DNA from: Mesorhizobium sp. | Lineage (GTDB): Bacteria; Pseudomonadota; Alphaproteobacteria; Rhizobiales; Rhizobiaceae | Length of the DNA stretch: 64,000 nt | Assembly: GCF_016793485.1 (NCBI RefSeq) | Contig: NZ_JAEULZ010000011.1 | Location: 1-64,000 of the forward strand | Direction: 5' to 3' | Shown here: one piece after another, positions 1 to 64,000 of the stretch | How the letters are laid out: every line of letters begins with the position of its first letter | How positions within the stretch are numbered: the first letter of the stretch is position 1 | Program-made: the position numbers and the translations under genes | Notes under the pieces: model-generated | The model's input: only the letters and a program-made list of their open reading frames with translations | What the model was told of the DNA's origin: nothing | The model's database searches: none

Positions 1-267
1 ACCTGGGGTGCCGACGGCAATCCCCAGCCCGCGCGCGCATGGGACGTTGCGAAGGAAGTCGGGCTGGACGTCGCCAAGGGCAAGCTGGACGGGGCCGCAC
101 CAGAGGTCGATGCGGTCATCGCTCAGGATATGGCCGACGTAAAAGCCGTGGGGGTGACCGGTACGCCGACCTTCTTCGTGAATGGAAAGCCGCTGCCTTC
201 ATTCGGCAGGCAGCAACTGATTGACGCCGTTGCTCAAGAGGTCGAGGCTCTCAAGCCAAAGTCCTGA
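1..267 (+). CDS. DsbA family thioredoxin-fold protein, C-terminal fragment
   Basis: The reading frame enters from the left edge and ends at TGA 265-267, giving 88 codons. The fragment carries the cis-proline signature of thioredoxin-fold oxidoreductases (GTPTFFVNG) followed by the terminal helix with FGRQQLIDAV, typical of DsbA-like periplasmic disulfide enzymes of the Thioredoxin_4 type. The N-terminal CxxC and any signal peptide lie outside the window, so activity cannot be checked. It ends 16 bp before the P-type ATPase start on the same strand and may be co-transcribed with it. Family assignment is from the C-terminal half only. Confidence 0.75.
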   Translation, partial: TWGADGNPQPARAWDVAKEVGLDVAKGKLDGAAPEVDAVIAQDMADVKAVGVTGTPTFFVNGKPLPSFGRQQLIDAVAQEVEALKPKS

Positions 268-283
268 CCCACGGGAGAGATTC

Positions 284-2827
284 ATGCGTGAAAAGCTGCG
301 CCTCGACATTCCTGTACTTCTGCCCGACGTGCGCGAGGCGGCGGATGCCTGCGTGGCGCGTCTCGTGGGGCAGATCAAGGCGCATCAAGGCGTGGACGAG
401 GCTCATGTCGACAAGACGGAAGGCGGCGGACCGGCCACACTCTGCGTGCACTTCGATCAGGACATCCTGCCGCTTGCCCGCCTGCGAGAGTTTGCACAGG
501 CGGCGGGCGCAAAGATTACCGCGCGGTTCGGACATCTTACGTGGCAGGTCGAAGGCATCGGGCACGAGCGCCGCGCACGAACCGTGGTCGAAGCGCTTCG
601 TCGGTCGGAGGGAGTGATCGAGGCTGCGGCGACCGCTGCCGGCACGGTACATATCGAGTTCGACCGGGAGGCGACCTCCGAAGAAACCCTGGCCGGGACG
701 CTGCGCGGCCTCGGCGTGACCCGGTCGCAGGGCGCGGGAGGAGTTGCGCCGGAGAAGGATGCGCATGCGGGCCACTCACACGGGCCTGACGGCAAGCATG
801 CGCCGGGCGACGGCCACGATCATTTCCCGTCAGAAAAGCATTCGGAAGGCGACGGCCACGACCACGGTCATGGCGGCGAGTTCCTCGGCCCCAACACCGA
901 ATTGATCTTCGCGCTTTCCAGCGGTGCGCTGCTGGGCATCGGCGTGTTCGTCGAGAAGTTCGTGTCCGGCACGCCGTCCTGGCTGCCGACCGCCTGCTTC
1001 ATAGCCGCCTATTTCTTCGGCGGCTTCTTCACGCTGCGCGAAGCGATCGACAATCTGCGCCTCAGGCGCTTCGAGATCGATACGCTGATGCTGGTGGCGG
1101 CGGCCGGCGCCGCTGCGCTCGGGGCCTTCGCGGAAGGCGCGCTGCTCCTCTTCCTGTTCAGTCTCGGCCATGCGCTCGAACATTACGCCATGGGCCGCGC
1201 GAAGCGCGCGATCGAGGCGCTGGCCGAACTGGCGCCGCCGGTCGCCACCGTGCGGCGGGACGGCGACACCCGCGAGATCCCTGTCGAGGAGCTTCAGGTC
1301 GGCGACACCGTGATCGTGCGTCCCAACGAAAGGCTGCCGGCCGACGGCTTCCTCATCAAGGGCGAGTCGAGCGTCAACCAGGCGCCGGTGACCGGTGAAA
1401 GCATCCCGGTGGACAAGAAGCCCGTCGCCGACCTTGCGGCCGCCCGCGCGCGGCCCGACTCCGTCGACGGCGGGTCGCGTGTCTTCGCCGGCACCATCAA
1501 CGGTTCCGGCGCCATCGAGATCGAGGTGACGCGCCGCTCGACCGAGACGGCGCTCGCCAAGGTGGTGAAGATGGTCAGCGAGGCGGAGGCGCAGAAATCG
1601 CCGACGCAGCGTCTCACCGAAAAGTTCGAACGCATCTTCGTGCCGGCAGTCCTGGCGCTCGCTATCGTCATGCTGTTTTCGTGGGTCGTCATCGATGAGC
1701 CGTTCCGCGACAGCTTCTACCGCGCCATGGCGGTGCTCGTGGCCGCCAGCCCCTGCGCGCTGGCGATCGCGACGCCGAGCGCGGTGCTGTCGGGCGTGGC
1801 CCGCGCGGCGCGCGGGGGCGTGCTGGTGAAAGGCGGCGGCCCGCTCGAAAATCTCGGCTCGCTGACAGCGATCGCCTTCGACAAGACCGGCACGCTGACG
1901 GAGGGGCGGCCGCGCATCACCGACATCGTGACGGCCGAAGGCATCAGCGACGACGAATTGCTGAAGGTGGCGGTGGCCGTCGAAAGCCTCAGCGACCATC
2001 CGCTCGCGGAAGCGATCGTGCGCGACGGCAAGGAAAAGCTCGGCGGCGCCGTCACCTCGGCGACCAATCTCAACAGCCTGACCGGACGCGGCGTCACCGC
2101 GGTGCTCGACGGCCAGACGGTGTGGATCGGCAAGGCGGAGATGTTCGGAGCCGACGGCGTTCCTGCCCTGGGCGATCCGATGAAGCGCGCCGACGCGCAA
2201 CTGCGCGATAGCGGCCGCACGACCATGGTCGTGCGGCGGGGCGACCGCGATCTCGGCGTGATCGGCCTGATGGACACGCCGCGCGCCGCGGCGGTCGATA
2301 CGCTGAAGAAACTGCATGGGATCGGCATAAGCCGCATGATCATGATCTCTGGCGACAACCAGAAGGTCGCCGACGCCATCGCCAGGGATGTGGGGCTCGA
2401 CGAGGCCTGGGGCGACCTGATGCCCGAGGACAAGGTCGAGGCGATCAAGAAGCTGCGCGCCGAGGGCAAGGTCGCCATGGTCGGCGACGGCGTCAACGAT
2501 GCGCCGGCCATGGCGAGCGCGACCGTCGGCATCGCCATGGGCGCCGCGGGGTCGGACGTGGCGCTGGAGACGGCGGATGTGGCGCTGATGGCCGACGATC
2601 TGTCGCACCTGCCCTTCGCGGTCGGCCTTTCCCGGCAGACCCGCGGAATCATCCTCCAGAACGTCATCGTCAGCCTGGGCGTGGTCGCGATCTTGATACC
2701 GTCGACGATCATGGGCTTGAGCATCGGTGCCGCGGTCGCAGTCCACGAAGGTTCGACGCTGCTCGTCGTCTTCAATGCCCTGCGGCTACTCGCCTACCGC
2801 GACCCTTACCGAAATTCCGCCGCATGA
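284..2827 (+). CDS. P1B-4 type heavy-metal translocating P-type ATPase (Co/Zn/Cd/Fe class) with HMA-like and His-rich N-terminus
   Basis: This 847-residue protein has the full P-type ATPase layout: an N-terminal region of ferredoxin-like HMA character, a His/Asp/Gly-rich stretch at about residues 160-205, membrane helices, SPC at 489-491 in the transport helix, the phosphorylation motif DKTGTLT from D533, the P1B SDHP motif and the hinge GDGVNDAP. SPC together with HEGST at 821-825 in the last membrane pair is the signature of subgroup P1B-4, which exports Co2+, Zn2+, Cd2+ or Fe2+. ATG 284 is preferred over an upstream in-frame start because GGGAGAGA lies just before it. The His-rich loop probably binds metal in the cytoplasm. 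Exact substrate is unknown. Confidence 0.9.
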   Translation: MREKLRLDIPVLLPDVREAADACVARLVGQIKAHQGVDEAHVDKTEGGGPATLCVHFDQDILPLARLREFAQAAGAKITARFGHLTWQVEGIGHERRARTVVEALRRSEGVIEAAATAAGTVHIEFDREATSEETLAGTLRGLGVTRSQGAGGVAPEKDAHAGHSHGPDGKHAPGDGHDHFPSEKHSEGDGHDHGHGGEFLGPNTELIFALSSGALLGIGVFVEKFVSGTPSWLPTACFIAAYFFGGFFTLREAIDNLRLRRFEIDTLMLVAAAGAAALGAFAEGALLLFLFSLGHALEHYAMGRAKRAIEALAELAPPVATVRRDGDTREIPVEELQVGDTVIVRPNERLPADGFLIKGESSVNQAPVTGESIPVDKKPVADLAAARARPDSVDGGSRVFAGTINGSGAIEIEVTRRSTETALAKVVKMVSEAEAQKSPTQRLTEKFERIFVPAVLALAIVMLFSWVVIDEPFRDSFYRAMAVLVAASPCALAIATPSAVLSGVARAARGGVLVKGGGPLENLGSLTAIAFDKTGTLTEGRPRITDIVTAEGISDDELLKVAVAVESLSDHPLAEAIVRDGKEKLGGAVTSATNLNSLTGRGVTAVLDGQTVWIGKAEMFGADGVPALGDPMKRADAQLRDSGRTTMVVRRGDRDLGVIGLMDTPRAAAVDTLKKLHGIGISRMIMISGDNQKVADAIARDVGLDEAWGDLMPEDKVEAIKKLRAEGKVAMVGDGVNDAPAMASATVGIAMGAAGSDVALETADVALMADDLSHLPFAVGLSRQTRGIILQNVIVSLGVVAILIPSTIMGLSIGAAVAVHEGSTLLVVFNALRLLAYRDPYRNSAA

Positions 2828-2844
2828 TCGAGAAGGATGTCTGA

Positions 2845-3777
2845 GTGAGTAATTCAGGAGTGGTGCCGGACCTGCTTGATTGTTTGGTCGTCGGTGGCGG
2901 CCCAGCCGGGCTGACCGCCGCAATCTACCTTTCGCGTTTTCGCCGCAAGGTCGCGGTCGTCGACGACGGCAACAGCCGTGCGCTGTGGATTCCCCGCTCC
3001 CACAACTGCTCGGGGTTCCCGGATGGTATCGGCGGCCGGGAACTGCTTGCGCGGATGAAGACCCAGGCCGAATGCTTCGGCGCAAAGCTAATTCGCGGCC
3101 GGATCGAACGCATCTACGGCACCGCCGGAGAATTCCGTGCGGATGGCGAAGCGATCCGCATCGAGGCGCACGCCATCGTGCTGGCAACGGGCACGGTGAA
3201 CCGCAAGCCTGACATCGATGCCGCCACGCACCAGGCGGCGCTCGACCGCGGGCAATTGCGCTATTGCCCGATCTGCGACGGGTTCGAGGCGGCCGGCCAG
3301 GCCATTGGCGTTCTTGGCGCCGACGCGCGCGGAGTTGCGGAGGCACTGTTCCTGCGCACCTATTCGGAAGACGTCACCCTTTTGACGATGGACGCGGTGG
3401 ATGTTGATGCAGACGATCTCGCGCGGCTCAATAAAGCCGGGATCAAACTGGAGCGGCGTCGGCTGGCGCGTCTGGAATTTGGAGAGGACGGCGTGTCAAC
3501 CTTGCTGGAGGACGGCGATGCGCTAAGGCTCGACACGGTCTATCCGGCGCTGGGTTCGGATTCGAACGACATGCTGGCGCAGGCGCTCGGCCTGAAGATG
3601 GGCGACGGATGCTGCATCGCGGTCGACCAGAAGCAGCGGACGAGCCGCGAGGGCGTGTATGCGGCCGGCGACATCGTCCATGCACTGGACCAGATCAGCG
3701 TCGCCATGGGCCACGCCGCCATCGCCGCGACGACGCTTCACAACGATTTGCGCGAGCGAGACGAGGCCGTCCGCTGA
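2845..3777 (+). CDS. Thioredoxin-reductase-like FAD/NAD(P)-dependent oxidoreductase
   Basis: A 310-residue flavoprotein. It has an N-terminal dinucleotide fold [10 protein letters not shown] (FAD), a redox-active pair C141-P-I-C144 followed by DGFE as in thioredoxin reductases, and a C-terminal AAGDI motif that contacts FAD. The second nucleotide-binding loop (GVLGADARG) departs from the GGGDSA consensus, so the electron donor may not be NADPH in the usual way. The start is GTG 2845, preceded by GAGAAGGA. It follows the metal ATPase by 17 bp and, with the DsbA-like gene upstream, forms an apparent thiol-redox/metal operon. It could be a dedicated reductase for a thioredoxin-like partner; that role is inference. 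Confidence 0.8.
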
Positions 3778-3967
3778 CCTGCGGGGCCACAGGACATCTC
3801 AGCGGCGGAGCGACAATTGATCGAGATGTCCCGCCAATCTCTTGAGACGGGACCGCCGCGACGGATCGGTAGCGATTGTGGAATTCGAGTCGCCGCTTCG
3901 ATACAGATCTGATGTCTTAATCAACTGGAGACTCTAAGCCGGCGCCAGTTGCCTCCAACTTGAATAG
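3778..3967. other. Intergenic region between convergent genes
   Basis: About 190 bp between the flavoprotein gene and the convergent MerR gene. I see no convincing ORF and no clear hairpin with a T-tract. Confidence 0.4.
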
Positions 3968-4408
3968 TCAGCGAGGGTTCTCAGTTGCGCGCGAAGGCGA
4001 TCCAGCAGGGCCGGGCAGCAACGTGTCGATGATGCGGCAGTCGGCCACGGTCCCGCAACTGCACAGCGAGATCATTCGGTCGAGTTCGGCCCGCAGCGCG
4101 TTGAGATCGGCCAATTTTTGTTCGACCTGCACCAGATGGTCCTTTGCGATACGATCAACGGCCTCGCAGGAGCGAGACCTGTCGTCGGAGAGGTTGAGAA
4201 GAGTGCGGATCGCCTCCAGTGGAAAACCAAGGCCGCGTGCGCGACGGATGAAGCTCAGGCGCCTGAGGTGCGAGGGTTCGTAGGTGCGATAATTGCCCTC
4301 GGTGCGATCCGGCGCTGGCAGGAGCCCGCTCTTCTCGTAAAAGCGAATGGTTTCGACTTTTGTGTCTGTCTCCCTCGACAGTGTGCCGATCGTCATCTGG
4401 CGGGGCAT
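3968..4408 (-). CDS. MerR family metal-responsive transcriptional regulator (MerR1)
   Basis: A 146-residue MerR protein. It has an N-terminal winged helix-turn-helix (MTIGTLSRETDTKVETIRFY), then a dimerisation helix and C-terminal metal-site cysteines at C81, C116, C118 and C124, a pattern like the ZntR/CadR/PbrR/MerR branch. The start at 4408 is chosen because AAGGAGGG sits immediately upstream. A palindrome with CTACAG half-sites overlaps the leader at 4419-4433 and closely matches the dyad in front of the copZ-like gene at 9429-9445, so this regulator may control both sites. The effector could be copper, zinc, cadmium or mercury; sequence alone does not decide. Confidence 0.85.
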   Translation of the reverse strand: MPRQMTIGTLSRETDTKVETIRFYEKSGLLPAPDRTEGNYRTYEPSHLRRLSFIRRARGLGFPLEAIRTLLNLSDDRSRSCEAVDRIAKDHLVQVEQKLADLNALRAELDRMISLCSCGTVADCRIIDTLLPGPAGSPSRATENPR

Positions 4409-4418
4409 CGGGCCCTCC

Positions 4419-4433
4419 TTGTAGTTCCTACAG
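4419..4433. promoter_or_regulatory. Candidate MerR-family operator in front of merR1
   Basis: TTGTAG-TTC-CTACAG is an inverted repeat with one mismatch, close to the dyad CCTGTAG-CGA-CTACAGG at 9429-9445. It lies just upstream of and partly next to the ribosome-binding site of the minus-strand merR gene. That position suggests autoregulation rather than an activated promoter, because no -35/-10 pair with 19-20 bp spacing fits around it. Confidence 0.45.
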
Positions 4434-4563
4434 CGTTGCCGAACAGATAGTGGATGTGATCGGAATTTTCCATGCGCTGGGGACGCTGCTGATGTCTGAT
4501 GCCGCGCCCGGAGGACATGGTGGACGGTAGTACGCATTTTCGCCCGGCATGTTTCGCAAGACG

Positions 4564-5025
4564 CTATCGCGCGTCCTGTTCCTTCAGGAAGGCGATGAGA
4601 CCATCCATGTCGGCGTCGGACATTCCCCCGAACGCCATGCGCGTCCCTCGAACGACAGATTGTGGCGCCTTGAGGAAGTTACGCAACGTCTGTTCGTCCC
4701 AGACGATGCCGGCTGCGCGCATCGCCTTCGAGTAGGGGTAGTCGGTCGTTGCCGCCTTGCGGCCCAGCACGCCTGTCAGCACCGGGCCCGATGAGTTGCG
4801 TGCGCCCGGACCTGCCTGATGGCAGTGCGCGCAACTGCGGAAGCGCGGATCGAAAGTCGGCGCGGGAGGCGCTGCTGGTTGCTCCGCCACCTCGGCCTGC
4901 GGGATATCGGCAGACCACGGACCCGTTGCGGCATCTTGGCTGAAATCCCGCATCAGCACCGCGAAGACCAGCCCAGCGACCGCGCCGAGCGTCGCTGTAG
5001 CAATCAACAGATGCTTGGCTTTCAC
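4564..5025 (-). CDS. Membrane-anchored class I cytochrome c
   Basis: A 153-residue protein with an N-terminal signal anchor (residues about 5-25), a Pro/Ala-rich linker and one c-type haem motif, CAHCH, followed by a distal Met candidate in RMAFGGM. The start is GTG 5025 with GGAAG upstream. It lies downstream of sco and PCuAC genes on the same strand, so it probably belongs to the copper-delivery or cytochrome oxidase assembly operon and transfers electrons in the periplasm. The class I assignment rests on the haem motif near the N-terminal part of the domain and the Met near its end. Confidence 0.82.
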   Translation of the reverse strand: MKAKHLLIATATLGAVAGLVFAVLMRDFSQDAATGPWSADIPQAEVAEQPAAPPAPTFDPRFRSCAHCHQAGPGARNSSGPVLTGVLGRKAATTDYPYSKAMRAAGIVWDEQTLRNFLKAPQSVVRGTRMAFGGMSDADMDGLIAFLKEQDAR

Positions 5026-5065
5026 GATACAGGCTTCCGACTGGCGATTTTGCGAAGCGACTGCG

Positions 5066-5674
5066 TCAACTGGTGATCTCTCGGAGCTTGCGCATGCGCT
5101 CCTCTCGCGGCTCTTCCATCCGCATCAAGTCGACATACTTGCCGGCGGCGTCCATCAGGTAGACCCCGGCCGTGTGCTCCATCGTATAATTCCCGCCCTC
5201 CATCGGAACCTTGATCGCCGCCGCGGCAAACGATTTGAGCACGGCGTCCGTCTGCTCCCGGGTGCCGCGCAGGGCGACGATCCGGGGATCGAACGCGGTC
5301 ATGTATTGCGCAAGCAGTTCCTGCGAGTCCCGCTCTGGATCGACGGAGATCAGCAGGACGTTGAACTTGTCGGCGTCCGCTCCCAACTCGGCCATCATCT
5401 CCGACAGTTCGAACAGCGTTGTGGGACAGATGTCAGGACAGTTGGTGAAACCGAAGAAGGCGAGATAGGGTTTGCCGCGCAGCGACTGGTCGCTCACGAC
5501 TTCGCCGCGCTGGGAGACAAGCGAGAAGGGTCCGCCGACCGCAGGCGTCCCGGATACGGACGGCGCGGGCGCGCCCGGATTTTCAGACTTCAGCAGGATC
5601 ATTGCGGCGAGACCGACGGACACGATCGCAACGGCGATCCACGCGGCCAATCGAAATGCTTTCAGCCCGTTCAT
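5066..5674 (-). CDS. SCO1/SenC family copper chaperone for cytochrome oxidase assembly
   Basis: A 202-residue protein with an N-terminal membrane anchor and a thioredoxin-like SCO domain. The copper ligands are visible: the CPDIC pair within FGFTNCPDICPTT and the distal His in MEHTAGVYL. SCO proteins deliver copper to, or reduce cysteines of, the CuA site of haem-copper oxidases. Its ATG overlaps the stop of the PCuAC gene (ATGA), showing tight translational coupling, and the two proteins are known partners in CuA assembly in other bacteria. A MerR-type promoter at 6214-6244 probably drives the operon. Confidence 0.9.
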   Translation of the reverse strand: MNGLKAFRLAAWIAVAIVSVGLAAMILLKSENPGAPAPSVSGTPAVGGPFSLVSQRGEVVSDQSLRGKPYLAFFGFTNCPDICPTTLFELSEMMAELGADADKFNVLLISVDPERDSQELLAQYMTAFDPRIVALRGTREQTDAVLKSFAAAAIKVPMEGGNYTMEHTAGVYLMDAAGKYVDLMRMEEPREERMRKLREITS

Positions 5675-6180
5675 GGCGCGGCGGTTCCATGCGTGCCGTG
5701 ATCCGGCGTTTCCTCGGCTTCGCGGCTGCCCATGCCTTGCACCAGAAACTTGATCTCCACGGCGCCCGCTTTTTCGAAGGTCAACGTCGCATTGAACGTC
5801 TCGCCTTTTCGCAGGGTCCGCATGGGCTTGACGAACATGATGTGATTGCCGTCTCCGATCTTTACCGTCTGACCGGTCGGAATATCGAGCGGGCCTGACA
5901 TCGGCCGCATCCTCATCATGCCGTCCGTCATGGTCGACTCGTGAAGTTCGGCGCGGGCCGAGATATCCGACGTCACCGAGACCAGGCGGTCCGCCTCGCC
6001 GCCGACATTCTTGATCTCCATATAGCCGCCGGCGACAGGTGCGCCCGGAGGGGTCGCGCGCGACCAGGGGTGTTCGATCTCGATCGAACCGGCCTTGAAG
6101 TCATGGGCCGTCGCCCAAGTCGTGGGCGCCAAAGTGCCAGCCAGTAACAGGGCCGCGCAGCAAAGTAATTTCAAGCCCAC
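5671..6180 (-). CDS. Periplasmic copper chaperone PCu(A)C
   Basis: A 169-residue secreted protein with a cleavable signal peptide (about residues 1-25, ending ATA-HDF) and a PCuAC domain. The copper-binding set is visible: His in ELHEST, several Met in MMRMRPM, and HIMFVKP near the end of the domain. A short His-containing tail follows. GTG 6180 is chosen as the start because GAGG lies seven bases upstream. The overlapping sco gene and the neighbouring cytochrome c point to copper delivery in the periplasm. Confidence 0.9.
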   Translation of the reverse strand: MGLKLLCCAALLLAGTLAPTTWATAHDFKAGSIEIEHPWSRATPPGAPVAGGYMEIKNVGGEADRLVSVTSDISARAELHESTMTDGMMRMRPMSGPLDIPTGQTVKIGDGNHIMFVKPMRTLRKGETFNATLTFEKAGAVEIKFLVQGMGSREAEETPDHGTHGTAAP

Positions 6181-6213
6181 CGTTCAGCCTCGATCGTTCA
6201 TTTTGTTCGACCC

Positions 6214-6244
6214 TGCCTACAGGCTGCAGCTGCTTCAGGGTCAA
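6214..6244 (-). promoter_or_regulatory. MerR-type promoter upstream of PCuAC-sco-cytochrome c operon
   Basis: On the minus strand there is TTGACC, exactly 19 bp, then TAGGCA. The spacer holds the near-perfect dyad CTGAAGC-A-GCTGCAG. An over-long 19-bp spacer containing a dyad is the mark of promoters activated by MerR family regulators such as CueR. The nearest candidate regulator is MerR2, just downstream on the other side at 6305-6730. Confidence 0.6.
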
Positions 6245-6304
6245 CGAACATCTCGGGACAAAAGGTCGCGCGACCGGGAGCCCCGTCCGGGGAAATGTTC
6301 TCGT

Positions 6305-6730
6305 TCATCCGTCTCTTCGTCCACATTCGCACCTACCGTGATCGGCCAGCCCTTTCATTACGGTGCAGTCCACGACCCGTCCTCCCGAGTGAGGCCTGTT
6401 GGAAAGGCATTTCAGACGGGTTTCGAGGCCTCTCAGATACGCGATCTTCTCCCGCACCACGGCGAGTTGGCGAGCGGCGATGCGATGCGCCTGCTCACAT
6501 CCGGCGTCCGGCAGATCGCCAAGGGCCAGGAGATCGCGCACTGCTTCGGTCGAGAAGCCGAGCTCCCGGGCGTTTTTGATGAACAACAGCCGTTCACGGT
6601 CGGCCGCGCAGTATCGACGCTGATTGCCGGCCGTACGTGCCGCTTCGCCGATGAGGCCCGACTGCTCATAATAGCGGATGGTCGGGATTTTCACGCCGCT
6701 GAAGCGCGAGAGTTCGCCTATCGTCAGCAT
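6305..6730 (-). CDS. MerR family transcriptional regulator (MerR2)
   Basis: A 141-residue MerR protein with N-terminal winged helix-turn-helix (MLTIGELSRFSGVKIPTIRYY) and a coiled dimerisation helix. Cysteines are at C78, C108, C122, C134 and C136, suggesting a thiolate metal site. The start at 6730 has GGAGGC upstream. A MerR-type promoter reads into it from 6813-6843, so it probably regulates itself, and the same half-site type (CTGCAG) occurs in the PCuAC promoter. It is only distantly similar to MerR1 in its C-terminal part and probably responds to a different or overlapping metal signal. Confidence 0.82.
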   Translation of the reverse strand: MLTIGELSRFSGVKIPTIRYYEQSGLIGEAARTAGNQRRYCAADRERLLFIKNARELGFSTEAVRDLLALGDLPDAGCEQAHRIAARQLAVVREKIAYLRGLETRLKCLSNRPHSGGRVVDCTVMKGLADHGRCECGRRDG

Positions 6731-6812
6731 GTCGGCCTCCAGCTTCGATCTCCCCAAGTCGCCTGGCCGCGTTCGAGAACATGATCAGCCAGACAGATTT
6801 CCATCTGTTGCC

Positions 6813-6843
6813 AGCCTGCACCCTGCAGTGACTGCGGAGTCAA
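6813..6843 (-). promoter_or_regulatory. MerR-type promoter driving merR2
   Basis: Minus-strand TTGACT, 19 bp, then CAGGCT. The spacer contains CCGCAG-TCA-CTGCAGG, an imperfect dyad. The spacing and dyad position match MerR-activated promoters, and the half-site CTGCAG is shared with the promoter at 6214-6244. Transcription would start about 75 bp before merR2. Confidence 0.55.
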
Positions 6844-6944
6844 CGGTGGCTTCGATGGGCTTGCGTTGCATCCCAGAACTCGAGGGCCTGTCCGCTTTCC
6901 TGCGCAGAAGGGCCCCTAGGCAATCCTCGGCAAATGCGATATTC

Positions 6945-6965
6945 TGCAATTCATTCGCATTTGCA
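6945..6965. promoter_or_regulatory. TGCAA-N11-TTGCA palindrome upstream of the multicopper oxidase gene
   Basis: TGCAA and TTGCA flank 11 AT-rich bases just upstream of the multicopper oxidase start. The 19-21 bp size and base composition resemble boxes bound by Fur-superfamily regulators (Fur, Mur), and the same half-sites occur in front of the Nramp gene at 16443-16457. Alternatively it may be an unrelated palindrome; the link to Fur/Mur is inference. Confidence 0.4.
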
Positions 6966-6987
6966 AAACCAAAAGCTCGGGGTCTCG

Positions 6988-8142
6988 ATGTCCGACACTT
7001 TGCTCGATCGCAAACTGGATCGCCGGTTGCTCCTTGCAGGCGGCCTCGCCGCCGCGGGAGGCACGATCGCTTTGGCGAGCAACGCCGCGGGACAGGCAAG
7101 CCAGGGTGGCGCGCATTCGATGCCGATGGGTGGATCCACTATGGCTGCGACGGACGGAACGTCGTCATCCGACGCGTCGGCGCATCTGGTTGCGCACGGA
7201 AACATGATCACGGTGGGTGCCGTCGATGATACCCGCAACGGCTTCGATCCGGTCGCGATCCTCAGCGACTGGGATGTCGGCACCGTGTCGAAACTGCCCG
7301 ATGGCCGCACGCTGCGCACCTTCGAGGTCAATGCCGAGGACAAGGAGATCGAGATCGCGCCGGGGATATTCTTCCCTGCCTGGACCTATAACGGTCGCGT
7401 GCCGGGACCGGCGCTGCGGGCTGTCGAGGGCGAGGCGCTGCGGATCATCTTCCGCAATTACGGCTCGCATCCCCATTCCATGCATTTCCACGGTATCCAC
7501 GCGGCGCGTATGGACGGCGTGCCGGGCGCCGGCCTGATCCAGCCCGGCGAGGAATTCGTCTACGAGTTCGACGCGAAGCCGTTCGGCTGCCACCTCTATC
7601 ACTGTCATGCGCTGCCGCTGAAGCGGCATATCCACAAGGGCATGTACGGCGCCTTCGTGATCGATCCCGATCCCGCTCGTCACCCCGACCAGGTCGCGGC
7701 CGCGCGCTCTCGCCTCCTCGGCACGCCCGAAAACGCCGACTGGCAGGAATTGGTGATGGTCATGAACGCCTTCGACACCAATTTCGACGGCGCCAACGAG
7801 GTCTATGCGGTCAACACGGTGGCGCACGCCTATGCGAAGAAGCCGATCCAGATCGTGAAAAGCAGGCCGGTCCGGGTCTACCTCATCAACATCGTCGAGT
7901 TCGATCCGATCAACTCGTTTCACCTGCACGGCAATTTCTTCGACTACTACAACCAGGGCACGACGCTGACGCCGACGCTCAAAACGGTTGATCTGATCAC
8001 TCAGTGCCAGGCCGAGCGCGGCATACTCGAATTTCATTTCAGAGAGCATGAGCCGGGTCTCTACATGTTCCATGCGCATCAATCGGAGTTTACCGAACTC
8101 GGCTGGGTCGGGATGTTCGACGTCGTGGAGGCGCTGTCATGA
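6988..8142 (+). CDS. Two-domain multicopper oxidase, probably type C, Tat-exported
   Basis: A 384-residue cupredoxin oxidase. The N-terminus has a twin-arginine-like motif (DRRLLLAGG) and a hydrophobic stretch. All four His pairs needed for a trinuclear centre are visible: HFHG and YHCH in the first domain, FHLHG and FHAHQ in the second. The type 1 copper ligands (Cys in HCH, a later His and Met in HIHKGM) occur only in the first domain, which fits type C two-domain oxidases rather than nitrite reductase. Probable role is periplasmic oxidation of Cu+ or another metal. It overlaps the downstream ZIP gene by 4 bp, so the two products are likely functionally linked. Confidence 0.85.
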   Translation: MSDTLLDRKLDRRLLLAGGLAAAGGTIALASNAAGQASQGGAHSMPMGGSTMAATDGTSSSDASAHLVAHGNMITVGAVDDTRNGFDPVAILSDWDVGTVSKLPDGRTLRTFEVNAEDKEIEIAPGIFFPAWTYNGRVPGPALRAVEGEALRIIFRNYGSHPHSMHFHGIHAARMDGVPGAGLIQPGEEFVYEFDAKPFGCHLYHCHALPLKRHIHKGMYGAFVIDPDPARHPDQVAAARSRLLGTPENADWQELVMVMNAFDTNFDGANEVYAVNTVAHAYAKKPIQIVKSRPVRVYLINIVEFDPINSFHLHGNFFDYYNQGTTLTPTLKTVDLITQCQAERGILEFHFREHEPGLYMFHAHQSEFTELGWVGMFDVVEALS

Positions 8143-9341
8143 GCGAATTCGTCCCCACCCCCGCCGAAGAGCGCACCTCCACCGGCGCCCGTTGGGCGCA
8201 TCTCGCCTGGATCGCGGTGCCGCTTGCCGTGCTCGGCCTGGCTGTCGCATGGCTGATCTCCACCGATCCCCTGGCGAGTTTCCGCAACGGAGCGCCGCCG
8301 GTCGAGAGACTGACCGTCGAGCGCACCATCCTTGGCGCGGACGGCATCCGCCTGCTCGTGCGCGCCGGCGGCTCGGAGCCGATGACCATCGCCCAGGTGC
8401 AGGTGGACGATGCCTACTGGCAGTTTACACAGGAGCCAGCGGGAAAGATCGCCCGCGGCGATACCGCCTGGATCGCTCTGCCCTATCCCTGGGTGCTTGG
8501 CGAGACGCACACGGTGCGTATGGTGACCAACACCGGCATCACCTTCGACCATGTGATCGATGTCGCGGTACCGACTCCGACCCGCGACTCGATCAGCTTC
8601 ATCTCGCAGGCGATCCTCGGCGCCTTTGTCGGCATTCTGCCCGTCGCCGTCGGCCTGATGTTCTACCCGGCGCTGCGTGGGGTGGGCAGTTCAGGCATGA
8701 ACTTCCTGCTGTCGCTCACCGTGGGATTGCTGGCCTTCCTTCTGGTGGACGCCTTTGCTGAAGCGCTGGAACTCGCCGCCCGGGCCGCCGCCGTGTTCCA
8801 GGGGCAAACCATGGTGGTGCTTACCGCGCTGGCCAGCTTCCTGATCTTGATGGCTGCCGGCCGCCGAGCTGGAACTCCGACTGGACTGGCTCTCGCGACC
8901 TTCATCGCGCTCGGCATCGGCCTGCACAATCTGGGCGAAGGTCTGGCCATCGGAGCGGCGTTTGCGTCCGGCGCGGCGGGGCTCGGCACTTTCCTGGTGC
9001 TCGGCTTCACGCTTCACAACATTACCGAGGGGATCGGCATCGCAGCACCTATCCTGAGCCGACGGCCGCCGCTGTGGACGTTCGCCGCCCTGACCCTTCT
9101 CGCCGGTGGGCCGGCGGTACTTGGCCTGTGGATCGGCAGCCTTGCCTTCGCGCCGCAATGGTCGGCGCTGGCGTTGGCGATCGGCGCCGGCGCCATCCTG
9201 CAGGTCATCGTAGAAGTCGTCTCGATGCAGATGCGCCAGCATGGCGACGGCCTGCGTGCCGTGACGGCGCCGTCAGCGATGGCGGGGCTCGCCGTCGGGG
9301 TCGCGTTCATGTACGTCACCGCCATGCTGGTGAAAATCTAG
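8139..9341 (+). CDS. ZIP family metal transporter with N-terminal extracytoplasmic domain
   Basis: A 400-residue membrane protein. It opens with one membrane helix (about 20-42), then about 110 residues of predicted beta-rich soluble domain, then a ZIP-like transporter core. The two ZIP signature helices are clear: GIGLHNLGEGLAIG and GFTLHNITEGIGI, each with the HNxxEG metal-binding motif. The ATG overlaps the multicopper oxidase stop (ATGA). The extra domain before the ZIP core is not part of ordinary ZIP proteins and would lie on the same side as the oxidase. Substrate (Zn, Fe, Mn or Cu) and direction are unknown. Confidence 0.8.
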   Translation: MSEFVPTPAEERTSTGARWAHLAWIAVPLAVLGLAVAWLISTDPLASFRNGAPPVERLTVERTILGADGIRLLVRAGGSEPMTIAQVQVDDAYWQFTQEPAGKIARGDTAWIALPYPWVLGETHTVRMVTNTGITFDHVIDVAVPTPTRDSISFISQAILGAFVGILPVAVGLMFYPALRGVGSSGMNFLLSLTVGLLAFLLVDAFAEALELAARAAAVFQGQTMVVLTALASFLILMAAGRRAGTPTGLALATFIALGIGLHNLGEGLAIGAAFASGAAGLGTFLVLGFTLHNITEGIGIAAPILSRRPPLWTFAALTLLAGGPAVLGLWIGSLAFAPQWSALALAIGAGAILQVIVEVVSMQMRQHGDGLRAVTAPSAMAGLAVGVAFMYVTAMLVKI

Positions 9342-9348
9342 GCCAGCC

Positions 9349-9368
9349 CGCCGACGGGAAAGTCGGCG
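9349..9368 (+). terminator. Weak hairpin after the ZIP gene
   Basis: CGCCGAC-GGGAAA-GTCGGCG forms a stem of seven pairs eight bases after the stop. No T-run follows, so it may act as a weak or Rho-assisted terminator or simply stabilise the transcript end. Confidence 0.3.
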
Positions 9369-9423
9369 GCGCCCACCGCACATCTGCGACGGCCTAAAGA
9401 TTTGCACTTCAGTGGAATCCCTA

Positions 9424-9455
9424 TTGACCCTGTAGCGACTACAGGCACGACTTTA
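9424..9455 (+). promoter_or_regulatory. MerR-type promoter and operator upstream of copZ-like gene
   Basis: TTGACC at 9424-9429 is followed by the perfect dyad CCTGTAG-CGA-CTACAGG (9429-9445) and a poor -10 around 9449-9455, giving 19-20 bp spacing. This is the classical arrangement of copper or zinc efflux promoters activated by MerR family proteins. The half-sites match the site in front of merR1 rather than the CTGCAG type near merR2. Confidence 0.7.
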
Positions 9456-9486
9456 CCCTTATCGGCACATCAACAAGGGTAAAGCA

Positions 9487-9711
9487 ATGTCAACTGAGAC
9501 CGACAAAACCATAACGTTCAACATCGAAGGCATGGATTGCGGATCCTGTGTCCGGGACATCGAGAAGGCTGTGCGCACCCTTCCCGGTATCGCGGACGTC
9601 AAGGTTTCGCTCACCGACAACAACGCGGTCGTCACCCACGATCCCTCGCTCGTTACGCAGGACGCCATTTTCGAGGCTGTCGAAGACGCGGGGTTTGACG
9701 TTCCGCGATGA
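9487..9711 (+). CDS. copZ: CopZ-like heavy-metal-associated domain chaperone
   Basis: A 74-residue protein made of a single HMA fold with the metal-binding loop GMDCGSC (C18, C21). Such proteins pass Cu+ to P-type ATPases in the cytoplasm. It overlaps the ATPase gene by 4 bp (ATGA) and sits behind a MerR-type promoter, so it is the first gene of a metal-induced chaperone-pump operon. Copper is the likely cargo by family, but the partner pump has an atypical membrane motif, so other soft metals are possible. Confidence 0.85.
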   Translation: MSTETDKTITFNIEGMDCGSCVRDIEKAVRTLPGIADVKVSLTDNNAVVTHDPSLVTQDAIFEAVEDAGFDVPR

Positions 9712-11786
9712 GCACGCTCGAACTCCCCATCGGCGGCATGGACTGCGCGGCCTGCGCAAAGAAGGTCCAGCGTGCGCTCAAGAAACTGCCCGGCGTGGCC
9801 AATGTCGAGGTGCTGCTCAACGCCGAGAAGGCGATCATCGACATGGACCCGAAACTGGTGACGCGCGATGCGCTGACCGCGACGGTCGAGAAGGTCGGCT
9901 TTACCGTGCCGAAGCCCAAGGGCGACGTGCCCTATTACGTCAAGGAGGGCAACGACCTTCAGCGCCAGCTGTTCCTTGCGCTGGGCATCCTGTTCGGCGT
10001 GATCCTGCTGCTTGTCGTCATCGGCGAGGGGTTGGGCCTGTTCGAAGCCGTGACCGAAATGGTGCCGCTTTGGGTGGGAACGCTGATCGTGGCCGCATTC
10101 GGCGCCACGATCTTCTACGATGTCTTCAAGTCGGCTTTGCGGCTTGAAGTCACCGCGCATACGCTGATGTCGGTAGGGGCCTTTGCCGCTCTGGGCACCG
10201 GCCAGTGGGACACCGCGGCGGTGGTCGTGTTCCTGATGCGCGTCGGCGTCTATATCGAACGCTTCACCTCTGAAAAGGCGCGCGGCCTGCTGAAGGAACT
10301 GACCGCGATGGCGCCCACCCGGGCGCGGGTGCTGCGGGGAGAGGATGAGGTCGAGGTCGATCTGGCGCAGGTCAATGTCGGTGACATCGTGATCGTCCGC
10401 CCGGGCGAGCGCGTGCCAGTCGATGGCGTTATCATCGAAGGGCAGGCGACGCTGGATCAGGCGGCCATCACCGGCGAGAGCATGCCGGTGGAGGCCGAGG
10501 TTGGCGACAAGGTGTTCGCCGCCACCATGGCCAAGCTGGGCTATTTGAAACTGCGGACCGAGGGGGTCGGGCGCGACACCACATTCGGCCGCACCATCAA
10601 GCTGGTCGAGGAAGCCGAGGCCAACCGGGGCGAGGTGCAGCGGATCGCCGACAAGTTCAGCGGCTATTACCTGCCCTTCGTCGCCTTCATCGCGGTTCTG
10701 ACCTATGTGCTCAGCGGCAACCTGATGGCCGTGGTCGCGGTGCTGGTGGTGGCGTGTTCCTGCTCCTTCGCGCTGGCGACGCCGATCGCGATGATGGCGT
10801 CGATCGGGGCGGCGGCCAAGCGCGGCCTGCTGATCAAGGGCGGCAAATATGTCGAGGCGATCAAGACGGCCGATGTCGTCTTCGTCGACAAGACCGGCAC
10901 GCTGACCACCGGCAAGCCGACCGTCACCGATGTCGTGTCGCTGGACGGCACGCCGGAGGAGACGCTGATGCAGCTGGCCGCCACCGCCGAGCGCCATTCG
11001 GAGCATCCGCTGGCCGAGGCGGTGCGCGTCCGCGCCCGCGAGATGAACCTGTGGGCAGGCGAGCCCGCGCTGTTCGAGGCGATCCCCGGCAAGGGCATCC
11101 GCGCCACCATCGACGGCAAGGTCGTCGAGATCGGCAACCGCCGCCTGGTGCCGCTGCCCGGGGACAACGCCGATGTCGAGCGTCTGGAATCCGGTGGCAA
11201 GACGCTGCTGATCGTGGCGATCGACGGTCGCCCTGCCGGGATCATCGGCGCGATGGATACCGTCCGCCCCGAGGTCGGCAACGCCATCGAGGAGATCCGC
11301 AAGCTTGGCATCGAGCGGATCGAGCTTCTCACCGGCGACAACGAGCGTACGGCCGCGGCGATCTCGGGTCCGCTGGGGATCGGCTTCCAGGCCAATCTGC
11401 TGCCCGAGGACAAGATCCGCGTGGTGCGCGAGGCGCAGGCCAGGGGGCACCGCGTGGTCATGGTGGGCGACGGGGTGAACGACGCCCCGGCGCTGGCCCA
11501 GGCCGAGGTCGGCATCGCCATGGGCGGGGGCACCGATGTGGCGATGGAGGCCGCGCATATCGTGCTGATGCGCGAGGACTGGAACCTCGTCGCCGACTGC
11601 TTCCGCATCTCGCGGCGGACCATGGGGGTGGTGAAGATGAACATCGCCTTCACCGCGCTGTACAATCTGGCGGGCCTGTCGCTGGCGGCGTTCGGGATCA
11701 TTCCGCCCATCGTGGCAGCCTCGCTGCAGGCGGTTCCCGACATCGGCATCCTCGCCAACTCGTCGCGGCTGATCCGTCAGAAATAA
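9708..11786 (+). CDS. Heavy-metal P1B-type ATPase with atypical CSC membrane motif
   Basis: A 692-residue pump with one N-terminal HMA domain (GGMDCAACAKK), then membrane helices and the cytoplasmic ATPase core: TGES actuator motif, D394 in DKTGTLT, SEHP and GDGVNDAP. The transport helix reads C350-S-C352-S-F where Cu or Zn pumps have CPC, so the invariant proline is replaced by serine. The last helices end LQAVPDIGILANSS and lack the usual Cu+ signature MSxSS. Together these place it outside the standard P1B-1/2/4 groups. The gene has very high GC at third positions. It is tightly coupled to the copZ-like chaperone gene. Soft-metal export is likely; specificity is unknown. Confidence 0.88.
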   Translation: MSTLELPIGGMDCAACAKKVQRALKKLPGVANVEVLLNAEKAIIDMDPKLVTRDALTATVEKVGFTVPKPKGDVPYYVKEGNDLQRQLFLALGILFGVILLLVVIGEGLGLFEAVTEMVPLWVGTLIVAAFGATIFYDVFKSALRLEVTAHTLMSVGAFAALGTGQWDTAAVVVFLMRVGVYIERFTSEKARGLLKELTAMAPTRARVLRGEDEVEVDLAQVNVGDIVIVRPGERVPVDGVIIEGQATLDQAAITGESMPVEAEVGDKVFAATMAKLGYLKLRTEGVGRDTTFGRTIKLVEEAEANRGEVQRIADKFSGYYLPFVAFIAVLTYVLSGNLMAVVAVLVVACSCSFALATPIAMMASIGAAAKRGLLIKGGKYVEAIKTADVVFVDKTGTLTTGKPTVTDVVSLDGTPEETLMQLAATAERHSEHPLAEAVRVRAREMNLWAGEPALFEAIPGKGIRATIDGKVVEIGNRRLVPLPGDNADVERLESGGKTLLIVAIDGRPAGIIGAMDTVRPEVGNAIEEIRKLGIERIELLTGDNERTAAAISGPLGIGFQANLLPEDKIRVVREAQARGHRVVMVGDGVNDAPALAQAEVGIAMGGGTDVAMEAAHIVLMREDWNLVADCFRISRRTMGVVKMNIAFTALYNLAGLSLAAFGIIPPIVAASLQAVPDIGILANSSRLIRQK

Positions 11787-11800
11787 ATAAGCATAAACAG

Positions 11801-11823
11801 GGAGCCGCCTCGCGCGGCTCCCG
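11801..11823 (+). terminator. Hairpin terminator after the P-type ATPase gene
   Basis: GGGAGCCGC-CTCGC-GCGGCTCCC gives a nine-pair perfect stem 14 bases after the ATPase stop, followed by GTTCCT. The T-run is weak, but stem strength and position fit an intrinsic terminator for the copZ-ATPase operon. Confidence 0.6.
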
Positions 11824-11941
11824 TTCCTGAAGAAAATGCAAGCTTCGCTCTTGAACCTGAAGCTGCCTGAGTTCCCACTTAAGGGGGGCCAATCTGACTC
11901 GACGGCGCCCAACTCCAATTCCATCCGGAAAGGAAAAGATC

Positions 11942-12577
11942 ATGACACTGCAACTCGGAGACCTCGTTCCCGACTTTCAGGCCGAGACGACCATGGGGCC
12001 GATCCGCTTCCACGACTGGATCGAAGGGTCCTGGGCGGTGTTGTTCTCCCATCCAAAGAACTTTACGCCCGTCTGCACGACCGAACTCGGAGACGTCGCG
12101 CGGCTGAAGCCGGAATTCGACCGCCGCGGCGTCAAGGTCATCGGGCTTAGCGTCGATGAGCTCGCCCGGCACGGCGAATGGGAGGCCGACATCGAGGAGA
12201 CGCAAGGTCAGCGCGTCAACTTTCCGCTGATCGCCGATCCCGAGCGCAAGGTCGCCAGCCTCTACGGGATGATCCATCCCAATGCGAGCGACACGATGGC
12301 GGTCCGCTCGGTCTTCGTCATCGGACCGGACAAGAAGCTGAAACTCAGCCTGACCTATCCGGCCAGCACCGGGCGCAATTTCGACGAGATCCTGCGCACG
12401 ATCGATTCGCTGCAGCTCACGGCCGGCCACAGTGTCGCGACCCCGTCGAACTGGCAGCAGGGCGGCGACGTCATCATCGTGCCCTCGCTGTCCGATGAGG
12501 CCGCCCGCGAAAAATTCCCGGAAGGCTGGAAAACGCTGAAGCCCTATCTGCGTGTCGTGCCGCAGCCCAAGGGCTGA
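11942..12577 (+). CDS. 1-Cys peroxiredoxin (Prx6 type)
   Basis: A 211-residue AhpC/TSA-fold protein with the peroxidatic cysteine C45 in FTPVCTTELG. The length and long C-terminal domain (NWQQGGDVIIVP...YLRVVPQP) match the Prx6 subfamily, and the only cysteine seen is the peroxidatic one. It reduces hydrogen and organic peroxides, needing an external thiol donor. A strong AAAGGAAAAG precedes the ATG. It is followed closely by a metallo-beta-lactamase-fold gene on the same strand, a pairing that fits peroxide and reactive sulfur or thiol stress handling. Confidence 0.92.
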   Translation: MTLQLGDLVPDFQAETTMGPIRFHDWIEGSWAVLFSHPKNFTPVCTTELGDVARLKPEFDRRGVKVIGLSVDELARHGEWEADIEETQGQRVNFPLIADPERKVASLYGMIHPNASDTMAVRSVFVIGPDKKLKLSLTYPASTGRNFDEILRTIDSLQLTAGHSVATPSNWQQGGDVIIVPSLSDEAAREKFPEGWKTLKPYLRVVPQPKG

Positions 12578-12604
12578 GGCAATCCTATTTTGGTGGGGGA
12601 TAAG

Positions 12605-13477
12605 GTGACAGCGAAGGTCAGGACCTTCTACGACAAGCGCAGCGGCACGGCGAGCCATCTGATCGGGTGCGCCCGCACCAAGGCGTGCGCTGTCATCGAT
12701 CCGGTCTTCGATCTCGATCCGCGTTCCGGCAAGACAAGCGGCAAGCCTGTCGCGGAGATTGCGGCCTACATCAGCGAACAGGGCCTGAAACTCGACTGGA
12801 TACTCGAGACCCATGTTCATCACGATCATATCTCCGGGGCATCGGCATTGCGCGATGCCCTTGGAGGACGAGTCGCCATCGGACGGCGGGTCATCGAAGT
12901 CGCCGATGCCATCGCCGCCGTCTATGGGTTGTCGGCCGAAGGTCGCGACCTCGACCGCTTCGACAGGTTGCTCGACGATGGCGAGCGGATCGAAATCGGC
13001 GAAATCGCCATCGAAGCGATGGCGACGCCAGGTCATACAGTCGATCATATGAGCTATGTCGCCGGCGACGTGGTGTTCACCGGGGACACGCTGTTCATGC
13101 CGGATTCCGGTTCGGCGCGCTGCGACTTCTATCGGGGCGACCCGGGCCAGCTCTATCGCTCGATCCACCGCATCCTCGATCGCTCCCCGGACGTTCGCCT
13201 GCTTGCATGTCATGACTACGGCGCTGGCGGAAAACGCAAGCCTGCCTGGGAAAGCACGGTCGGCGAGCAGTTGGCCAGCAACATCCACGTCGGGGGCAAC
13301 CGTACGGAGGAAGAGTTCATTGCATTGCGCCGACGCCGCGACGCACATCTCGACATGCCGGCCCTGCTTCTTCATTCGTTGCCTTTGAACATACGCGCCG
13401 GACAGTTTCCCGCTCCGGCCGCGCATGGTCGCGTCATGCTGTCCATTCCACTAGACGTGCCGCGGGATGCGATGTGA
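12605..13477 (+). CDS. Metallo-beta-lactamase-fold hydrolase, persulfide dioxygenase/Blh-like
   Basis: A 290-residue MBL-fold enzyme with the metal ligands HVHHDH, the second His in TPGHTVDH, and GDTLFMPDSG providing the bridging Asp. The DSGSARCDF stretch is typical of the ETHE1/persulfide-dioxygenase and Blh groups. GTG 12605 is preferred because GGGGG lies just before it; a TTG at 12590 in the same frame is possible. It lies 27 bp after the peroxiredoxin gene and is probably co-transcribed. Oxidation of glutathione persulfide is a reasonable guess, not shown. Confidence 0.82.
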   Translation: MTAKVRTFYDKRSGTASHLIGCARTKACAVIDPVFDLDPRSGKTSGKPVAEIAAYISEQGLKLDWILETHVHHDHISGASALRDALGGRVAIGRRVIEVADAIAAVYGLSAEGRDLDRFDRLLDDGERIEIGEIAIEAMATPGHTVDHMSYVAGDVVFTGDTLFMPDSGSARCDFYRGDPGQLYRSIHRILDRSPDVRLLACHDYGAGGKRKPAWESTVGEQLASNIHVGGNRTEEEFIALRRRRDAHLDMPALLLHSLPLNIRAGQFPAPAAHGRVMLSIPLDVPRDAM

Positions 13478-13794
13478 GGCTTCGGCCCACGCCTGTCCGA
13501 CTTCGAGCCTATCGGCGTCCGATACCCCGCCAAATCACGTCTCCTCAACGGCGTCCATTATCGGGCGATACGTCGATGGGCTTCGTGATGTGCGAGATCC
13601 CCGCAGATCCTCCAACTTCAAGGCTCTGCCATTCGGTCGCGGCCGACTGGCGAGCAGAGCCAGATGACCGACGCGGTTTCGCGCAGTTTCGACGTCCTTT
13701 GCGGCAGCGATGTGCCAATCTGTCATCTCGCGCCGAGCGCTTATTCGCTCGATACTTGCCGCCTGTTGAAAACACACACGGCACGGAGACCCAC
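13478..13794. other. Intergenic region before copC
   Basis: 317 bp without a convincing gene. An open frame runs through it in the copC frame but has no family resemblance and no good ribosome-binding site, so it is treated as leader DNA. I see no MerR-type dyad here. Confidence 0.4.
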
Positions 13795-14157
13795 ATGCTG
13801 ACACTGATCCGATTTGTCGTGTTCGCAGTTGGCCTGTCGGCTATGTCAGCTTCCGCTATGGCCCATGCAAACATCGTTTCGGCTTCACCGGCCGACAAAT
13901 CCCGCGGCCCGTCGCCGACGGCGGTGGCGATGAATTTCAACGAGGCTGTCAATCTCGCCTTCAGCCGCATGAAGCTCCTGGGGCCGGACGGCAAAGAGGT
14001 TGCGACAGGTGAAACTGTATTGGTCCCGGGCGGCAAAGGCATGACCGCGCCCGTCGGAGCCAAGTTGCAAGAAGGGGTCTATACCGTCGACTGGTCGGTC
14101 CTGTCCTCGGACGGTCACAAGCTGAACGGCAAATATAGCTTCACCGTCGTGCCGTGA
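13795..14157 (+). CDS. copC: CopC-like periplasmic copper-binding protein
   Basis: A 120-residue secreted protein: signal peptide ending ASAMA, then mature HANIVSASPAD, the N-terminal His that forms part of the Cu2+ site in CopC. The internal Asp/His positions of the family are present in the VLSSDGHKLNGKY segment. It binds copper in the periplasm and hands it to or works with the membrane protein CopD, encoded directly downstream. The start ATG 13795 has CGGAG upstream; the frame remains open upstream but the signal peptide fixes this start. Confidence 0.9.
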   Translation: MLTLIRFVVFAVGLSAMSASAMAHANIVSASPADKSRGPSPTAVAMNFNEAVNLAFSRMKLLGPDGKEVATGETVLVPGGKGMTAPVGAKLQEGVYTVDWSVLSSDGHKLNGKYSFTVVP

Positions 14158-14161
14158 CGCG

Positions 14162-15046
14162 ATGACCGATGCGGCGGCCGTTATCGTCGCAGCACGCTTC
14201 GCGTTCGATGTTGCCGCGCTGTTCCTGTGGGGCGCAGGATTCTATCTATGGCGTCTGGTCCCGGCCGAGATCGGCGCCGGGCTCTGGCGGCGTCTCTCAG
14301 CGGCGCGTTTGACCGCTTTTGCCGGCTTGGTGCTGGCCGTTGTCGTCACACTGCCGTCGCGCACCGCCCTGCTGGGCGACGGCTGGAGCAGCGTCACCGA
14401 TTCGACGCTCATCGGGTCACTGCTTTGGAACACCAGCATCGGTACCGCATGGCTGGTGCAGGCGGCATTGGCGGGCGCGCTTGCACTGCTGGTGCTGGCA
14501 CGCCGCGATAGCCCGGCGGTGACCGCTCCGATGGCGGCGGCCTTGCTCGCCAGCACAACGTTGACGGGCCATGCGGCCACCTACGAGGGCTGGCTGCGCG
14601 CACTGCATCAGGCCAATGCAGTGCTGCACCTGTTGAGCGTCGGGGCATGGATCGGAGCGCTCGTGCCCCTGCTGCTTGTGCTGCCCTTGCTGGCCAACCG
14701 CGCGACTGCAGCGGGCGCCGGCCTGGCATTGACCCGCTTTTCCACGATGGGACATGTGGCAGTGGCGCTTGTCCTCGTCTCGGGCGGCATCAACACGGTT
14801 CTGATCGTCGGCGGCTTGCCGACCGACACGCGGTCAGCTTATCAGGTGCTGCTGATAGTGAAGATCGCGGTCGTCGGGGCGATGGTGTCGCTGGCCGTCG
14901 TCAACCGCTATCTGCTCGTTCCGCGGCTGCGGCTATGGATCGGGGCGCCGAAAGCGCTGGTCGCCGGCACACTGGCCGAACTCGTGCTTGCCGCCGCGGC
15001 GATTGCGCTCGTCGCCTGGTTCGGCACGCTGCAGCCGACGCAATAG
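14162..15046 (+). CDS. copD: CopD-like copper resistance/transport membrane protein
   Basis: A 294-residue polytopic membrane protein with about eight hydrophobic segments and the CopD-domain region GHAATYEGWLRALHQANAVLHLLSVGAWIGA, shown here by its start near residue 139; its His and Trp residues are typical for the family. It begins 5 bp after copC. CopC-CopD pairs are thought to take up copper into the cytoplasm or membrane, which may supply cuproenzymes such as the oxidases in this window. Confidence 0.88.
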   Translation: MTDAAAVIVAARFAFDVAALFLWGAGFYLWRLVPAEIGAGLWRRLSAARLTAFAGLVLAVVVTLPSRTALLGDGWSSVTDSTLIGSLLWNTSIGTAWLVQAALAGALALLVLARRDSPAVTAPMAAALLASTTLTGHAATYEGWLRALHQANAVLHLLSVGAWIGALVPLLLVLPLLANRATAAGAGLALTRFSTMGHVAVALVLVSGGINTVLIVGGLPTDTRSAYQVLLIVKIAVVGAMVSLAVVNRYLLVPRLRLWIGAPKALVAGTLAELVLAAAAIALVAWFGTLQPTQ

Positions 15047-15075
15047 TCGACAGCTTGTGGTAGCGAACTGACTGC

Positions 15076-16419
15076 TTATCCGCTGAATGCGAAATCCCAG
15101 AGGAGTTTCACGTTCAGCCCGGCGATGATCGCGGCGATCAGGCCGGCAAGGACGATGAGCCACAAAGGCGCGACAAGCACGCCCATCTTGCTCCTGTCGG
15201 CCGTGAACATCACCAGCGGGATGACGGCAAAGGACAGTTGCAGGCTGAGGAAGACCTGGCTGAGGATGAGCAGTTGCGCAGTGCCGCTTTCTCCGAACCA
15301 TGCGGTAACCAGGGCGGCGGGAAGGATGGCCAGGATGCGCGTGATCAGCCGCCTCAGCCATGGCGCGATCTTGATGCGCAGAAATCCCTCCATGACGATT
15401 TGGCCGGCGAGCGTCGCGGTCACCGTTGAATTGATACCGGAGCAAAGCAACGCGACCGCAAAGAGCGTTGGCGCGAATGCGGCGCCGAGCATGGGGGCGA
15501 GAAGCGCGTGGGCCTCGCCGATCTCGGCTACCTGCGTCTGACCCGCAGCATGGAACGTTGCTGCCGCCAGGATGAGAATCGAAGCGTTGACCAGCAGCGC
15601 GAACATCAGCGCAACTGTGGAATCGATCGTCGCGAATTTGAGTGCCTCACGCTTCTCCTGGAGCGTGGAGCCGTAATCCCTGGTCTGTACGATGGCCGAA
15701 TGGAGATAGAGGTTATGCGGCATCACCGTCGCGCCCAGGATGCCCAGCGCCAAATAGAGCATTTCCGGATTGCTGATGATTTCGGTGGTGGGTGCGAAGC
15801 CGCGAATGACGGCGCCCCAGTCCGGATCCGCCAGCGCGATCTGGATCACGAAGCATACCGCGATCACCGCGAGAAGCGCGATAATCAGTGCCTCGACCCA
15901 ACGGAAGCCGAGTTTCTGAAGATAGAGAATAAGAAAGACGTCGAGCGCGGTGATAATCACCCCGAGCTCGAGCGGAATGCCGAACAGGAGATTGAGGCCG
16001 ATCGCCGTACCGATCACCTCGGCGATATCGGTGGCGATGATCGCGATTTCCGCCATCACCCAGAGAACGAGCCCGACCGGACGGGGAAAGGCGTCTCGAC
16101 AGGCTCGCGCCAGATCGCGGCCCGAGCCTATGGCCAGGCGCGCGCACAATGACTGCAGCACGATCGCCATGATGTTGGAAACAAGCGCAACGACCAGCAG
16201 CGTGTAGCCGAAGCGCGATCCGCCTGCCAGAGACGTGGCCCAGTTGCCAGGGTCCATGTAACCGACCGCCACCAGATAGCCAGGGCCAAAGAATGCGGCC
16301 GCCCTGCGCCACGAAGACTGCTTGCCGCGCACAGCGACGCTACGATGAACGTCGGACAGCGATGGGTCACCGCCACTTGTCTTCCAGCCCTCCGATGTAT
16401 CCGGCACCCGCTGATCCAA
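15076..16419 (-). CDS. mntH: Nramp family divalent metal (Mn2+/Fe2+) transporter
   Basis: A 447-residue protein of 11 or so membrane helices. The Nramp motif in helix 1 is clear ([10 protein letters not shown]), as is MPHNLYLHS in helix 6, which together form the metal site. It imports Mn2+ or Fe2+ with protons. The start is assigned to TTG 16419 since TGGAGG lies eight bases upstream; the frame stays open to ATG 16458, but that start falls inside the upstream palindrome. A TGCAA-N5-TTGCA inverted repeat at 16443-16457 probably controls it. It is convergent with copD. Confidence 0.9.
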
Positions 16420-16442
16420 CCGAAACCTCCAAAAAATGCTTG

Positions 16443-16457
16443 TGCAACTCATTTGCA
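16443..16457. promoter_or_regulatory. TGCAA-N5-TTGCA inverted repeat, candidate Mur/Fur box of mntH
   Basis: A perfect inverted repeat with five-base arms and five-base spacer lies 24 bp upstream of the mntH start. Rhizobial manganese transporter genes are known to be repressed by Mur, a Fur homologue that recognises TGCAA-type palindromes, so this is a good candidate. No mur gene is in the window. Confidence 0.55.
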
Positions 16458-16458
16458 T

Positions 16459-17123
16459 ATTCGCGGGTGTTGTTCCAGCGGAGGCTGCGGTGACATTTGC
16501 CCGCGGCTACCCCTGCGACCAGCAGACTTCGACGATCAGCAACCGTACCCGGCTCAGTCCCGGTGTCTTTCTTCCGAGACGTGGTTGCGGCTATGACGTT
16601 CGACACTGATCTCCCCAGCCAAAGCGCCACCGCAACTCTTCGACCGCGGCTGTGTTCTGAGCATGCCGGACAGTAAAGGCAGGCAGGATTCAAGTGCGCA
16701 GTTCCTCGCCGTTTAAAGGGGGCGCCATCTACCGGCGCAATCTCCAGCAAACAAGCGTGGTCGAAGGGCACATCATCTGAAACCGTGAGGTCGGGAATTT
16801 AGACTCGTGTCTTGCGCCTAAACGTAGCGCCAACGTGCGAGTCTGGCGATTTATCACGTACCCGACTGATCCGGTCGATATGCCAGAATGTTGTGACCGG
16901 GAATGCAGGTCGAAAAATGAATTGAACCCTGGGCGCAGAACGGCTGCAGATGCTTGCCTTGTTCAAGAGGAAGGGGTGGAACACTCGAGCCAACCAATCC
17001 GAAAAGATACCTTCTTTGACCAGCGTCAATTTCGTAAGGGGCGTTTTTCTTGCAAGCTGGATAAGCTCGTGGCGGCGATAGCGGCAGGCCGGCGCCGCGA
17101 TAGAAGCGGAGAAACGACCGGCT
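16459..17123. other. Gene-poor region
   Basis: About 665 bp between mntH and the oxidoreductase gene. Open frames here have no recognisable domains or ribosome-binding sites. The only feature I can support is the FixK-like box at 17016-17029. Confidence 0.4.
17016..17029. promoter_or_regulatory. FixK/FNR-type box upstream of the oxidoreductase gene
   Basis: TTGAC-CAGC-GTCAA is a perfect inverted repeat of the Crp/Fnr type, centred about 101 bp before the 17124 start. FixK and FnrN recognise TTGAT-N4-ATCAA; the C/G variant at position five is tolerated in many known sites. Confidence 0.55.
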
Positions 17124-17711
17124 ATGCCGCTCAGAAAGATCATGATCATCGACGGTCATCCCGATCCGAATGAGGAGCGCTTCTGCCATGCCCTCGTGAA
17201 CAGCTACGCACTGGCGGCTTCCGGTGCGGGACATACCATCCGACGCGTCACGCTGGCCGGGGTGAACGTTCCGTTCGTGCGATCAGAAGCGGAATGGGAG
17301 CAGGAAAGTGTTCCCGCTGATCTCACGGAGGCGCAAGAAGGCATCAGATGGGCCGATCACCTCGTGCTGGTGTATCCGTTGTGGCTGGGAACGATGCCGG
17401 CCCTGCTGCAAGCATTCCTCGAACAGGTTCTGCGGCCGGGTTTCGCCGTTGCGCCACGTGACCGCAATTTCGACAGGGGACTGCTGCAGAGCAAATCGGC
17501 GCGCATCGTCGTGACAATGGGCATGCCGGCGATGCTATTCCGGGTTTTCATCCTCGCCCAAAACCTGATGGTGCCAAGTCGCAACGTCCTGCATGTTGCG
17601 GGTATACGTCCGGTCGTCGCCACGCTGATCGGCGATGTCGGCGGCATAGACGATGCGCGGCGGCGGCGATGGCTGGCGCGCATTGAGCGGCTTGGCCGCC
17701 GCGGCGTGTAG
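17124..17711 (+). CDS. Flavodoxin-fold NAD(P)H-dependent oxidoreductase
   Basis: A 195-residue protein of the NAD(P)H quinone oxidoreductase (KefF/NQO-like) family. The N-terminus KIMIIDGHPDPNEERFCHAL is the FMN phosphate-binding strand-loop, and LVLVYPLWLGTMPALLQAFLEQV matches the flavin-contact region. It probably reduces quinones or similar acceptors by two electrons using an FMN or FAD cofactor. It stands alone after a FixK-like box and is convergent with fixJ, so it may be part of the low-oxygen response. Confidence 0.82.
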   Translation: MPLRKIMIIDGHPDPNEERFCHALVNSYALAASGAGHTIRRVTLAGVNVPFVRSEAEWEQESVPADLTEAQEGIRWADHLVLVYPLWLGTMPALLQAFLEQVLRPGFAVAPRDRNFDRGLLQSKSARIVVTMGMPAMLFRVFILAQNLMVPSRNVLHVAGIRPVVATLIGDVGGIDDARRRRWLARIERLGRRGV

Positions 17712-17722
17712 CTGGCGCACCG

Positions 17723-18355
17723 TCAAGCCGGCTTGCCATCCCCTTCGTGCGGCGGATTGATGATCATCGCCATTCGCACCAGTTCGGAGAGGCTCGACGC
17801 CTTCATCTTGTCCATGACATTGGCCCGGTAGACTTCCACGGTCTTTGGGCTGATGCCGTGCAGATGCGCGATGATCTTGTTCGGATGGCCGGCGATGAGA
17901 CCGTTGAAGACATCGCGCTCACGCCCGGACAGCGTCTCGAACCGATCCCGGAAGCAACGGCGCTCGGCATCGAGCCGCCCGGCCTTCTTTGCCATGTCCA
18001 GTGCCCGACGGACCGACATGATGAAGAGTTCGTCGTCGAAAGGCTTTTCGAGAAAGTCCAGCGCGCCGATCTTCATCGCCTCCACGGCGAGCGGTATGTC
18101 GCCATCACCTGTCATCACGATGACGGGGACACGGACGTCCTCGTGCTTGAGCTGCTTCAACAGGTCGATGCCGGTCATTTCCGGCATGCGCACATCGGTG
18201 ACGATGCAGCCGCCCGAACCGCGCGGGAAACCGGTCAGGAAGTCGTTCGCGGATGCGTGAGCCTGCGCCTCGATGCCCACCGATGCGAGGAGGAAAACGA
18301 GGGCGCGCCGAACCTCATCATCGTCGTCTATTACATGGACCGTCGCCTCACTCAT
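17723..18355 (-). CDS. fixJ: FixJ-like two-component response regulator
   Basis: A 210-residue regulator. The receiver domain shows the acidic pair DDDD, phospho-acceptor D54 in VTDVRMPEM and the conserved Lys in EKPF; the C-terminal half is a LuxR-type helix-turn-helix ([22 protein letters not shown]). The fixL stop overlaps this gene's start, so the two are co-translated. In rhizobia FixJ-phosphate switches on fixK under low oxygen. ATG 18355 gives better spacing to GAAGG than ATG 18358. Confidence 0.92.
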
Positions 18356-19871
18356 CATCGGCCTTCTTCCTTTGCGTCGTCCGCAGTGTGAAACTGAACG
18401 TCGTTCCACCATTGCCACCAGAGTCGACCCAGATGCGTCCGCCATGCGCCTCGACCAGCGTCTTCGAGAGCGAAAGGCCAACACCCATGCCGGTCGGCTT
18501 GGTGGTGTGGAACGGCTTGAACAGGTTTTGCGCGATGTTGGGATCGAGGCCAGCGCCGCTATCCGACACGCTGATCCTGACAAGGCCCTCCGCGTGCGCT
18601 TGCGTCGATATCCGCAGCACCCGCTCCGATGAAGCCGTCATGGCTTCCAGCGCGTTGCGGATGAGGTTCAACAGGACTTGCTGAATCTGCACCTTGTCGA
18701 CGAGAACGTTCGTCTCGGCTCCGTCGAGGTCGAAAACGACGCGAACGCCCTTTTCCTTGGCGCCGACCAGTGCGAGCGCTCCAGCCTCCTCGATCAGCTT
18801 GCGGAGATCATGGATCTGCTTCTCGGTTTCGCCGCGCGCCACGAATTCGCGCAGGCGACGGATGACTTCTCCCGCCCGCATCGCCTGGCCTGCCGCATGC
18901 TGCAGGGCATCGCGGATCATCTCGTCCTGCTTGCCTTCGCGCCCCTCCATCATCCGGCGCGAGCCGTTCAGATAGCTGTTGATCGCCGTCAGCGGCTGGT
19001 TGAGTTCGTGCGCCAGCGCCGAGGCCATCTCGCCCATCGCGGAAAGCCGGGAGATGTGGACGAGCTCGGTCTGAAGCTCCTGCAGCCGTGCCTCGGTCTC
19101 CTGGCGCTCACTGAGATCGCGGATAAAGCCGGTAAAGAACCTCTCCCCGCCCGAATGCATCTCTCCGACCGACAGCTCCATCGGAAAGGTCGAGCCGTCC
19201 TTGCGTTGGCCGACAGCGATCCGACCGATACCAATAATGCGCTTTTCTCCGGTCGAGGCGTAACGGTCGAGATAGCCGTCGTGCCGGTCGCGATAGGGCG
19301 ATGGCATCAGCAGCTTGATGTTGCGGCCCATAATGTCGCCGGCGGTGCAGCCGAAGAGCTTCTCGGCCGCGGCGCTGAACGACTGGATTGCGCCGCGGGA
19401 ATCGATGACGATCATGGCATCCGGCACAGTGGCAAGAATGGATTTGAGGTGCGCCTCGCGCGCCGCCGCGCGCGCCCTTGCCTTGCCGGAATATTCACCG
19501 AACCAGGAGATGCCGATCCCAAGCAGCGCGAAGGTCAGCGCCCGCGTGAAGGCATTGCTCCAGCCAGCGGATGAGGGGTCGATTATGGCGCTTAGCTCAT
19601 CGTTGAGCAGAAGATGTCCGACAAGGCTCGTAGTAGTCGCAAACAGGCCTGGTCTTAGCCCACCGATCACTGCGGCGATCAGGACTGGCGGCACAAGCAG
19701 CAAATAAAGCGGTTGGCCGCCTATGGCAGGATCGAGCACCCAGCGAAGGCTGAACGTGATGAGAACAAGGGCGAGCGTTACAGCGTAAATCCCGGCCTGC
19801 GGCCACTGCCTCAGCAGCGCCGAGCGCAAGTCAGCCAGCGAAAATGCGGGATACGGGAACGAGGTTCTCAT
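18348..19871 (-). CDS. fixL: FixL-like oxygen-sensing histidine kinase
   Basis: A 507-residue membrane kinase. The N-terminus has about four membrane segments (residues about 28-125), as in Sinorhizobium FixL. The PAS domain (about 140-255) has the haem ligand H197 in DRHDGY and R217 in IGIGR, the residue that contacts bound oxygen in FixL. HisKA has phospho-acceptor H288 in [10 protein letters not shown], followed by the N, G1 and G2 boxes of the ATPase domain. Oxygen bound to haem inhibits the kinase; loss of oxygen leads to phosphorylation of FixJ. The start is M at 19871; the open frame upstream lacks family similarity. Confidence 0.95.
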
Positions 19872-20082
19872 TTCATACGAAGATCTGGCAACATATCGGG
19901 TGCACGGGTCTACGGTGTCAAAGTTTGCATGATACGGTATCCGGGCAGATATCCAACCGGTTCCGGCTGACGCTACATGGTCGGCATTGACCTCAGGGAC
20001 ATCCCTTAAGATCAATACCTGAATTTGGCTGGCGCCCACATGGACATATCCCTTGTCGGCAGAAGCAGGGGACCTCACCGCC
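19872..20082. promoter_or_regulatory. Divergent promoter region of fixLJ and fixK
   Basis: About 210 bp separate the divergent fixL and fixK genes. Promoters for both must lie here, and FixJ control of fixK is expected from rhizobial precedent. I could not find a FixJ or FixK consensus that I would defend. Confidence 0.4.
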
Positions 20083-20748
20083 ATGTACGCTCAAACGCAA
20101 GATGCTGTCGGTCGCACTGTGTCGCGTTCTGCATTCGCGGCCGCAGCTGCCGATCAGCCGAACCTGCTCTCCCGGGAAATCGACGCTCTGGGAACCGCGA
20201 TGACGTTCCCGCGAAACCGCGTTATCTTCTGCGAGCGGGACCCGGCGGTGTATCTCTACAAGGTCGTGTCGGGCGTGGTGCGGACGTGCCGATTCCTGGC
20301 CGACGGGCGTCGTCAGATTGATTCGTTTCACTTCAAGGCCGATATTTTCGGTCTTGCGGCCGGTTCCGAGCACCATCTCTTTGCCGAGGCGGCCACGCAT
20401 TGCGAGTTGATCGCCGTCAAGCGCCAGGCACTTGCGGTTGCGGCGGCGCAACGAGCCGAACTCGCCGTGGCCATGTTCGATGCCGCAACCGATGAATTGC
20501 GAAGAGTCAGTGACCACGTATCTTTGCTCGGCCGGACCAGTGCGGCGGAACGGATCATGAGTTATCTCCGGACATTGCCAACCGAGAGAGTTGGCGACAT
20601 GCGCGCCATTCCCATCTCGCGTCAGGACATGGCCGACTACCTCGGCCTGACGATCGAGACCGTGTCGCGCACGATGACGCAGCTCGAGGAGACCGGTTTG
20701 ATCGAGATTGTCGCGACGCGTCAGGTGCGGTTGCGCAGCATGATGTGA
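20083..20748 (+). CDS. fixK: FixK-type Crp/Fnr family transcriptional regulator
   Basis: A 221-residue regulator with an N-terminal cyclic-nucleotide-binding fold ([20 protein letters not shown] region) and C-terminal winged helix with the recognition helix [14 protein letters not shown]. The Glu/Ser/Arg in E-xx-SR predicts binding to TTGAT-N4-ATCAA. There is no FNR-type N-terminal cysteine cluster, so it does not sense oxygen through an iron-sulfur cluster and fits FixK, activated transcriptionally by FixJ. ATG 20083 has AGGGGA upstream. It lies next to fixLJ and in front of phosphoketolase. At least six matching boxes lie upstream of genes in this window. Confidence 0.9.
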
Positions 20749-20817
20749 CGAGAGCGACTGCGCCTCACAATGCCCGGCTTTGCTGTTCAGTCTCGACCGA
20801 TCAAAAGGACATTTGCC

Positions 20818-23196
20818 ATGAACGAAAGCCAGCTCGCACTCATCGACAGATATTGGCGCGCCGCAAACTATCTGTCGGTCGGCCAGATCTACCTGATGGA
20901 TAATCCGCTGCTGCGCGAGCCGCTGAGAGCCGAACACGTCAAGCCGAGGCTGCTCGGTCACTGGGGTACGACGCCGGGTCTCAACTTCATATACGCCCAC
21001 CTCAACAGGGTCATCAAGGAGCGCGACCTCGACATGCTCTACATCTGCGGACCCGGCCATGGCGGTCCGGCAATGGTCGCCAACACCTGGCTCGAGGGGA
21101 GCTACAGCGAGATCTATCCGGAAATCGGCCGTGATGCGGGCGGCCTGAAGAGGCTGTTCAAGCAGTTTTCTTTCCCCGGCGGCGTGCCGAGCCATGTCGC
21201 GCCCGAGACGCCCGGCTCGATCCACGAAGGCGGCGAACTCGGCTACGCCCTGGTGCATGGGTTCGGCGCTGCCTTCGACAATCCCGATCTGGTCGTCGCC
21301 TGCGTGGTCGGCGACGGCGAGGCCGAAACGGGGCCGCTCGCCGCGGCCTGGCATTCGAACAAGTTCCTCAATCCCAGGCATGACGGGGCGGTCCTGCCGA
21401 TCCTGCACCTCAACGGCTACAAGATCGCCAATCCCACCGTCCTGGCCCGGATGGATGAGGCGGAACTCAAAAACCTCTTCCAGGGATACGGCTATGACCC
21501 GTTTTTCGTTGAGGGCAGCGACCCGATGTTGATGCATGGCCTAATGGCGGCCACACTTGACGAGGTGATGGGCCGCATCCACGACATTCAGGTCGAGAGC
21601 CGCGCCGGGGGCTGGTCGGGCAAGCGGCCGCGCTGGCCGATGATCGTGCTGCGCAGTCCCAAGGGCTGGACCGGGCCGGTCGAAGTCGATGGGAAGAAGG
21701 TGGAGGACTTCTGGCGCTCGCATCAGGTGCCGGTCTCGAAAGCACGCGGCGATGACGGCCACCGCAAAATCCTCGAGGACTGGATGCGCAGCTACCACGC
21801 CGAGGAACTTTTCGACGAAGAAGGCCGGCTATTGCCGGAACTCGCCGCGCTGGCGCCCACCGGAGCCAAGCGGATGGGCGCGCTGCCGCATGCCAACGGC
21901 GGTTTGCTGAAAAAGGACCTCGACCTGCCCGACTGGAAAAGCCTTGCCCTCGACGTGCCGAAGCCGGGCGCAACGACCGGGGAGGCGACGCGCCTCATGG
22001 GCGCCTATCTGCGCGAGGTGATGGCGCTGAACGCCGAGGCGCGCAACTTCCGCCTGATGGGACCGGACGAAACGACGTCCAACCGGCTCGATGCCGTGTT
22101 CGACGTCACCGACCGCGTGTGGATGGAACGGATAGAGCCTTACGACGTCGGCCTCGCGCGCGATGGCCGAGTCATGGAGGTGCTGTCCGAGCATCTGTGC
22201 CAGGGCTGGCTCGAAGGCTATCTGCTGACCGGCCGGCATGGTCTCTTCTCTTGCTACGAGGCGTTCATCCACATTGTCGATTCGATGGTCAACCAGCACG
22301 CCAAATGGCTGAAGACCACGGCGGAATTGGAGTGGCGCAAGCCGGTCGCCTCGCTCAACTACCTTCTCACCTCGCATGTCTGGCGGCAGGACCATAACGG
22401 CTTCTCGCACCAGGACCCCGGTTTTGCCGATTTCGTCGCCAACAAGAAAGCCGACACGGTCCGGCTCTATTTCCCGCCAGACGCCAACACGCTGCTTTGG
22501 GTGACCGACCATTGCCTGAGGACATGGAACCGGATCAACGTCATCACCGCCGGCAAGCAGCCGGCGCCGCAGTGGCTGACGGCGGACGAAGCGGAGCGCC
22601 ACTGCACGGCGGGAGCGGGCATCTGGGACTGGGCATCGACATGTCCGGCAGACGTCGAGCCCGACCTCGTTATTGCGTCGGCGGGCGATGTGCCGACCAT
22701 GGAGGCGCTCGCCGCCACCGAGCTCTTGGCGACGGCTCTGCCGGACCTCAAGATCCGGTTTGTCAACGTCGTCGATCTGATGACACTGCAGTCAAGCAGC
22801 GAGCACCCGCACGGCTTCACCGACGCGGTGTTCGATGCCATGTTCACCGCCGACAAGCCGGTGATCTTCGCCTACCACGGCTACCCTTATCTCATTCACC
22901 GACTAACCTACCGGCGAACCAACCACCACAATTTCCATGTGCATGGCTTCCGCGAGGAAGGCACGACGACAACACCTTACGATATGGCGGTGCTGAACCA
23001 GCTCGACCGGTTTCATCTGGCGCTGGCGGCGTTGCGGCGCTTGCCGCAGTTCACTGACCGCTCGGCGCAGTTCGGTGCCGCGCTGGAAAGGAAGCTTGAA
23101 GAGCATAGGGCATATGTCCGCCAACATGGCGAAGACATGCCTGAAATCCGCGACTGGCATTGGTCTGGATTACTCGCTTCGGAAGCAGGGGCTTGA
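20818..23196 (+). CDS. xfp: Phosphoketolase (xylulose-5-P/fructose-6-P)
   Basis: A 792-residue thiamine-diphosphate enzyme, close to the usual length of about 790. Motifs include [28 protein letters not shown] and the ThDP-Mg site [18 protein letters not shown]. It splits xylulose-5-P (or fructose-6-P) with phosphate to acetyl-phosphate plus glyceraldehyde-3-P (or erythrose-4-P). The start ATG 20818 follows AAAAGGA. It lies 69 bp after fixK, probably in one transcript, and an acetate kinase-phosphotransacylase fusion that would use its product is encoded nearby at 24570-26366. Confidence 0.95.
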
Positions 23197-23204
23197 TCCC
23201 AAGG

Positions 23205-23912
23205 ATGATGTTTCAAGAGGCGCCGCGACGCACCAGCCGATTCGTTCGGCGGATCGGCTGGCTACGGGCGGCCGTTCTGGGGGCCAATGATGGGATACTA
23301 TCGACGGCCAGCCTCATCGTGGGCGTTGCGACATCCTCCGCTTCGGCCGGCAGTATTCTCGTTGCTGGCGCCGCTGGCCTCGTCGCCGGATCGATGTCGA
23401 TGGCGGCAGGCGAATATGTTTCCGTCAGTTCCCAGTCGGACGTAGAAAAGGCCGAGCTCGAACGTGAGGCGCTGGAACTCCGGGACGATCCCGTTGCCGA
23501 GCACCAGGAACTGGCGCAGATTTACGTCGGCCGCGGCCTCAGCGTGGAACTTGCCAGCCAGGTGGCGACACAATTGATGTCGTCCAATGCACTTGCCGCG
23601 CATGCGCGCGACGAGCTCGGGCTGTCGGATGTCACGGCTGCGCGCCCGATCCAGGCCGCCCTTGCATCGGCCCTCAGCTTCGCCATCGGCGCGGCGCTAC
23701 CACTCCTCATGGTCGTTATCGCTCCGGCCGACGCTCTTGTCCCTGCGGTGTTCATATCATCACTGGCGTTCCTGGCCCTCCTTGGCGCACTCGGCGCCTG
23801 CACGGGCGGCGCGAACCCGACGAAAGGAGCCGCAAGGGTGGCGTTCTGGGGCGCCGGTGCGATGGCGTCGACGGCCGGAATAGGAGCGATATTCGGCAGC
23901 TCGACCTATTAG
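23205..23912 (+). CDS. VIT1/CCC1 family Fe2+/Mn2+ transporter
   Basis: A 235-residue protein with the VIT family opening (RAAVLGANDGILSTASLIVGV), the MAAGEYVSVSSQ motif in the second helix, a cytoplasmic helical insert with many acidic residues (about 75-145), and three further membrane helices. Family members move Fe2+ or Mn2+ out of the cytoplasm. It begins 8 bp after the phosphoketolase stop; an earlier TTG start overlapping that gene is possible because no strong ribosome-binding site is seen for ATG 23205. Probably part of the fixK-xfp transcript. Confidence 0.85.
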   Translation: MMFQEAPRRTSRFVRRIGWLRAAVLGANDGILSTASLIVGVATSSASAGSILVAGAAGLVAGSMSMAAGEYVSVSSQSDVEKAELEREALELRDDPVAEHQELAQIYVGRGLSVELASQVATQLMSSNALAAHARDELGLSDVTAARPIQAALASALSFAIGAALPLLMVVIAPADALVPAVFISSLAFLALLGALGACTGGANPTKGAARVAFWGAGAMASTAGIGAIFGSSTY

Positions 23913-24155
23913 CTACTCTGGCTGAAGGAAATTCGACCGAAAGAACAAACTGTGTTGAACCCGGAGTTTGCGACAAAGCAAATTTCTCGGTTGGAACTCT
24001 CACCCGTGGCTTTCGCCGCCTGGATGCCGTCGAGATTTCCACCCGTTCTCAAGTAAAAATGAGACGGCGTCTACCGGGTTGGCGTCTATAGTGAGGTCAG
24101 CAGTCATGGGGCAAGTTTGGCCGTTCTGCGGTCGCGCGGAAGGCAGCATAGAAGT

Positions 24156-24183
24156 GCGGCTTCCCGATAATCTGGGAAGCCGC
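24156..24183 (-). terminator. Strong hairpin downstream of the His-rich protein gene
   Basis: GCGGCTTCCC-GATAATCT-GGGAAGCCGC is a perfect ten-pair stem nine bases after the minus-strand stop. No long T-run follows. It could serve either strand, also ending transcripts from the VIT1 gene. Confidence 0.6.
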
Positions 24184-24192
24184 AGATAAACT

Positions 24193-24384
24193 CTACTTCT
24201 TGGTAGAACCACTCTTGTCGCGATGGCCATGCGTGTCGAGATCGCCGGGCTTGTGCCCGGGATGATCATGATGTTCGCCGGCCACTTCCTTCTTGCCCTC
24301 TTTGTCGCGGTGACCGTGGGGGTCAAGGTCACCCGGCTTATGACCGGGATGGTCATGGTGCTTACCCGGCTTTTCCTGTGGCAT
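24193..24384 (-). CDS. Small His-rich protein made of two tandem repeats
   Basis: A 63-residue, very hydrophilic protein with no cysteine and no membrane segment. It consists of two near-identical copies of the unit HHDHPGHKPGDLDxHGHRDK joined by EGKKEVAGE. About a fifth of residues are His, mostly spaced for metal binding, and charged residues make up most of the rest. GGAGG stands five bases before ATG 24384, so the start is good, and a strong hairpin follows the stop. I do not recognise the family. Metal buffering (Zn, Ni, Cu or Fe) or stress protection is possible but unproven; neighbours are a metal transporter and acetate kinase. Confidence 0.75.
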   Translation of the reverse strand: MPQEKPGKHHDHPGHKPGDLDPHGHRDKEGKKEVAGEHHDHPGHKPGDLDTHGHRDKSGSTKK

Positions 24385-24569
24385 TGTTTCCTCCTTCAGC
24401 GTGACGCCAGCTTGCGTGCGTGACTGGAGGAAATGCTTGGACATGGCCTGTTGTTCCCGACAGGTCCCAATTTGCGGTAGAAGCGTGGTCCATCCGCACG
24501 TTCCCTCAGAAGTCGGGAGCAGAACGTCTGGCGCGGTCAGCCACCGCCGCAGCGTATGCTATGGTCCGG

Positions 24570-26366
24570 TTATCGATGCCCAGGGCGGATGGTGGCGGTC
24601 GCGCCGACGACGATTTCACCGTCCGTCGTGGCCCCGATGCCGGCGGCGTTGGCCTCGTCGGTATCGATGTGCATCTCTGTGAAGGAATCGGCGCCGATGC
24701 GGACAAGTGTGCGCGCAAAGGTAAGCCCGCGGCTGTCGTCGCCCACGTGCACGTCGACATGCTCGCCGTCCTCGAGGCCCAGCCGGGCGGCATCGGCCGG
24801 ATTGGTGTGGATGTGACGGGCCGCCAGGATCAGCCCTTCCGTCTTCACCGTGCCGGCCGGACCGACGAGCGTGACGGAAGGGGTGCCGTCGAGTTTGCCG
24901 CTGTCGCGCACCGGCACGTCGATGCCGAGCGCAAAGCTGTCGGTGCGCGAGATCTCTACCTGCGTGCGCGGCCGCAGTGGTCCAAGGATGGCGACATGGT
25001 CGAGGCGGCCCTTTGGTCCCTCGACGGCGACGCGTTCCCGCGCCGCCCAATGGCCGGGCTGGCGCAGCGGGGTCTGCGGCGTTAGTACGTAACCTGGGCC
25101 GAACAGCGTATCGGCGGCGGCACCGGACAGATGAACATGCCGCCCCGACACAGCCACGGGGACACGGCCGGTCGAAGGCTTCGGCCCAGCGACCGCCATC
25201 GCGGTTTCGCGCGCGATCATCAACTGCTCGGCCGTCTCGGTGACGAGCACCCGCACGCGCGAACCATAGGCCTGGATCTGCGGTGCCGCCTGTCCGGAAA
25301 GGTCGGCAGCCTGATTGCGCTCGTGGTCGAGACGAACGCCCATGAACTCGAGGCCATCCAGGATGCGCCGGCGCATGGCGGGCGAGTTCTCGCCGATGCC
25401 GCCGGTGAAGACGATGGCGTCGAGGCCGCCCATTGCCGCCGCATAGGCCCCGATATATTTCCGCGCCCGGTAGGCATAGACCTCGATGGCGAGCTGCGCG
25501 TCGGCATCGCCCCTAGCAGCCGCATCTTCCAGATCGCGCATATCTGCGGAACCGGCGAGCCCCTTCAGACCGCTCCGGCTGTACAGAGCGTCCTCGATCT
25601 CTGCGATGGAGAGGCCGAGTTGGCGGCTGAGGTGGCCGAATGCGCCCGGATCGACATCGCCGGAGCGGGTTCCCATCACAAGCCCTTCGAGCGGCGTCAT
25701 GCCCATGGAACTGTCCATGCTGACCCCGCGATTGACCGCGCAGATGCTGGCGCCATTGCCCAGATGCACGCTGGCGATCCGAAGGTCGGCGAGGCCCATG
25801 CCGATCTCCTCGGCGGCGCGCGCCGCGACATATTTGTGCGACGTGCCGTGAAAGCCGTAGCGCCGCAATCCGGCTTCCCGCCAGGCCTTCGGCACGGCGT
25901 AGGTGGTGGCGAAGGGCGGGTTCGACAGATGGAACGAGGTGTCGAACACGGCGACCTGCGGGATTTCGGGCCACAGGCGCCGGCTGAGTGCGATCGCCTC
26001 CAGATTGGCGGGATTGTGCAGCGGCGCGAGCGGCGTCAGCGTCTCGATGCGCGCTATCGTAGCCTCGTCGAGGATTACTGGCGCCGCGAACAGAGAACCC
26101 CCATGCGCCACGCGATGTCCCACCGCCTCGAGCGAACCCAATCCGAAGCGGTCGAGAGTCGCTGGAACCTCGGCGATCGACGCTGCGACGCCATCGCATT
26201 CCGCGGTCCGGCGTTCCTCCGTGCCCGCGTGGCGGATGCGCACCTCGCACCCACCGTCGCGAAAGCGCTCGTAGGATCCTTTTAAGACCTCACGGGCCTC
26301 GCCATCGATGCGGAAGACGCCGAATTTCAGGCTCGAGCTTCCGACGTTGAACACCAATACAAGCAT
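24570..26366 (-). CDS. Bifunctional acetate kinase - PduL-type phosphotransacylase fusion
   Basis: A 598-residue protein with two complete domains. Residues 1-390 are acetate kinase: N7 VGSSS, R84, D143, H173 in HGTSH, GNGAS, R234 in TRSGD, GENS at 325-328. Residues about 400-598 are a PduL phosphotransacylase with its zinc-site motifs RHVHLS (H409, H411), RHIHTN (H518, H520) and MHIDTDEANA (H566). It would turn acetyl-phosphate from phosphoketolase into acetate plus ATP or into acetyl-CoA. Normal AckA is about 400 residues and PduL about 210, so this is a clean fusion in one frame. ATG 26366 follows AAGGA. A FixK box lies about 107 bp upstream. Confidence 0.92.
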   Translation of the reverse strand: MLVLVFNVGSSSLKFGVFRIDGEAREVLKGSYERFRDGGCEVRIRHAGTEERRTAECDGVAASIAEVPATLDRFGLGSLEAVGHRVAHGGSLFAAPVILDEATIARIETLTPLAPLHNPANLEAIALSRRLWPEIPQVAVFDTSFHLSNPPFATTYAVPKAWREAGLRRYGFHGTSHKYVAARAAEEIGMGLADLRIASVHLGNGASICAVNRGVSMDSSMGMTPLEGLVMGTRSGDVDPGAFGHLSRQLGLSIAEIEDALYSRSGLKGLAGSADMRDLEDAAARGDADAQLAIEVYAYRARKYIGAYAAAMGGLDAIVFTGGIGENSPAMRRRILDGLEFMGVRLDHERNQAADLSGQAAPQIQAYGSRVRVLVTETAEQLMIARETAMAVAGPKPSTGRVPVAVSGRHVHLSGAAADTLFGPGYVLTPQTPLRQPGHWAARERVAVEGPKGRLDHVAILGPLRPRTQVEISRTDSFALGIDVPVRDSGKLDGTPSVTLVGPAGTVKTEGLILAARHIHTNPADAARLGLEDGEHVDVHVGDDSRGLTFARTLVRIGADSFTEMHIDTDEANAAGIGATTDGEIVVGATATIRPGHR

Positions 26367-26472
26367 GACGGGTCCTTGATACGGTTCGCGGCTTTGGCAG
26401 CCGGGACAGGTCTGTCTCCCAGCCCACTCAGGCGGCAATGAATACTTTCGCCATGAAGGCCAGGGAAAGATA

Positions 26473-26486
26473 TTGATTTTGGTCAA
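26473..26486. promoter_or_regulatory. FixK/FNR-type box between ackA-pduL and the 26569 gene
   Basis: TTGAT-TTTG-GTCAA matches the FixK box with one deviation. It lies between divergent genes, about 113 bp from the ackA-pduL start and about 90 bp from the 26569 start, so it could drive either or both. Confidence 0.6.
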
Positions 26487-26568
26487 ACAAGGGAACGAGA
26501 GCGCAGCCTAGAACTCGGCTTGGAACGCGCGCAGTCGACAGGCAGGCGCCGCGACGAAAGGTGTGCGA

Positions 26569-26958
26569 ATGGCTGGCTCCAACAACGTCCCCTCGGCTTT
26601 CCGTCATGTCCGTCTGGTTCTCGCACGGGAGCCGGGCCATCCCGCCGGCGATCCGGACGACGGCTACGATCTCATGGTGCCGTTGACGACCGATGGGCGG
26701 TTGGACGCGGATCTCTGGCGGGCACACCGCGATGGCTGTCGTGTACGCCGCTTCACGCCTGGAACGGAGGATCGGATCGGACGCCTGCGCCGCAAACCCG
26801 GCGGTCAATGGTTCGTCGACTATGAGGAAGGCGATCGCGACGATGAGGCGGGCTTCCGCCTCCGCGAGGAACGCTTCGTTCCCGGCGAATACGTCTCGAT
26901 CAGCCGGGCGGGCCGCATGCACACCTACCAGGTCGCGCGGGTCGAGAAACCGACCTAA
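26569..26958 (+). CDS. Conserved-type hypothetical protein of the stress-protein cluster
   Basis: A 129-residue soluble protein rich in Arg, Asp and Gly. No membrane segment, signal peptide or cysteine-based metal site beyond one Cys (about residue 58) is seen, and I do not recognise a named domain. The C-terminal part (FRLREERFVPGEYVSISRAGRMHTYQVARVE) looks like a small beta-rich unit. ATG 26569 follows AAAGG. It is placed after a FixK-like box and 24 bp before a universal stress protein gene, so it is likely co-expressed with the stress proteins under low oxygen. Function unknown. Confidence 0.7.
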   Translation: MAGSNNVPSAFRHVRLVLAREPGHPAGDPDDGYDLMVPLTTDGRLDADLWRAHRDGCRVRRFTPGTEDRIGRLRRKPGGQWFVDYEEGDRDDEAGFRLREERFVPGEYVSISRAGRMHTYQVARVEKPT

Positions 26959-26982
26959 GCTGAACATTTTGGAGCCGTAGCC

Positions 26983-27432
26983 ATGTACAAGCATATCCTC
27001 ATCCCCACCGACGGATCGGAAGTCGCACAGAAGGGCGTCGATCATGGATTGTCACTGGCCAAGGCTCTGGGCGCGCGCGTCACCATCTTGACGGTGACCG
27101 ACCGCTATCCGCTGCCGGTCGGAGGCCTTGGTGCGGAGTGGGCGCCCACGACGGACGAACTGGCAAGTTTCCAGGAAAGCCAGAAGCAGAGCGCGGAGCG
27201 AATTCTGGACGCCGTGAAGCGTGCCGCCGACAAACTCGGTGTCACCGCTGCCACCCTCCATATTCCTGAGGCCCACCCCGCCGAGGCCATCGTCGATGCG
27301 GCGCGGACCGAGGGCTGCAGCCTCATCGTGATGGCCTCGCACGGCCGGCGCGGGCTCGGGCGTCTGCTTCTCGGAAGCCAGACTGCCGACGTTCTGGCGC
27401 ACAGCCCGGTGCCCGTGCTGGTCGTCCGCTGA
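26983..27432 (+). CDS. Universal stress protein (single UspA domain)
   Basis: A 149-residue UspA-fold protein: N-terminal strand YKHILIPTDGS and C-terminal nucleotide-binding motif SHGRRGLGRLLLGSQTADVLAHSPVPVLVV, matching the ATP-binding G-2x-G-9x-G-S/T class. GGAGC precedes the ATG. It is the first of three Usp proteins in 3 kb, a usual feature of low-oxygen regulons. Role in survival under energy limitation is inferred. Confidence 0.93.
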   Translation: MYKHILIPTDGSEVAQKGVDHGLSLAKALGARVTILTVTDRYPLPVGGLGAEWAPTTDELASFQESQKQSAERILDAVKRAADKLGVTAATLHIPEAHPAEAIVDAARTEGCSLIVMASHGRRGLGRLLLGSQTADVLAHSPVPVLVVR

Positions 27433-27460
27433 CAGCGGACCGTTTGAAGAACCGAGAAGG

Positions 27461-28303
27461 ATGCCGATCTTGAAGCTCCAAGCCTTACTTCCCCTCGTCA
27501 CGTATCCCGATGCCAACAGCGAAATCATCGCGCCGAATGCTGCCGCGGTCGCGCGCTACCTCGGCGCCGACCTCCATGCGCTGGCGCTCGAGGCCGACAT
27601 TCCGGCGGTTTCCAACGCGTTGTCGAATGTGGTGATGAACCTTCCGGAAATGATCCGCGACGCCGAGAAACTCAGCGCGCGGCGCAGCGCCGACCTTCGC
27701 GCCGCGGTCACGGCGGCATGCGCGACGGCGGATGTCGCCCTGACGACGGAGACGATCCGCGGCCATCTGCCCGTCCTTTCCGACCTCGCCGCGGAACACG
27801 CACGCTATCACGACATCTCGCTGGTCGGCTGGAGCGGGGGTAATCCCGGAACACAGATGCTGGCCGAAGCGGTCGTGTTCGGATCGGGGCGTCCGACGCT
27901 TCTTTTTTCCGAAGCGCGGCCCGAAGTTAGGCTCGATCACGTCGCTGTAGCCTGGGATGCCAGCAGGGTTGCGGCGCGCGCGCTGGCCGACGCCCGGCCG
28001 CTCCTCAAGCGAGCTTCGGCTGTCACGGTCATCATGATCACGGACGAGAAGCCGCTCAGCACCGTCGCCGGGGAGAAACTCGCCGGGCATCTGCGTGAGC
28101 TGGGGCTGCCGGCTCAGTTGCAGACATTCAGGCTTGGCGGGCGCCCGGTCGCTGAGGCGCTGCAGGACAACGCCGCCGCCATCGGCGCGAATGTCCTGGT
28201 GATGGGCGGGTTCGGCCATTCAAGGCTTCGCGACTTCGTGCTCGGCGGCGCCACCGAAGGGGTACTGGCCGACCTCAAGATGCCGGTGCTGCTGTCGCAC
28301 TGA
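27461..28303 (+). CDS. Universal stress protein, tandem-domain type
   Basis: A 280-residue protein with two UspA-like halves. The C-terminal half keeps a recognisable motif (MGGFGHSRLRDFVLGGATEGVL...PVLLSH); the N-terminal half is degenerate. This organisation is common in rhizobia. It starts 28 bp after the previous Usp gene, with GAGAAGGATG around the start, and is likely in the same transcript. Confidence 0.88.
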   Translation: MPILKLQALLPLVTYPDANSEIIAPNAAAVARYLGADLHALALEADIPAVSNALSNVVMNLPEMIRDAEKLSARRSADLRAAVTAACATADVALTTETIRGHLPVLSDLAAEHARYHDISLVGWSGGNPGTQMLAEAVVFGSGRPTLLFSEARPEVRLDHVAVAWDASRVAARALADARPLLKRASAVTVIMITDEKPLSTVAGEKLAGHLRELGLPAQLQTFRLGGRPVAEALQDNAAAIGANVLVMGGFGHSRLRDFVLGGATEGVLADLKMPVLLSH

Positions 28304-28424
28304 ACCGGGCAGGATATGGAGCGCGCGCCCCGGTCCGTGCGTTGCAGGACGCGTCGGATGCCGGCCAAGTCGGGTGAAGTCTGGCGTGAACCGAACCGAC
28401 TTTTTCGACGCGAAGGAGCACGAC

Positions 28425-28877
28425 ATGCAGGTCCGCACACTCGACCGGTCGGAATGCATCCGACTGCTCTCAGTCAATCGTCTCGGCCGGCTGGCCTGTT
28501 CGCTGGACGGTCAGCCCTATGTCGTTCCCATCCACTTCGCTTACGCCGACAATTCTCTCTACGCCTTTTCCCTGCTCGGCAGAAAAATCGACTATATGCG
28601 GTCCAATCCCAAGGTATCGATGCTGGTCGAGGAGCACGGTCCCCGCCGCGCATGGAAAAGCGTCGTTGTCGACGGCCGGTTCGAGGAACTGCCTGACCGG
28701 GTCGGGCACAAGCACGATCGGGATCATGCCTGGTCATTGCTGAGCCGCCATGCGGCATGGTGGGAACCGGGCGCTCTCAAGCCTGTCATCCCGCCCATGA
28801 GCGATCATGCGACCCATGTGTTCTTCCGCATCGTCATCGATCGATTATCGGGCCGCGAGGCAAATGAAGACGATTGA
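28425..28877 (+). CDS. Pyridoxamine 5'-phosphate oxidase family FMN-binding protein
   Basis: A 150-residue split-barrel flavoprotein. MQVRTLDRSECIRLLSVNRLGRLACSLDGQPYVVP begins near residue 1 and shows the family's first helix and FMN-binding strand, with typical RLGRLA and VVPIHFAY motifs. Members bind FMN or F420 and reduce small molecules or sense redox state. ATG 28425 has GAAGGAG six bases upstream. It sits between Usp genes, suggesting a role in low-oxygen or redox stress. Substrate unknown. Confidence 0.82.
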   Translation: MQVRTLDRSECIRLLSVNRLGRLACSLDGQPYVVPIHFAYADNSLYAFSLLGRKIDYMRSNPKVSMLVEEHGPRRAWKSVVVDGRFEELPDRVGHKHDRDHAWSLLSRHAAWWEPGALKPVIPPMSDHATHVFFRIVIDRLSGREANEDD

Positions 28878-28903
28878 TGAGGGGACAGACCTCCAAGGCC
28901 TCT

Positions 28904-28917
28904 TTGATTTTTCTCAA
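28904..28917. promoter_or_regulatory. FixK/FNR-type box upstream of the third usp gene
   Basis: TTGAT-TTTT-CTCAA, one mismatch from TTGAT-N4-ATCAA, centred about 63 bp before the 28974 start. The distance and the extended symmetry (TTTGA..TCAAA) fit a FixK-activated promoter. Confidence 0.6.
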
Positions 28918-28973
28918 AGTCGGACGGCTCGAGCAATGCCAACATAAGCCAATTGCAATCGGGGAAACGCGAG

Positions 28974-29798
28974 ATGCCGTTCAAGACAGTGCTCACCATT
29001 GTTTCACCGCATCGGGGTGACGACGACTTGAAGATGGTCGCCACACTCTGTGGCGAGACCGAGGCACATCTTTCAGTCGTCATCCTGACGCCGGCGCCGC
29101 CGCCGCCGATCGGTCACCACGCAATCGGCTGGTTCGAGCAACTTGAACGCGACGAGCACGCGCTCAAGCGGCGCACAGCGGCCGTGTCGAGATTGCTGGC
29201 GTCGTCCGCAGTCTCCTCGGACCTTTGGACGGTCTATCCGGAAGTGCCCTATCTGGACGATGTCGTCGGCCGCCGCGCCCGCTATGCCGACATCACGGTG
29301 CTCGGCCCTGAATTGCTTTCCGACGAGACGCTGAAAGCAAAGGCTCTTGAGGGCGCGCTGTTTTCATCCGGAAAGCCGGTTTTGCTGATTCCCGCGGGCG
29401 CCAAAGCCTCGCTCAAGCCGAAGCGGGTCAACGTCGCCTGGGATTCCCGCGTCGAAGCGTCGAATGCTGTCGCGTCATCCCTGGATATGCTGAGAACGGC
29501 CGAGGAGGTGCGTCTTGTGCTTGTCGATCCCGTACAGGGCGAGGGCGCTCAGGGCGCCGAGCCCGGTGCGGACGCTGCCACCTATCTGGCCCGGCATGGC
29601 GTCAAGGTCGTGGTCGATCGTCTGCCGTCGCAGGGGCAGCCGATTGCCGAAGTCCTCGGCCGGCACGCAATCGATACGGCGGCCGAAGTTCTCGTGATGG
29701 GCGCCTATGGCCATTCGCGCCTGCGCGAGCGCCTGTTCGGCGGCGTAACGCGCTCGATGATCGAGACGCCGCCGCTTCCCGTCCTGATGGCCCGGTAG
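28974..29798 (+). CDS. Universal stress protein, tandem-domain type
   Basis: A 274-residue Usp protein. The C-terminal domain ends MGAYGHSRLRERLFGGVTRSMIETPPLPVLMAR, the usual nucleotide-binding ending of tandem Usps; the N-terminal half (KTVLTIVSPHRGDDDLKMVA) has a degenerate UspA fold. GGGGAAA precedes ATG 28974. It is close to a FixK box and directly followed by the broken kinase gene. Confidence 0.88.
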   Translation: MPFKTVLTIVSPHRGDDDLKMVATLCGETEAHLSVVILTPAPPPPIGHHAIGWFEQLERDEHALKRRTAAVSRLLASSAVSSDLWTVYPEVPYLDDVVGRRARYADITVLGPELLSDETLKAKALEGALFSSGKPVLLIPAGAKASLKPKRVNVAWDSRVEASNAVASSLDMLRTAEEVRLVLVDPVQGEGAQGAEPGADAATYLARHGVKVVVDRLPSQGQPIAEVLGRHAIDTAAEVLVMGAYGHSRLRERLFGGVTRSMIETPPLPVLMAR

Positions 29799-29875
29799 TG
29801 GCGCAGGCGCTTCTCCGCCCTATCCTGATTGTCCGACACCCGCCCCAAGGCGACGTCCAGCAGGAGGAAGAACCG

Positions 29876-31101
29876 TTGAATGCGGAGGGCCAGTCGGATT
29901 TCATCGCCTTCCTGACGGCGCCCGTTTCATATGGTCTTGCCGGTCCGGTGGAGGTGATCGAGACCCATATTTCGCGGATCTTTCTTGTGGGTGATCGCGC
30001 CTTCAAGACGAAGCGTGCGGTTGGTCTGCCCTATGTCGACTTCTCGACGGCCGATCTTCGGCTGGCCGCCTGCCGCCGCGAAGTCGAGCTCAACAACGCC
30101 ACGGCTCCCGGGATCTATCTCCGCGTGCGCCGCATCACACGCCAAGCGGACGGCGGTCTTGCCTTCGACGGGGACGGTCCCCTGGTCGATGCGGCCATCG
30201 AGATGAGGCGCTTCGACCAGACCGCGCTTTTCGACCGCATGGCCGGGCCCGGTCGGCTGACGCCGGCCCTCATGACCAAAACGGCGCGCATGATTGCCGA
30301 CTTCCACCACCATGCGCCGATCGCGCATACCGACGGCGGCGCCGAGATGAGGACGGCTTTGTCCTGTTGCCCGTCTTCATGGCAATCCGCGCTGCGGTGC
30401 GTGCGCACGTCACCGCCACTCAGGCACACGAAAGCGGCGATCCCTCGGGCGTTTTGAACCGGGAGGCGAAAGCCTATTTCCTGCTCGCAGGCAAACTGCT
30501 GGAGCCCCATCCGGGACGCCTTGTGGTGATCGGTGGACTGAGCGGCTCCGGCAAGACTACGGTCGCGGAACAACTCGCCCCGGTGATAGATCCTCCGCCT
30601 GGGGCGCGCATCGTGGAGAGCGATCGCATCCGCAAGGCGATGCACGGTGTTCCGGCGGAAACCCGTCTTCCCGAAAAGGCCTATAGACCGGAGGTGTCCG
30701 ACCGGGTCTATCGCGACATGGTTGCGCGCGCAGCTCGCATCCTCGACCAGGGCGGCTCGGTGGTCGCCGATGCGGTTTTTGATCGTCCATCGGATCGGGA
30801 TCGGATTGCGCGAATGGCGCGCGATCGGAACTTTCCGTTTCTCGGTGTCTGGCTGGAAACCGCGCCTACGGTCCTGCGCGAGCGGGTCGAAGGGCGCGAA
30901 CAAAGTCCTTCCGACGCGACCAGCGATGTCCTTTCGCGTCAGCTTCAACGGGATGTCGGGACGCTGGACTGGCGCAGGGTAGATGCGGGACGCGATGTCG
31001 GCGCGATCGTGCGCGAGATCCTCTCGCTCCCCGCAGATGACGCGGCCGGTCCTCCGGACCGGCCGCGATCCATTGTCTGCACGCGCCTCAATCTGCTTTG
31101 A
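29876..31101 (+). pseudogene. Broken phosphotransferase/AAA kinase gene with internal deletion
   Basis: The family is the two-domain protein with an aminoglycoside-phosphotransferase-like N-terminal part and a P-loop kinase C-terminal part, usually just over 500 residues. Here the N-terminal piece (to about 30343: IADFHHHAPIAHTDGG) runs straight into the C-terminal piece (DEDGFVLLPVFMAIRAAVRAHVTATQ, starting near 30346) in a different frame. About 100-150 codons that would carry the HGDLHLRN catalytic loop are missing. The C-terminal P-loop GLSGSGKTT and the rest are intact, so a shortened kinase from about 30379 could still be made. The start TTG 29876 follows AGGAGGAAG; GTG 29798 is possible. 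Confidence 0.75.
31041..31067. terminator. Perfect 12-bp hairpin at the end of convergent genes
   Basis: CGCGGCCGGTCC-TCC-GGACCGGCCGCG is a perfect stem with a three-base loop inside the last codons of the broken kinase gene and 21 bp past the stop of the convergent dehydrogenase gene. It could act as a two-way terminator. No T-run is present. Confidence 0.4.
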
Positions 31102-32689
31102 AGCTCTTGCGGATGAGAACGAGCGTGGGATCGTCCGGGTAAGGGCTCGCTGTGAAGCCCTGCTGCCGCTCAAGTTCGATCGCCTCGTGGTTCTGGCGGC
31201 TCTCGAGAGATTCAAGAACCTTCACCCCCATGGCCTGCGCATGGGCCGAGACGTGACGCAGCAGTTCCCATCCGACGCCCTTGTGCTTGTAGTCGGAGCG
31301 CACCGAAATCGCGACCTCGGCTCTTCCAAGCCCTTCCTCGCAGACGAGCATCGCCGTGCCGATGATCGGCGTTCCCTCAGGCGCGAAGGACAGAAAGTTC
31401 TCGGTCCGGCCGTGATCGACCCTCAGCATGTCGACCAGTCGGTCATGGCTCACTTCCCGGATGCCGCCGAGAAAGCGGAACCGAAGATCATCTGGCGCGA
31501 CATGCCTGAAGAATTCCGCCAGCGCGGCTTCGTCGTCGGGACGTGCGGCGCGGACATGGAAGACGAGGCCGGAGCGGGTTTCGACGGCGGTCGTCTCACC
31601 ATGGTCGGTCATATTCGGTTCCTGATTTGCAAGACCCGCGCCGGCCGGTGAGGCGCACTCGATGATGACCTTCAAAGCGCCTGTGCTGGATGCGCTGCCG
31701 AACGTCTCATAGGCCTCGAGGATCTGGTCGAGGGCGAACCGGTGGGTGACGAGCTTTCCGGCTTCGAGCTTTCCGGACTGGACCGTTTTCAGAAGCATCG
31801 GTGTCGTGACGGTGTCGACGAGCCTGGTCGTGATGGCGATGTTGTGCGACCAGAGCTTTTCCAGGTGAAGGTCCGCCTTCGCGCCGTGGACGCCAACATT
31901 GGCGATGATGCCGCCAGCCGCCACGATCTCCTGACAAAGCTCGAACGTTGCCGGGATACCGACCGCCTCGATAGCGGTGTCGACGCCGCGGCCGCCGGTC
32001 AGCGCCATCACCTCGCGGGCAGCGTCTTCGCCTGACGCCTTGATCGTATGTGTGGCTCCGAAGCGCTTCGCCATCTCGAGCCGGTTCTCGTCGAGATCGA
32101 CCATGACGATTTGGGCGGGCGAATAGAATTGCGCCGTGAGCAGCGCTGCCAACCCGACGGGACCGGCGCCGACGATCGCCACCGTGCCGCCGGGCTGCAC
32201 CTTGCCGTTGAGCACGCCGCATTCGAAACCCGTGGGTAGGATGTCGCTGAGCATCACCAGCGCGTCCTCGTCGGCGCCATCGGCGATCGCGTAGAGGCTG
32301 GTGTCGGCATGCGGGATGCGGACATATTCGGCCTGGGTGCCGTCGATCGTGTTGCCGAGGATCCATCCGCCGGTCGCGCAGTGGGAATACATACCGCGGC
32401 GGCAATGTTCGCATTTCCCGCATGCGGAGATGCACGAAATCAGGACGCGATCGCCTTTCCGGAATTGCGTGACGCCGGCTCCGACTTCGGTAATGACACC
32501 GAGGCCTTCGTGCCCAAGGATGCGACCCGGCAAGCAACTGGGCACATCGCCTTTCAGGATATGCAGATCCGTGCCGCAGATCGTGGTCTTGACGATATTG
32601 ACGACAGCATCGGTTGCGGATTCGATGACCGGCAGCGGTCGCTCCTGAAGCGATTTCGCGCCGGGACCTTCGTAAACCAAAGCTTTCAT
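31088..32689 (-). CDS. Zinc alcohol dehydrogenase fused to a GNAT acetyltransferase domain
   Basis: A 533-residue protein. Residues 1-348 form a medium-chain alcohol dehydrogenase: catalytic zinc ligands C38 and H60/E61, structural zinc cysteines C90, C93, C96 and C104, and the NAD fold GAGPVG at 174-179. After a linker of about 20 residues, residues 372-533 form a GNAT domain with acetyl-CoA loop RSDYKHKGVGW. The frame is continuous, with an internal Met (NMTDHGE) where a separate GNAT gene would start. The ADH half would reduce or oxidise small alcohols/aldehydes such as acetaldehyde/ethanol; the GNAT half may acetylate proteins. FixK boxes lie upstream. Confidence 0.85.
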   Translation of the reverse strand: MKALVYEGPGAKSLQERPLPVIESATDAVVNIVKTTICGTDLHILKGDVPSCLPGRILGHEGLGVITEVGAGVTQFRKGDRVLISCISACGKCEHCRRGMYSHCATGGWILGNTIDGTQAEYVRIPHADTSLYAIADGADEDALVMLSDILPTGFECGVLNGKVQPGGTVAIVGAGPVGLAALLTAQFYSPAQIVMVDLDENRLEMAKRFGATHTIKASGEDAAREVMALTGGRGVDTAIEAVGIPATFELCQEIVAAGGIIANVGVHGAKADLHLEKLWSHNIAITTRLVDTVTTPMLLKTVQSGKLEAGKLVTHRFALDQILEAYETFGSASSTGALKVIIECASPAGAGLANQEPNMTDHGETTAVETRSGLVFHVRAARPDDEAALAEFFRHVAPDDLRFRFLGGIREVSHDRLVDMLRVDHGRTENFLSFAPEGTPIIGTAMLVCEEGLGRAEVAISVRSDYKHKGVGWELLRHVSAHAQAMGVKVLESLESRQNHEAIELERQQGFTASPYPDDPTLVLIRKSFKAD

Positions 32690-32781
32690 GCAAGATGCTC
32701 CTGAGCCTGCGCGGGGCGGGATCGATTATCGGGACGCCCCTTATCTTGGCTCGGATTTTGCCCACCTGTTCGATTGTCGCT

Positions 32782-32795
32782 TTGACTTTGGTCAA
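32782..32795. promoter_or_regulatory. FixK/FNR-type box upstream of adh-GNAT
   Basis: TTGAC-TTTG-GTCAA, a perfect inverted repeat centred about 99 bp before the minus-strand dehydrogenase start. Confidence 0.55.
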
Positions 32796-32935
32796 GGTTA
32801 CCGGTTGGAGCGAACAAGCGAGCTTGACCGGTCCGGCACTTGGCAGCGGCCCATCGACACTCGTGAGAGTGCCGGCTCGACTGTCCTGTGGCTCGCTCAT
32901 CTCGGTATGGGCGGTCTCCCGAAACTTGATTTTTC

Positions 32936-32949
32936 TCAATGTCAGCGGT
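32936..32949. promoter_or_regulatory. FixK/FNR-type box upstream of the HlyD/ABC exporter
   Basis: TTGAT-TTTT-CTCAA, the same sequence as the box at 28904-28917. It lies about 240 bp upstream of the hlyD start, so a long leader is implied; alternatively it serves adh-GNAT as a second site. Confidence 0.5.
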
Positions 32950-33181
32950 CGAACTGGCGGGCATCCCTGCCAGCGGCGCAATTCACCAGCCGATCTTATC
33001 GATGACCGACATGGTGTCGTAGCTCAAATCACATCAGCCGCCTGATCATCGTCGGGCCGGCCTGATCCGACAAACATCGCCGGTCGCGGACCAAATGAAG
33101 CCTGCTGCATCAGTTGCACGACTGGAGGACTCATGGGCGTCAGCCTCACACCCGGCAACAAATGCCTGGAAGGCCGCAGCG

Positions 33182-34267
33182 ATGCGTAATCGAATAAGAC
33201 TGCTGTTCGGCAGCGGTTGGTTTTGGATTTTTGCGATTGCAGCCGCGGCGCTGCTTGGATGGTATCTGACACAGCGTCTGGCGGAAGCGCCGCTGCCGCC
33301 GGGCATCGCCTTCGGCAACGGCCGTATCGAAGCGGTCGCCATCGACATCGCCCCCCGTACTGGCGGCCGGATCAGGGAGATCGCCGTCGAGGAAGGCCAG
33401 GCCGTCTCGGCCGGGCAGGTTCTCGCCAACATGGATACGCAGCAACTTGAAGCCCAGCTTCGGGAGGCGCGCGCGCAACTGCAGCGCGGCCGGATTGCTC
33501 GGAGCGTTGCCGAAAGCGGTGTAGCCCAAGCCGAGGCGGAGCTTGCCGCGGCGCGCGCCGTGGTCGCGCAACGGCAGATCGAACTCGATGCGTCGGCGCG
33601 CAAGCTTGGCCGCTCTGAACAGCTCGCGCGCAGCAATTCGATATCGCAGCAGGTTTTGGACGACGATCGCGCCCGCATGGAAGGCGCGCGTGCCGCCCTC
33701 GATGCCGCGCGAGCCCAAGTTGCTGCCGCGGAGGCCGGAATAGAGACTGCGCGTGCGCAGATTGTCGATGCCGACGCCGTCATCGAGGCCGCCGAGGCCA
33801 CCATCGAGCGGATCCAGGCCGACATCGATGACAGCGCCCTACGCGCGCCCCGAAGCGGGCGGATCCAGTATCTCGTCGCGCAGCCCGGTGAAGTCGTGGC
33901 AGGTGGCGGGCGGGTGCTCAATCTCATAGATCTCGGCGACGTCTACATGACGTTCTTTCTCCCGACGGCGGAGGCCGGGCGGCTGCGGCTTGGGGCAGAG
34001 GCCCGCATCGTGCTCGATACTGCGCCAGACGTGGTCGTGCCCGCCACCGTATCCTTCATATCCGACCTTGCCCAGTTCACGCCGAGGACGGTGGAAACCG
34101 CCGACGAGCGGCAAGGGCTGATGTTCCGCGTCCGCGTGCGTATCGCCCCCGAACTCCTGCAGAAATATTCCGACTACGTGAAGCCGGGCCTGCCGGGGGT
34201 GGCCTATGTGCTTATCGACCCGAACGCGGCTTGGCCGGAGCGCCTGGCCACGGGGCTTCTCGAATGA
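33182..34267 (+). CDS. HlyD/membrane-fusion family periplasmic adaptor
   Basis: A 361-residue protein with one N-terminal membrane helix (about 10-30), a lipoyl-like half-motif ([20 protein letters not shown]) near residue 45, a long Ala/Arg/Glu-rich coiled-coil hairpin (about 90-215) and the second lipoyl half plus beta-barrel ([18 protein letters not shown]). It bridges an inner-membrane exporter and outer-membrane channel. ATG 33182 follows GGAAGG. The stop overlaps the ABC gene start (ATGATG), so it belongs to that exporter. Confidence 0.9.
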
Positions 34268-37053
34268 TGGACGACGTGTCGCAAGACGTGGCACCCGTCG
34301 TTGCCCGCCTGCAGGGCGTAAGCTACGTCTTCGGCAGGACGCGCGCGCTCGCCGGCGTGACGCTCGACTTTCCCGCTGGTGGCATCGTCGGCCTGATCGG
34401 GCCGGATGGAGTCGGCAAGTCCACCCTGCTCTCCCTGATCGCCGGCGCGCGCAAGGTGCAGGTCGGCCGAGTCGAAACATTGGGCGCCGACATGCGAAGC
34501 GCGCGTCAACGCCGCGACGTCGGTCCGCGCATCGCGTACATGCCCCAGGGGCTGGGTAAGAACCTCTACCCGACGCTGTCTGTGTTCGAGAACATCGATT
34601 TTTTCGGACGTCTGTTCGGGCATCCCCGGGAGGTGCGGGAGCGACGCATCGGCGAACTGCTGGCGGCGACGGGGCTCGCCCCGTTCGCAAGCCGCCCCTC
34701 CGGCAAGCTCTCGGGAGGTATGAAGCAGAAGCTCGGCCTCTGCTGCGCGCTCATCCACGATCCGGACCTGCTCATCCTCGACGAGCCGACCACCGGCGTC
34801 GATCCGATGGCGCGGCGCCAGTTCTGGACCCTGATCGATACGATCCGTGCTGGCCGGCCCGGCATGGGCGTCATCGTCGCCACGGCCTATATGGAGGAGG
34901 CCGCGCGTTTCGACTCGCTCGTGGCGATGGATGGCGGACAGGTCTTCGCCACCGGAACGCCGGATGACCTCCGGCGACGGACAGGGACTTCGTCGCTGGA
35001 CGAGGCCTTCATCGCCTTGATGCCGGAAGCCAAGCGCCGGCTTCATCGCAGCGTCGTCATCCCGCCACGCTCCTTGAGCGGCGACGACCAGCCCGCCATC
35101 GAGGCGGACGGATTGACGATGCGCTTCGGAGACTTCACGGCGGTTGACAGGGTGAGCTTCCGCATTCCGCGCAGCGAGATCTTCGGGTTCCTGGGCTCTA
35201 ACGGTTGTGGCAAGACCACGACAATGAAGATGCTGACGGGCCTGCTGCCGGCCAGCGAGGGGACCGCACGCCTGTTCGGGCAACAGGTCGATGCCAGCGA
35301 CATCGCCACGCGGCGCCGCGTCGGCTACATGTCGCAGTCGTTTTCCCTCTATTCCGAACTGACGGTCCGCCAGAACCTCGACTTGCATGCCCGGCTGTTC
35401 GATCTGCCTGCACGTGACATTCCGGCACGTATCGACGAGATGACCCGGCGCTTCGGACTTTCCGAGGTCCTCGACACGTTGCCCGCTGCCCTGCCGCTCG
35501 GCCTGACGCAACGCCTGTCGCTGGCGGTCGCCATGATCCACGCGCCCGAAATCCTGATCCTCGACGAGCCTACGTCCGGCGTGGACCCGATCGCCCGCGA
35601 CGCGCTGTGGCAGAGCTTCGCCGACCTGTCGCGCAAGGACGGCGTCACCATCTTCATTTCTACCCATTTCATGAGCGAGGCTGAGCGCTGCGACCGTATT
35701 TCGCTGATGCATGCCGGCAAGGTGCTGATCAGCGACACACCGGCGGCGATCATCGAGACGAGCCGCAGCCCGAACCTCGAGCAGGCCTTTGTCCATTATC
35801 TTGAAACGGCAATCGCCGACGCAGATGGCCGCGACCCTTCCAGAAACCGTCAAATAGAGATCCGCCCGTTGGACCCGTCTCCGACGTCGGCCGCGCCGGC
35901 GGATATCACGGGGGCGACGGCCGGCAGCCTCAACTTGCGGCGTCTTCTGAGCTATGCGAGGCGGGAGACCCTCGAACTGCGCCGCGACCCGATCCGCGCC
36001 GCCTTCGCCTTTCTCGGCAGCATCCTGCTGCTCTTTGTGATCGGCTACGGAATCAACATGGACGTCGAGGACCTGCCTTACGCGGTCCTCGACTACGATC
36101 AGACGACCTTGAGCCGCGACTATACCCAGCAGATCGCGGGATCGCGCTTCTTTTCCGAACGTCCTCCGATTGCGAGCCCTGACGAAATGGACCGGCGCAT
36201 GCGCAGCGGCGAACTCAGCCTGGCCATCGAGATCCCGCCAGGGTTCGCCCGCGACCTCTCGGCTGGCCGGACAGTCACGATCGGTGCGTGGATCGACGGC
36301 GCGATGCCGACCCGGGCCGAAACCGCCAAAGGTTATGTCGAGGGTCTGCACGCCTACTGGCTGGCGGAAAAGGCGAGACAACTGCTCGGGCGGACCGCAC
36401 TCACGGGAGCGTTCGAGCTCGAACCGCGATTTCGCTACAATCCAGCGCTGGAGAGCCTCATCGCGATCGTTCCGGCGGTCATCGCTTTGGTGCTTCTGTT
36501 CATTCCCACCATGCTGGCGACGCTGTCGATCGTGCGCGAAAAGGAGATGGGCTCGATCGTCAATCTCTACGTCACGCCGGTTTCGAGGCTGGAGTTCCTG
36601 CTCGGCAAGCAACTTCCCTATGTCGCACTCGCCATGATGAATACCGCGACGCTGACGATGTTCGCGATCCTTGTGCAGGGTGTGCCGTTCGCGGGCAGCC
36701 TCCTCGCCTTCGCCGCCGGGGCGCTGCTTTACGCCTTCGCTTCGACAGGGCTCGGTCTGCTGATCTCAAGCTTCATGAACAGCCAGATCGCCGCGATCTT
36801 CCTCGCCACGCTCGTGACCATGCTGCTCGCGGTCGAATACTCCGGCATGCTCGATCCGGTCTCCTCCATGGAGGGATCGGCGGCGCTGATCGGCTCGATC
36901 AATCCAGCCACGCACTTCGTCACGATCGCGCGCGGAACCTTCTCCAAGGCGCTCGCATTTTCGGAACTGCGAACCTCCTTCGTTCCCCTGCTCATCGCGG
37001 CTCCGGCATTGCTGGGGCTCAGCGTCATTCTGCTACGCAAGCAGGCGCGATAG
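34264..37053 (+). CDS. RbbA-like ABC exporter: two ATP-binding domains fused to an ABC-2 permease
   Basis: A 929-residue fusion. ABC domain 1 has Walker [10 protein letters not shown] (about 47-55), signature LSGGMKQ and [16 protein letters not shown] domain 2 has [10 protein letters not shown] (about 310-319) and [13 protein letters not shown], but its signature is the weak LPLGLTQR instead of LSGGQ. From about residue 580 the chain is an ABC-2 permease with a large extracytoplasmic loop and six membrane segments. The layout matches the RbbA/YhiH family linked to HlyD-type adaptors. Together with the permease downstream it forms a drug- or lipid-type exporter. Substrate unknown. Confidence 0.88.
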
Positions 37054-37055
37054 CC

Positions 37056-38168
37056 ATGCGGATTTCCACCATATGGCGCTTGGGCATCAAGGAGTTGTGG
37101 GGGCTCGTGCGCAACCCGGCGCTGCTGGCCCTGATCGTCTGGGCATTCACGGTCCAGATCTATGCTGCCGCGACGGTGATGCCCGAAACACTCAACAAAG
37201 CGCCGATCTCGATCGTGGACGAGGACCAATCCCCCTTGTCGTTGCGCATAGCCTCGGGCTTCTACCGACCGCAGTTCAATCCGCCGCAGCTGATCTCCCT
37301 TTCGCAGATGGACCGCCGCATGGATGCCGGTCTCGATACCTTTGCCCTGGTCATCCCGGCCGGCTTCCAACGCGACGTCCTGGCGGGAAGCGCGCCGGCA
37401 ATCCAGCTCAACATCGACGCCACGCGCATGACCCAGGCCTTCACCGGCGCCGGCTACGTCCAGGCCATCGTGTCCGGCGAGGTCGAGGAATTCGTTCGGC
37501 GTTATCGGGCGGTCGAGGCGGCGCCCGTCGAGCTCGTCCTACGCTCCCGCTTCAATCCGGGCCTTGATGCCAGCTGGTACGGCGCAATGATGGAGGTGGT
37601 GAACAACGTCTCCCTGCTGTCGGTCATTCTTGCCGGTGCGTTCCTGATCAGGGAACGCGAGCGCGGCACCATCGAGCATCTGCTTGTCATGCCGGTGACG
37701 CCGACCGAGATCATGATCGGCAAGATGTGGCCCACCGCGCTCGTCGTCTTCATCGCCGCGCTCCTGGCCGTCGCGGTGGTGATACGGGCCTGGCTGGCGA
37801 TCCCTGTCGCGGGTTCGCTCTGGCTGCTCATGCTGGGTCTGCTGCTGCAACTGTTCGCGACGACCTCGCTCGGCATTCTTCTTGCCACGCTCGCTGGTTC
37901 GATGCCGCAGTTCGGCCTCCTGCTGATGCTCGTGCTTTTTCCGCTTCAGGTGCTGGCCGGCGGCGTCACGCCCGTGGAGAACATGCCGCAATTCGTCAGG
38001 ATCCCGATGACGATGGCGCCGGATACGCACTTTGTGGCCCTGGCAAGGGCTATTCTCTTCCGCGGCGCGGGATTGGAAGCGATCTGGCCGCAATTGACGG
38101 CTCTCCTCGCCATCGGCTCGGCCTTTTTTGCAACCTCGCTGTGGCGGTTCAGAAAATCTCTGCGGTGA
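37056..38168 (+). CDS. ABC-2 type permease of the RbbA-like exporter
   Basis: A 370-residue membrane protein with one N-terminal helix, a long soluble loop (about 45-185) and five C-terminal helices containing RERERGTIEHLLVMPVTPTEIMIGK, a typical ABC-2 permease motif. It starts 2 bp after the ABC gene and is homologous to that protein's C-terminal permease half, so the two permeases probably pair in the membrane. Adaptor, ATPase-permease and permease make a complete exporter minus the outer-membrane channel. Confidence 0.88.
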   Translation: MRISTIWRLGIKELWGLVRNPALLALIVWAFTVQIYAAATVMPETLNKAPISIVDEDQSPLSLRIASGFYRPQFNPPQLISLSQMDRRMDAGLDTFALVIPAGFQRDVLAGSAPAIQLNIDATRMTQAFTGAGYVQAIVSGEVEEFVRRYRAVEAAPVELVLRSRFNPGLDASWYGAMMEVVNNVSLLSVILAGAFLIRERERGTIEHLLVMPVTPTEIMIGKMWPTALVVFIAALLAVAVVIRAWLAIPVAGSLWLLMLGLLLQLFATTSLGILLATLAGSMPQFGLLLMLVLFPLQVLAGGVTPVENMPQFVRIPMTMAPDTHFVALARAILFRGAGLEAIWPQLTALLAIGSAFFATSLWRFRKSLR

Positions 38169-38436
38169 AGACCGCATGGGAACGGTTGCCGACTTCCTGC
38201 GCACCCGCATGTCGCTTCGCAGGCGGTCGCCCTCGAAGGCGCAGGCCTTCACAACGCTCCACGACCATGTGCGCCGTCATCGACTGACATCAAGCCGCGG
38301 GCGAAATGCCGATCACAGGAAAAGTCGATGATGGACTGCATCGGCTCGTGCGTCTTTGATTTTCATCAAAGACGGCGCGGTCGGATCCGCCCATTGTCGA
38401 GCCGTATCGGTGTTGAAGCTCAAACTGGGGGTGCGC
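38169..38436. other. Intergenic leader with FixK box before the cbb3 cluster
   Basis: 268 bp between the exporter and the DUF2934 gene. A short open frame crosses the first part but has no family support. The main feature is the perfect FixK box at 38356-38369. Confidence 0.45.
38356..38369. promoter_or_regulatory. Perfect FixK/FNR box upstream of the cbb3 cluster
   Basis: TTGAT-TTTC-ATCAA is an exact match to the FixK/FnrN consensus, with extended symmetry (CTTTGA..TCAAAG). It is centred about 74 bp before the DUF2934 start and about 450 bp before ccoN. FixK control of ccoNOQP is well established in rhizobia. Confidence 0.8.
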
Positions 38437-38625
38437 ATGTCCGAAGCATCAGTCGCTCAGGATCCCGTTCGTTCGCGGATCAAGGTTCGGGCCTATGAGA
38501 TATGGCTGGCCGAAGGCTGTCCGAGTGGCTGCGAGCTCGATCACTGGCTTCGGGCGGAAGCGGAGGTGGCCGGCCAACCAGCATCCGACATTGAGCATCG
38601 CGCTGTCGGCGTGAAGGCAGAATGA
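38437..38625 (+). CDS. DUF2934 family small protein
   Basis: A 62-residue soluble protein with the DUF2934 core RIKVRAYEIWLAEGCPSGCELDHWLRAEAEV. It has two cysteines where most members have none. The start ATG 38437 follows CTGGGGG. It is the first gene after the FixK box, so it is expressed with the oxidase cluster. Family function is unknown. Confidence 0.75.
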   Translation: MSEASVAQDPVRSRIKVRAYEIWLAEGCPSGCELDHWLRAEAEVAGQPASDIEHRAVGVKAE

Positions 38626-38809
38626 TTGTCGCTTCGGTAATGCAGGCCGGCAGCCGCTGCTCCGGTCCAGATGATCATGTGAAAGCCTGGCGCTGTCTTA
38701 TCGTGCGTTGGCCATCAGGGTCCGTCTGCCGGGCTGCCCAACCACCTGCGCGAAACCCGTTGCGTGACCTCCTATCCGGCGATGCGACGCGATGCCGAGC
38801 GAGGGCGCA

Positions 38810-40459
38810 ATGGTAGCGGGACTGACTGTGTCGGAGCGCCAACTGGCTCTCCTGGTGCTGGGCCTTCTGGCATCTGGCGGCCTTGCGATGGCTGCTGCTG
38901 GTCGCGGCGACCCGTTGGGTGCGCACGGCTTCATCGTGCTGATCATCAGCGTCGCGCTGGCTTTCCTGGTTCTCTCGCGCTACCATGATCCCGAACCCTC
39001 CCAGGAACGGCTGTCCGAATACTACGACGACCCGACGCGCGTCGGCATCGTGCTGGCGATGATCTGGGCCGTCATCGGCATGTTCTTCGGCGTCTGGGTT
39101 TCGGCGCTACTTGCCTGGCCTGAACTGACGTTCGTCGATCAGGCTTGGGCCAGCTTCGGTCGCATCCGTCCAGTCCATACCAGCGGCGTGATCTTCGGCT
39201 TCGGCGGCAACGCGCTCATCGCCACGTCATTCCACGTGCTGCAACGTACGACGCGGGCGCGCCTGCCCGATCAGTTCAGCCCGTGGTTCGTGCTGATCGG
39301 CTACAACCTGTTCTGCATCGTAGCCGCATCCGGCTATCTGATGGGCGTGACGCAGTCGAAGGAATATGCCGAGCCGGAATGGTACGCCGATTTCTGGCTG
39401 GTCATCGTCTGGGTCGTCTATTTCGCGATCTACATCCGCACGCTGATGCGGCGCAAGGAGCCGCACATCTACGTGGCCAATTGGTACTACATGGCCTTCA
39501 TCCTGGTCGTGGCGGTGCTGCACATTGTCAACAACCTTGCTCTCCCGATCTCGGCCGGCAGCGCCAAGAGCTATACGATCTGGCCCGGCGTGCAGGACGC
39601 CATGGTGCAGTGGTGGTACGGCCACAACGCCGTGGCCTTCTTCCTGACGGCCGGCTTCCTCGGCATGATGTACTATTATCTGCCCAAGCGCGCCGAGCGA
39701 CCGATCTTCTCCTACCGGCTGTCGATCATCAGCTTCTGGGGCATCACCTTCATGTATATGTGGGCGGGCTCCCACCATCTTCACTACACGGCGCTGCCGC
39801 AGTGGGTGCAGACACTTGGGATGACCTTCTCGGTGATGCTGCTGGTGCCATCCTGGGCTTCGGCCGGCAATGCGCTGGCAACACTCAACGGCGCCTGGCA
39901 CAAGGTCCGCGACGACGCAACGCTGCGCTTCATGATGGTCGCGGCCGTCTTTTACGGCCTCTCGACTTTCGAGGGATCCTTCATGGCGATCCGCGCCGTC
40001 AACTCGCTGTCGCACTACACCGACTGGACCGTGGCGCATGTGCACGCGGGCGCGCTCGGCTGGGTGGCGATGATCACCTTCGGTTCGTTCTACGCGCTGG
40101 TGCCCTGGATGTGGAAACAGGAGCGCATGTATTCGCCGAAGCTGGTCGAAGTGCACTTCTGGCTCGCTCTGTCGGGCACCATCATTTACGTCTTCGCCAT
40201 GTGGAACGCAGGCATCATCCAGGGCCTGATGTGGCGCACCTACAACGACAGCGGCACGCTCGCCTATTCCTTCATCGAGAGCATGGTCGCGATGCATCCC
40301 TACTACATCGCACGGACCGTCGGCGGGCTGTTCTTCCTGGCTGGCGCCGTGGTCGGCTTCTACAACATCATCATGACGATCCGCATGGCGCGCCGCGGCG
40401 CGGCGGCGCCCGACAGCGCCTCCGACGTGCCGGCTGTCGCCGTCCAGCCGGGGGAGTGA
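38810..40459 (+). CDS. ccoN: cbb3-type cytochrome c oxidase subunit I
   Basis: A 549-residue protein with about 14 membrane helices. His residues that bind haem b and the haem b3-CuB centre are visible in [40 protein letters not shown] and [11 protein letters not shown]. The regulatory ETFGSM-like features of aa3 oxidases are absent, as expected for cbb3. It reduces oxygen with high affinity and pumps protons. ATG 38810 follows GAGGG. First of the ccoNOQP set; a perfect FixK box lies upstream. Confidence 0.96.
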
Positions 40460-40463
40460 AGCA

Positions 40464-41222
40464 ATGCCCCGGTTTCACCGAAAACTCGAGCGCAGCGCCA
40501 TTGGCTTCGTGCTTGCCATCATCGGCGTCTCCGCGATCGGCGGGTTCGTCGAGATCGCTCCCTTGTTCACCATCGACGAGACGGTGGAAAAGGTGCCGGA
40601 CATGCGCGTCTACACGCCGCTCGAACTCGCCGGCCGCAACATCTATGTTCGCGAAGGCTGCTACGCCTGTCACAGCCAGATGATCCGCACGTTGCGCGAC
40701 GAGGTCGAGCGCTACGGTCCCTACTCGCTGGCCGTCGAGTCACAATATGACAGGCCGATGCTGTGGGGGTCGAAGCGGACGGGACCGGATCTGGCGCGTG
40801 TCGGTGGAAAATATTCCGACGCATGGCATGTCGCTCATCTCAACAATCCGCGCGACGTGGTGCCGGAATCGATCATGCCTCGCTACGGCTGGCTGCTGGG
40901 CAACACGCTAAGAACCGATGATCTTGGCGCGAGCCTTTCCGCACAGCAGATGCTCGGCGTGCCCTATACGGACGCCATGATCGCAAACGCCGCCGCCGAT
41001 GCATACGGACAGGCGGCGCCGGATAGTGGCCAGTCCTCCGGCGTCGGCGAGCGCTACGGCGAGGCGACCAATGTCCGCGCTTTCGACGGCGATCCCGGCC
41101 GGCTCACCGAAATGGACGCGCTCGTCGCCTACCTGCAGGTCCTTGGCAAACTCACCGACGCCGCGCAGAAACAGGCGACGGAGGCGAACCCGGAGACCGC
41201 CCCGCAAGTCGAGGAGGACTGA
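40464..41222 (+). CDS. ccoO: cbb3-type cytochrome c oxidase subunit II (monohaem)
   Basis: A 252-residue membrane-anchored cytochrome c: one N-terminal helix, haem motif C66-Y-A-C69-H70 and distal Met in [13 protein letters not shown]. It passes electrons from CcoP to CcoN. It starts 4 bp after ccoN. The C-terminal part includes a hydrophilic Ser/Gln-rich insert ([12 protein letters not shown]), common in rhizobial homologues. Confidence 0.95.
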
Positions 41223-41226
41223 GGGC

Positions 41227-41415
41227 ATGGGCTTCGATCACGACCAACTCGTCGCCTTCGCCCAGAAATGGGGACTGCTCTATTTCCTGGCGCTTTCAGC
41301 GGGCGTCGCGATCTACGCATTGTGGCCTTCAAACAGGAAGCGGTTCGATCGCGCCAAGCACAGCGTCCTCGATAAAGACGACCGACCCGATGGGGCACGC
41401 CATGGCAAGCGGTAG
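41227..41415 (+). CDS. ccoQ: cbb3-type cytochrome c oxidase subunit CcoQ
   Basis: A 62-residue protein with one membrane helix (LLYFLALSAGVAIYALWPS) followed by a basic tail, NRKRFDRAKHSVLDKDD, the usual CcoQ ending. It stabilises the assembled cbb3 complex. It starts 4 bp after ccoO and its end overlaps the beginning of ccoP. Confidence 0.9.
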   Translation: MGFDHDQLVAFAQKWGLLYFLALSAGVAIYALWPSNRKRFDRAKHSVLDKDDRPDGARHGKR

Positions 41416-42280
41416 CCACGATCCAGTTACCGGCAGACAGACGACCGGCCATGAATGGAACGGCATCGAGGAACTGGATAGCCCGGTGCCTCGCGTCGTC
41501 CTGTTCTTTCTTGCGGTGACTGCGGTCTTCGCGGTCGGCTACTGGATCCTGATGCCGGCCTGGCCGACAGGCTTGTCCTATACGAAAGGCCTGCTCGGCA
41601 TCGACCAGCGCCAGCTTGTTACACGGCAAGTGGAAGACGCGGCGGCCGCGCGCTCGGCCTTGACGAACAGGATCGCCACGGAGGATTTCGTGTCTCTCGC
41701 CGCTGACGATCAGGTCATGACCTACGTGCGGGACAGCGGGAGAACGCTCTTCGCAGACGCCTGCTCGGCCTGCCATGGCGCAGGGGGCAAAGGCGGCCCC
41801 GGCTTTCCGGACCTGAAAGGCGGATCCTCGCTATGGGGGAGCGATGCCGCGACGATCGCCGAGACGATCCGGGTCGGCATCAATTCGGCCCATCCCGATA
41901 CGCGCGTCTCGCAGATGCTCGCCTTCGGCCGCGACGGCATCCTCGAAAGGGACGCGGTTCTTGCCGCCAGCGCCTATGTCCGGTCGCTGTCCGGTCAGAA
42001 ACTGACGAACGTGGAGCAAGGCCGCGTCGAAACGGGCAGGACCGTGTTCGCCGAGAGCTGCGCCTCCTGTCATGGCGCCGCCGGCAAGGGGCAGCCAGAC
42101 CTTGGCGCACCCGACCTGACCGACACACGCTGGATATATGGCGGCGACGCGCAGTCCGTCCACGCGTCGATTTATTCCGGACGCCAAGGCCAGATGCCGG
42201 CCTGGGAAGGCCGCCTGACACCGGCTGAGATTAAGCTGCTCGCGCTCTATGTCGGCACACTCGGCGGGGAAAGGCCATGA
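41402..42280 (+). CDS. ccoP: cbb3-type cytochrome c oxidase subunit III (dihaem)
   Basis: A 292-residue protein with an N-terminal helix (about 35-57) and two cytochrome c domains with haem motifs C121-S-A-C124-H125 and C220-A-S-C223-H224. The GIEELDSPVPR motif before the membrane helix is a CcoP signature. It receives electrons from soluble cytochromes. ATG 41402 is chosen because GGGGC precedes it; ATG 41390 is also possible. The gene overlaps ccoQ and the next small gene. Confidence 0.95.
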   Translation: MASGSHDPVTGRQTTGHEWNGIEELDSPVPRVVLFFLAVTAVFAVGYWILMPAWPTGLSYTKGLLGIDQRQLVTRQVEDAAAARSALTNRIATEDFVSLAADDQVMTYVRDSGRTLFADACSACHGAGGKGGPGFPDLKGGSSLWGSDAATIAETIRVGINSAHPDTRVSQMLAFGRDGILERDAVLAASAYVRSLSGQKLTNVEQGRVETGRTVFAESCASCHGAAGKGQPDLGAPDLTDTRWIYGGDAQSVHASIYSGRQGQMPAWEGRLTPAEIKLLALYVGTLGGERP

Positions 42281-42489
42281 ACCCGCCCGCCGGGAGCCCG
42301 GCGCGGCAAAAGGTCAACTGGCGCTGCGTCTCCCTGTTGATCGCCGGGGCGGTCGTGGCGCTTTTCGTGGCCGCCAACGCTCATCTCTTCTACGTCGCGT
42401 TCACCTCGCAGCCCGATTGCGTGCCGCATGCCAGGGAGTCGGAGGGCGGGTCGTCGTCGACGCTGCGGGCCGCCCGCTCCGCCTGTTGA
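42277..42489 (+). CDS. Small single-helix membrane protein of the cbb3 operon
   Basis: A 70-residue protein with one membrane helix (VSLLIAGAVVALFVAANAH) and a following HLFYVAFTSQPDCVPH motif with a Cys and two His. The ATG overlaps the ccoP stop (ATGA), so it is translated with the oxidase. I do not recognise a named family. It occupies the place where ccoG and ccoH normally stand. A role in assembly or copper handling at the membrane face is possible. Confidence 0.7.
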   Translation: MNPPAGSPARQKVNWRCVSLLIAGAVVALFVAANAHLFYVAFTSQPDCVPHARESEGGSSSTLRAARSAC

Positions 42490-42503
42490 CCGGAGGAACA
42501 GCC

Positions 42504-43280
42504 ATGCCGACCAGCGAAACCATGCCGGTACCGCTCGCGCAGCTGCGACGGCGTAACCTGCCCGCCGGCGCGGCGTTGGGCTGGCTGGCAGCCGGCTGGC
42601 GCGACCTGGTGCGCTCTCCGCTGACGAGCCTTGCCTACGGCACGTTGGTTTTCGGCGTTTCGGTTGCCCTGATCTGGGGACTGTTCGCCCTCCGGATCGA
42701 CTACGCCCTGTTTCCCGCGCTCGCCGGCTTCATGGTCGTCGGCCCGCTTCTCGCGATCGGCCTCTACCAGAAAAGCCGTGACATCGAGGACGGTCGCCGG
42801 CCCAGCCTGATGCGCATGGTCTTCGTCAGAGCCGAATCCGGCGCGCAGGTTTGGTTCACCGGCGCGATCCTGTGCCTGCTGATGCTCGTCTGGATGCGGG
42901 CGGCAGTCATCATCTACGCGCTGTTTTTCGGGCTGCGGCCGTTCCCTGGCTTCGACGGTGTTCTGACGATGCTGCTCACCACGCCGCAGGGTTGGGGCAT
43001 GCTGCTCGTCGGCACGACGGTCGGCGGACTGTTCGCGGCCTTCTCTTTCGCCATCAGCACCTTCGCCATTCCCATGCTGCTCGCGGAGCGCACCGACGCG
43101 TTCACGGCGATGGGAACCAGCATCTCGCTGGTCTGGAACAATCTTGTGGTCATGCTCGCTTGGGGCGCAATCGTGCTGCTGCTGTTTCTGGTCACCGTCG
43201 CGACGGGCCTTATCGGCCTCATCGTCGTTTTTCCGCTGCTGGGGCACGCCACATGGCACAGCTACCGCGCGATCCGGTGA
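42504..43280 (+). CDS. DUF2189 family integral membrane protein
   Basis: A 258-residue protein with about six membrane helices and the DUF2189 pattern LGWLAAGWRDLVRSPLTSLAYG at the start and IPMLLAERTDAFTAMGTSI near residues 195-213. CGGAGGAAC precedes ATG 42504. Location between the ccoP-linked gene and ccoI, with overlapping or close starts, marks it as part of the oxidase operon. Function of the family is unknown; an assembly or metal role is inferred only from context. Confidence 0.85.
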   Translation: MPTSETMPVPLAQLRRRNLPAGAALGWLAAGWRDLVRSPLTSLAYGTLVFGVSVALIWGLFALRIDYALFPALAGFMVVGPLLAIGLYQKSRDIEDGRRPSLMRMVFVRAESGAQVWFTGAILCLLMLVWMRAAVIIYALFFGLRPFPGFDGVLTMLLTTPQGWGMLLVGTTVGGLFAAFSFAISTFAIPMLLAERTDAFTAMGTSISLVWNNLVVMLAWGAIVLLLFLVTVATGLIGLIVVFPLLGHATWHSYRAIR

Positions 43281-45514
43281 GCCGTGACGTGGATGGCAAG
43301 CCTGAGTTCGCCGAGATCCGCCTCGCGAGCCAGGCGTTGGGCGAAGGCCTTCACCGGACGCAGCTTTCCGTGCCGGGCATCCATTGCGCGAACTGCATAC
43401 GGACCGTCGAGACCGGCCTCCGGCGGCTTCCCGGTGTCGAGCACGTCCGCATCAACCTGTCCACCCGGCGAGCCAGCGTCACCTGGAGAGGAGGAAATCC
43501 GCCCGACCTTCTGGAGGCGCTCGATGAGCTGGGCTTCGCCGGTCATCTGGTAGACGTCGAAACGGGAGGTTGGGATCCGGAATTGCACCGGCTGATGCGG
43601 GCGCTTGCGGTCGCGGGCTTCTCGGCGATGAACATCATGCTGCTTTCCGTGTCGGTCTGGTCCGGCGCCGATGCCGCGACCCGGGGCGCCTTTCATTGGA
43701 TATCGGCAGCGCTCGCCGTGCCTTGTCTGATCTATTCCGGACGGATATTCTACCTCTCGGCTTGGTCGGCGTTGCGGCGCGGGCGCACCAACATGGATGT
43801 TCCGATCTCGATCGGCGTCACGCTGGCCTTCGGGCTCAGCCTCTACGACACGATCGGCAACGGGCCGTATGCCTATTTCGACGCCGCCACCTCGCTGATC
43901 TTCTTCCTGCTGATCGGCCGCACGCTCGACCACATGATGCGCGACAGGGCGCGCACGGCCGTGCGAAGCCTGGCGCGGCTCGCCCCGCGCGTCGCGACCG
44001 TGCTGCGCGAGGACGGCGCGCGCGTCCATCTGCCGGTGGAGGAGATCGCGCCCGGCATGCGCATCGCCCTGGCGGCCGGCGAGCGCGTCCCCGTCGATGG
44101 GATGATCGAGGCCGGCGTCTCCGACATCGACCAGGCCATCGCGACCGGCGAGAGCATGCCTCAGCCCGTCGGCGCCGGGTCGAAGGTCACCGCCGGCACC
44201 CTCAACCTGTCGGGTCCGCTGACGGTGCTGGCGACGGCGCGGGCAGACGCCTCGTTCCTTGCCGAGATGGTCCGCATGATGGAGGCGGCAGAGGGCGGCA
44301 GGGCGCGCTACCGCCGGCTGGCCGACAGGGCGGCCAAACTCTATTCGCCCGTCGTGCACGCGGCCGCCTTTCTCACCTTCCTGGGCTGGATGGTAGCGAC
44401 CGGAGACTGGCATCAGTCGATCACCGTCGCCATCGCCGTGCTCATCATTACCTGTCCCTGCGCGCTGGGTCTGGCCGTCCCGATCGTGCAGGTCGTCGCG
44501 GCGCGCCGGCTGTTCGAGATCGGCATCATGGTGCGGGACGGGTCGGCGATCGAGCGCCTCGCCGAAGCTGATACGGTTGTGTTCGACAAGACCGGGACGC
44601 TGACTGTCGGCCGGCCGCGGCTTGCCGCCGTGGAGGGCTGCGAGCCGGACGCGCTTCGCATCGCCGCCGCGCTGGCTCTCCACTCACGTCATCCGCTGTC
44701 GCGCAGCCTCGTCGCCGCGGCGGCATCCGGAACCCGGGACATCGCCTTCTCCGGCGTGAATGAGCAGGCCGGATCTGGCATAGAGGGGCTCGCAGGGGGA
44801 TCCGTCTATCGTCTCGGCCGTGCCGGTTGGGCGGTTGCAGGCGGGGAAGCGGTCCCGACCGGCACCGTGCTCTCACGTGACGGCCGGATTCTGGCCCGCT
44901 TCGTTTTCGAGGACATGCTGCGGCCCGGCGCCCGGCAGGCCGTTGCGACGCTCGGTGCGGCCGGCATCGCGTCCCGCATCCTGTCGGGCGACGGCGGCGA
45001 TGCAGTGGCGGCGACGGCACGGCGCGTCGGCATCGACGATTTCGCTGCGGAAATGCTGCCGGCCGGTAAGGTCGCCGCGCTCGAGGCGCTCGCCAGGCAG
45101 GGCAGCAAGACGCTGATGGTGGGCGACGGGCTGAACGATGCCCCGGCGCTCGCGGCAGCTCATGTCTCGATGGCGCCAGCCACCGCCGCCGACGTCGGAC
45201 GCAACGCGGCCGACTTCGTCTTCCTGCACGAGAGATTGGACGCGGTGCCGGCCGCCATCTGGATATGCCGCGCGGCGAACCGGCTGGTACTGCAGAACTT
45301 CGCGCTCGCCATCGCCTACAATGCGATTGCTATACCGATCGCGGTCGCCGGCTATGTCACGCCGCTGATCGCCGCGCTCGCCATGTCGTTCTCATCCGTC
45401 ATGGTCGTCGCCAACGCGCTGCGGCTGAGGACGAGCGGGACGACGGCGACCGAGGAACCCGACCGCAGCGCGCCGGCGCAGGCGCTCGCCCGCGGCCCGA
45501 AGTCGGTCGAATGA
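43253..45514 (+). CDS. ccoI: Cu+ P-type ATPase for cbb3 oxidase maturation
   Basis: A 753-residue P1B ATPase of the FixI/CcoI/CtpA type. One N-terminal HMA domain has GIHCANCIRT; the transport helix has C401-P-C403; the phosphorylation motif DKTGTLT and GDGLNDAPA are present; the last helices carry MSFSSVMVVANALRL, the Cu+ signature. FixI pumps slowly export Cu+ for insertion into cbb3 oxidase. ATG 43253 has GGGGC upstream and overlaps the DUF2189 gene by 28 bp; a GTG at 43277 is the alternative. Position next to ccoS confirms the role. Confidence 0.93.
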   Translation: MAQLPRDPVSRDVDGKPEFAEIRLASQALGEGLHRTQLSVPGIHCANCIRTVETGLRRLPGVEHVRINLSTRRASVTWRGGNPPDLLEALDELGFAGHLVDVETGGWDPELHRLMRALAVAGFSAMNIMLLSVSVWSGADAATRGAFHWISAALAVPCLIYSGRIFYLSAWSALRRGRTNMDVPISIGVTLAFGLSLYDTIGNGPYAYFDAATSLIFFLLIGRTLDHMMRDRARTAVRSLARLAPRVATVLREDGARVHLPVEEIAPGMRIALAAGERVPVDGMIEAGVSDIDQAIATGESMPQPVGAGSKVTAGTLNLSGPLTVLATARADASFLAEMVRMMEAAEGGRARYRRLADRAAKLYSPVVHAAAFLTFLGWMVATGDWHQSITVAIAVLIITCPCALGLAVPIVQVVAARRLFEIGIMVRDGSAIERLAEADTVVFDKTGTLTVGRPRLAAVEGCEPDALRIAAALALHSRHPLSRSLVAAAASGTRDIAFSGVNEQAGSGIEGLAGGSVYRLGRAGWAVAGGEAVPTGTVLSRDGRILARFVFEDMLRPGARQAVATLGAAGIASRILSGDGGDAVAATARRVGIDDFAAEMLPAGKVAALEALARQGSKTLMVGDGLNDAPALAAAHVSMAPATAADVGRNAADFVFLHERLDAVPAAIWICRAANRLVLQNFALAIAYNAIAIPIAVAGYVTPLIAALAMSFSSVMVVANALRLRTSGTTATEEPDRSAPAQALARGPKSVE

Positions 45515-45690
45515 GCAGCCTTGTCTACCTGGTGCCGCTCGCGCTGGTGCTCGGCGGCGGCGCGCTCGCGGCGTTCCTCTGGTCCCTGCAAAGCGGCCAG
45601 TACGAAGATCTCGACGGCGCCGCCGAGCGAATCCTGCTGGACGACGATGAAGCGCAGGGTGAACCGAAAAGCGATCGTGAGTTCGGCTGA
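45511..45690 (+). CDS. ccoS: cbb3 oxidase assembly protein CcoS
   Basis: A 59-residue protein with one membrane helix and the family ending AFLWSLQSGQYEDLDGAAERILLDDD. It is needed for cofactor insertion into cbb3 oxidase. Its ATG overlaps the ccoI stop (ATGA). It is the last gene of the oxidase operon in this window. Confidence 0.93.
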   Translation: MSSLVYLVPLALVLGGGALAAFLWSLQSGQYEDLDGAAERILLDDDEAQGEPKSDREFG

Positions 45691-45937
45691 GCCTTATCGG
45701 TCTTTGCGCGCAAGCAGCGGGCGGCGCGCATCTTTGGCTGCTTTCGCGCCAACCCGCAGCGCGCGGCTGCGGGAAAATGCCGAACAGGCTTCTCAGCCGT
45801 GATCGCAGGCGTCATCTCGAGGGGCCGGGACCGAAACTTCTACGCTTGCGAGATTACTCCGGGAGTTTGTTCTGCCGCAACGAAGCTTCTGGCCGAATTC
45901 GTCCATCGTTGCTGCTTCGTCACGCGGAGCCTGGACG

Positions 45938-46195
45938 ATGGCCAAACCTTGCCGCGAGTGCATCACGATGGACGAAATCATGCGTCGGTGGCCTGCGACC
46001 ATAGGCGTCGTCATCCGCCACCGACTTCTCTGCGCCGGCTGTCCGGCTGCAGCCTTTCATACAATCGACGACGCCATCCGCGAGCATGGGATTGACGGAA
46101 CAGCTTTGCACCGGGACCTGGATCTCGCGATGGGATGCCGGAGCCTGGCCAGGGGATGTCAGGCACGTCCTTCTGCCAGGAGAAGCAGCCGATGA
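45938..46195 (+). CDS. DUF1858 family redox-disulfide protein
   Basis: An 85-residue protein with the DUF1858 core MDEIMRRWPATIGVVIRHRLLCAGCPAA, whose CxxC is thought to be redox active, followed by FHTIDDAIREHGID. These small proteins often accompany nitrogen-oxide or hybrid-cluster protein genes. The start at 45938 has CGGAG upstream; ATG 45968 is an alternative. The C-terminal 20 residues are unusual for the family and overlap the convergent regulator gene by 37 bp. Confidence 0.75.
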   Translation: MAKPCRECITMDEIMRRWPATIGVVIRHRLLCAGCPAAAFHTIDDAIREHGIDGTALHRDLDLAMGCRSLARGCQARPSARRSSR

Positions 46196-46899
46196 GGCTC
46201 CACCACGGTCACCTTCTGGCGACCGCTTTTGACCAAGCCCTTCTTCTCCCATGCGGTAAGGAGCCGGCTCACGGTATGCAGCGTGGTTCCCGACATCTCG
46301 GCGATGTCCTGACGCGAGAGCGGAAAGTCGATCAAAATGCCGTCGCCTGTTCTTGTGCCCGACTGCCCGACCAAACGGAGCAGGCTGTGCGCTACACGGC
46401 GTTCGACTTGCTGCGTGGCCATTTCCACGACTTGGGTTTGAACGTCGTCGAGCCGAATGCCCACCGTCTTATAGGTGTTCGCTCCAAAGGCGGGGCTAAC
46501 GTCGGCGAACTTCCGCCATAGCCGACTGGGCCAGGCAAGTGCGACGCAATCGGTGACCGCGACGGCGCTGGCAGGGTAATCCGTCCGCCCGAGCGCCTGC
46601 GCAATACCCAAGAGTTCGCCTGGAACGATATAGCGCATCGTTACCTGCTGACCATCGGGCGTCGTCTTGACCACCCGAACGCGCCCGTCGAGGAGGACGA
46701 AAAAGGAGTGCGCCTCTTCACCTTGCTCGAACACGGCGCTGCCGTCGGGCACGCGTAACGCCGTGGCACTATCGAGAATCCTGTCGAGTTCGGCCGGCTC
46801 GATGCCGGCAAAAACCGGCAAACCGTGGATGAGAGAACGGTCGAGGCGGCTCAAAGTCGTAGTCCTCCGGCTTGCGTCAGTTGCGGCGACCGCGTGCAT
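46159..46899 (-). CDS. NnrR/DNR-like Crp/Fnr family regulator
   Basis: A 246-residue regulator with an N-terminal effector fold (VFEQGEEAHSFFVLLDGRVRVV) and C-terminal winged helix whose recognition helix is GTTLHTVSRLLTAWEKKG. There is no N-terminal FNR cysteine cluster. The TVSR pattern predicts TTG-N8-CAA sites. Divergent from pseudoazurin and next to nnrS, it is probably the nitric-oxide-responsive regulator of that set, although DNR or NnrR cannot be told apart by eye. Confidence 0.85.
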   Translation of the reverse strand: MHAVAATDASRRTTTLSRLDRSLIHGLPVFAGIEPAELDRILDSATALRVPDGSAVFEQGEEAHSFFVLLDGRVRVVKTTPDGQQVTMRYIVPGELLGIAQALGRTDYPASAVAVTDCVALAWPSRLWRKFADVSPAFGANTYKTVGIRLDDVQTQVVEMATQQVERRVAHSLLRLVGQSGTRTGDGILIDFPLSRQDIAEMSGTTLHTVSRLLTAWEKKGLVKSGRQKVTVVEPHRLLLLAEGRA

Positions 46900-46962
46900 C
46901 TTTTTGGCATCGGCAAAGGCGGGGGATCAAGCCAGTTCCTGTCTCGACGCCTCCCTTTTCGT

Positions 46963-46976
46963 TTGCGGATGGTCAA
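46963..46976. promoter_or_regulatory. Candidate NnrR/Crp-Fnr box upstream of pseudoazurin
   Basis: TTG-CGGATGGT-CAA matches the general Crp/Fnr pattern TTG-N8-CAA, with TTGCG on the left as in NnrR boxes. It is centred about 66 bp before the pseudoazurin start and lies between it and the divergent regulator. Confidence 0.45.
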
Positions 46977-47034
46977 AGAGCGCTGCCTGCGAACGGGCTA
47001 ACCTTCGATCGGATACGAAGAGAGGATTGCATTC

Positions 47035-47487
47035 ATGTTCACACGTCGCGAAGTGCTGGTTGGCGCGGCCGGTATGATTGCTGTGGCGGCGCTGCCTGCC
47101 CGGGCGGCCGCCACCGACCATCAGGTGATGATGCTCAACAAGGGGAAGAAGGGAGCGATGGTCTACGAGCCCGACTTCATCGTCGCAGAGCCCGGCGATA
47201 CCGTCACCTTTGTCCCGACAGACAAGTCACACAACGCCGAGAGCATCAAGGGCATGATCCCAGACGGGGCGACCGCGTTCAAGGGCAAGCTGAACGAGCA
47301 GATTACGGTGACCCTCGAAAAGGAAGGCGTCTACGGCGTGAAATGCCTGCCGCACTACGGAATGGGCATGGTGGCGCTGATCGTCGTCGGCAAACCGGTT
47401 AATCTGGAGCAGGCGAAGGCGGTCAAGCAGACCGGCAAGGCGAAGAAGGTATTCGAGGAATTGCTGGCGCAGGTGCCGGCAAGCTGA
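47035..47487 (+). CDS. Pseudoazurin (blue copper electron carrier)
   Basis: A 150-residue secreted cupredoxin: signal peptide ending ARA-AATDHQ, then one copper site with H66, C104, H107 and M112, the order and spacing of pseudoazurin. It carries electrons in the periplasm, usually to nitrite reductase or another cuproenzyme. No nirK is in this window, so its partner may be elsewhere or it may serve the cbb3 oxidase. Probably regulated by the divergent NnrR-like protein. Confidence 0.93.
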
Positions 47488-47518
47488 CGGGCAGTACACG
47501 CTAGCGCGATCGACCGAC

Positions 47519-48670
47519 ATGGCTATCCCCAGGACGAGACCCGGCAGTCATCCGGCCATACTCTCCTATGGCTTCAGGCCATTCTTCCTCGCCGGCGCGC
47601 TTTATGGCGCGCTGGCGATCGTCTTCTGGCTGCCTTTGCTCTATGGTCTGGTAGAGACGGAGAGCCTTCTGGCGCCCGTCGACTGGCATGCCCACGAGAT
47701 GCTGTTCGGCTATGTGCCGGCGATAGTGACCGGGTTCCTGCTCACCGCAATTCCAAACTGGACGGGGCGTCTGCCGGTGCAAGGCCTGCCGCTTCTGCTG
47801 TTGCTGGTCTTGTGGCTGGCCGGCCGCTTCGCGGTCTTCTCTTCCAGCAACATCGGATGGGTCGCGACAACCATCATCGACAATGCCTTCCTGGCTGCGG
47901 TAGCCACCTCGGCGGCCGTTGAGATCTCTGTGGGGCGCAATTGGCGCAACCTCAAGATCCTGTTGCCCCTGTTTGTCCTTTTGCTGGCCAACGTGCTGTT
48001 CGATGTTGAGGTTCGACAGGGAGGATCGCCGAGTCTGAGCCCGCGCCTCGCCATTGCCGCGGCTGTGATGCTGATCGTCGTCATCGGCGGCCGGATCATC
48101 CCGAGTTTCACTCGTAACTGGCTCGCTCGTCTGAATCCGGGCCGCCTGCCGCGACCGTTCGGGCGGCTCGACGTCGCGCTGATCGCGCTGACGGCCCTGG
48201 CGCTCGCAAGCTGGGTGTTCTGGCCAGACTGGCGGGGCACGGGGGCGGCGTCGCTGGCCGCCGCGCTCGGCAATGCCGTCCGGCTTGCCGGTTGGGCGGG
48301 TGACCGCGCCGCTCGCGATCCTCTGGTGTTCGTCCTCCATCTTGCGTTCGCCTTCGTACCCCTCGGCTTCATGCTGATCGGACTGGCGGCGTTGACGCCC
48401 GAATTCGTTCCAGCCGTCGCTGGCGTGCATGCATTCGGCGTCGGTGCGATCGGATCGATGACGCTGGCCGTGATGGCGCGGGCTACGCTCGGACATACCG
48501 GCCATCCGCTGCGGGCCGGTCCGGCAACCTGTCTGGTGTTCGCGGCGGTCATGCTTTCGGCTGTCCTGCGGATCCTTGCCGCGTTCATCCCGGACTCAAG
48601 TCCCTTGCTCCACGGATCGGCGCTTCTCTGGCGTCACGACACGAAAGTGTTGAATCTGTCCGACATTTGA
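47519..48670 (+). CDS. nnrS: NnrS family membrane protein, 3' end truncated by a transposon
   Basis: A 383-codon frame of which about 371 codons belong to NnrS. It has about eleven membrane helices and the family motifs YGFRPFFLAGALYGAL, WHAHEMLFGY and GGRIIPSFTRNWL. NnrS protects against nitric oxide stress. The natural end is lost: the last 12 residues (RHDTKVLNLSDI) and stop lie in the left inverted repeat of the Tn3-type element. The loss probably removes only the final membrane segment, so activity could be reduced rather than absent. Confidence 0.88.
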   Translation: MAIPRTRPGSHPAILSYGFRPFFLAGALYGALAIVFWLPLLYGLVETESLLAPVDWHAHEMLFGYVPAIVTGFLLTAIPNWTGRLPVQGLPLLLLLVLWLAGRFAVFSSSNIGWVATTIIDNAFLAAVATSAAVEISVGRNWRNLKILLPLFVLLLANVLFDVEVRQGGSPSLSPRLAIAAAVMLIVVIGGRIIPSFTRNWLARLNPGRLPRPFGRLDVALIALTALALASWVFWPDWRGTGAASLAAALGNAVRLAGWAGDRAARDPLVFVLHLAFAFVPLGFMLIGLAALTPEFVPAVAGVHAFGVGAIGSMTLAVMARATLGHTGHPLRAGPATCLVFAAVMLSAVLRILAAFIPDSSPLLHGSALLWRHDTKVLNLSDI

Positions 48671-48674
48671 GAAC
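48630..48674 (+). repeat. Left terminal inverted repeat of the Tn3-family element
   Basis: 45-bp repeat beginning GGCGTCACGACACGAAAGTG; matches the reverse complement of 52405-52449 at 41 of 45 positions. It encodes the last codons of truncated nnrS. Confidence 0.92.
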
Positions 48675-48691
48675 GTACCCGGAACTTCTGC

Positions 48692-49267
48692 CTATTTGAT
48701 GGTGGACGCGGCAGATTTGTCAGCTTTCAGTGCTTGGTAGAGTGCGGTCTTGCCGATTTTCACGCGCGCGGCGGCTTCGCGAACATTGAGACCGGTAGCC
48801 AGATGCTGGCGGGCCTTGGCGAGCTTCTCCGGTGTGACGACAGCTTGCCGGCCACCGCGTCGACCTCGCTCCCCTGCGGCCTGGAGACCGGCGCGGGTTC
48901 TCTCCCGGATCAGATCACGCTCGAACTGCGCCAGCGCCCCAAACAAATGAAAGACCAGGCGGCCACCGGGCGTCGTGGTGTCGATGTTTTCAGTGATCGA
49001 TCGGAAGCCAACGCTCTTGGCTTCCAACTCGGTGACGATCTCGATGAGGTGCTTCATCGATCGGCCGAGGCGGTCGAGCTTCCAGACCGTGAGCGTATCA
49101 CCTTCCCGGGCATAACGAATGGCTTCCGCCAGACCGGGTCGATCGGCTCTGACGCCCGACGCCTTGTCTTCGAACACCTTTTCGCAGCCGGCCTTGCGTA
49201 GCGCATCGAGTTGCAGGGCCGTATCCTGATCACTGGTGGAGACCCTTGCATAGCCAATGGCGGTCAT
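48692..49267 (-). CDS. tnpR: Serine recombinase (Tn3 resolvase)
   Basis: A 191-residue resolvase/invertase. Catalytic Ser10 is in GYARVSTSDQD, with the conserved LDRLGRS and helix-turn-helix ending (LNVREAAARVKIGKTALYQAL). It resolves cointegrates at the res site just upstream and probably represses tnpA. The start at 49267 is the one consistent with family length; the frame is open further upstream across the res site. Confidence 0.93.
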   Translation of the reverse strand: MTAIGYARVSTSDQDTALQLDALRKAGCEKVFEDKASGVRADRPGLAEAIRYAREGDTLTVWKLDRLGRSMKHLIEIVTELEAKSVGFRSITENIDTTTPGGRLVFHLFGALAQFERDLIRERTRAGLQAAGERGRRGGRQAVVTPEKLAKARQHLATGLNVREAAARVKIGKTALYQALKADKSAASTIK

Positions 49268-49275
49268 GAGGCGGG

Positions 49276-49380
49276 TTGTCCGTTTTCTTGTTGAATACGG
49301 ACAATGTCCGATTTGCCGTTTCATGACAAGGTTTGCGGACAAAATCTGTGGAAGCCGTGAAACGGTCGTTTGCCGGACAT
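49276..49380. other. Resolution (res) site
   Basis: Between divergent tnpR and tnpA lie repeated TGTCCG/CGGACA half-sites: 49276-49304 (TTGTCCG..CGGACAA), 49305-49341 (TGTCCG..CGGACA) and a third set ending with CGGACA at 49374-49379. Three spaced subsites are the standard res design. Confidence 0.7.
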
Positions 49381-49428
49381 GCATTTTCCATTTCGCTGCA
49401 GCCTCCTCGACGAGATGGATGATGGTGA

Positions 49429-52395
49429 ATGGCGCGAAGAGCACTGCTGAGCGAAACATGGTGGAGTCAGACGACCGCGATCCCCGATGACGAAAGGGAG
49501 ATCGCCAAGCACTACACGCTGGACCAGACGGATCTCGATCTGATCATGCGGCAGAATCGGGCATCGAACCGGCTGGGACTGGCCTGCGTTCTGGCGATGC
49601 TGCGATTTCCAGGCCGACCGCTCGCGGATGGTGAGGTCCTGCCGCCAGGCGTATTGCGGTTCCTGGCGCGGCAAATCGGCGTCGATTATCGCGAGATCGA
49701 TCAATATTTCGAGCGTCCGCAGACACGCAGAGAACACCTCGCTCTGCTTTTCGAGAGGATGAAGATGCGCCCGTTCGGGCCTTCGGACGTGCGGGCGCTG
49801 ACCGGCTGGCTGACGCCTGCGGCGCAAACCATGCGCAGGGCCGATGCACTGGCGGACATGGTTGTGGAGGAACTGCGCCGCCGGCGAATTCTCCTGCCGG
49901 CGCGCGGGGCGCTCGAAGCCATCGTCCACGTCGCAATCCGGTGCGGTATCCGGATCGCTCACCGGGCCTTGGCTGGCGGGCTTTCGGAACGCCAGAAGCT
50001 CGATCTGGACAAGCTTCTAGATCCGCGCGCGGCGACGAGCGTGACAATTCTTGCGTGGACGCGAACACCGGCATTGTCGCCCACCGCCATCAATCTCGAC
50101 AGGATAGCCGAACGCGTTCAGTTTCTTCGGTCTCTGAACCTGCCAATAGAACTGATGGAGCGCATTCCGGCCAAGGTTTTCGACGAACTCGCCGCGGAAG
50201 GGATGCGGATGAGCGCGCAGCATCTGCGCGACCTCAATCCCGAACGCCGGCACGCCGTGCTGGCTGCAACGGCGCTGCACCTTTCCCGCCATCTGACCGA
50301 TTGCGCAATCAACGTGTTCAAGAAACTGATCGGCGCCATGACGCGGCGAGCCGACAATCAGGCGACCGCCCGCATCACCCATTCCGTCCGGGAGGTTCAA
50401 AAGCCGCTGAAGGACGTATCGAAAGTTTGCCACGCGATCATCGAGGCCAGGGAGAAGGGCGAGGATATCGGCAGGGCGCTCGAACGGATCATTCAATGGC
50501 CGGTCTTCGCGACCAGTATTCAGGCGGTCGACACGCTGATCGCCCCGGACAGCATCGATGGGAAGATCGAAATGCTCCAGCGCTATCCGACAATCCGGAA
50601 AATGGCGCCGGAATTCCTGTCAACGTTCGTGTTTCGTGGACACGCCGTGGCGGCGAACCTCCTGCGGGCGCTGTCCACGGTCGCCGATCTGTACCGCAAG
50701 CGGAAAAGAGCGATACCCGATAGGGCACCTATATCCTTTGCGCCGAGGAGTTGGATGCCGCTCATCCTGCAAGATGGCAAGATCGATCGCAGGGCCTATG
50801 AACTCTGCCTGTTCAGCGAATTGAAACGCCGGCTCGATGCCGGCGATGTCTGGGTAGAGGGTGCCAAGCGCTTCCAGTCCTTCGAGAGCTTCCTCATTCC
50901 CACGCCGACATTCGAACTGATGCGCGAGGAAGGCCCGCTTCCGGTCGCCGTCGATACCGATGTGGAAACCTATCTGAAGCAACAGCGCCAGACCTTGAAC
51001 GACGGGCTGAACGACCTTTCTCGTTTGGCTGCCGCCGGCGAACTCGACGATGTCGAACTGACCGGCGCGGGGTTCAGCGTCACGCCGCACAAGGCCATGT
51101 TTCCGGATATCGCGAAGGCGCTGAAACCGAAGGTGGAAGGCCGCCTGCCAGCGATCCGCATCACCGATCTTTTGCTCGAGGTGGATGCACACACGGGATT
51201 TTCCAACGCCTTCACCCATCTGCGCACCGGGCGCACGGCCGACAACAAGCTTGCGCTGCTTACTGCCATCCTGGCGGACGGCATCAATCTCGGCCTCACC
51301 AGGATGGCGGATGTTTCCCCCGGACTGACGATGCGCCAGCTCGCCTGGGCGCACGACTGGCATATCCGGGAAGAAGGCTACACCACCGCGCATGCCATCC
51401 TCGTCAACGCCCAGAGACAATTGCCTCTGGCAGGGTTGTGGGGCGACGGAACCACCTCGTCCTCGGATGGGCAGTATTTTCCGGCGGGAGGGCATGCCGA
51501 GGCAATCGGCGATCTCAACGCCCGCTATGGCCCCAATCCCGGCGCCAAATTCTATCGTTTCACCTCCGACCAGTACGGTGCCTTCCACATCATCGCCATG
51601 AACGCCAACGCCAGCGAGGCCATCTATGTCCTAGACGGTCTGCTCTATCATGGCAGCGATCTCGCCATCGAAACCCACTATGTCGATACCGGTGGGGTCA
51701 GCGACATGAGTTTCGCACTCTGCCATCTCGTCGGCTTTCAACTCGTGCCCCGGCTGCGGGGTCTCAAGGATCGCAAGCTGTATCTCTTCCCCGGCGATGC
51801 ACCTCCCGAGAACCTCGCCTCGCTTGTCGGCGATCCCATCAACGTCGAGCGGATCAAGGCAAATTGGAATGACATCCTGCGCCTTGTCACGACGATCCGC
51901 TCCGGCCAGGTCCGCCCTTCAACCCTGCTGGCAAAGCTGTCCGCATTCCCGCGCCAAAACGGACTGGCGCTCGCGCTACGCGACATCGGGCGCATCAACC
52001 GGTCCATCTTCCTGCCCCAATGGTGGCAGAACCCCGAAATGCGCAGGAACGCCACCGCCGGGCTCAACAAGAGCGAGGCCCAGAACACACTGGCCCGCGC
52101 ACTGTTCTTCAACCGCCTCGGAGAGCTGCGGGACAGAACCTTCGAGAGCCAGTTCTATCGAGCGTCCGGGCTGAACCTGCTGATCAACGCCATTGTCTAC
52201 TGGAACACACTCTATCTCGAACCGGCGTTCGCCGAGCTTAACCAGGAGGGCGTTGCCACGCCGCCGGACGTGATCAAACATATCACCCCGCTCGGCTGGC
52301 AGCATATCAGCCTGACAGGCGACTACATCTGGACCCCGACAGACAGCCTCGACCTCAGGCCGCTACGGCGCGAAACATCCATGCTGGCCGCTTGA
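49429..52395 (+). CDS. tnpA: Tn3-family transposase
   Basis: A 988-residue DDE transposase, full length for the family. The catalytic region is recognised by LLLEVDAHTGFSNAF (first Asp), LWGDGTTSSSDGQYF (second Asp) and LNLLINAIVYWNTLYLE (Glu). The N-terminal DUF4158 DNA-binding part begins LLSETWWSQTTAIPDDEREIAKHYTL. It appears intact, so the element could still move. Confidence 0.96.
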   Translation: MARRALLSETWWSQTTAIPDDEREIAKHYTLDQTDLDLIMRQNRASNRLGLACVLAMLRFPGRPLADGEVLPPGVLRFLARQIGVDYREIDQYFERPQTRREHLALLFERMKMRPFGPSDVRALTGWLTPAAQTMRRADALADMVVEELRRRRILLPARGALEAIVHVAIRCGIRIAHRALAGGLSERQKLDLDKLLDPRAATSVTILAWTRTPALSPTAINLDRIAERVQFLRSLNLPIELMERIPAKVFDELAAEGMRMSAQHLRDLNPERRHAVLAATALHLSRHLTDCAINVFKKLIGAMTRRADNQATARITHSVREVQKPLKDVSKVCHAIIEAREKGEDIGRALERIIQWPVFATSIQAVDTLIAPDSIDGKIEMLQRYPTIRKMAPEFLSTFVFRGHAVAANLLRALSTVADLYRKRKRAIPDRAPISFAPRSWMPLILQDGKIDRRAYELCLFSELKRRLDAGDVWVEGAKRFQSFESFLIPTPTFELMREEGPLPVAVDTDVETYLKQQRQTLNDGLNDLSRLAAAGELDDVELTGAGFSVTPHKAMFPDIAKALKPKVEGRLPAIRITDLLLEVDAHTGFSNAFTHLRTGRTADNKLALLTAILADGINLGLTRMADVSPGLTMRQLAWAHDWHIREEGYTTAHAILVNAQRQLPLAGLWGDGTTSSSDGQYFPAGGHAEAIGDLNARYGPNPGAKFYRFTSDQYGAFHIIAMNANASEAIYVLDGLLYHGSDLAIETHYVDTGGVSDMSFALCHLVGFQLVPRLRGLKDRKLYLFPGDAPPENLASLVGDPINVERIKANWNDILRLVTTIRSGQVRPSTLLAKLSAFPRQNGLALALRDIGRINRSIFLPQWWQNPEMRRNATAGLNKSEAQNTLARALFFNRLGELRDRTFESQFYRASGLNLLINAIVYWNTLYLEPAFAELNQEGVATPPDVIKHITPLGWQHISLTGDYIWTPTDSLDLRPLRRETSMLAA

Positions 52396-52404
52396 TCACC
52401 CTAT

Positions 52405-52449
52405 GTTCTCAAATGCCGGACAGATTTGCCACTTTCGTGTCGTGACGCC
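52405..52449 (-). repeat. Right terminal inverted repeat of the Tn3-family element
   Basis: Inverted copy of 48630-48674 with four mismatches, 9 bp after the tnpA stop. Confidence 0.92.
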
Positions 52450-52586
52450 TTACCGTGCTCGATATTCTTTCGCATCGGCCTGCCTTTTGGCTGCTTGCGA
52501 TGAACGCGGCTGATGAAGGCTGGTCTATTCGACCGGTATGCCGTGTCGGCCCACACTTCGGAGCCGATGTTTGTGGTGGCCAGCAA
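52450..52586 (-). pseudogene. IS5-family transposase remnant (C-terminal part)
   Basis: On the minus strand the translation LLATTNIGSEVWADTAYR ... ISRVHRKQPKGRPM matches the conserved VWADTAYRS and VHRKKPKGRPM region of IS5-type (DDE) transposases. Several residues between them are missing relative to the family. The fragment is interrupted by the right end of the Tn3 element. Confidence 0.7.
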
Positions 52587-52606
52587 CCCGCGTCGACCCT
52601 GTCGCT

Positions 52607-52690
52607 GTCACTTTCCGGCTGTCAGATGAGCAGGCCGAGTTTCAGATCATAAACCGTCGCACCTTCGGCCGGTTCCTTGGTCTTCTGGGC
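52607..52690 (+). pseudogene. IS5-family transposase remnant (N-terminal part, opposite orientation)
   Basis: On the plus strand VTFRLSDEQAEFQIINRR followed by TFGRFLGL matches the LSDExxEyxixdRxSFxRFLGL segment found near the start of IS5-type transposases. It is cut off after about 28 codons. It faces the C-terminal fragment, showing past rearrangement. Confidence 0.65.
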
Positions 52691-52958
52691 GCCTCTAACA
52701 CCGGGATCTTGAACATCATCACGCAGCGTAAGGTGGGTGCCCGCCTTGCGGCCGATCGGAGCAGTTCAGTGCCTTGGCCAGCGGTTTGCGAAACAGCTCT
52801 CACGCAACAGCCGTGCTCAAGCCTCTCCAGCGGGTCGCCGGTCATTCGATCCTCTCCGTGCCGGCCAAAATCGAGTTGATAAATACGTTGATTGAGGACG
52901 AAGGCACGATAGGATACGAAACCTAGCGAAACGGAACGAAATCAGAGCCTATAAGTCA
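52691..52958. other. Intergenic, AT-rich leader of the rcgA-like gene
   Basis: About 270 bp with no supported gene. GC drops from about 52860 onward, giving a plausible promoter region for the rcgA-like gene. Confidence 0.4.
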
Positions 52959-54572
52959 TTGTTTAGAAACGGAAAGTTATTTCTCCCTCCGCCGAGAGAC
53001 GGGAGTGATTTGAAAGAATTATTCAAACGACAGGCGGCTGCGGGAGCGGGTCGGCCGCTGGGCGAGGACGGGTTTCCTGCAGGCCCATGGACGCCCGAGC
53101 TTCTCGCAGAAGCAATCTCACAGATTGATTCCAATCCGGTTGGGATCGATCTGAGAACGGTGCAGCTTTGGTTTCAAGAGAACGACAAGGGAATTAGCAC
53201 TGCCAACATTCGATGGCTGGCGAGGATTTTTGGATGCGATGATCCGGTCGCAACTAGCGAATGGCAGATGGAGCTTAGTGCGGCGCAATCGCGGTTATCG
53301 GCCAAGAGGCGAGAATGGAAGCGAGCCGGAAGCAGCGTTGCACAGGAGTTTCCAGATCCGGCACTAACTGCGACCTTCGATGACGAGACAGACTCCCCGG
53401 CAGAACTGACACGGGATACTGACGCCAAGGGGCCGCGGCGGCGTTTTAGTTTGGCGAGGAAATCGGAGGCATTTTTTGGTCACGGATCCCCCCTGAATTT
53501 ACCGGCGTCGGTGTTTGCGGGTATCTCCGCTCTTGGGTTTCTGTCGTTTATTATCGGCATTCACAACGTGAAATATGGCCGTGCGGATGGTATTGTTAAG
53601 CAAGTCGGATTTCTTTGGGCCGCGAATTGGACATTCGTGTTCATGGTGTTTCTGCCCCTCTTTTTGGCCTTCGTCTCTGAGCTGGTGACGTCGTGGAAAC
53701 AGGAAGAACGATCAAAGCTTGTAAGAAGCGGCAACCAGGATGAAAACTGCCATGCTTGGGAGCACATTATAGACGCTTTATCCTATTCATTTTGGGCAGT
53801 TTTTTTGATTTGTTTGTTGTTCGCCGGTATTTTCCAGTGGATCGGCGTGTGTTTTATCCCGTTAATGAAAGGTGGTGGCAACTACGCGACCGACTGGGGC
53901 TCGATTGCCATTGTGCGGCCTGAGATCGTATCGGTACCGGTGGCAATCGGATTCACAGGACTCGCTTACCTATATATGTGCCTGTGTTTTCATCTTTTCT
54001 TCGCTGGTCTCATTTTGCTTTATGCGGTCATCGATGACTTTTCGAAAATTGGCGAGACATTGAAAAATCGACAAGAGATGGATTTCCAACGCAATCTAGA
54101 TGACGCCGGCTTCAAGGTAATGCGGTGGGTTTTCCGGTGTACTGTTTTGGGTGTTCTAATCGCCACTGTCATGAAGCTTCAAAGTTCCTATCTGGCATCC
54201 AATGGAACGAATATTTTGACCTGGTTGGTCCGCGATCTATCCTCAGCCTTGTACGAACGCGCCGATGCGAGCAACAGTTTCAGCTATAGAATGCCGACGC
54301 ATTACAGCAGCCTTCTTATCGCTATTTCGACCTGTTTTGTTTTTCTGTATGGCGCCATCCGTTTACGCATCGGAAGTCAATTTCGGGCTCCCTTGTGGAA
54401 GATGTCAGCGGTCGTTGCGCTGCTCCTTGTTAGCTACTTGCTGGTCGATGCATTTTCAGGCTTCTCGATCCTTCTGGGCCTTGGGGTGCTGCTCGCGATA
54501 TACGGCCTAATTGATCCAGGACTCGGCCGAGGGCGAGCGAGCGAATTAGGAAACGATCAGAGTGTATCATAG
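52959..54572 (+). CDS. rcgA: RcgA-like membrane protein linked to rhizobial plasmid conjugation
   Basis: A 537-residue protein. The first 120 residues are soluble and include a helix-turn-helix-like stretch (GIDLRTVQLWFQENDKGISTANIRWLARIFG starts near residue 65). From about residue 180 there are about nine membrane helices. The overall sequence resembles the putative transporter RcgA found on rhizobial conjugative plasmids. The start is TTG 52959; no strong ribosome-binding site is seen. Its base composition is clearly more AT-rich than neighbours. It overlaps the next gene by 11 bp. Family name is from memory of related annotations, function unproven. Confidence 0.65.
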   Translation: MFRNGKLFLPPPRDGSDLKELFKRQAAAGAGRPLGEDGFPAGPWTPELLAEAISQIDSNPVGIDLRTVQLWFQENDKGISTANIRWLARIFGCDDPVATSEWQMELSAAQSRLSAKRREWKRAGSSVAQEFPDPALTATFDDETDSPAELTRDTDAKGPRRRFSLARKSEAFFGHGSPLNLPASVFAGISALGFLSFIIGIHNVKYGRADGIVKQVGFLWAANWTFVFMVFLPLFLAFVSELVTSWKQEERSKLVRSGNQDENCHAWEHIIDALSYSFWAVFLICLLFAGIFQWIGVCFIPLMKGGGNYATDWGSIAIVRPEIVSVPVAIGFTGLAYLYMCLCFHLFFAGLILLYAVIDDFSKIGETLKNRQEMDFQRNLDDAGFKVMRWVFRCTVLGVLIATVMKLQSSYLASNGTNILTWLVRDLSSALYERADASNSFSYRMPTHYSSLLIAISTCFVFLYGAIRLRIGSQFRAPLWKMSAVVALLLVSYLLVDAFSGFSILLGLGVLLAIYGLIDPGLGRGRASELGNDQSVS

Positions 54573-55569
54573 TTGGCTTGATCGATGGGATGAACGACGG
54601 GCACAACGCGGTCAAGAAGGGAAGAAAACGACCGATTTCATCCTTGACGCCCACCGTGCTTTTCCAGGCGAGAAGAAGATAGAAACCATCGTGGAATTTT
54701 GTGCCCTGGCGGACCAGGCCGTGGCTAAGTCAGCCTTTTTCGATGAGCCGGACGGCAACAATGGGGGTTTTGAAAGACAGGGCGAATGGCTCAAATTTCC
54801 ATCGGACATTTCCACTGACGTTGAAGAGAACAATGTTGTCTGGGCAAAAATCACAGACAGCGGGTCCTTCGATCAGGCATTGGTGATTTTTCACCATTGG
54901 AATGCAAGCTCCCGGAATCGTCAGATTTCCGGCTTTTTCTCTAAGTGCGGCATCACGGTTGTCGAGATCGCGATGCCCTATCACTTCGAGCGCGGCCGTC
55001 CCGGATCCTTGCACGCCGATTATATGCTTAGCGCCAACCTTGGTCGCACGATCCAATCTGTTAGGCAGGCAGTGTTGGATGGGCGAAAACTCATACGTTG
55101 GTTGAAAAGCGAAGGCTATCGAGAGATTTCGGTTCTCGGACTGAGCTTGGGCTCCTGGGTTGCGGCCACAATCGCCGCACACGACTTGGCCGTGTCAAAA
55201 GCCTCGTTGTTTCTGACGGCGGGGAGTCTAGCGGATATGGTTTGGACGGGCCGCGCGACACGATCGATACGCGATAGCCTTGAGCCTGAGATTGAGCTGA
55301 CCGATCTCAGAAGGGCCTGGGCTCCACTTAACTTGGAGAATTACACGCATGGTTTGGCCCGGCCTGATCTCGATCTTCAGGTTGTGTTGGCTAAGAGAGA
55401 CAAAGTGGTGTTGCCAGAGCTATCGGAGAGGTTCATGCAGAGGCTGAAGGACGCCGGGGCTAGGCCCGACCTTCTTGAATTAAACTGTGGTCACTATTCG
55501 CTGGCAATTCCGCCCTACAGTTTGTTGGCAGGTTTGAGCCTGAAGCGGTTACTAAGGCGCGGCCGTTGA
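54562..55569 (+). CDS. rcgR: RcgR-like alpha/beta-hydrolase, putative lactone hydrolase
   Basis: A 335-residue alpha/beta-hydrolase. The nucleophile elbow GLSLGS and a late His (NCGHYS) with Asp candidates (AKRDKVV) form a plausible catalytic triad. It resembles RcgR, annotated as a putative quorum-lactone hydrolase beside RcgA on rhizobial plasmids. GTG 54562 lies inside the end of rcgA, so both are co-translated. A role in switching conjugation by destroying a signal is inference. Convergent with the virB operon. Confidence 0.65.
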   Translation: MYHSWLDRWDERRAQRGQEGKKTTDFILDAHRAFPGEKKIETIVEFCALADQAVAKSAFFDEPDGNNGGFERQGEWLKFPSDISTDVEENNVVWAKITDSGSFDQALVIFHHWNASSRNRQISGFFSKCGITVVEIAMPYHFERGRPGSLHADYMLSANLGRTIQSVRQAVLDGRKLIRWLKSEGYREISVLGLSLGSWVAATIAAHDLAVSKASLFLTAGSLADMVWTGRATRSIRDSLEPEIELTDLRRAWAPLNLENYTHGLARPDLDLQVVLAKRDKVVLPELSERFMQRLKDAGARPDLLELNCGHYSLAIPPYSLLAGLSLKRLLRRGR

Positions 55570-55610
55570 GCGGTTTTCCCTGCGCTCGTAAATCAAAGGA
55601 TAGAGCGGGC

Positions 55611-56663
55611 TCATAGAGCGGCTGCAGGTGCTTTTTTACGAAGCGCGTCTACCTGACGGGTGGGTACAGTATGAGCATGATCTGCGTAGTAGACTTCCGT
55701 CACGCGGAATCGGCCGCCAACCCTTTTACACTGGACGATCACGTCGATCGAAATTTTAAGCAGGTTGCGAATGTCGTGGCGGTCGAGGTCCTGTCCGCCC
55801 TCGGACTCCTTGACCAGAAGTGTCAATTGCTCGAACGCCAGGCTCGGTGAACCCGCATGAACAGTGGTGATCGAGCCAGGATGCCCGGAATTGATATTTC
55901 GGATGTAGTAGAATGCAGTGCCGTCGCGCAGCTCCTGCAGCAGGACCCGATCCGGCCGCATGCGCAGGCACGATTCAAGCAAGTCTTTGGCGCCGAGCTT
56001 TGCCAATCCCTGCCCGCCCTTCGAATAGAACAACCGGACATGGTTTGGCTGCGGGATGGTCAGCTCGGGTGTGTCCTCGATGCTGATGAGCCGTTCGTCG
56101 TGCGGAATGTGCTGGATCAGGGCCTTCGAGATCGTGGTCTTGCCGGAGCCCGTGGCGCCGGAGATGATGATGTTCTTGCGCGCCAGAACTGCACCTTCGA
56201 GAAAGGCGCGATACTGGCCGCTGCGATAGGTCGTCAGCAGTGGATCCTCACCAGAGTTCTGATCGGTGCTCGCCACGACATTCTCGAACAGACCGTCCGC
56301 TTCCAGATCTTCCATCGACAGTGAGACCGCCGACGGCTTGCGGATGGTGATGGAAACGGTGTCTCGTGTCGTCGCTGGAGGTATCACAATCTGGATGCGT
56401 TCGTCATCCGGAAGAGTAGCGGAGAGAAGCGGGCGGGTCTCATCGATGCCCTGATTGGAGAAGCTTGCCACAGCCCTTGCCAGCCGCATCAGTTTGTCAA
56501 ACGACAGGTCCGGTAGTTCGTGGCGTTGCCAGCCCGCCGTTCCTTCCGTCAGCACTTCGCCGGGTCGATTGATGACGACCTCGTAGAGGCTCTTGTCCTT
56601 CAGGAAGGAATCGAGGGGGAGAAGCAATTGACGGACGACGCCCGCATCGGAGTTTTCCGCCAT
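55611..56663 (-). CDS. virB11: Type IV secretion ATPase VirB11
   Basis: A 350-residue hexameric traffic ATPase. Walker A GATGSGKTT (about 169-177), the Asp box SIEDTPELTI, Walker B-like MRPDRVLLQELRDG and the His box SGHPGSITTVHAG are all present. It powers pilus assembly and substrate transfer at the cytoplasmic face. Last gene of the minus-strand virB operon, 8 bp after virB10. Confidence 0.95.
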   Translation of the reverse strand: MAENSDAGVVRQLLLPLDSFLKDKSLYEVVINRPGEVLTEGTAGWQRHELPDLSFDKLMRLARAVASFSNQGIDETRPLLSATLPDDERIQIVIPPATTRDTVSITIRKPSAVSLSMEDLEADGLFENVVASTDQNSGEDPLLTTYRSGQYRAFLEGAVLARKNIIISGATGSGKTTISKALIQHIPHDERLISIEDTPELTIPQPNHVRLFYSKGGQGLAKLGAKDLLESCLRMRPDRVLLQELRDGTAFYYIRNINSGHPGSITTVHAGSPSLAFEQLTLLVKESEGGQDLDRHDIRNLLKISIDVIVQCKRVGGRFRVTEVYYADHAHTVPTRQVDALRKKAPAAAL

Positions 56664-56671
56664 CCCCTACC

Positions 56672-57844
56672 CTATTTCGTGACCAAATCGGATTTTGGAT
56701 AGAAATCGCCCATCACGGCGCGGTCGTAGATCGTGTTACGGGGCTCGGTCACCCGCAGGCCATAGATGCTGGAGAAATCCAGATCGCGTGCCACGAAGAT
56801 CGAAACCAGCGAACCCTGATGTTTCATCAGCGTCGGCGGAATATTGATCGACTGCTCGACGGCGATCGCGGCGGCGTCCTTGCCAGCGCTTGTCGTGCCT
56901 TGCGCCTGCACATCACTGCGCTGCAATTCCTGACCGGCATAGGTGGCGATATCGCCGACCACCGACAAAAGCAGAGCGCTGCCGAAGCGCTCCCACCAGT
57001 GCGTGTCGACATAGCCATCGAAGCCGGCGCGGCCGATCGCATCGGTCGCCGGCGACGCCAACGTGATGATGACGCCTGTGGGTGTCTTGGCACGGTTCCA
57101 GAGCACGAATAGCCGGCTTTGGCCGCGGCGCAGGCCGCCGCGATATTCGCCAACGATTTGGGTGCCTTTCTCCATCAGCACGACCCGGCCATTGTCGGAG
57201 AGAACGTCGCGGGTAATCACGCAGCTGGTGAACCCGGGTTGATCCGATGACAGTGCGGTTTCAAGCGCGCAGGGGATCGAGGTCCCCATCGCGACGATGA
57301 AGTTGCGGTTGCCGAGATGTCCAGCCTTCGATCCTTCCAGGACGGTTGGCTTGAGCATCCGGTTGAAGCGCTGATCCTCGTTCTCCCCCTGCCCTCCTCC
57401 GCCCAGGAGGCCATCCACCGGAAGGAAGTTCGGATCCGTCGTCGTGTCGGCCGTGTTGGAAGGCCTGGCGTTGTTGCCGGATTGTCCGCCACCAAATGCC
57501 ATCACCGGCGCCCTTCTTGCCGCGTCAAGCAGCTCATCGACGCCGGCTGTCTCCGCCGTCTCGACGGCCGGCGTCGGTAGCTTGATCTCCGGTACGGGCA
57601 GCACCACGGGTTCGGGTTCGGCCCGGGCCGGTTCGAACTCCGTCGTCTGGCGGATCACCCCTGATCCCGGCTGCTCGACGTCCTCCTTCGGCTCCTGCCG
57701 CATGGACCACATGGCAAAACCCATGAAGGCGACGACCGCCAGCACGACGGCCCCGCGCTTGAGCAAGGGGTTGTTGTCGACCTTGCGCGCTGTGGTGGTT
57801 TGCGCGCGTTCGCCGGGGATCGTCGTTTCTGGCGTTTCTGTCAT
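56672..57844 (-). CDS. virB10: Type IV secretion channel protein VirB10
   Basis: A 390-residue protein: short cytoplasmic start, one membrane helix (about 30-46), Pro/Glu-rich periplasmic linker and a C-terminal TrbI/VirB10 barrel domain with VLMEKGTQIVGEYRGGLRRGQSRLFVLWNR near residue 225. It spans both membranes as part of the core complex. ATG 57844 follows GGGAG; the frame is open further upstream but lacks similarity. Confidence 0.94.
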   Translation of the reverse strand: MTETPETTIPGERAQTTTARKVDNNPLLKRGAVVLAVVAFMGFAMWSMRQEPKEDVEQPGSGVIRQTTEFEPARAEPEPVVLPVPEIKLPTPAVETAETAGVDELLDAARRAPVMAFGGGQSGNNARPSNTADTTTDPNFLPVDGLLGGGGQGENEDQRFNRMLKPTVLEGSKAGHLGNRNFIVAMGTSIPCALETALSSDQPGFTSCVITRDVLSDNGRVVLMEKGTQIVGEYRGGLRRGQSRLFVLWNRAKTPTGVIITLASPATDAIGRAGFDGYVDTHWWERFGSALLLSVVGDIATYAGQELQRSDVQAQGTTSAGKDAAAIAVEQSINIPPTLMKHQGSLVSIFVARDLDFSSIYGLRVTEPRNTIYDRAVMGDFYPKSDLVTK

Positions 57845-57854
57845 GGCGGCTCCC

Positions 57855-58712
57855 TTACTGTCCTGCGGCCGGAACCTTGACCACGCGCTCGACCGAGGGC
57901 GAGGTGGTATTGGTTCCCGGATCGACGCCGACGGGCGAATAGGCCTCGTTGAAGATGCAGAGCGTGCCGGATCCGCGCCGCAGGATGAACTTCCGGCTGA
58001 TTGCGTGAACGAGCACGAGATCGCCCTGAACGGTCTTTGGCACGAGGCTTTCCGTTCCGTCGGAATTCTCGATGTAGATCGCCGGCATTTCCTGATTGCC
58101 ACTGAAGGCAAAGGTCGTGATCTTGCCGTTGTCGTAGACGGCTTGTGGCTCAATCGACGCGCTTCCTTGTGCCGAGTAGCGCCAGTTGCGTGGGCCGTAC
58201 TTCTCGTGAATACCGAGGACTTGATCGGCATAGCCGGCCTTGGCCGCGCGCTTGCGCGCTTCCGCTTCGAGACGTCGTCGCTCGGCCTCATCGGCGGGAT
58301 AACGGTACTTCACATAGAAATAGGTGTTCTGCCCGGCATCGACCGAACCGTCGCGCACGACCAGTTCCATCTGATAGCTGCGTTTGGAGCCGTCTCGCCG
58401 TGTCGTCACCACGGAGATGTTGGTCGCCGGCTGGTTCTCGCGCGGTTTGAGGAACAGAATGTGGCCGGCCGGCGCGACTTCCCAGGCAACGGTATTGCCG
58501 AGCGCCACATGGGCGATTTCTTCGTCAGGCGCGAATTCCAGCTGAACCGACGAGCGGATCGTGCCGACAATCCGCGTGATGTTGTAGGGCTGGTAATTTA
58601 CGAAGCGCACGCGATTGTCCTGCTGCGCGCTCGCCGGGATCTCAAGGGCCTGAGCAGGGTGCATCGTTAGTGCCGCAACGACGGCTGCTGCGAGAAGAGA
58701 TCGTTTTTTCAA
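57855..58712 (-). CDS. virB9: Type IV secretion core protein VirB9
   Basis: A 285-residue secreted protein with signal peptide (ending HPAQA-LEIP) and VirB9 domains, including the YYYVKYRYP-like segment (NTYFYVKYRYP) and C-terminal FILRRGSGTLCIFNEAY. It forms the outer ring of the core complex with VirB7 and VirB10. The start is TTG 58712, overlapping the virB8 stop and preceded by GGAGG. Confidence 0.92.
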   Translation of the reverse strand: MKKRSLLAAAVVAALTMHPAQALEIPASAQQDNRVRFVNYQPYNITRIVGTIRSSVQLEFAPDEEIAHVALGNTVAWEVAPAGHILFLKPRENQPATNISVVTTRRDGSKRSYQMELVVRDGSVDAGQNTYFYVKYRYPADEAERRRLEAEARKRAAKAGYADQVLGIHEKYGPRNWRYSAQGSASIEPQAVYDNGKITTFAFSGNQEMPAIYIENSDGTESLVPKTVQGDLVLVHAISRKFILRRGSGTLCIFNEAYSPVGVDPGTNTTSPSVERVVKVPAAGQ

Positions 58713-59380
58713 TTCAAGGCCTCCGGATCGGCCCGGTACTCGCTCACCACGAATCCAAGGGGGTTCACCAACCGGTCGCTGGAGGATATTGGGGCATTGG
58801 CATAGGAATAGGTGATCGTTGCCACCCAATGGGTTGTGCGGACATCCTCGCCGCGCGTGATTGTCCTGATGTAGCGGACTGAAACGACATTGCTGTTGAT
58901 GAGCGAGATCGACTTGATCCCGATGCGGGACGTTGCGGATCGGCCATAGACGTTTTGCGGCGATTCCGGATTGCCGCCGCGATACGCGGCAGCAAAGCGC
59001 TGCTGCTCGGCCGCGTTCGACATCAGTGAGGCGGTCCGGAAATTTTCCTCCGCCTCCGACCAGACATAGCCTTCGCGTGCCCGGACGTAGCGGGCGGCGA
59101 AATATTTGGTGACTTCCTCGTCATAGCTTCCCGCAGCCGACGCCATGGCCGACACCACGTCGACGATGCCGGTCGAATTATCGACGCGGATGACGAAGGG
59201 CTCGACCGTCTTGAGCGGCGTCAGTGCGACCACTGAGGCGACTGAGATGCAGGCTAGCACACTGGCGACGATAGCGACGAACCAGGCGATCCGCTTCGAG
59301 CGCTCGGCCGAGACCATCCGGTCCTGGTCGAAGCGGCGCGCTTTATCGAAATATTCCTTGAGACTGTCCGTAGTCACCAT
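58709..59380 (-). CDS. virB8: Type IV secretion inner-membrane protein VirB8
   Basis: A 223-residue bitopic protein with one helix (about 33-55) and a periplasmic NTF2-like domain ending in VNPLGFVVSEYR, a VirB8 hallmark. It nucleates assembly of the channel. GGTAGGGGG precedes ATG 59380. Confidence 0.93.
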   Translation of the reverse strand: MVTTDSLKEYFDKARRFDQDRMVSAERSKRIAWFVAIVASVLACISVASVVALTPLKTVEPFVIRVDNSTGIVDVVSAMASAAGSYDEEVTKYFAARYVRAREGYVWSEAEENFRTASLMSNAAEQQRFAAAYRGGNPESPQNVYGRSATSRIGIKSISLINSNVVSVRYIRTITRGEDVRTTHWVATITYSYANAPISSSDRLVNPLGFVVSEYRADPEALN

Positions 59381-59385
59381 GCCCC

Positions 59386-59679
59386 CTACCCTGCCCGGCA
59401 GGCGGTGTGAGAGCCGGCTTCGTCGAACCCGGCGAAAGCTACGGTCTTGGCAGTTGCCTCGTCCGACTGATCGGCGAATGCCAAGGCAGTCCCGTTGCCA
59501 CCAGCGAGCGAAGATTGCTGTTGCTCGCCCTGTGCTTTGCCGGCATCCCAATCCCACATCGAACGATTGAGCGGCCGTTTGGCATAGCCGTCGCATTTGG
59601 GCAGCGGGTAACTTAGCGTCGCGCAGCCTGAGACGGCGACTAGCAGCCCCATCATTGTTACAACTCGAACTATATGCAC
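59386..59679 (-). CDS. virB7: VirB7-like small lipoprotein
   Basis: A 97-residue protein with a lipoprotein signal (LLVAVSGC) and three further Cys residues. Position between virB8 and virB6 and the lipobox fit VirB7, which pairs with VirB9 at the outer membrane. Sequence conservation of VirB7 is poor, so assignment is mainly by position. Confidence 0.7.
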   Translation of the reverse strand: MHIVRVVTMMGLLVAVSGCATLSYPLPKCDGYAKRPLNRSMWDWDAGKAQGEQQQSSLAGGNGTALAFADQSDEATAKTVAFAGFDEAGSHTACRAG

Positions 59680-59706
59680 GCTGGAATACCCCTCATGGTG
59701 ATGGCG

Positions 59707-60603
59707 TCAGGCTCCCCTGCCGGTCAGCCTGCGCCAACCCCAACCGATCGTTCTCGTTACGGTGCTTTGATGGGCGTCCCGACCCGCAGCAAAGCCATAG
59801 GTGAGCGAGGCCCCTCCGCTCGCGAGCGCCGACGCAATGCCCGGCAGCTGATAAAAGACATAAAGGGAAGCAAGGCCGATGGCGCCGACGGCGATCGGCC
59901 GCATCAAGACGTCGCTGTAAGCCTCGACGGTGGTGAACATTGTCGCAAAGCTAGTGACCAGCAGCGAGCCGACCGCGACGACCAGAACCTGCAGAATGAC
60001 GAAGTTGGCGAGCTGCCCGATCCATGCCTCGGTGAAGCGCCGCGTCGACTGGAACATGGCCAGCGCGATGAAGATCGGGCCGATCGCCAGAATGATCGCA
60101 AGCGCAACGCGTGCGTAGAGCGACACGACATATCCGATCGAGGCGACAATGAACGTCACAACGATCACCACGAGACCCGCAAATCCGGTCAGTGGATCGA
60201 CCGGCCAGGATGCCTGCGCCCAGATATCGTTGGCGGACTTCTGACCCTTGTCGAGCAGGCTGTCGAAGGTCGTGGCGCTTGGGGCGCCGCCGGTATTCAG
60301 AGCTTCGGAAACTTCTCTTGGCAGAATCTCGAAAAAGACGTTGGTCACGTAGGTTTGGTATTCGCCGGCATTCCTGACCAGCATCAGGATGATGGCGAGC
60401 TTCATCGCCCGGAAGGCGAACTCCATGATCGGTTCCTGCACCGATCCGCGCAGGATCAAGAATCCGTACAGGATCACGTAGAGGGTCAGCGCCGCGGTCA
60501 ACGGCCCCGTCACCCACGCGCTGATCCCGCTCGTACCGGAGCTGATGAAGTTCTGGAGCGGCGTCGTGAACTGGCGATCGAGAAAGTCGAAGACGGTGTA
60601 CAT
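59707..60603 (-). CDS. virB6: Type IV secretion polytopic protein VirB6
   Basis: A 298-residue membrane protein with about six helices and the TrbL/VirB6 features (VARVALAIILAIGPIFIALAMF and PGIASALASGGA). It forms part of the inner-membrane channel. It starts 4 bp downstream of the eexN stop. Confidence 0.9.
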   Translation of the reverse strand: MYTVFDFLDRQFTTPLQNFISSGTSGISAWVTGPLTAALTLYVILYGFLILRGSVQEPIMEFAFRAMKLAIILMLVRNAGEYQTYVTNVFFEILPREVSEALNTGGAPSATTFDSLLDKGQKSANDIWAQASWPVDPLTGFAGLVVIVVTFIVASIGYVVSLYARVALAIILAIGPIFIALAMFQSTRRFTEAWIGQLANFVILQVLVVAVGSLLVTSFATMFTTVEAYSDVLMRPIAVGAIGLASLYVFYQLPGIASALASGGASLTYGFAAGRDAHQSTVTRTIGWGWRRLTGRGA

Positions 60604-60607
60604 GGCG

Positions 60608-60844
60608 CTATCCCCCCAGCGCCCTGTTCATGCGCTCGAGCCGGGCCTTGCCCTCCGCCTCTTCCGCATTGCGGCAATTGGGCGTCTGCCCCAGCTCGCC
60701 AGGGTTCTCGCGGCATTTTCCGATATGATCAGCGCGCAAGCTCTCGTCGGCGAGGAACTCGCTGACGGTGATGACCGTAACCGGCGGCGGTTCCGAACAC
60801 GCCGCCAGCAATGCCATCATGACGAGAGCCGCAACACGCTTCAT
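60608..60844 (-). CDS. eexN: EexN-type entry-exclusion lipoprotein
   Basis: A 78-residue lipoprotein with lipobox LLAACSEPP and the EexN motif KCRENPGELGQTPNCRNAEEA. EexN-like proteins in the donor envelope block entry of identical plasmids, so this points to a conjugative rather than effector-secretion system. It lies between virB5 and virB6 and overlaps virB5 by 4 bp. Confidence 0.85.
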   Translation of the reverse strand: MKRVAALVMMALLAACSEPPPVTVITVSEFLADESLRADHIGKCRENPGELGQTPNCRNAEEAEGKARLERMNRALGG

Positions 60845-61539
60845 TGCGACAGCGCCGTGTTCATCGTGTCGATGCGTTTGCGCCAGTCTTCCGCCTTGCG
60901 CTGATCCTCAACCTGAGCCTGCGCCTGCTGAACCATCTGTAGTCCCTGCATGCGCAAGAGATCGGTCTGGAGAAATGCGCTTTCGGCCTGAATGCGGGCC
61001 TGCAGATCGGCGATATCCTTGGCGTCGCTGGCCGAGGATATCTGCTGGCGCAACTGATCGATCCCATCGATGCGCTTGGTGGCGGCGTCGTAGATCTGCT
61101 GGCCAAGGCTCATCTGACCGGCATTGCGGTTTTGGACGCGCGCCAGCTCCTTTGCGTAGAAATCGTTCGCCGAGGTCTGATAGGTTGAATTGCCTTCGAG
61201 GAATTTCGAGGCGGCATCGCCGAATACACCCGAGCCGTTGCCGCTGAGCAGGCTTTCTATCGCCGCAAAATCCTGCGGCAAGGCCTTGCGTATTTCCGGC
61301 TGGTTCAGCAGGGAGGCAACATCGGCCATATTCGTCAGCTTGTTCAGCGATCCGAACAATTGCTCGGCTTGCGTGATCTGCTGATTGAGCGCGTCGAGCT
61401 GCGACTTGAGCTGGGTGATGCTCTCGATGTGCTTCAGGATCGCGGTCTGGTCGATCACGGGGATCCCTTGTGCGCCAGCGCCGCTGGCCGACAGGGAGAG
61501 GATGGCGACGGCGGCCATCAACGAATCGCGCATACGCAT
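60841..61539 (-). CDS. virB5: Type IV secretion pilus-tip protein VirB5
   Basis: A 232-residue secreted, helix-rich protein with signal peptide (ending GAGA-QGIPV) and a VirB5-like pattern of Gln-rich helices (LKSQLDALNQQITQAEQLF). It is a minor pilus component. Its ATG overlaps the virB4 stop (TGATG), with GGAG upstream. Confidence 0.88.
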   Translation of the reverse strand: MRMRDSLMAAVAILSLSASGAGAQGIPVIDQTAILKHIESITQLKSQLDALNQQITQAEQLFGSLNKLTNMADVASLLNQPEIRKALPQDFAAIESLLSGNGSGVFGDAASKFLEGNSTYQTSANDFYAKELARVQNRNAGQMSLGQQIYDAATKRIDGIDQLRQQISSASDAKDIADLQARIQAESAFLQTDLLRMQGLQMVQQAQAQVEDQRKAEDWRKRIDTMNTALSQ

Positions 61540-63941
61540 CAGCCTGCACTCCTTTGCTGCTGGAAGAGGGGAAGCCATGCTGCCGGATCGTCGCCCGTCT
61601 GCGAGCGGATGGTGTCGGCAAGCTCGACATTTGCGGTGCGGCCGGACAGCACGGCGAGTTCGTCATCGAATCCGCCGAGATTGAGCTCGGCGACGACGCT
61701 GTTGTGTCCCTGCTTGACGATGAAGCGGCGGCTCTCGTTGGAGAGTTCGCGCGTGATCAGCTCATATTCCCGTTCGGTGAGCTTGAAGCCTTCGACATAG
61801 TCGGCCCGACTGCCGCGTGAGTTCGGCATGAACACCTGTGTCGGGCATTGCTCGATGATGGTGTGCGCGATCGGCGAATTGATCGCATCGCGCGGACTTT
61901 GCGTAGCGAACAGCATGAGCCCATTCTGCTTACGGATGGTCTTGAGCTTGTTTTGGGCCAGTTCGCGGAAGCCCTCGTCGGCAAGCGCCTTCCAGAACTC
62001 ATCGATGACGATGATGATGCGGCGGCCGTCGATCAGTTGCTCGACCCGGTGAAAGAGGTAGGCCATCAGCGGCGTGCGGATTTCCTCGTTGTCGAGGAAG
62101 TCGGTCATGTCATAGCCGACGAACTTGCCACCAACACCAAAGTCTCCGAGGCCAATGTCCTCGATGACGTTGTCGAACACCCAACCCAGCGGCCCTCCCC
62201 TCTCCCAGCGTCGGAGCCGCGATGCGATGCCTTCGGGATCGGTGTTGTTGAGGAAGGTGCGCAGCGCGCCGATCGTGCGCCGCTCTACCGGGAGATCGGC
62301 GAGCCCGTCGATGGCATTGGCGATGTCGCGGGTCTCCGCGACGGAGAGTTCGCGCGTTTTCGAGCCGACGAGCTTTGTCACCCATTGCGCCAGAAACACC
62401 TTGTTCTCTGGCGTCAGTTCCATGCCCTTAAGCGGAGCGCAGCCGGTCGGTCGGCCATTCATGAGCGGCAGATAGGTTCCGCCGGCCGCGCGTACAAAGA
62501 GGTCTGCGCCGCGATCCTTGTCAAAAAAGACGATATGGGCGTCGAACTTCTCGCCCTGAGACAGGATGAAGTTGAGAAGCACCGTCTTGCCCGAGCCGGA
62601 CGGCCCGCCGATGAAAGTGTTGCCGAGATCGCCATAGTGCAGGTTGAAGTAGAGCGGTGATCCCGACGCCGTCTTCAGCATGGCGACTGCTGGTCCCCAT
62701 TCGTTACCGTCGCGCTGTCCGACCGGATAGGAATGAAAAGGCGAAAAGGCCGCGAAATTCTTCGAGGTGATCGCGCCGGACCGGACACGATAGCGGAAGT
62801 TGCCGGGAAGCTGCGCCCACCAGGCAGCTTCCAGCCCGAGGTCCTCGCGGGCGACGACGGCGCCGCCATTGGTCAGATGGGTCCGGCTCTTGGCCAGATT
62901 GTCTGTCAGTTCCTTCACCGAGTCGGCGAAGACCGTGACGGTGAGGTGATGATCGCCGAGCACGAACCGGTTGGATTCCAGATCGTCCAGCGCATCGTCG
63001 AGTTCCTCGAGCTGCGATCCGGCCTTGTCGCCGGCGCTGACCATCTGGTTCTGTTTGCGACCCATGACGGTCTTCGCGTCGGACTTCGACAGGAAGGAGA
63101 AGCTCTGGGTTAGGATCAGCTCATAGGGGACGGTCAGCAACCCATCGAACATTCCAGGCCGTGTGCGGGCCGGATACTCCTTGAAGCCGAACATGCCGGC
63201 ATAGCGGCTCGATCCTTCGTGGCGGATCTCGACCGTCTCGCGGCCTACAATAGCCCGGTCGGAATAAATTGCGGATGAAACACGGCCCTCGGTCAGCGGC
63301 GCTGGCTCACGGCGGCCGCCCACCAGTTGGTGCAGCATTTCGCTCGGCTCAGAGAAGATCAGCCCCTCGCGTTCCTGCAGGGTGAGCACGCGCGGGCCGA
63401 ACCGCTTCAGGCCGGCTGCAACGTCGACGATGACGTCGTCGAGATGCTTGAGGGCATCCTCATCAAGCTCGATCCCACGCCGCCGCGCCCTACGCAGTTT
63501 CGACAGGAACGCCGCCACCCGCTCGGCCGGATCCCTGCCCGGGTGCCAGACGAGGCTGAGATAGAGATCGTTGCGGAACAAGTCCTCGCCGATCATCCGG
63601 TTGCGGTATTTGTCGTTCAGCGTTCGCGAGAAAGCGTTGGAGAATTCGCCATCGGGGTACTCGTTGTCGCGGCGCCGGATGATATGGGTCCACAGCGCCA
63701 GCCGCTCATCGGCGATGTTGCGGTAAAGCGTGTTTAGATCGCGATGGAGCGCGTTGAGGTGGAGCGTGTCAGCCGTCTCGAAGGACACGCCTTCGAGCGC
63801 GATCACCACCATCAAGGCACGGGAATCGAGCGCGATCACCCGTTCATCGATGTGGCGAACGTACGGGATGAAGGTCTCGGGATCGAGCTCGCGGCTCCTG
63901 ACGGTCGCGGTACTAGGCAAAGCCGAGGTCCCTTTCGTCAT
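61539..63941 (-). CDS. virB4: Type IV secretion ATPase VirB4
   Basis: An 800-residue CagE/TrbE/VirB4 ATPase. Walker A GGPSGSGKT lies at about 444-452, Walker B IIIVIDEFW at about 640, and the ATQSPRDAINSPI and EQCPTQVFMPN segments are typical. It drives assembly of the channel and pilus. ATG 63941 lies inside the virB3 end; an alternative TTG at 63920 preceded by AAAGGGAC is possible. Confidence 0.95.
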   Translation of the reverse strand: MTKGTSALPSTATVRSRELDPETFIPYVRHIDERVIALDSRALMVVIALEGVSFETADTLHLNALHRDLNTLYRNIADERLALWTHIIRRRDNEYPDGEFSNAFSRTLNDKYRNRMIGEDLFRNDLYLSLVWHPGRDPAERVAAFLSKLRRARRRGIELDEDALKHLDDVIVDVAAGLKRFGPRVLTLQEREGLIFSEPSEMLHQLVGGRREPAPLTEGRVSSAIYSDRAIVGRETVEIRHEGSSRYAGMFGFKEYPARTRPGMFDGLLTVPYELILTQSFSFLSKSDAKTVMGRKQNQMVSAGDKAGSQLEELDDALDDLESNRFVLGDHHLTVTVFADSVKELTDNLAKSRTHLTNGGAVVAREDLGLEAAWWAQLPGNFRYRVRSGAITSKNFAAFSPFHSYPVGQRDGNEWGPAVAMLKTASGSPLYFNLHYGDLGNTFIGGPSGSGKTVLLNFILSQGEKFDAHIVFFDKDRGADLFVRAAGGTYLPLMNGRPTGCAPLKGMELTPENKVFLAQWVTKLVGSKTRELSVAETRDIANAIDGLADLPVERRTIGALRTFLNNTDPEGIASRLRRWERGGPLGWVFDNVIEDIGLGDFGVGGKFVGYDMTDFLDNEEIRTPLMAYLFHRVEQLIDGRRIIIVIDEFWKALADEGFRELAQNKLKTIRKQNGLMLFATQSPRDAINSPIAHTIIEQCPTQVFMPNSRGSRADYVEGFKLTEREYELITRELSNESRRFIVKQGHNSVVAELNLGGFDDELAVLSGRTANVELADTIRSQTGDDPAAWLPLFQQQRSAG

Positions 63942-64000
63942 AGCGCCGGACGAGCTTCAACGGGGTGAGGCTCGATCCGCCCCAGAATCCGCTGTTACGC
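63913..64000 (-). CDS. virB3: VirB3, C-terminal fragment
   Basis: The frame enters from the right edge and ends at the minus-strand stop 63913-63915. The visible residues end with VRRYDERDLGFA, the usual VirB3 tail. VirB3 is a short inner-membrane protein that works with VirB4. Only 28 codons are in the window. Confidence 0.75.
   Translation of the reverse strand, partial: RNSGFWGGSSLTPLKLVRRYDERDLGFA

Follow-up and report, generated by a model that had tools for sequence, protein, structure and literature searches.

Multidomain proteins carrying the PduL signature, most of them annotated as acetate kinases (Acks), were described by Erbilgin et al. in 2016 (PMC4784909). In the passage concerned, PduL is suggested to replace Pta in these Ack fusions, and channelling is proposed. 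Passages of a second source (PMC4207490) mention no Ack-PduL fusion, and no channelling assay on such a fusion was found in the open-licence literature. A phosphoketolase gene paired with a kinase gene has been reported from Bradyrhizobium diazoefficiens, in which expression of bll2518 (phosphoketolase) and bll2517 (acetate/propionate kinase) is approximately tenfold lower in a fixK2 mutant; this effect is seen at low oxygen, and a box is located at -89 (PMC9104804). The B. diazoefficiens phosphoketolase is also listed among the proteins that change at low oxygen (PMC6515984). A putative phosphoketolase is among the predicted FixK targets of R. palustris TIE-1, with a ratio in the fixK mutant of 0.11 in one listed condition but 0.6-2.1 in the others (PMC3050613).

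The window analyzed here, a 64,000-nucleotide stretch of DNA from Mesorhizobium sp. (contig NZ_JAEULZ010000011.1), encodes an AckA-PduL fusion on the reverse strand (24570..26366). The open reading frame starts with an ATG at position 26366 and has 598 codons and no internal stops. The AckA half (residues 2-386; 25209..26363, reverse strand) has the conserved domain PF00871 (Acetate_kinase; 421 bits, cut-off 22, model positions 1-392 of 392), and its best match among solved structures is 2iir_A (E-value: 1.4e-103). After a linker, the PduL phosphotransacylase half (residues 403-577; 24636..25160, reverse strand) has the conserved domain PF06130 (PTAC; 220 bits, cut-off 25, model positions 1-175 of 176) and matches the solved structure 5cuo_A (E-value: 1.7e-53). 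The protein also exceeds the cut-offs of TIGR00016 (acetate kinase; 406 bits, cut-off 293) and NF011652 (PduL; 226 bits, cut-off 209). Both domains are found in a single uninterrupted frame, and so the protein can be classified as an Ack-PduL fusion, with each half aligning over its length to solved acetate kinases or PduL. A structural model built from an alignment of 21 proteins of the window and the loci (pLDDT 81.6, pTM 0.68; pLDDT under 50 at residues 222-239) resembles both acetate kinase 2iir_A (TM 0.85, normalized to target length) and PduL 5cuo_A (TM 0.93, rmsd 2.2). The initial annotation, in which one 598-residue protein was described as having both enzymes, is supported by the two Pfam matches in one frame. 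It had named a sequencing error that erased a stop between the halves as the finding that would overturn it; such an assembly or lost-stop artefact is ruled out because the same fused frame is present in independent genomes and recurs across many assemblies.

Residue conservation was scored over 86 distinct fused proteins, including that of the window. The residues that we take to be catalytic in the Methanosarcina acetate kinase (Asn7, Arg91, His123, Asp148, His180, Asn211, Arg241 and Glu384) were all located in the AckA half by alignment and are invariant (86/86). Ten of the 12 AckA positions checked are invariant across the fusions (N7, S10, K14, R85, H117, D142, H173, N204, R234 and E380; 86/86 each) and the other two are nearly so (S12 is serine in 85/86 and N327 is asparagine in 82/86). 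In the PduL half, the zinc ligands His48, His50, Glu109, His157, His159 and His204, together with Arg103 (PMC4784909), correspond to H410, H412, E471, H518, H520, H566 and R465, respectively, and these are invariant in all 86 proteins, as are the equivalents of Ser45, Gln74, Leu99, Gln107, Ser127 and Asn211. The catalytic motifs of both halves, reported earlier as visible by eye, are intact by alignment. The CoA contacts of PduL are Ser45, Lys70, Arg97, Leu99 and Asn211 (PMC4784909). Ser45, Leu99 and Asn211 are kept in the window's fusion (S407, L461 and N573), while the Lys70 equivalent is T432 (lysine in 49/86 fusions), the Arg97 equivalent is A459 (alanine in 46 and arginine in 40 of 86) and the equivalent of the pocket residue Gln77 is H439 (glutamine in 37, histidine in 25 and asparagine in 16 of 86). 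Because the Lys70, Arg97 and Gln77 equivalents vary, the acyl substrate is not readable from the sequence.

Relatives of the fusion were collected by scanning the genomes of 84,980 species, with the best 80 of at least 553 relatives kept. Each of these 80 spans at least 501 query residues at 45-74% identity, and they belong to the Alpha- and Gammaproteobacteria, Burkholderiaceae, Bacteroidota, Myxococcota, Planctomycetota and Acidobacteriota; the exceptions in form among them are L080, which is split over two frames in the PduL part, and L065 and L066, which start at a contig end. A complete fused frame is present in 90 loci, which together with the window give the 86 distinct proteins (583-622 residues). 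The stretch matching residues 389-402 is 14-19 residues long in 85/86 fusions and 33 residues long in one. Besides L080, the PduL part is broken between frames in L022, L114 and L120, and it is absent from the kinase-only copies L012 and L113 (an Acidovorax plasmid gene). PF06130 was found in 3/299 genomes of the phylum sample (the window's own, G436 with a fused copy and G312 with a stand-alone copy) and in 2/289 of the class sample (the window's own and one match below the cut-off). PduL is encoded by 10/151 genomes of the window's family, including its own, and it is these 10 in which the fused query is matched over its full length. The fusion had been called unusual, a description that cannot be kept: the architecture has been in print since 2016 (PMC4784909) and the fused frame is carried by several phyla.

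Trees were constructed from 39 of the 86 distinct fusions (L014, L022, L066 and L080 were left out) and from stand-alone proteins comprising 11 AckAs (nine from the window's family) and six PduLs (four of them long-branched). In the PduL tree (39 fused and six stand-alone), the fused halves lie on one side of a branch with support of 88/87. In the AckA tree (39 fused and 11 stand-alone), the fused proteins group together with the kinase-only L012 and L113 among them (94/90), an arrangement of three changes that is compatible with one gain and two losses. The main groups of the two trees agree, and their differences fall at weakly supported forks. Within the limits set by the small number of stand-alone rows, a single old fusion is the simplest reading of both trees and is probably how these proteins arose.

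The fusion is found near a phosphoketolase gene, as the initial annotation held. This gene, xfp (20818..23196, forward strand), encodes a protein with the conserved domains XFP_N, XFP and XFP_C that exceeds the cut-off of the NCBIfam phosphoketolase model (1566 bits, cut-off 1295); its frame extends from 20770 to 23196, and the ATG at 20818 is a likelier start than the alternative at 20770. The product of phosphoketolase is acetyl-phosphate. Between xfp and the fusion are a VIT-family gene (23160-23912, forward strand) and a small open reading frame with no Pfam match (24193-24444, reverse strand). As xfp and the fusion gene are convergent (forward and reverse strand, respectively), they are not part of one operon.

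Full-length XFP is encoded by 44/151 genomes of the family, namely 7/10 with the fusion and 37/141 without it (Fisher p = 0.007, with genomes counted irrespective of relatedness). XFP adjoins the fusion in all seven, in tandem in G030 and G129 and convergently in the window, G067, G015, G028 and G098. G089 (L027) is an eighth family case, in which the end of xfp lies at a contig edge beside the fusion; G062 and G024 have the fusion and no full-length XFP. In 19 of the 37 XFP genomes without a fusion, a stand-alone AckA is located no more than 5 kb from XFP, and so phosphoketolase next to AckA is the commoner arrangement, to which the fusion adds a transacylase. Across a wider set of 44 named fusion genomes (hand-picked from 80 loci and non-random, with L025 and L026 apparently identical to family genomes G129 and G067), full-length XFP is present in eight and absent from 36. 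An xfp sequence lies within 8 kb of the fusion in 8/83 loci, two of these sequences being fragments (L022, and L027 cut by the contig end); xfp also adjoins the fusion in Rhizobium herbae, Devosia and the gammaproteobacterium Pseudohongiella (L028, L060 and L068). A ninth candidate neighbor, in L073, was dropped at 30% identity and is probably another thiamine enzyme. No third conserved partner gene was identified, with no cluster of non-fusion neighbors exceeding 16/84 sequences (the largest consists of P-type ATPases). The pairing of phosphoketolase with the fusion is lineage-specific, not general.

The genome to which the window belongs (5.21 Mb, 52 contigs) has a single AckA-type match (8 of 14 candidates scored) and a single PduL. 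Its Pta matches are all below the cut-off; the better of the two scores 199 bits in a 780-residue frame, presumably the size of a malic enzyme with a Pta-like tail. Pta above the cut-off is encoded by 20/151 family genomes and by 0/10 with the fusion, a difference that is weak by itself, and by 6/44 named fusion genomes. Lower-scoring matches in the fusion genomes include those of G472 and G478 (295-300 bits, cut-off 311, in frames that are Pta-sized or longer) and those of G449, G452 and G453 (208-227 bits, frames of 307-325 residues), which may represent another phosphate acyltransferase. Given that 36 of the 44 named fusion genomes are without full-length XFP, the general role of the fusion is probably replacement of Ack-Pta. 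One acetyl-CoA synthetase above the cut-off is also encoded in the window's genome, and so PduL is not the sole path from acetate to acetyl-CoA. No matches to bacterial microcompartment (BMC) shell proteins (PF00936) were found in this genome, with the E. coli and Synechococcus controls positive.

Use at low oxygen had been suggested from FixK-like boxes. The window encodes a FixL-like PAS histidine kinase (18348..20084, reverse strand; PAS, HisKA and HATPase domains; NCBIfam FixL 560 bits, below the cut-off of 850), a FixJ-like response regulator (17723..18583, reverse strand; Response_reg and GerE) and a FixK-like Crp/Fnr regulator (20053..20748, forward strand; Crp and cNMP_binding; NCBIfam FixK 195 bits, below the cut-off of 300), as well as the cbb3 oxidase genes for COX1, FixO and FixP. 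Eight exact TTGA-N6-TCAA boxes are present in the window versus 0.62 expected, a number reached by 0/100 shuffles; boxes with up to one mismatch show a weak excess (22 boxes versus 13.4 expected, 5/100 shuffles as high). One exact box (26473..26486) precedes the ATG of the fusion by 107-120 bases. Upstream of xfp, the closest exact box (20407..20420) is intragenic, located within the fixK-like gene approximately 400 bases before the ATG at 20818, and its role is doubtful. Exact boxes are found near the fusion or its xfp in 4/10 family fusion genomes. Besides that of the window, one lies approximately 110 bases before the fusion in G028, and in G030 and G129 a box precedes the tandem pair of xfp and fusion by approximately 250 bases. 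In G015, a box is located approximately 640 bases before xfp. None was found in the stretch read for G067, G098, G062, G024 or G089. FixK control as a conserved trait of the fusion was rejected, as the 400 bases upstream contain an exact box in just 5/101 rows (L001, L002, L018, L006 and L057; 0.5 expected from mononucleotide shuffles), of which two, L001 and L002, represent the window itself and L018 is a stand-alone AckA. A low-oxygen setting is supported for the window by its FixL-, FixJ- and FixK-like genes, cbb3 oxidase and boxes; across relatives, boxes upstream of the fusion are unconserved. Low oxygen probably induces the fusion here via FixL-FixJ-FixK.

Our model for this locus draws on the domains, residues, distribution, neighborhood and boxes read from the sequence, and from these it predicts activities, acetyl as the substrate, induction and the direction of flux. 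The AckA half would reversibly convert acetyl-phosphate and ADP to acetate and ATP, and the PduL half, with its two-zinc site, would reversibly convert acetyl-phosphate and CoA to acetyl-CoA and phosphate. The fusion, probably of single old origin, would generally substitute for AckA and Pta. Within the lineage of the window, it occupies the place beside xfp that is held by a stand-alone AckA in many relatives, so that acetyl-phosphate from Xfp could go either to ATP and acetate or directly to acetyl-CoA. In its own genome, neither another AckA nor another phosphotransacetylase was found, and low oxygen would induce the protein by way of FixL, FixJ and FixK. As a whole, this explanation (a bifunctional enzyme from one old fusion that stands in for AckA-Pta, is linked to xfp and is induced at low oxygen) is considered likely. 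Channelling lies outside this claim. That the protein is a branch-point enzyme, in which Xfp acetyl-phosphate is passed between the sites and the split between ATP and acetyl-CoA is set at low oxygen, is improbable on present evidence; if true, rhizobia of this lineage would gain a way of making acetyl-CoA that saves carbon.

Three other explanations bear on parts of this model. The fusion could be a general reversible acetate/acetyl-CoA module that replaces Ack-Pta and mainly activates or excretes acetate, its adjacency to xfp being incidental. Such a module would suit the many named fusion genomes without full-length XFP (36/44), the few with Pta above the cut-off (6/44) and the lack of a partner gene common to most loci; XFP nevertheless adjoins the fusion in every one of the seven family fusion genomes with the full gene, and xfp does so again in R. 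herbae, Devosia and Pseudohongiella, and we regard incidental adjacency as rather unlikely. Both halves might also be active with a different acyl group (for example, propionyl). Studied PduLs use propionyl-CoA (PMC4784909), and the pocket position of Gln77, histidine in the window, differs among the fusions. Propionate kinases are found among the relatives of AckA. Set against this are the neighboring phosphoketolase of the lineage, which yields acetyl-phosphate, and the nearest solved relatives of the kinase half, which are acetate kinases; the chance of a different substrate seems small.

The remaining explanation, that only the kinase half is active, with a PduL half that is drifting or has a structural role, could account for the changed CoA-contact positions and for the six copies in which the PduL part is frame-split or absent. 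It is hard to reconcile with the invariance of the six zinc ligands and of the Arg103, Gln107 and Ser127 equivalents in all 86 intact fusions across phyla, and is judged very improbable.

In this natural and widely conserved protein, acetate kinase is joined to PduL, a transacylase unrelated to Pta, and no BMC shell genes accompany it in the genome. In the window's lineage, one protein would close the phosphoketolase route, and the channelling suggestion of 2016 becomes examinable on one soluble protein. Like the Ack-PduL proteins of Erbilgin et al., it combines a two-domain PduL signature with Ack and has no encapsulation peptide; their passage does not mention an organism, a phosphoketolase or a link to FixK, and it describes no assay of a fused protein (PMC4784909). 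It shares its fold and zinc ligands with the BMC PduL of R. palustris (5CUO/5CUP), with a gap-free alignment across the first 107 residues, but differs in being fused to AckA, in the changed equivalents of Lys70, Arg97 and Gln77 and in a genome in which no BMC shell gene was found. The stand-alone AckA of Rhizobiaceae is found in the same place beside phosphoketolase (19/37 non-fusion XFP genomes), but is without a PduL half, and Pta above the cut-off is absent from 31 of these 37 genomes. The FixK2-dependent bll2518-bll2517 genes of B. diazoefficiens likewise pair a phosphoketolase with a kinase, but are a predicted operon, whereas xfp and the fusion are convergent in the window (PMC9104804). 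Both the fused architecture and the proposal of channelling (PMC4784909), as well as the FixK2-dependent phosphoketolase-kinase pair (PMC9104804), were thus already described. To these, the present analysis adds that the fusion is widely distributed and probably arose once, that its carriers rarely have a separate Pta and that its pairing with phosphoketolase and FixK-type boxes is lineage-specific.

Two kinase-only proteins, L012 (from sampled genome G106) and L113 (from the Acidovorax sp. T1 plasmid p1-T1), are placed within the fused clade, the grouping of AckA-PduL fusion proteins in the tree of the acetate kinase half. Both proteins have probably lost the PduL half. The PduL part is divided over two frames in three copies of the fusion from Sinorhizobium and Ensifer plasmids (L022, L114 and L120) and likewise in the Micavibrio copy (L080). 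Because the PduL part of L022 is split and the phosphoketolase gene immediately downstream is only a fragment, both genes at this locus seem to be decaying.

In the Polaromonas naphthalenivorans plasmid pPNAP02, the fusion (L024, 8001-9782) comes immediately after fabI, and the gene after it encodes a DUF3141 protein. Genes for ppk2 and metal transport are close by, and there is no phosphoketolase in the surroundings.

The window contains three universal-stress-family genes with a pyridoxamine-phosphate-oxidase-like gene among them (26983-29798, + strand), and this group includes an exact FixK-type box (TTGA-N6-TCAA; 28904-28917). Another exact box (38356-38369) lies near the cbb3 oxidase region, which encodes COX1, FixO, FixP and a FixI-like heavy-metal P-type ATPase (38792-45514, + strand). 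Based on domain matches, a 533-residue ORF of the window (31088-32689, - strand) is apparently a further fusion protein, with a zinc alcohol dehydrogenase domain followed by a GNAT acetyltransferase domain.
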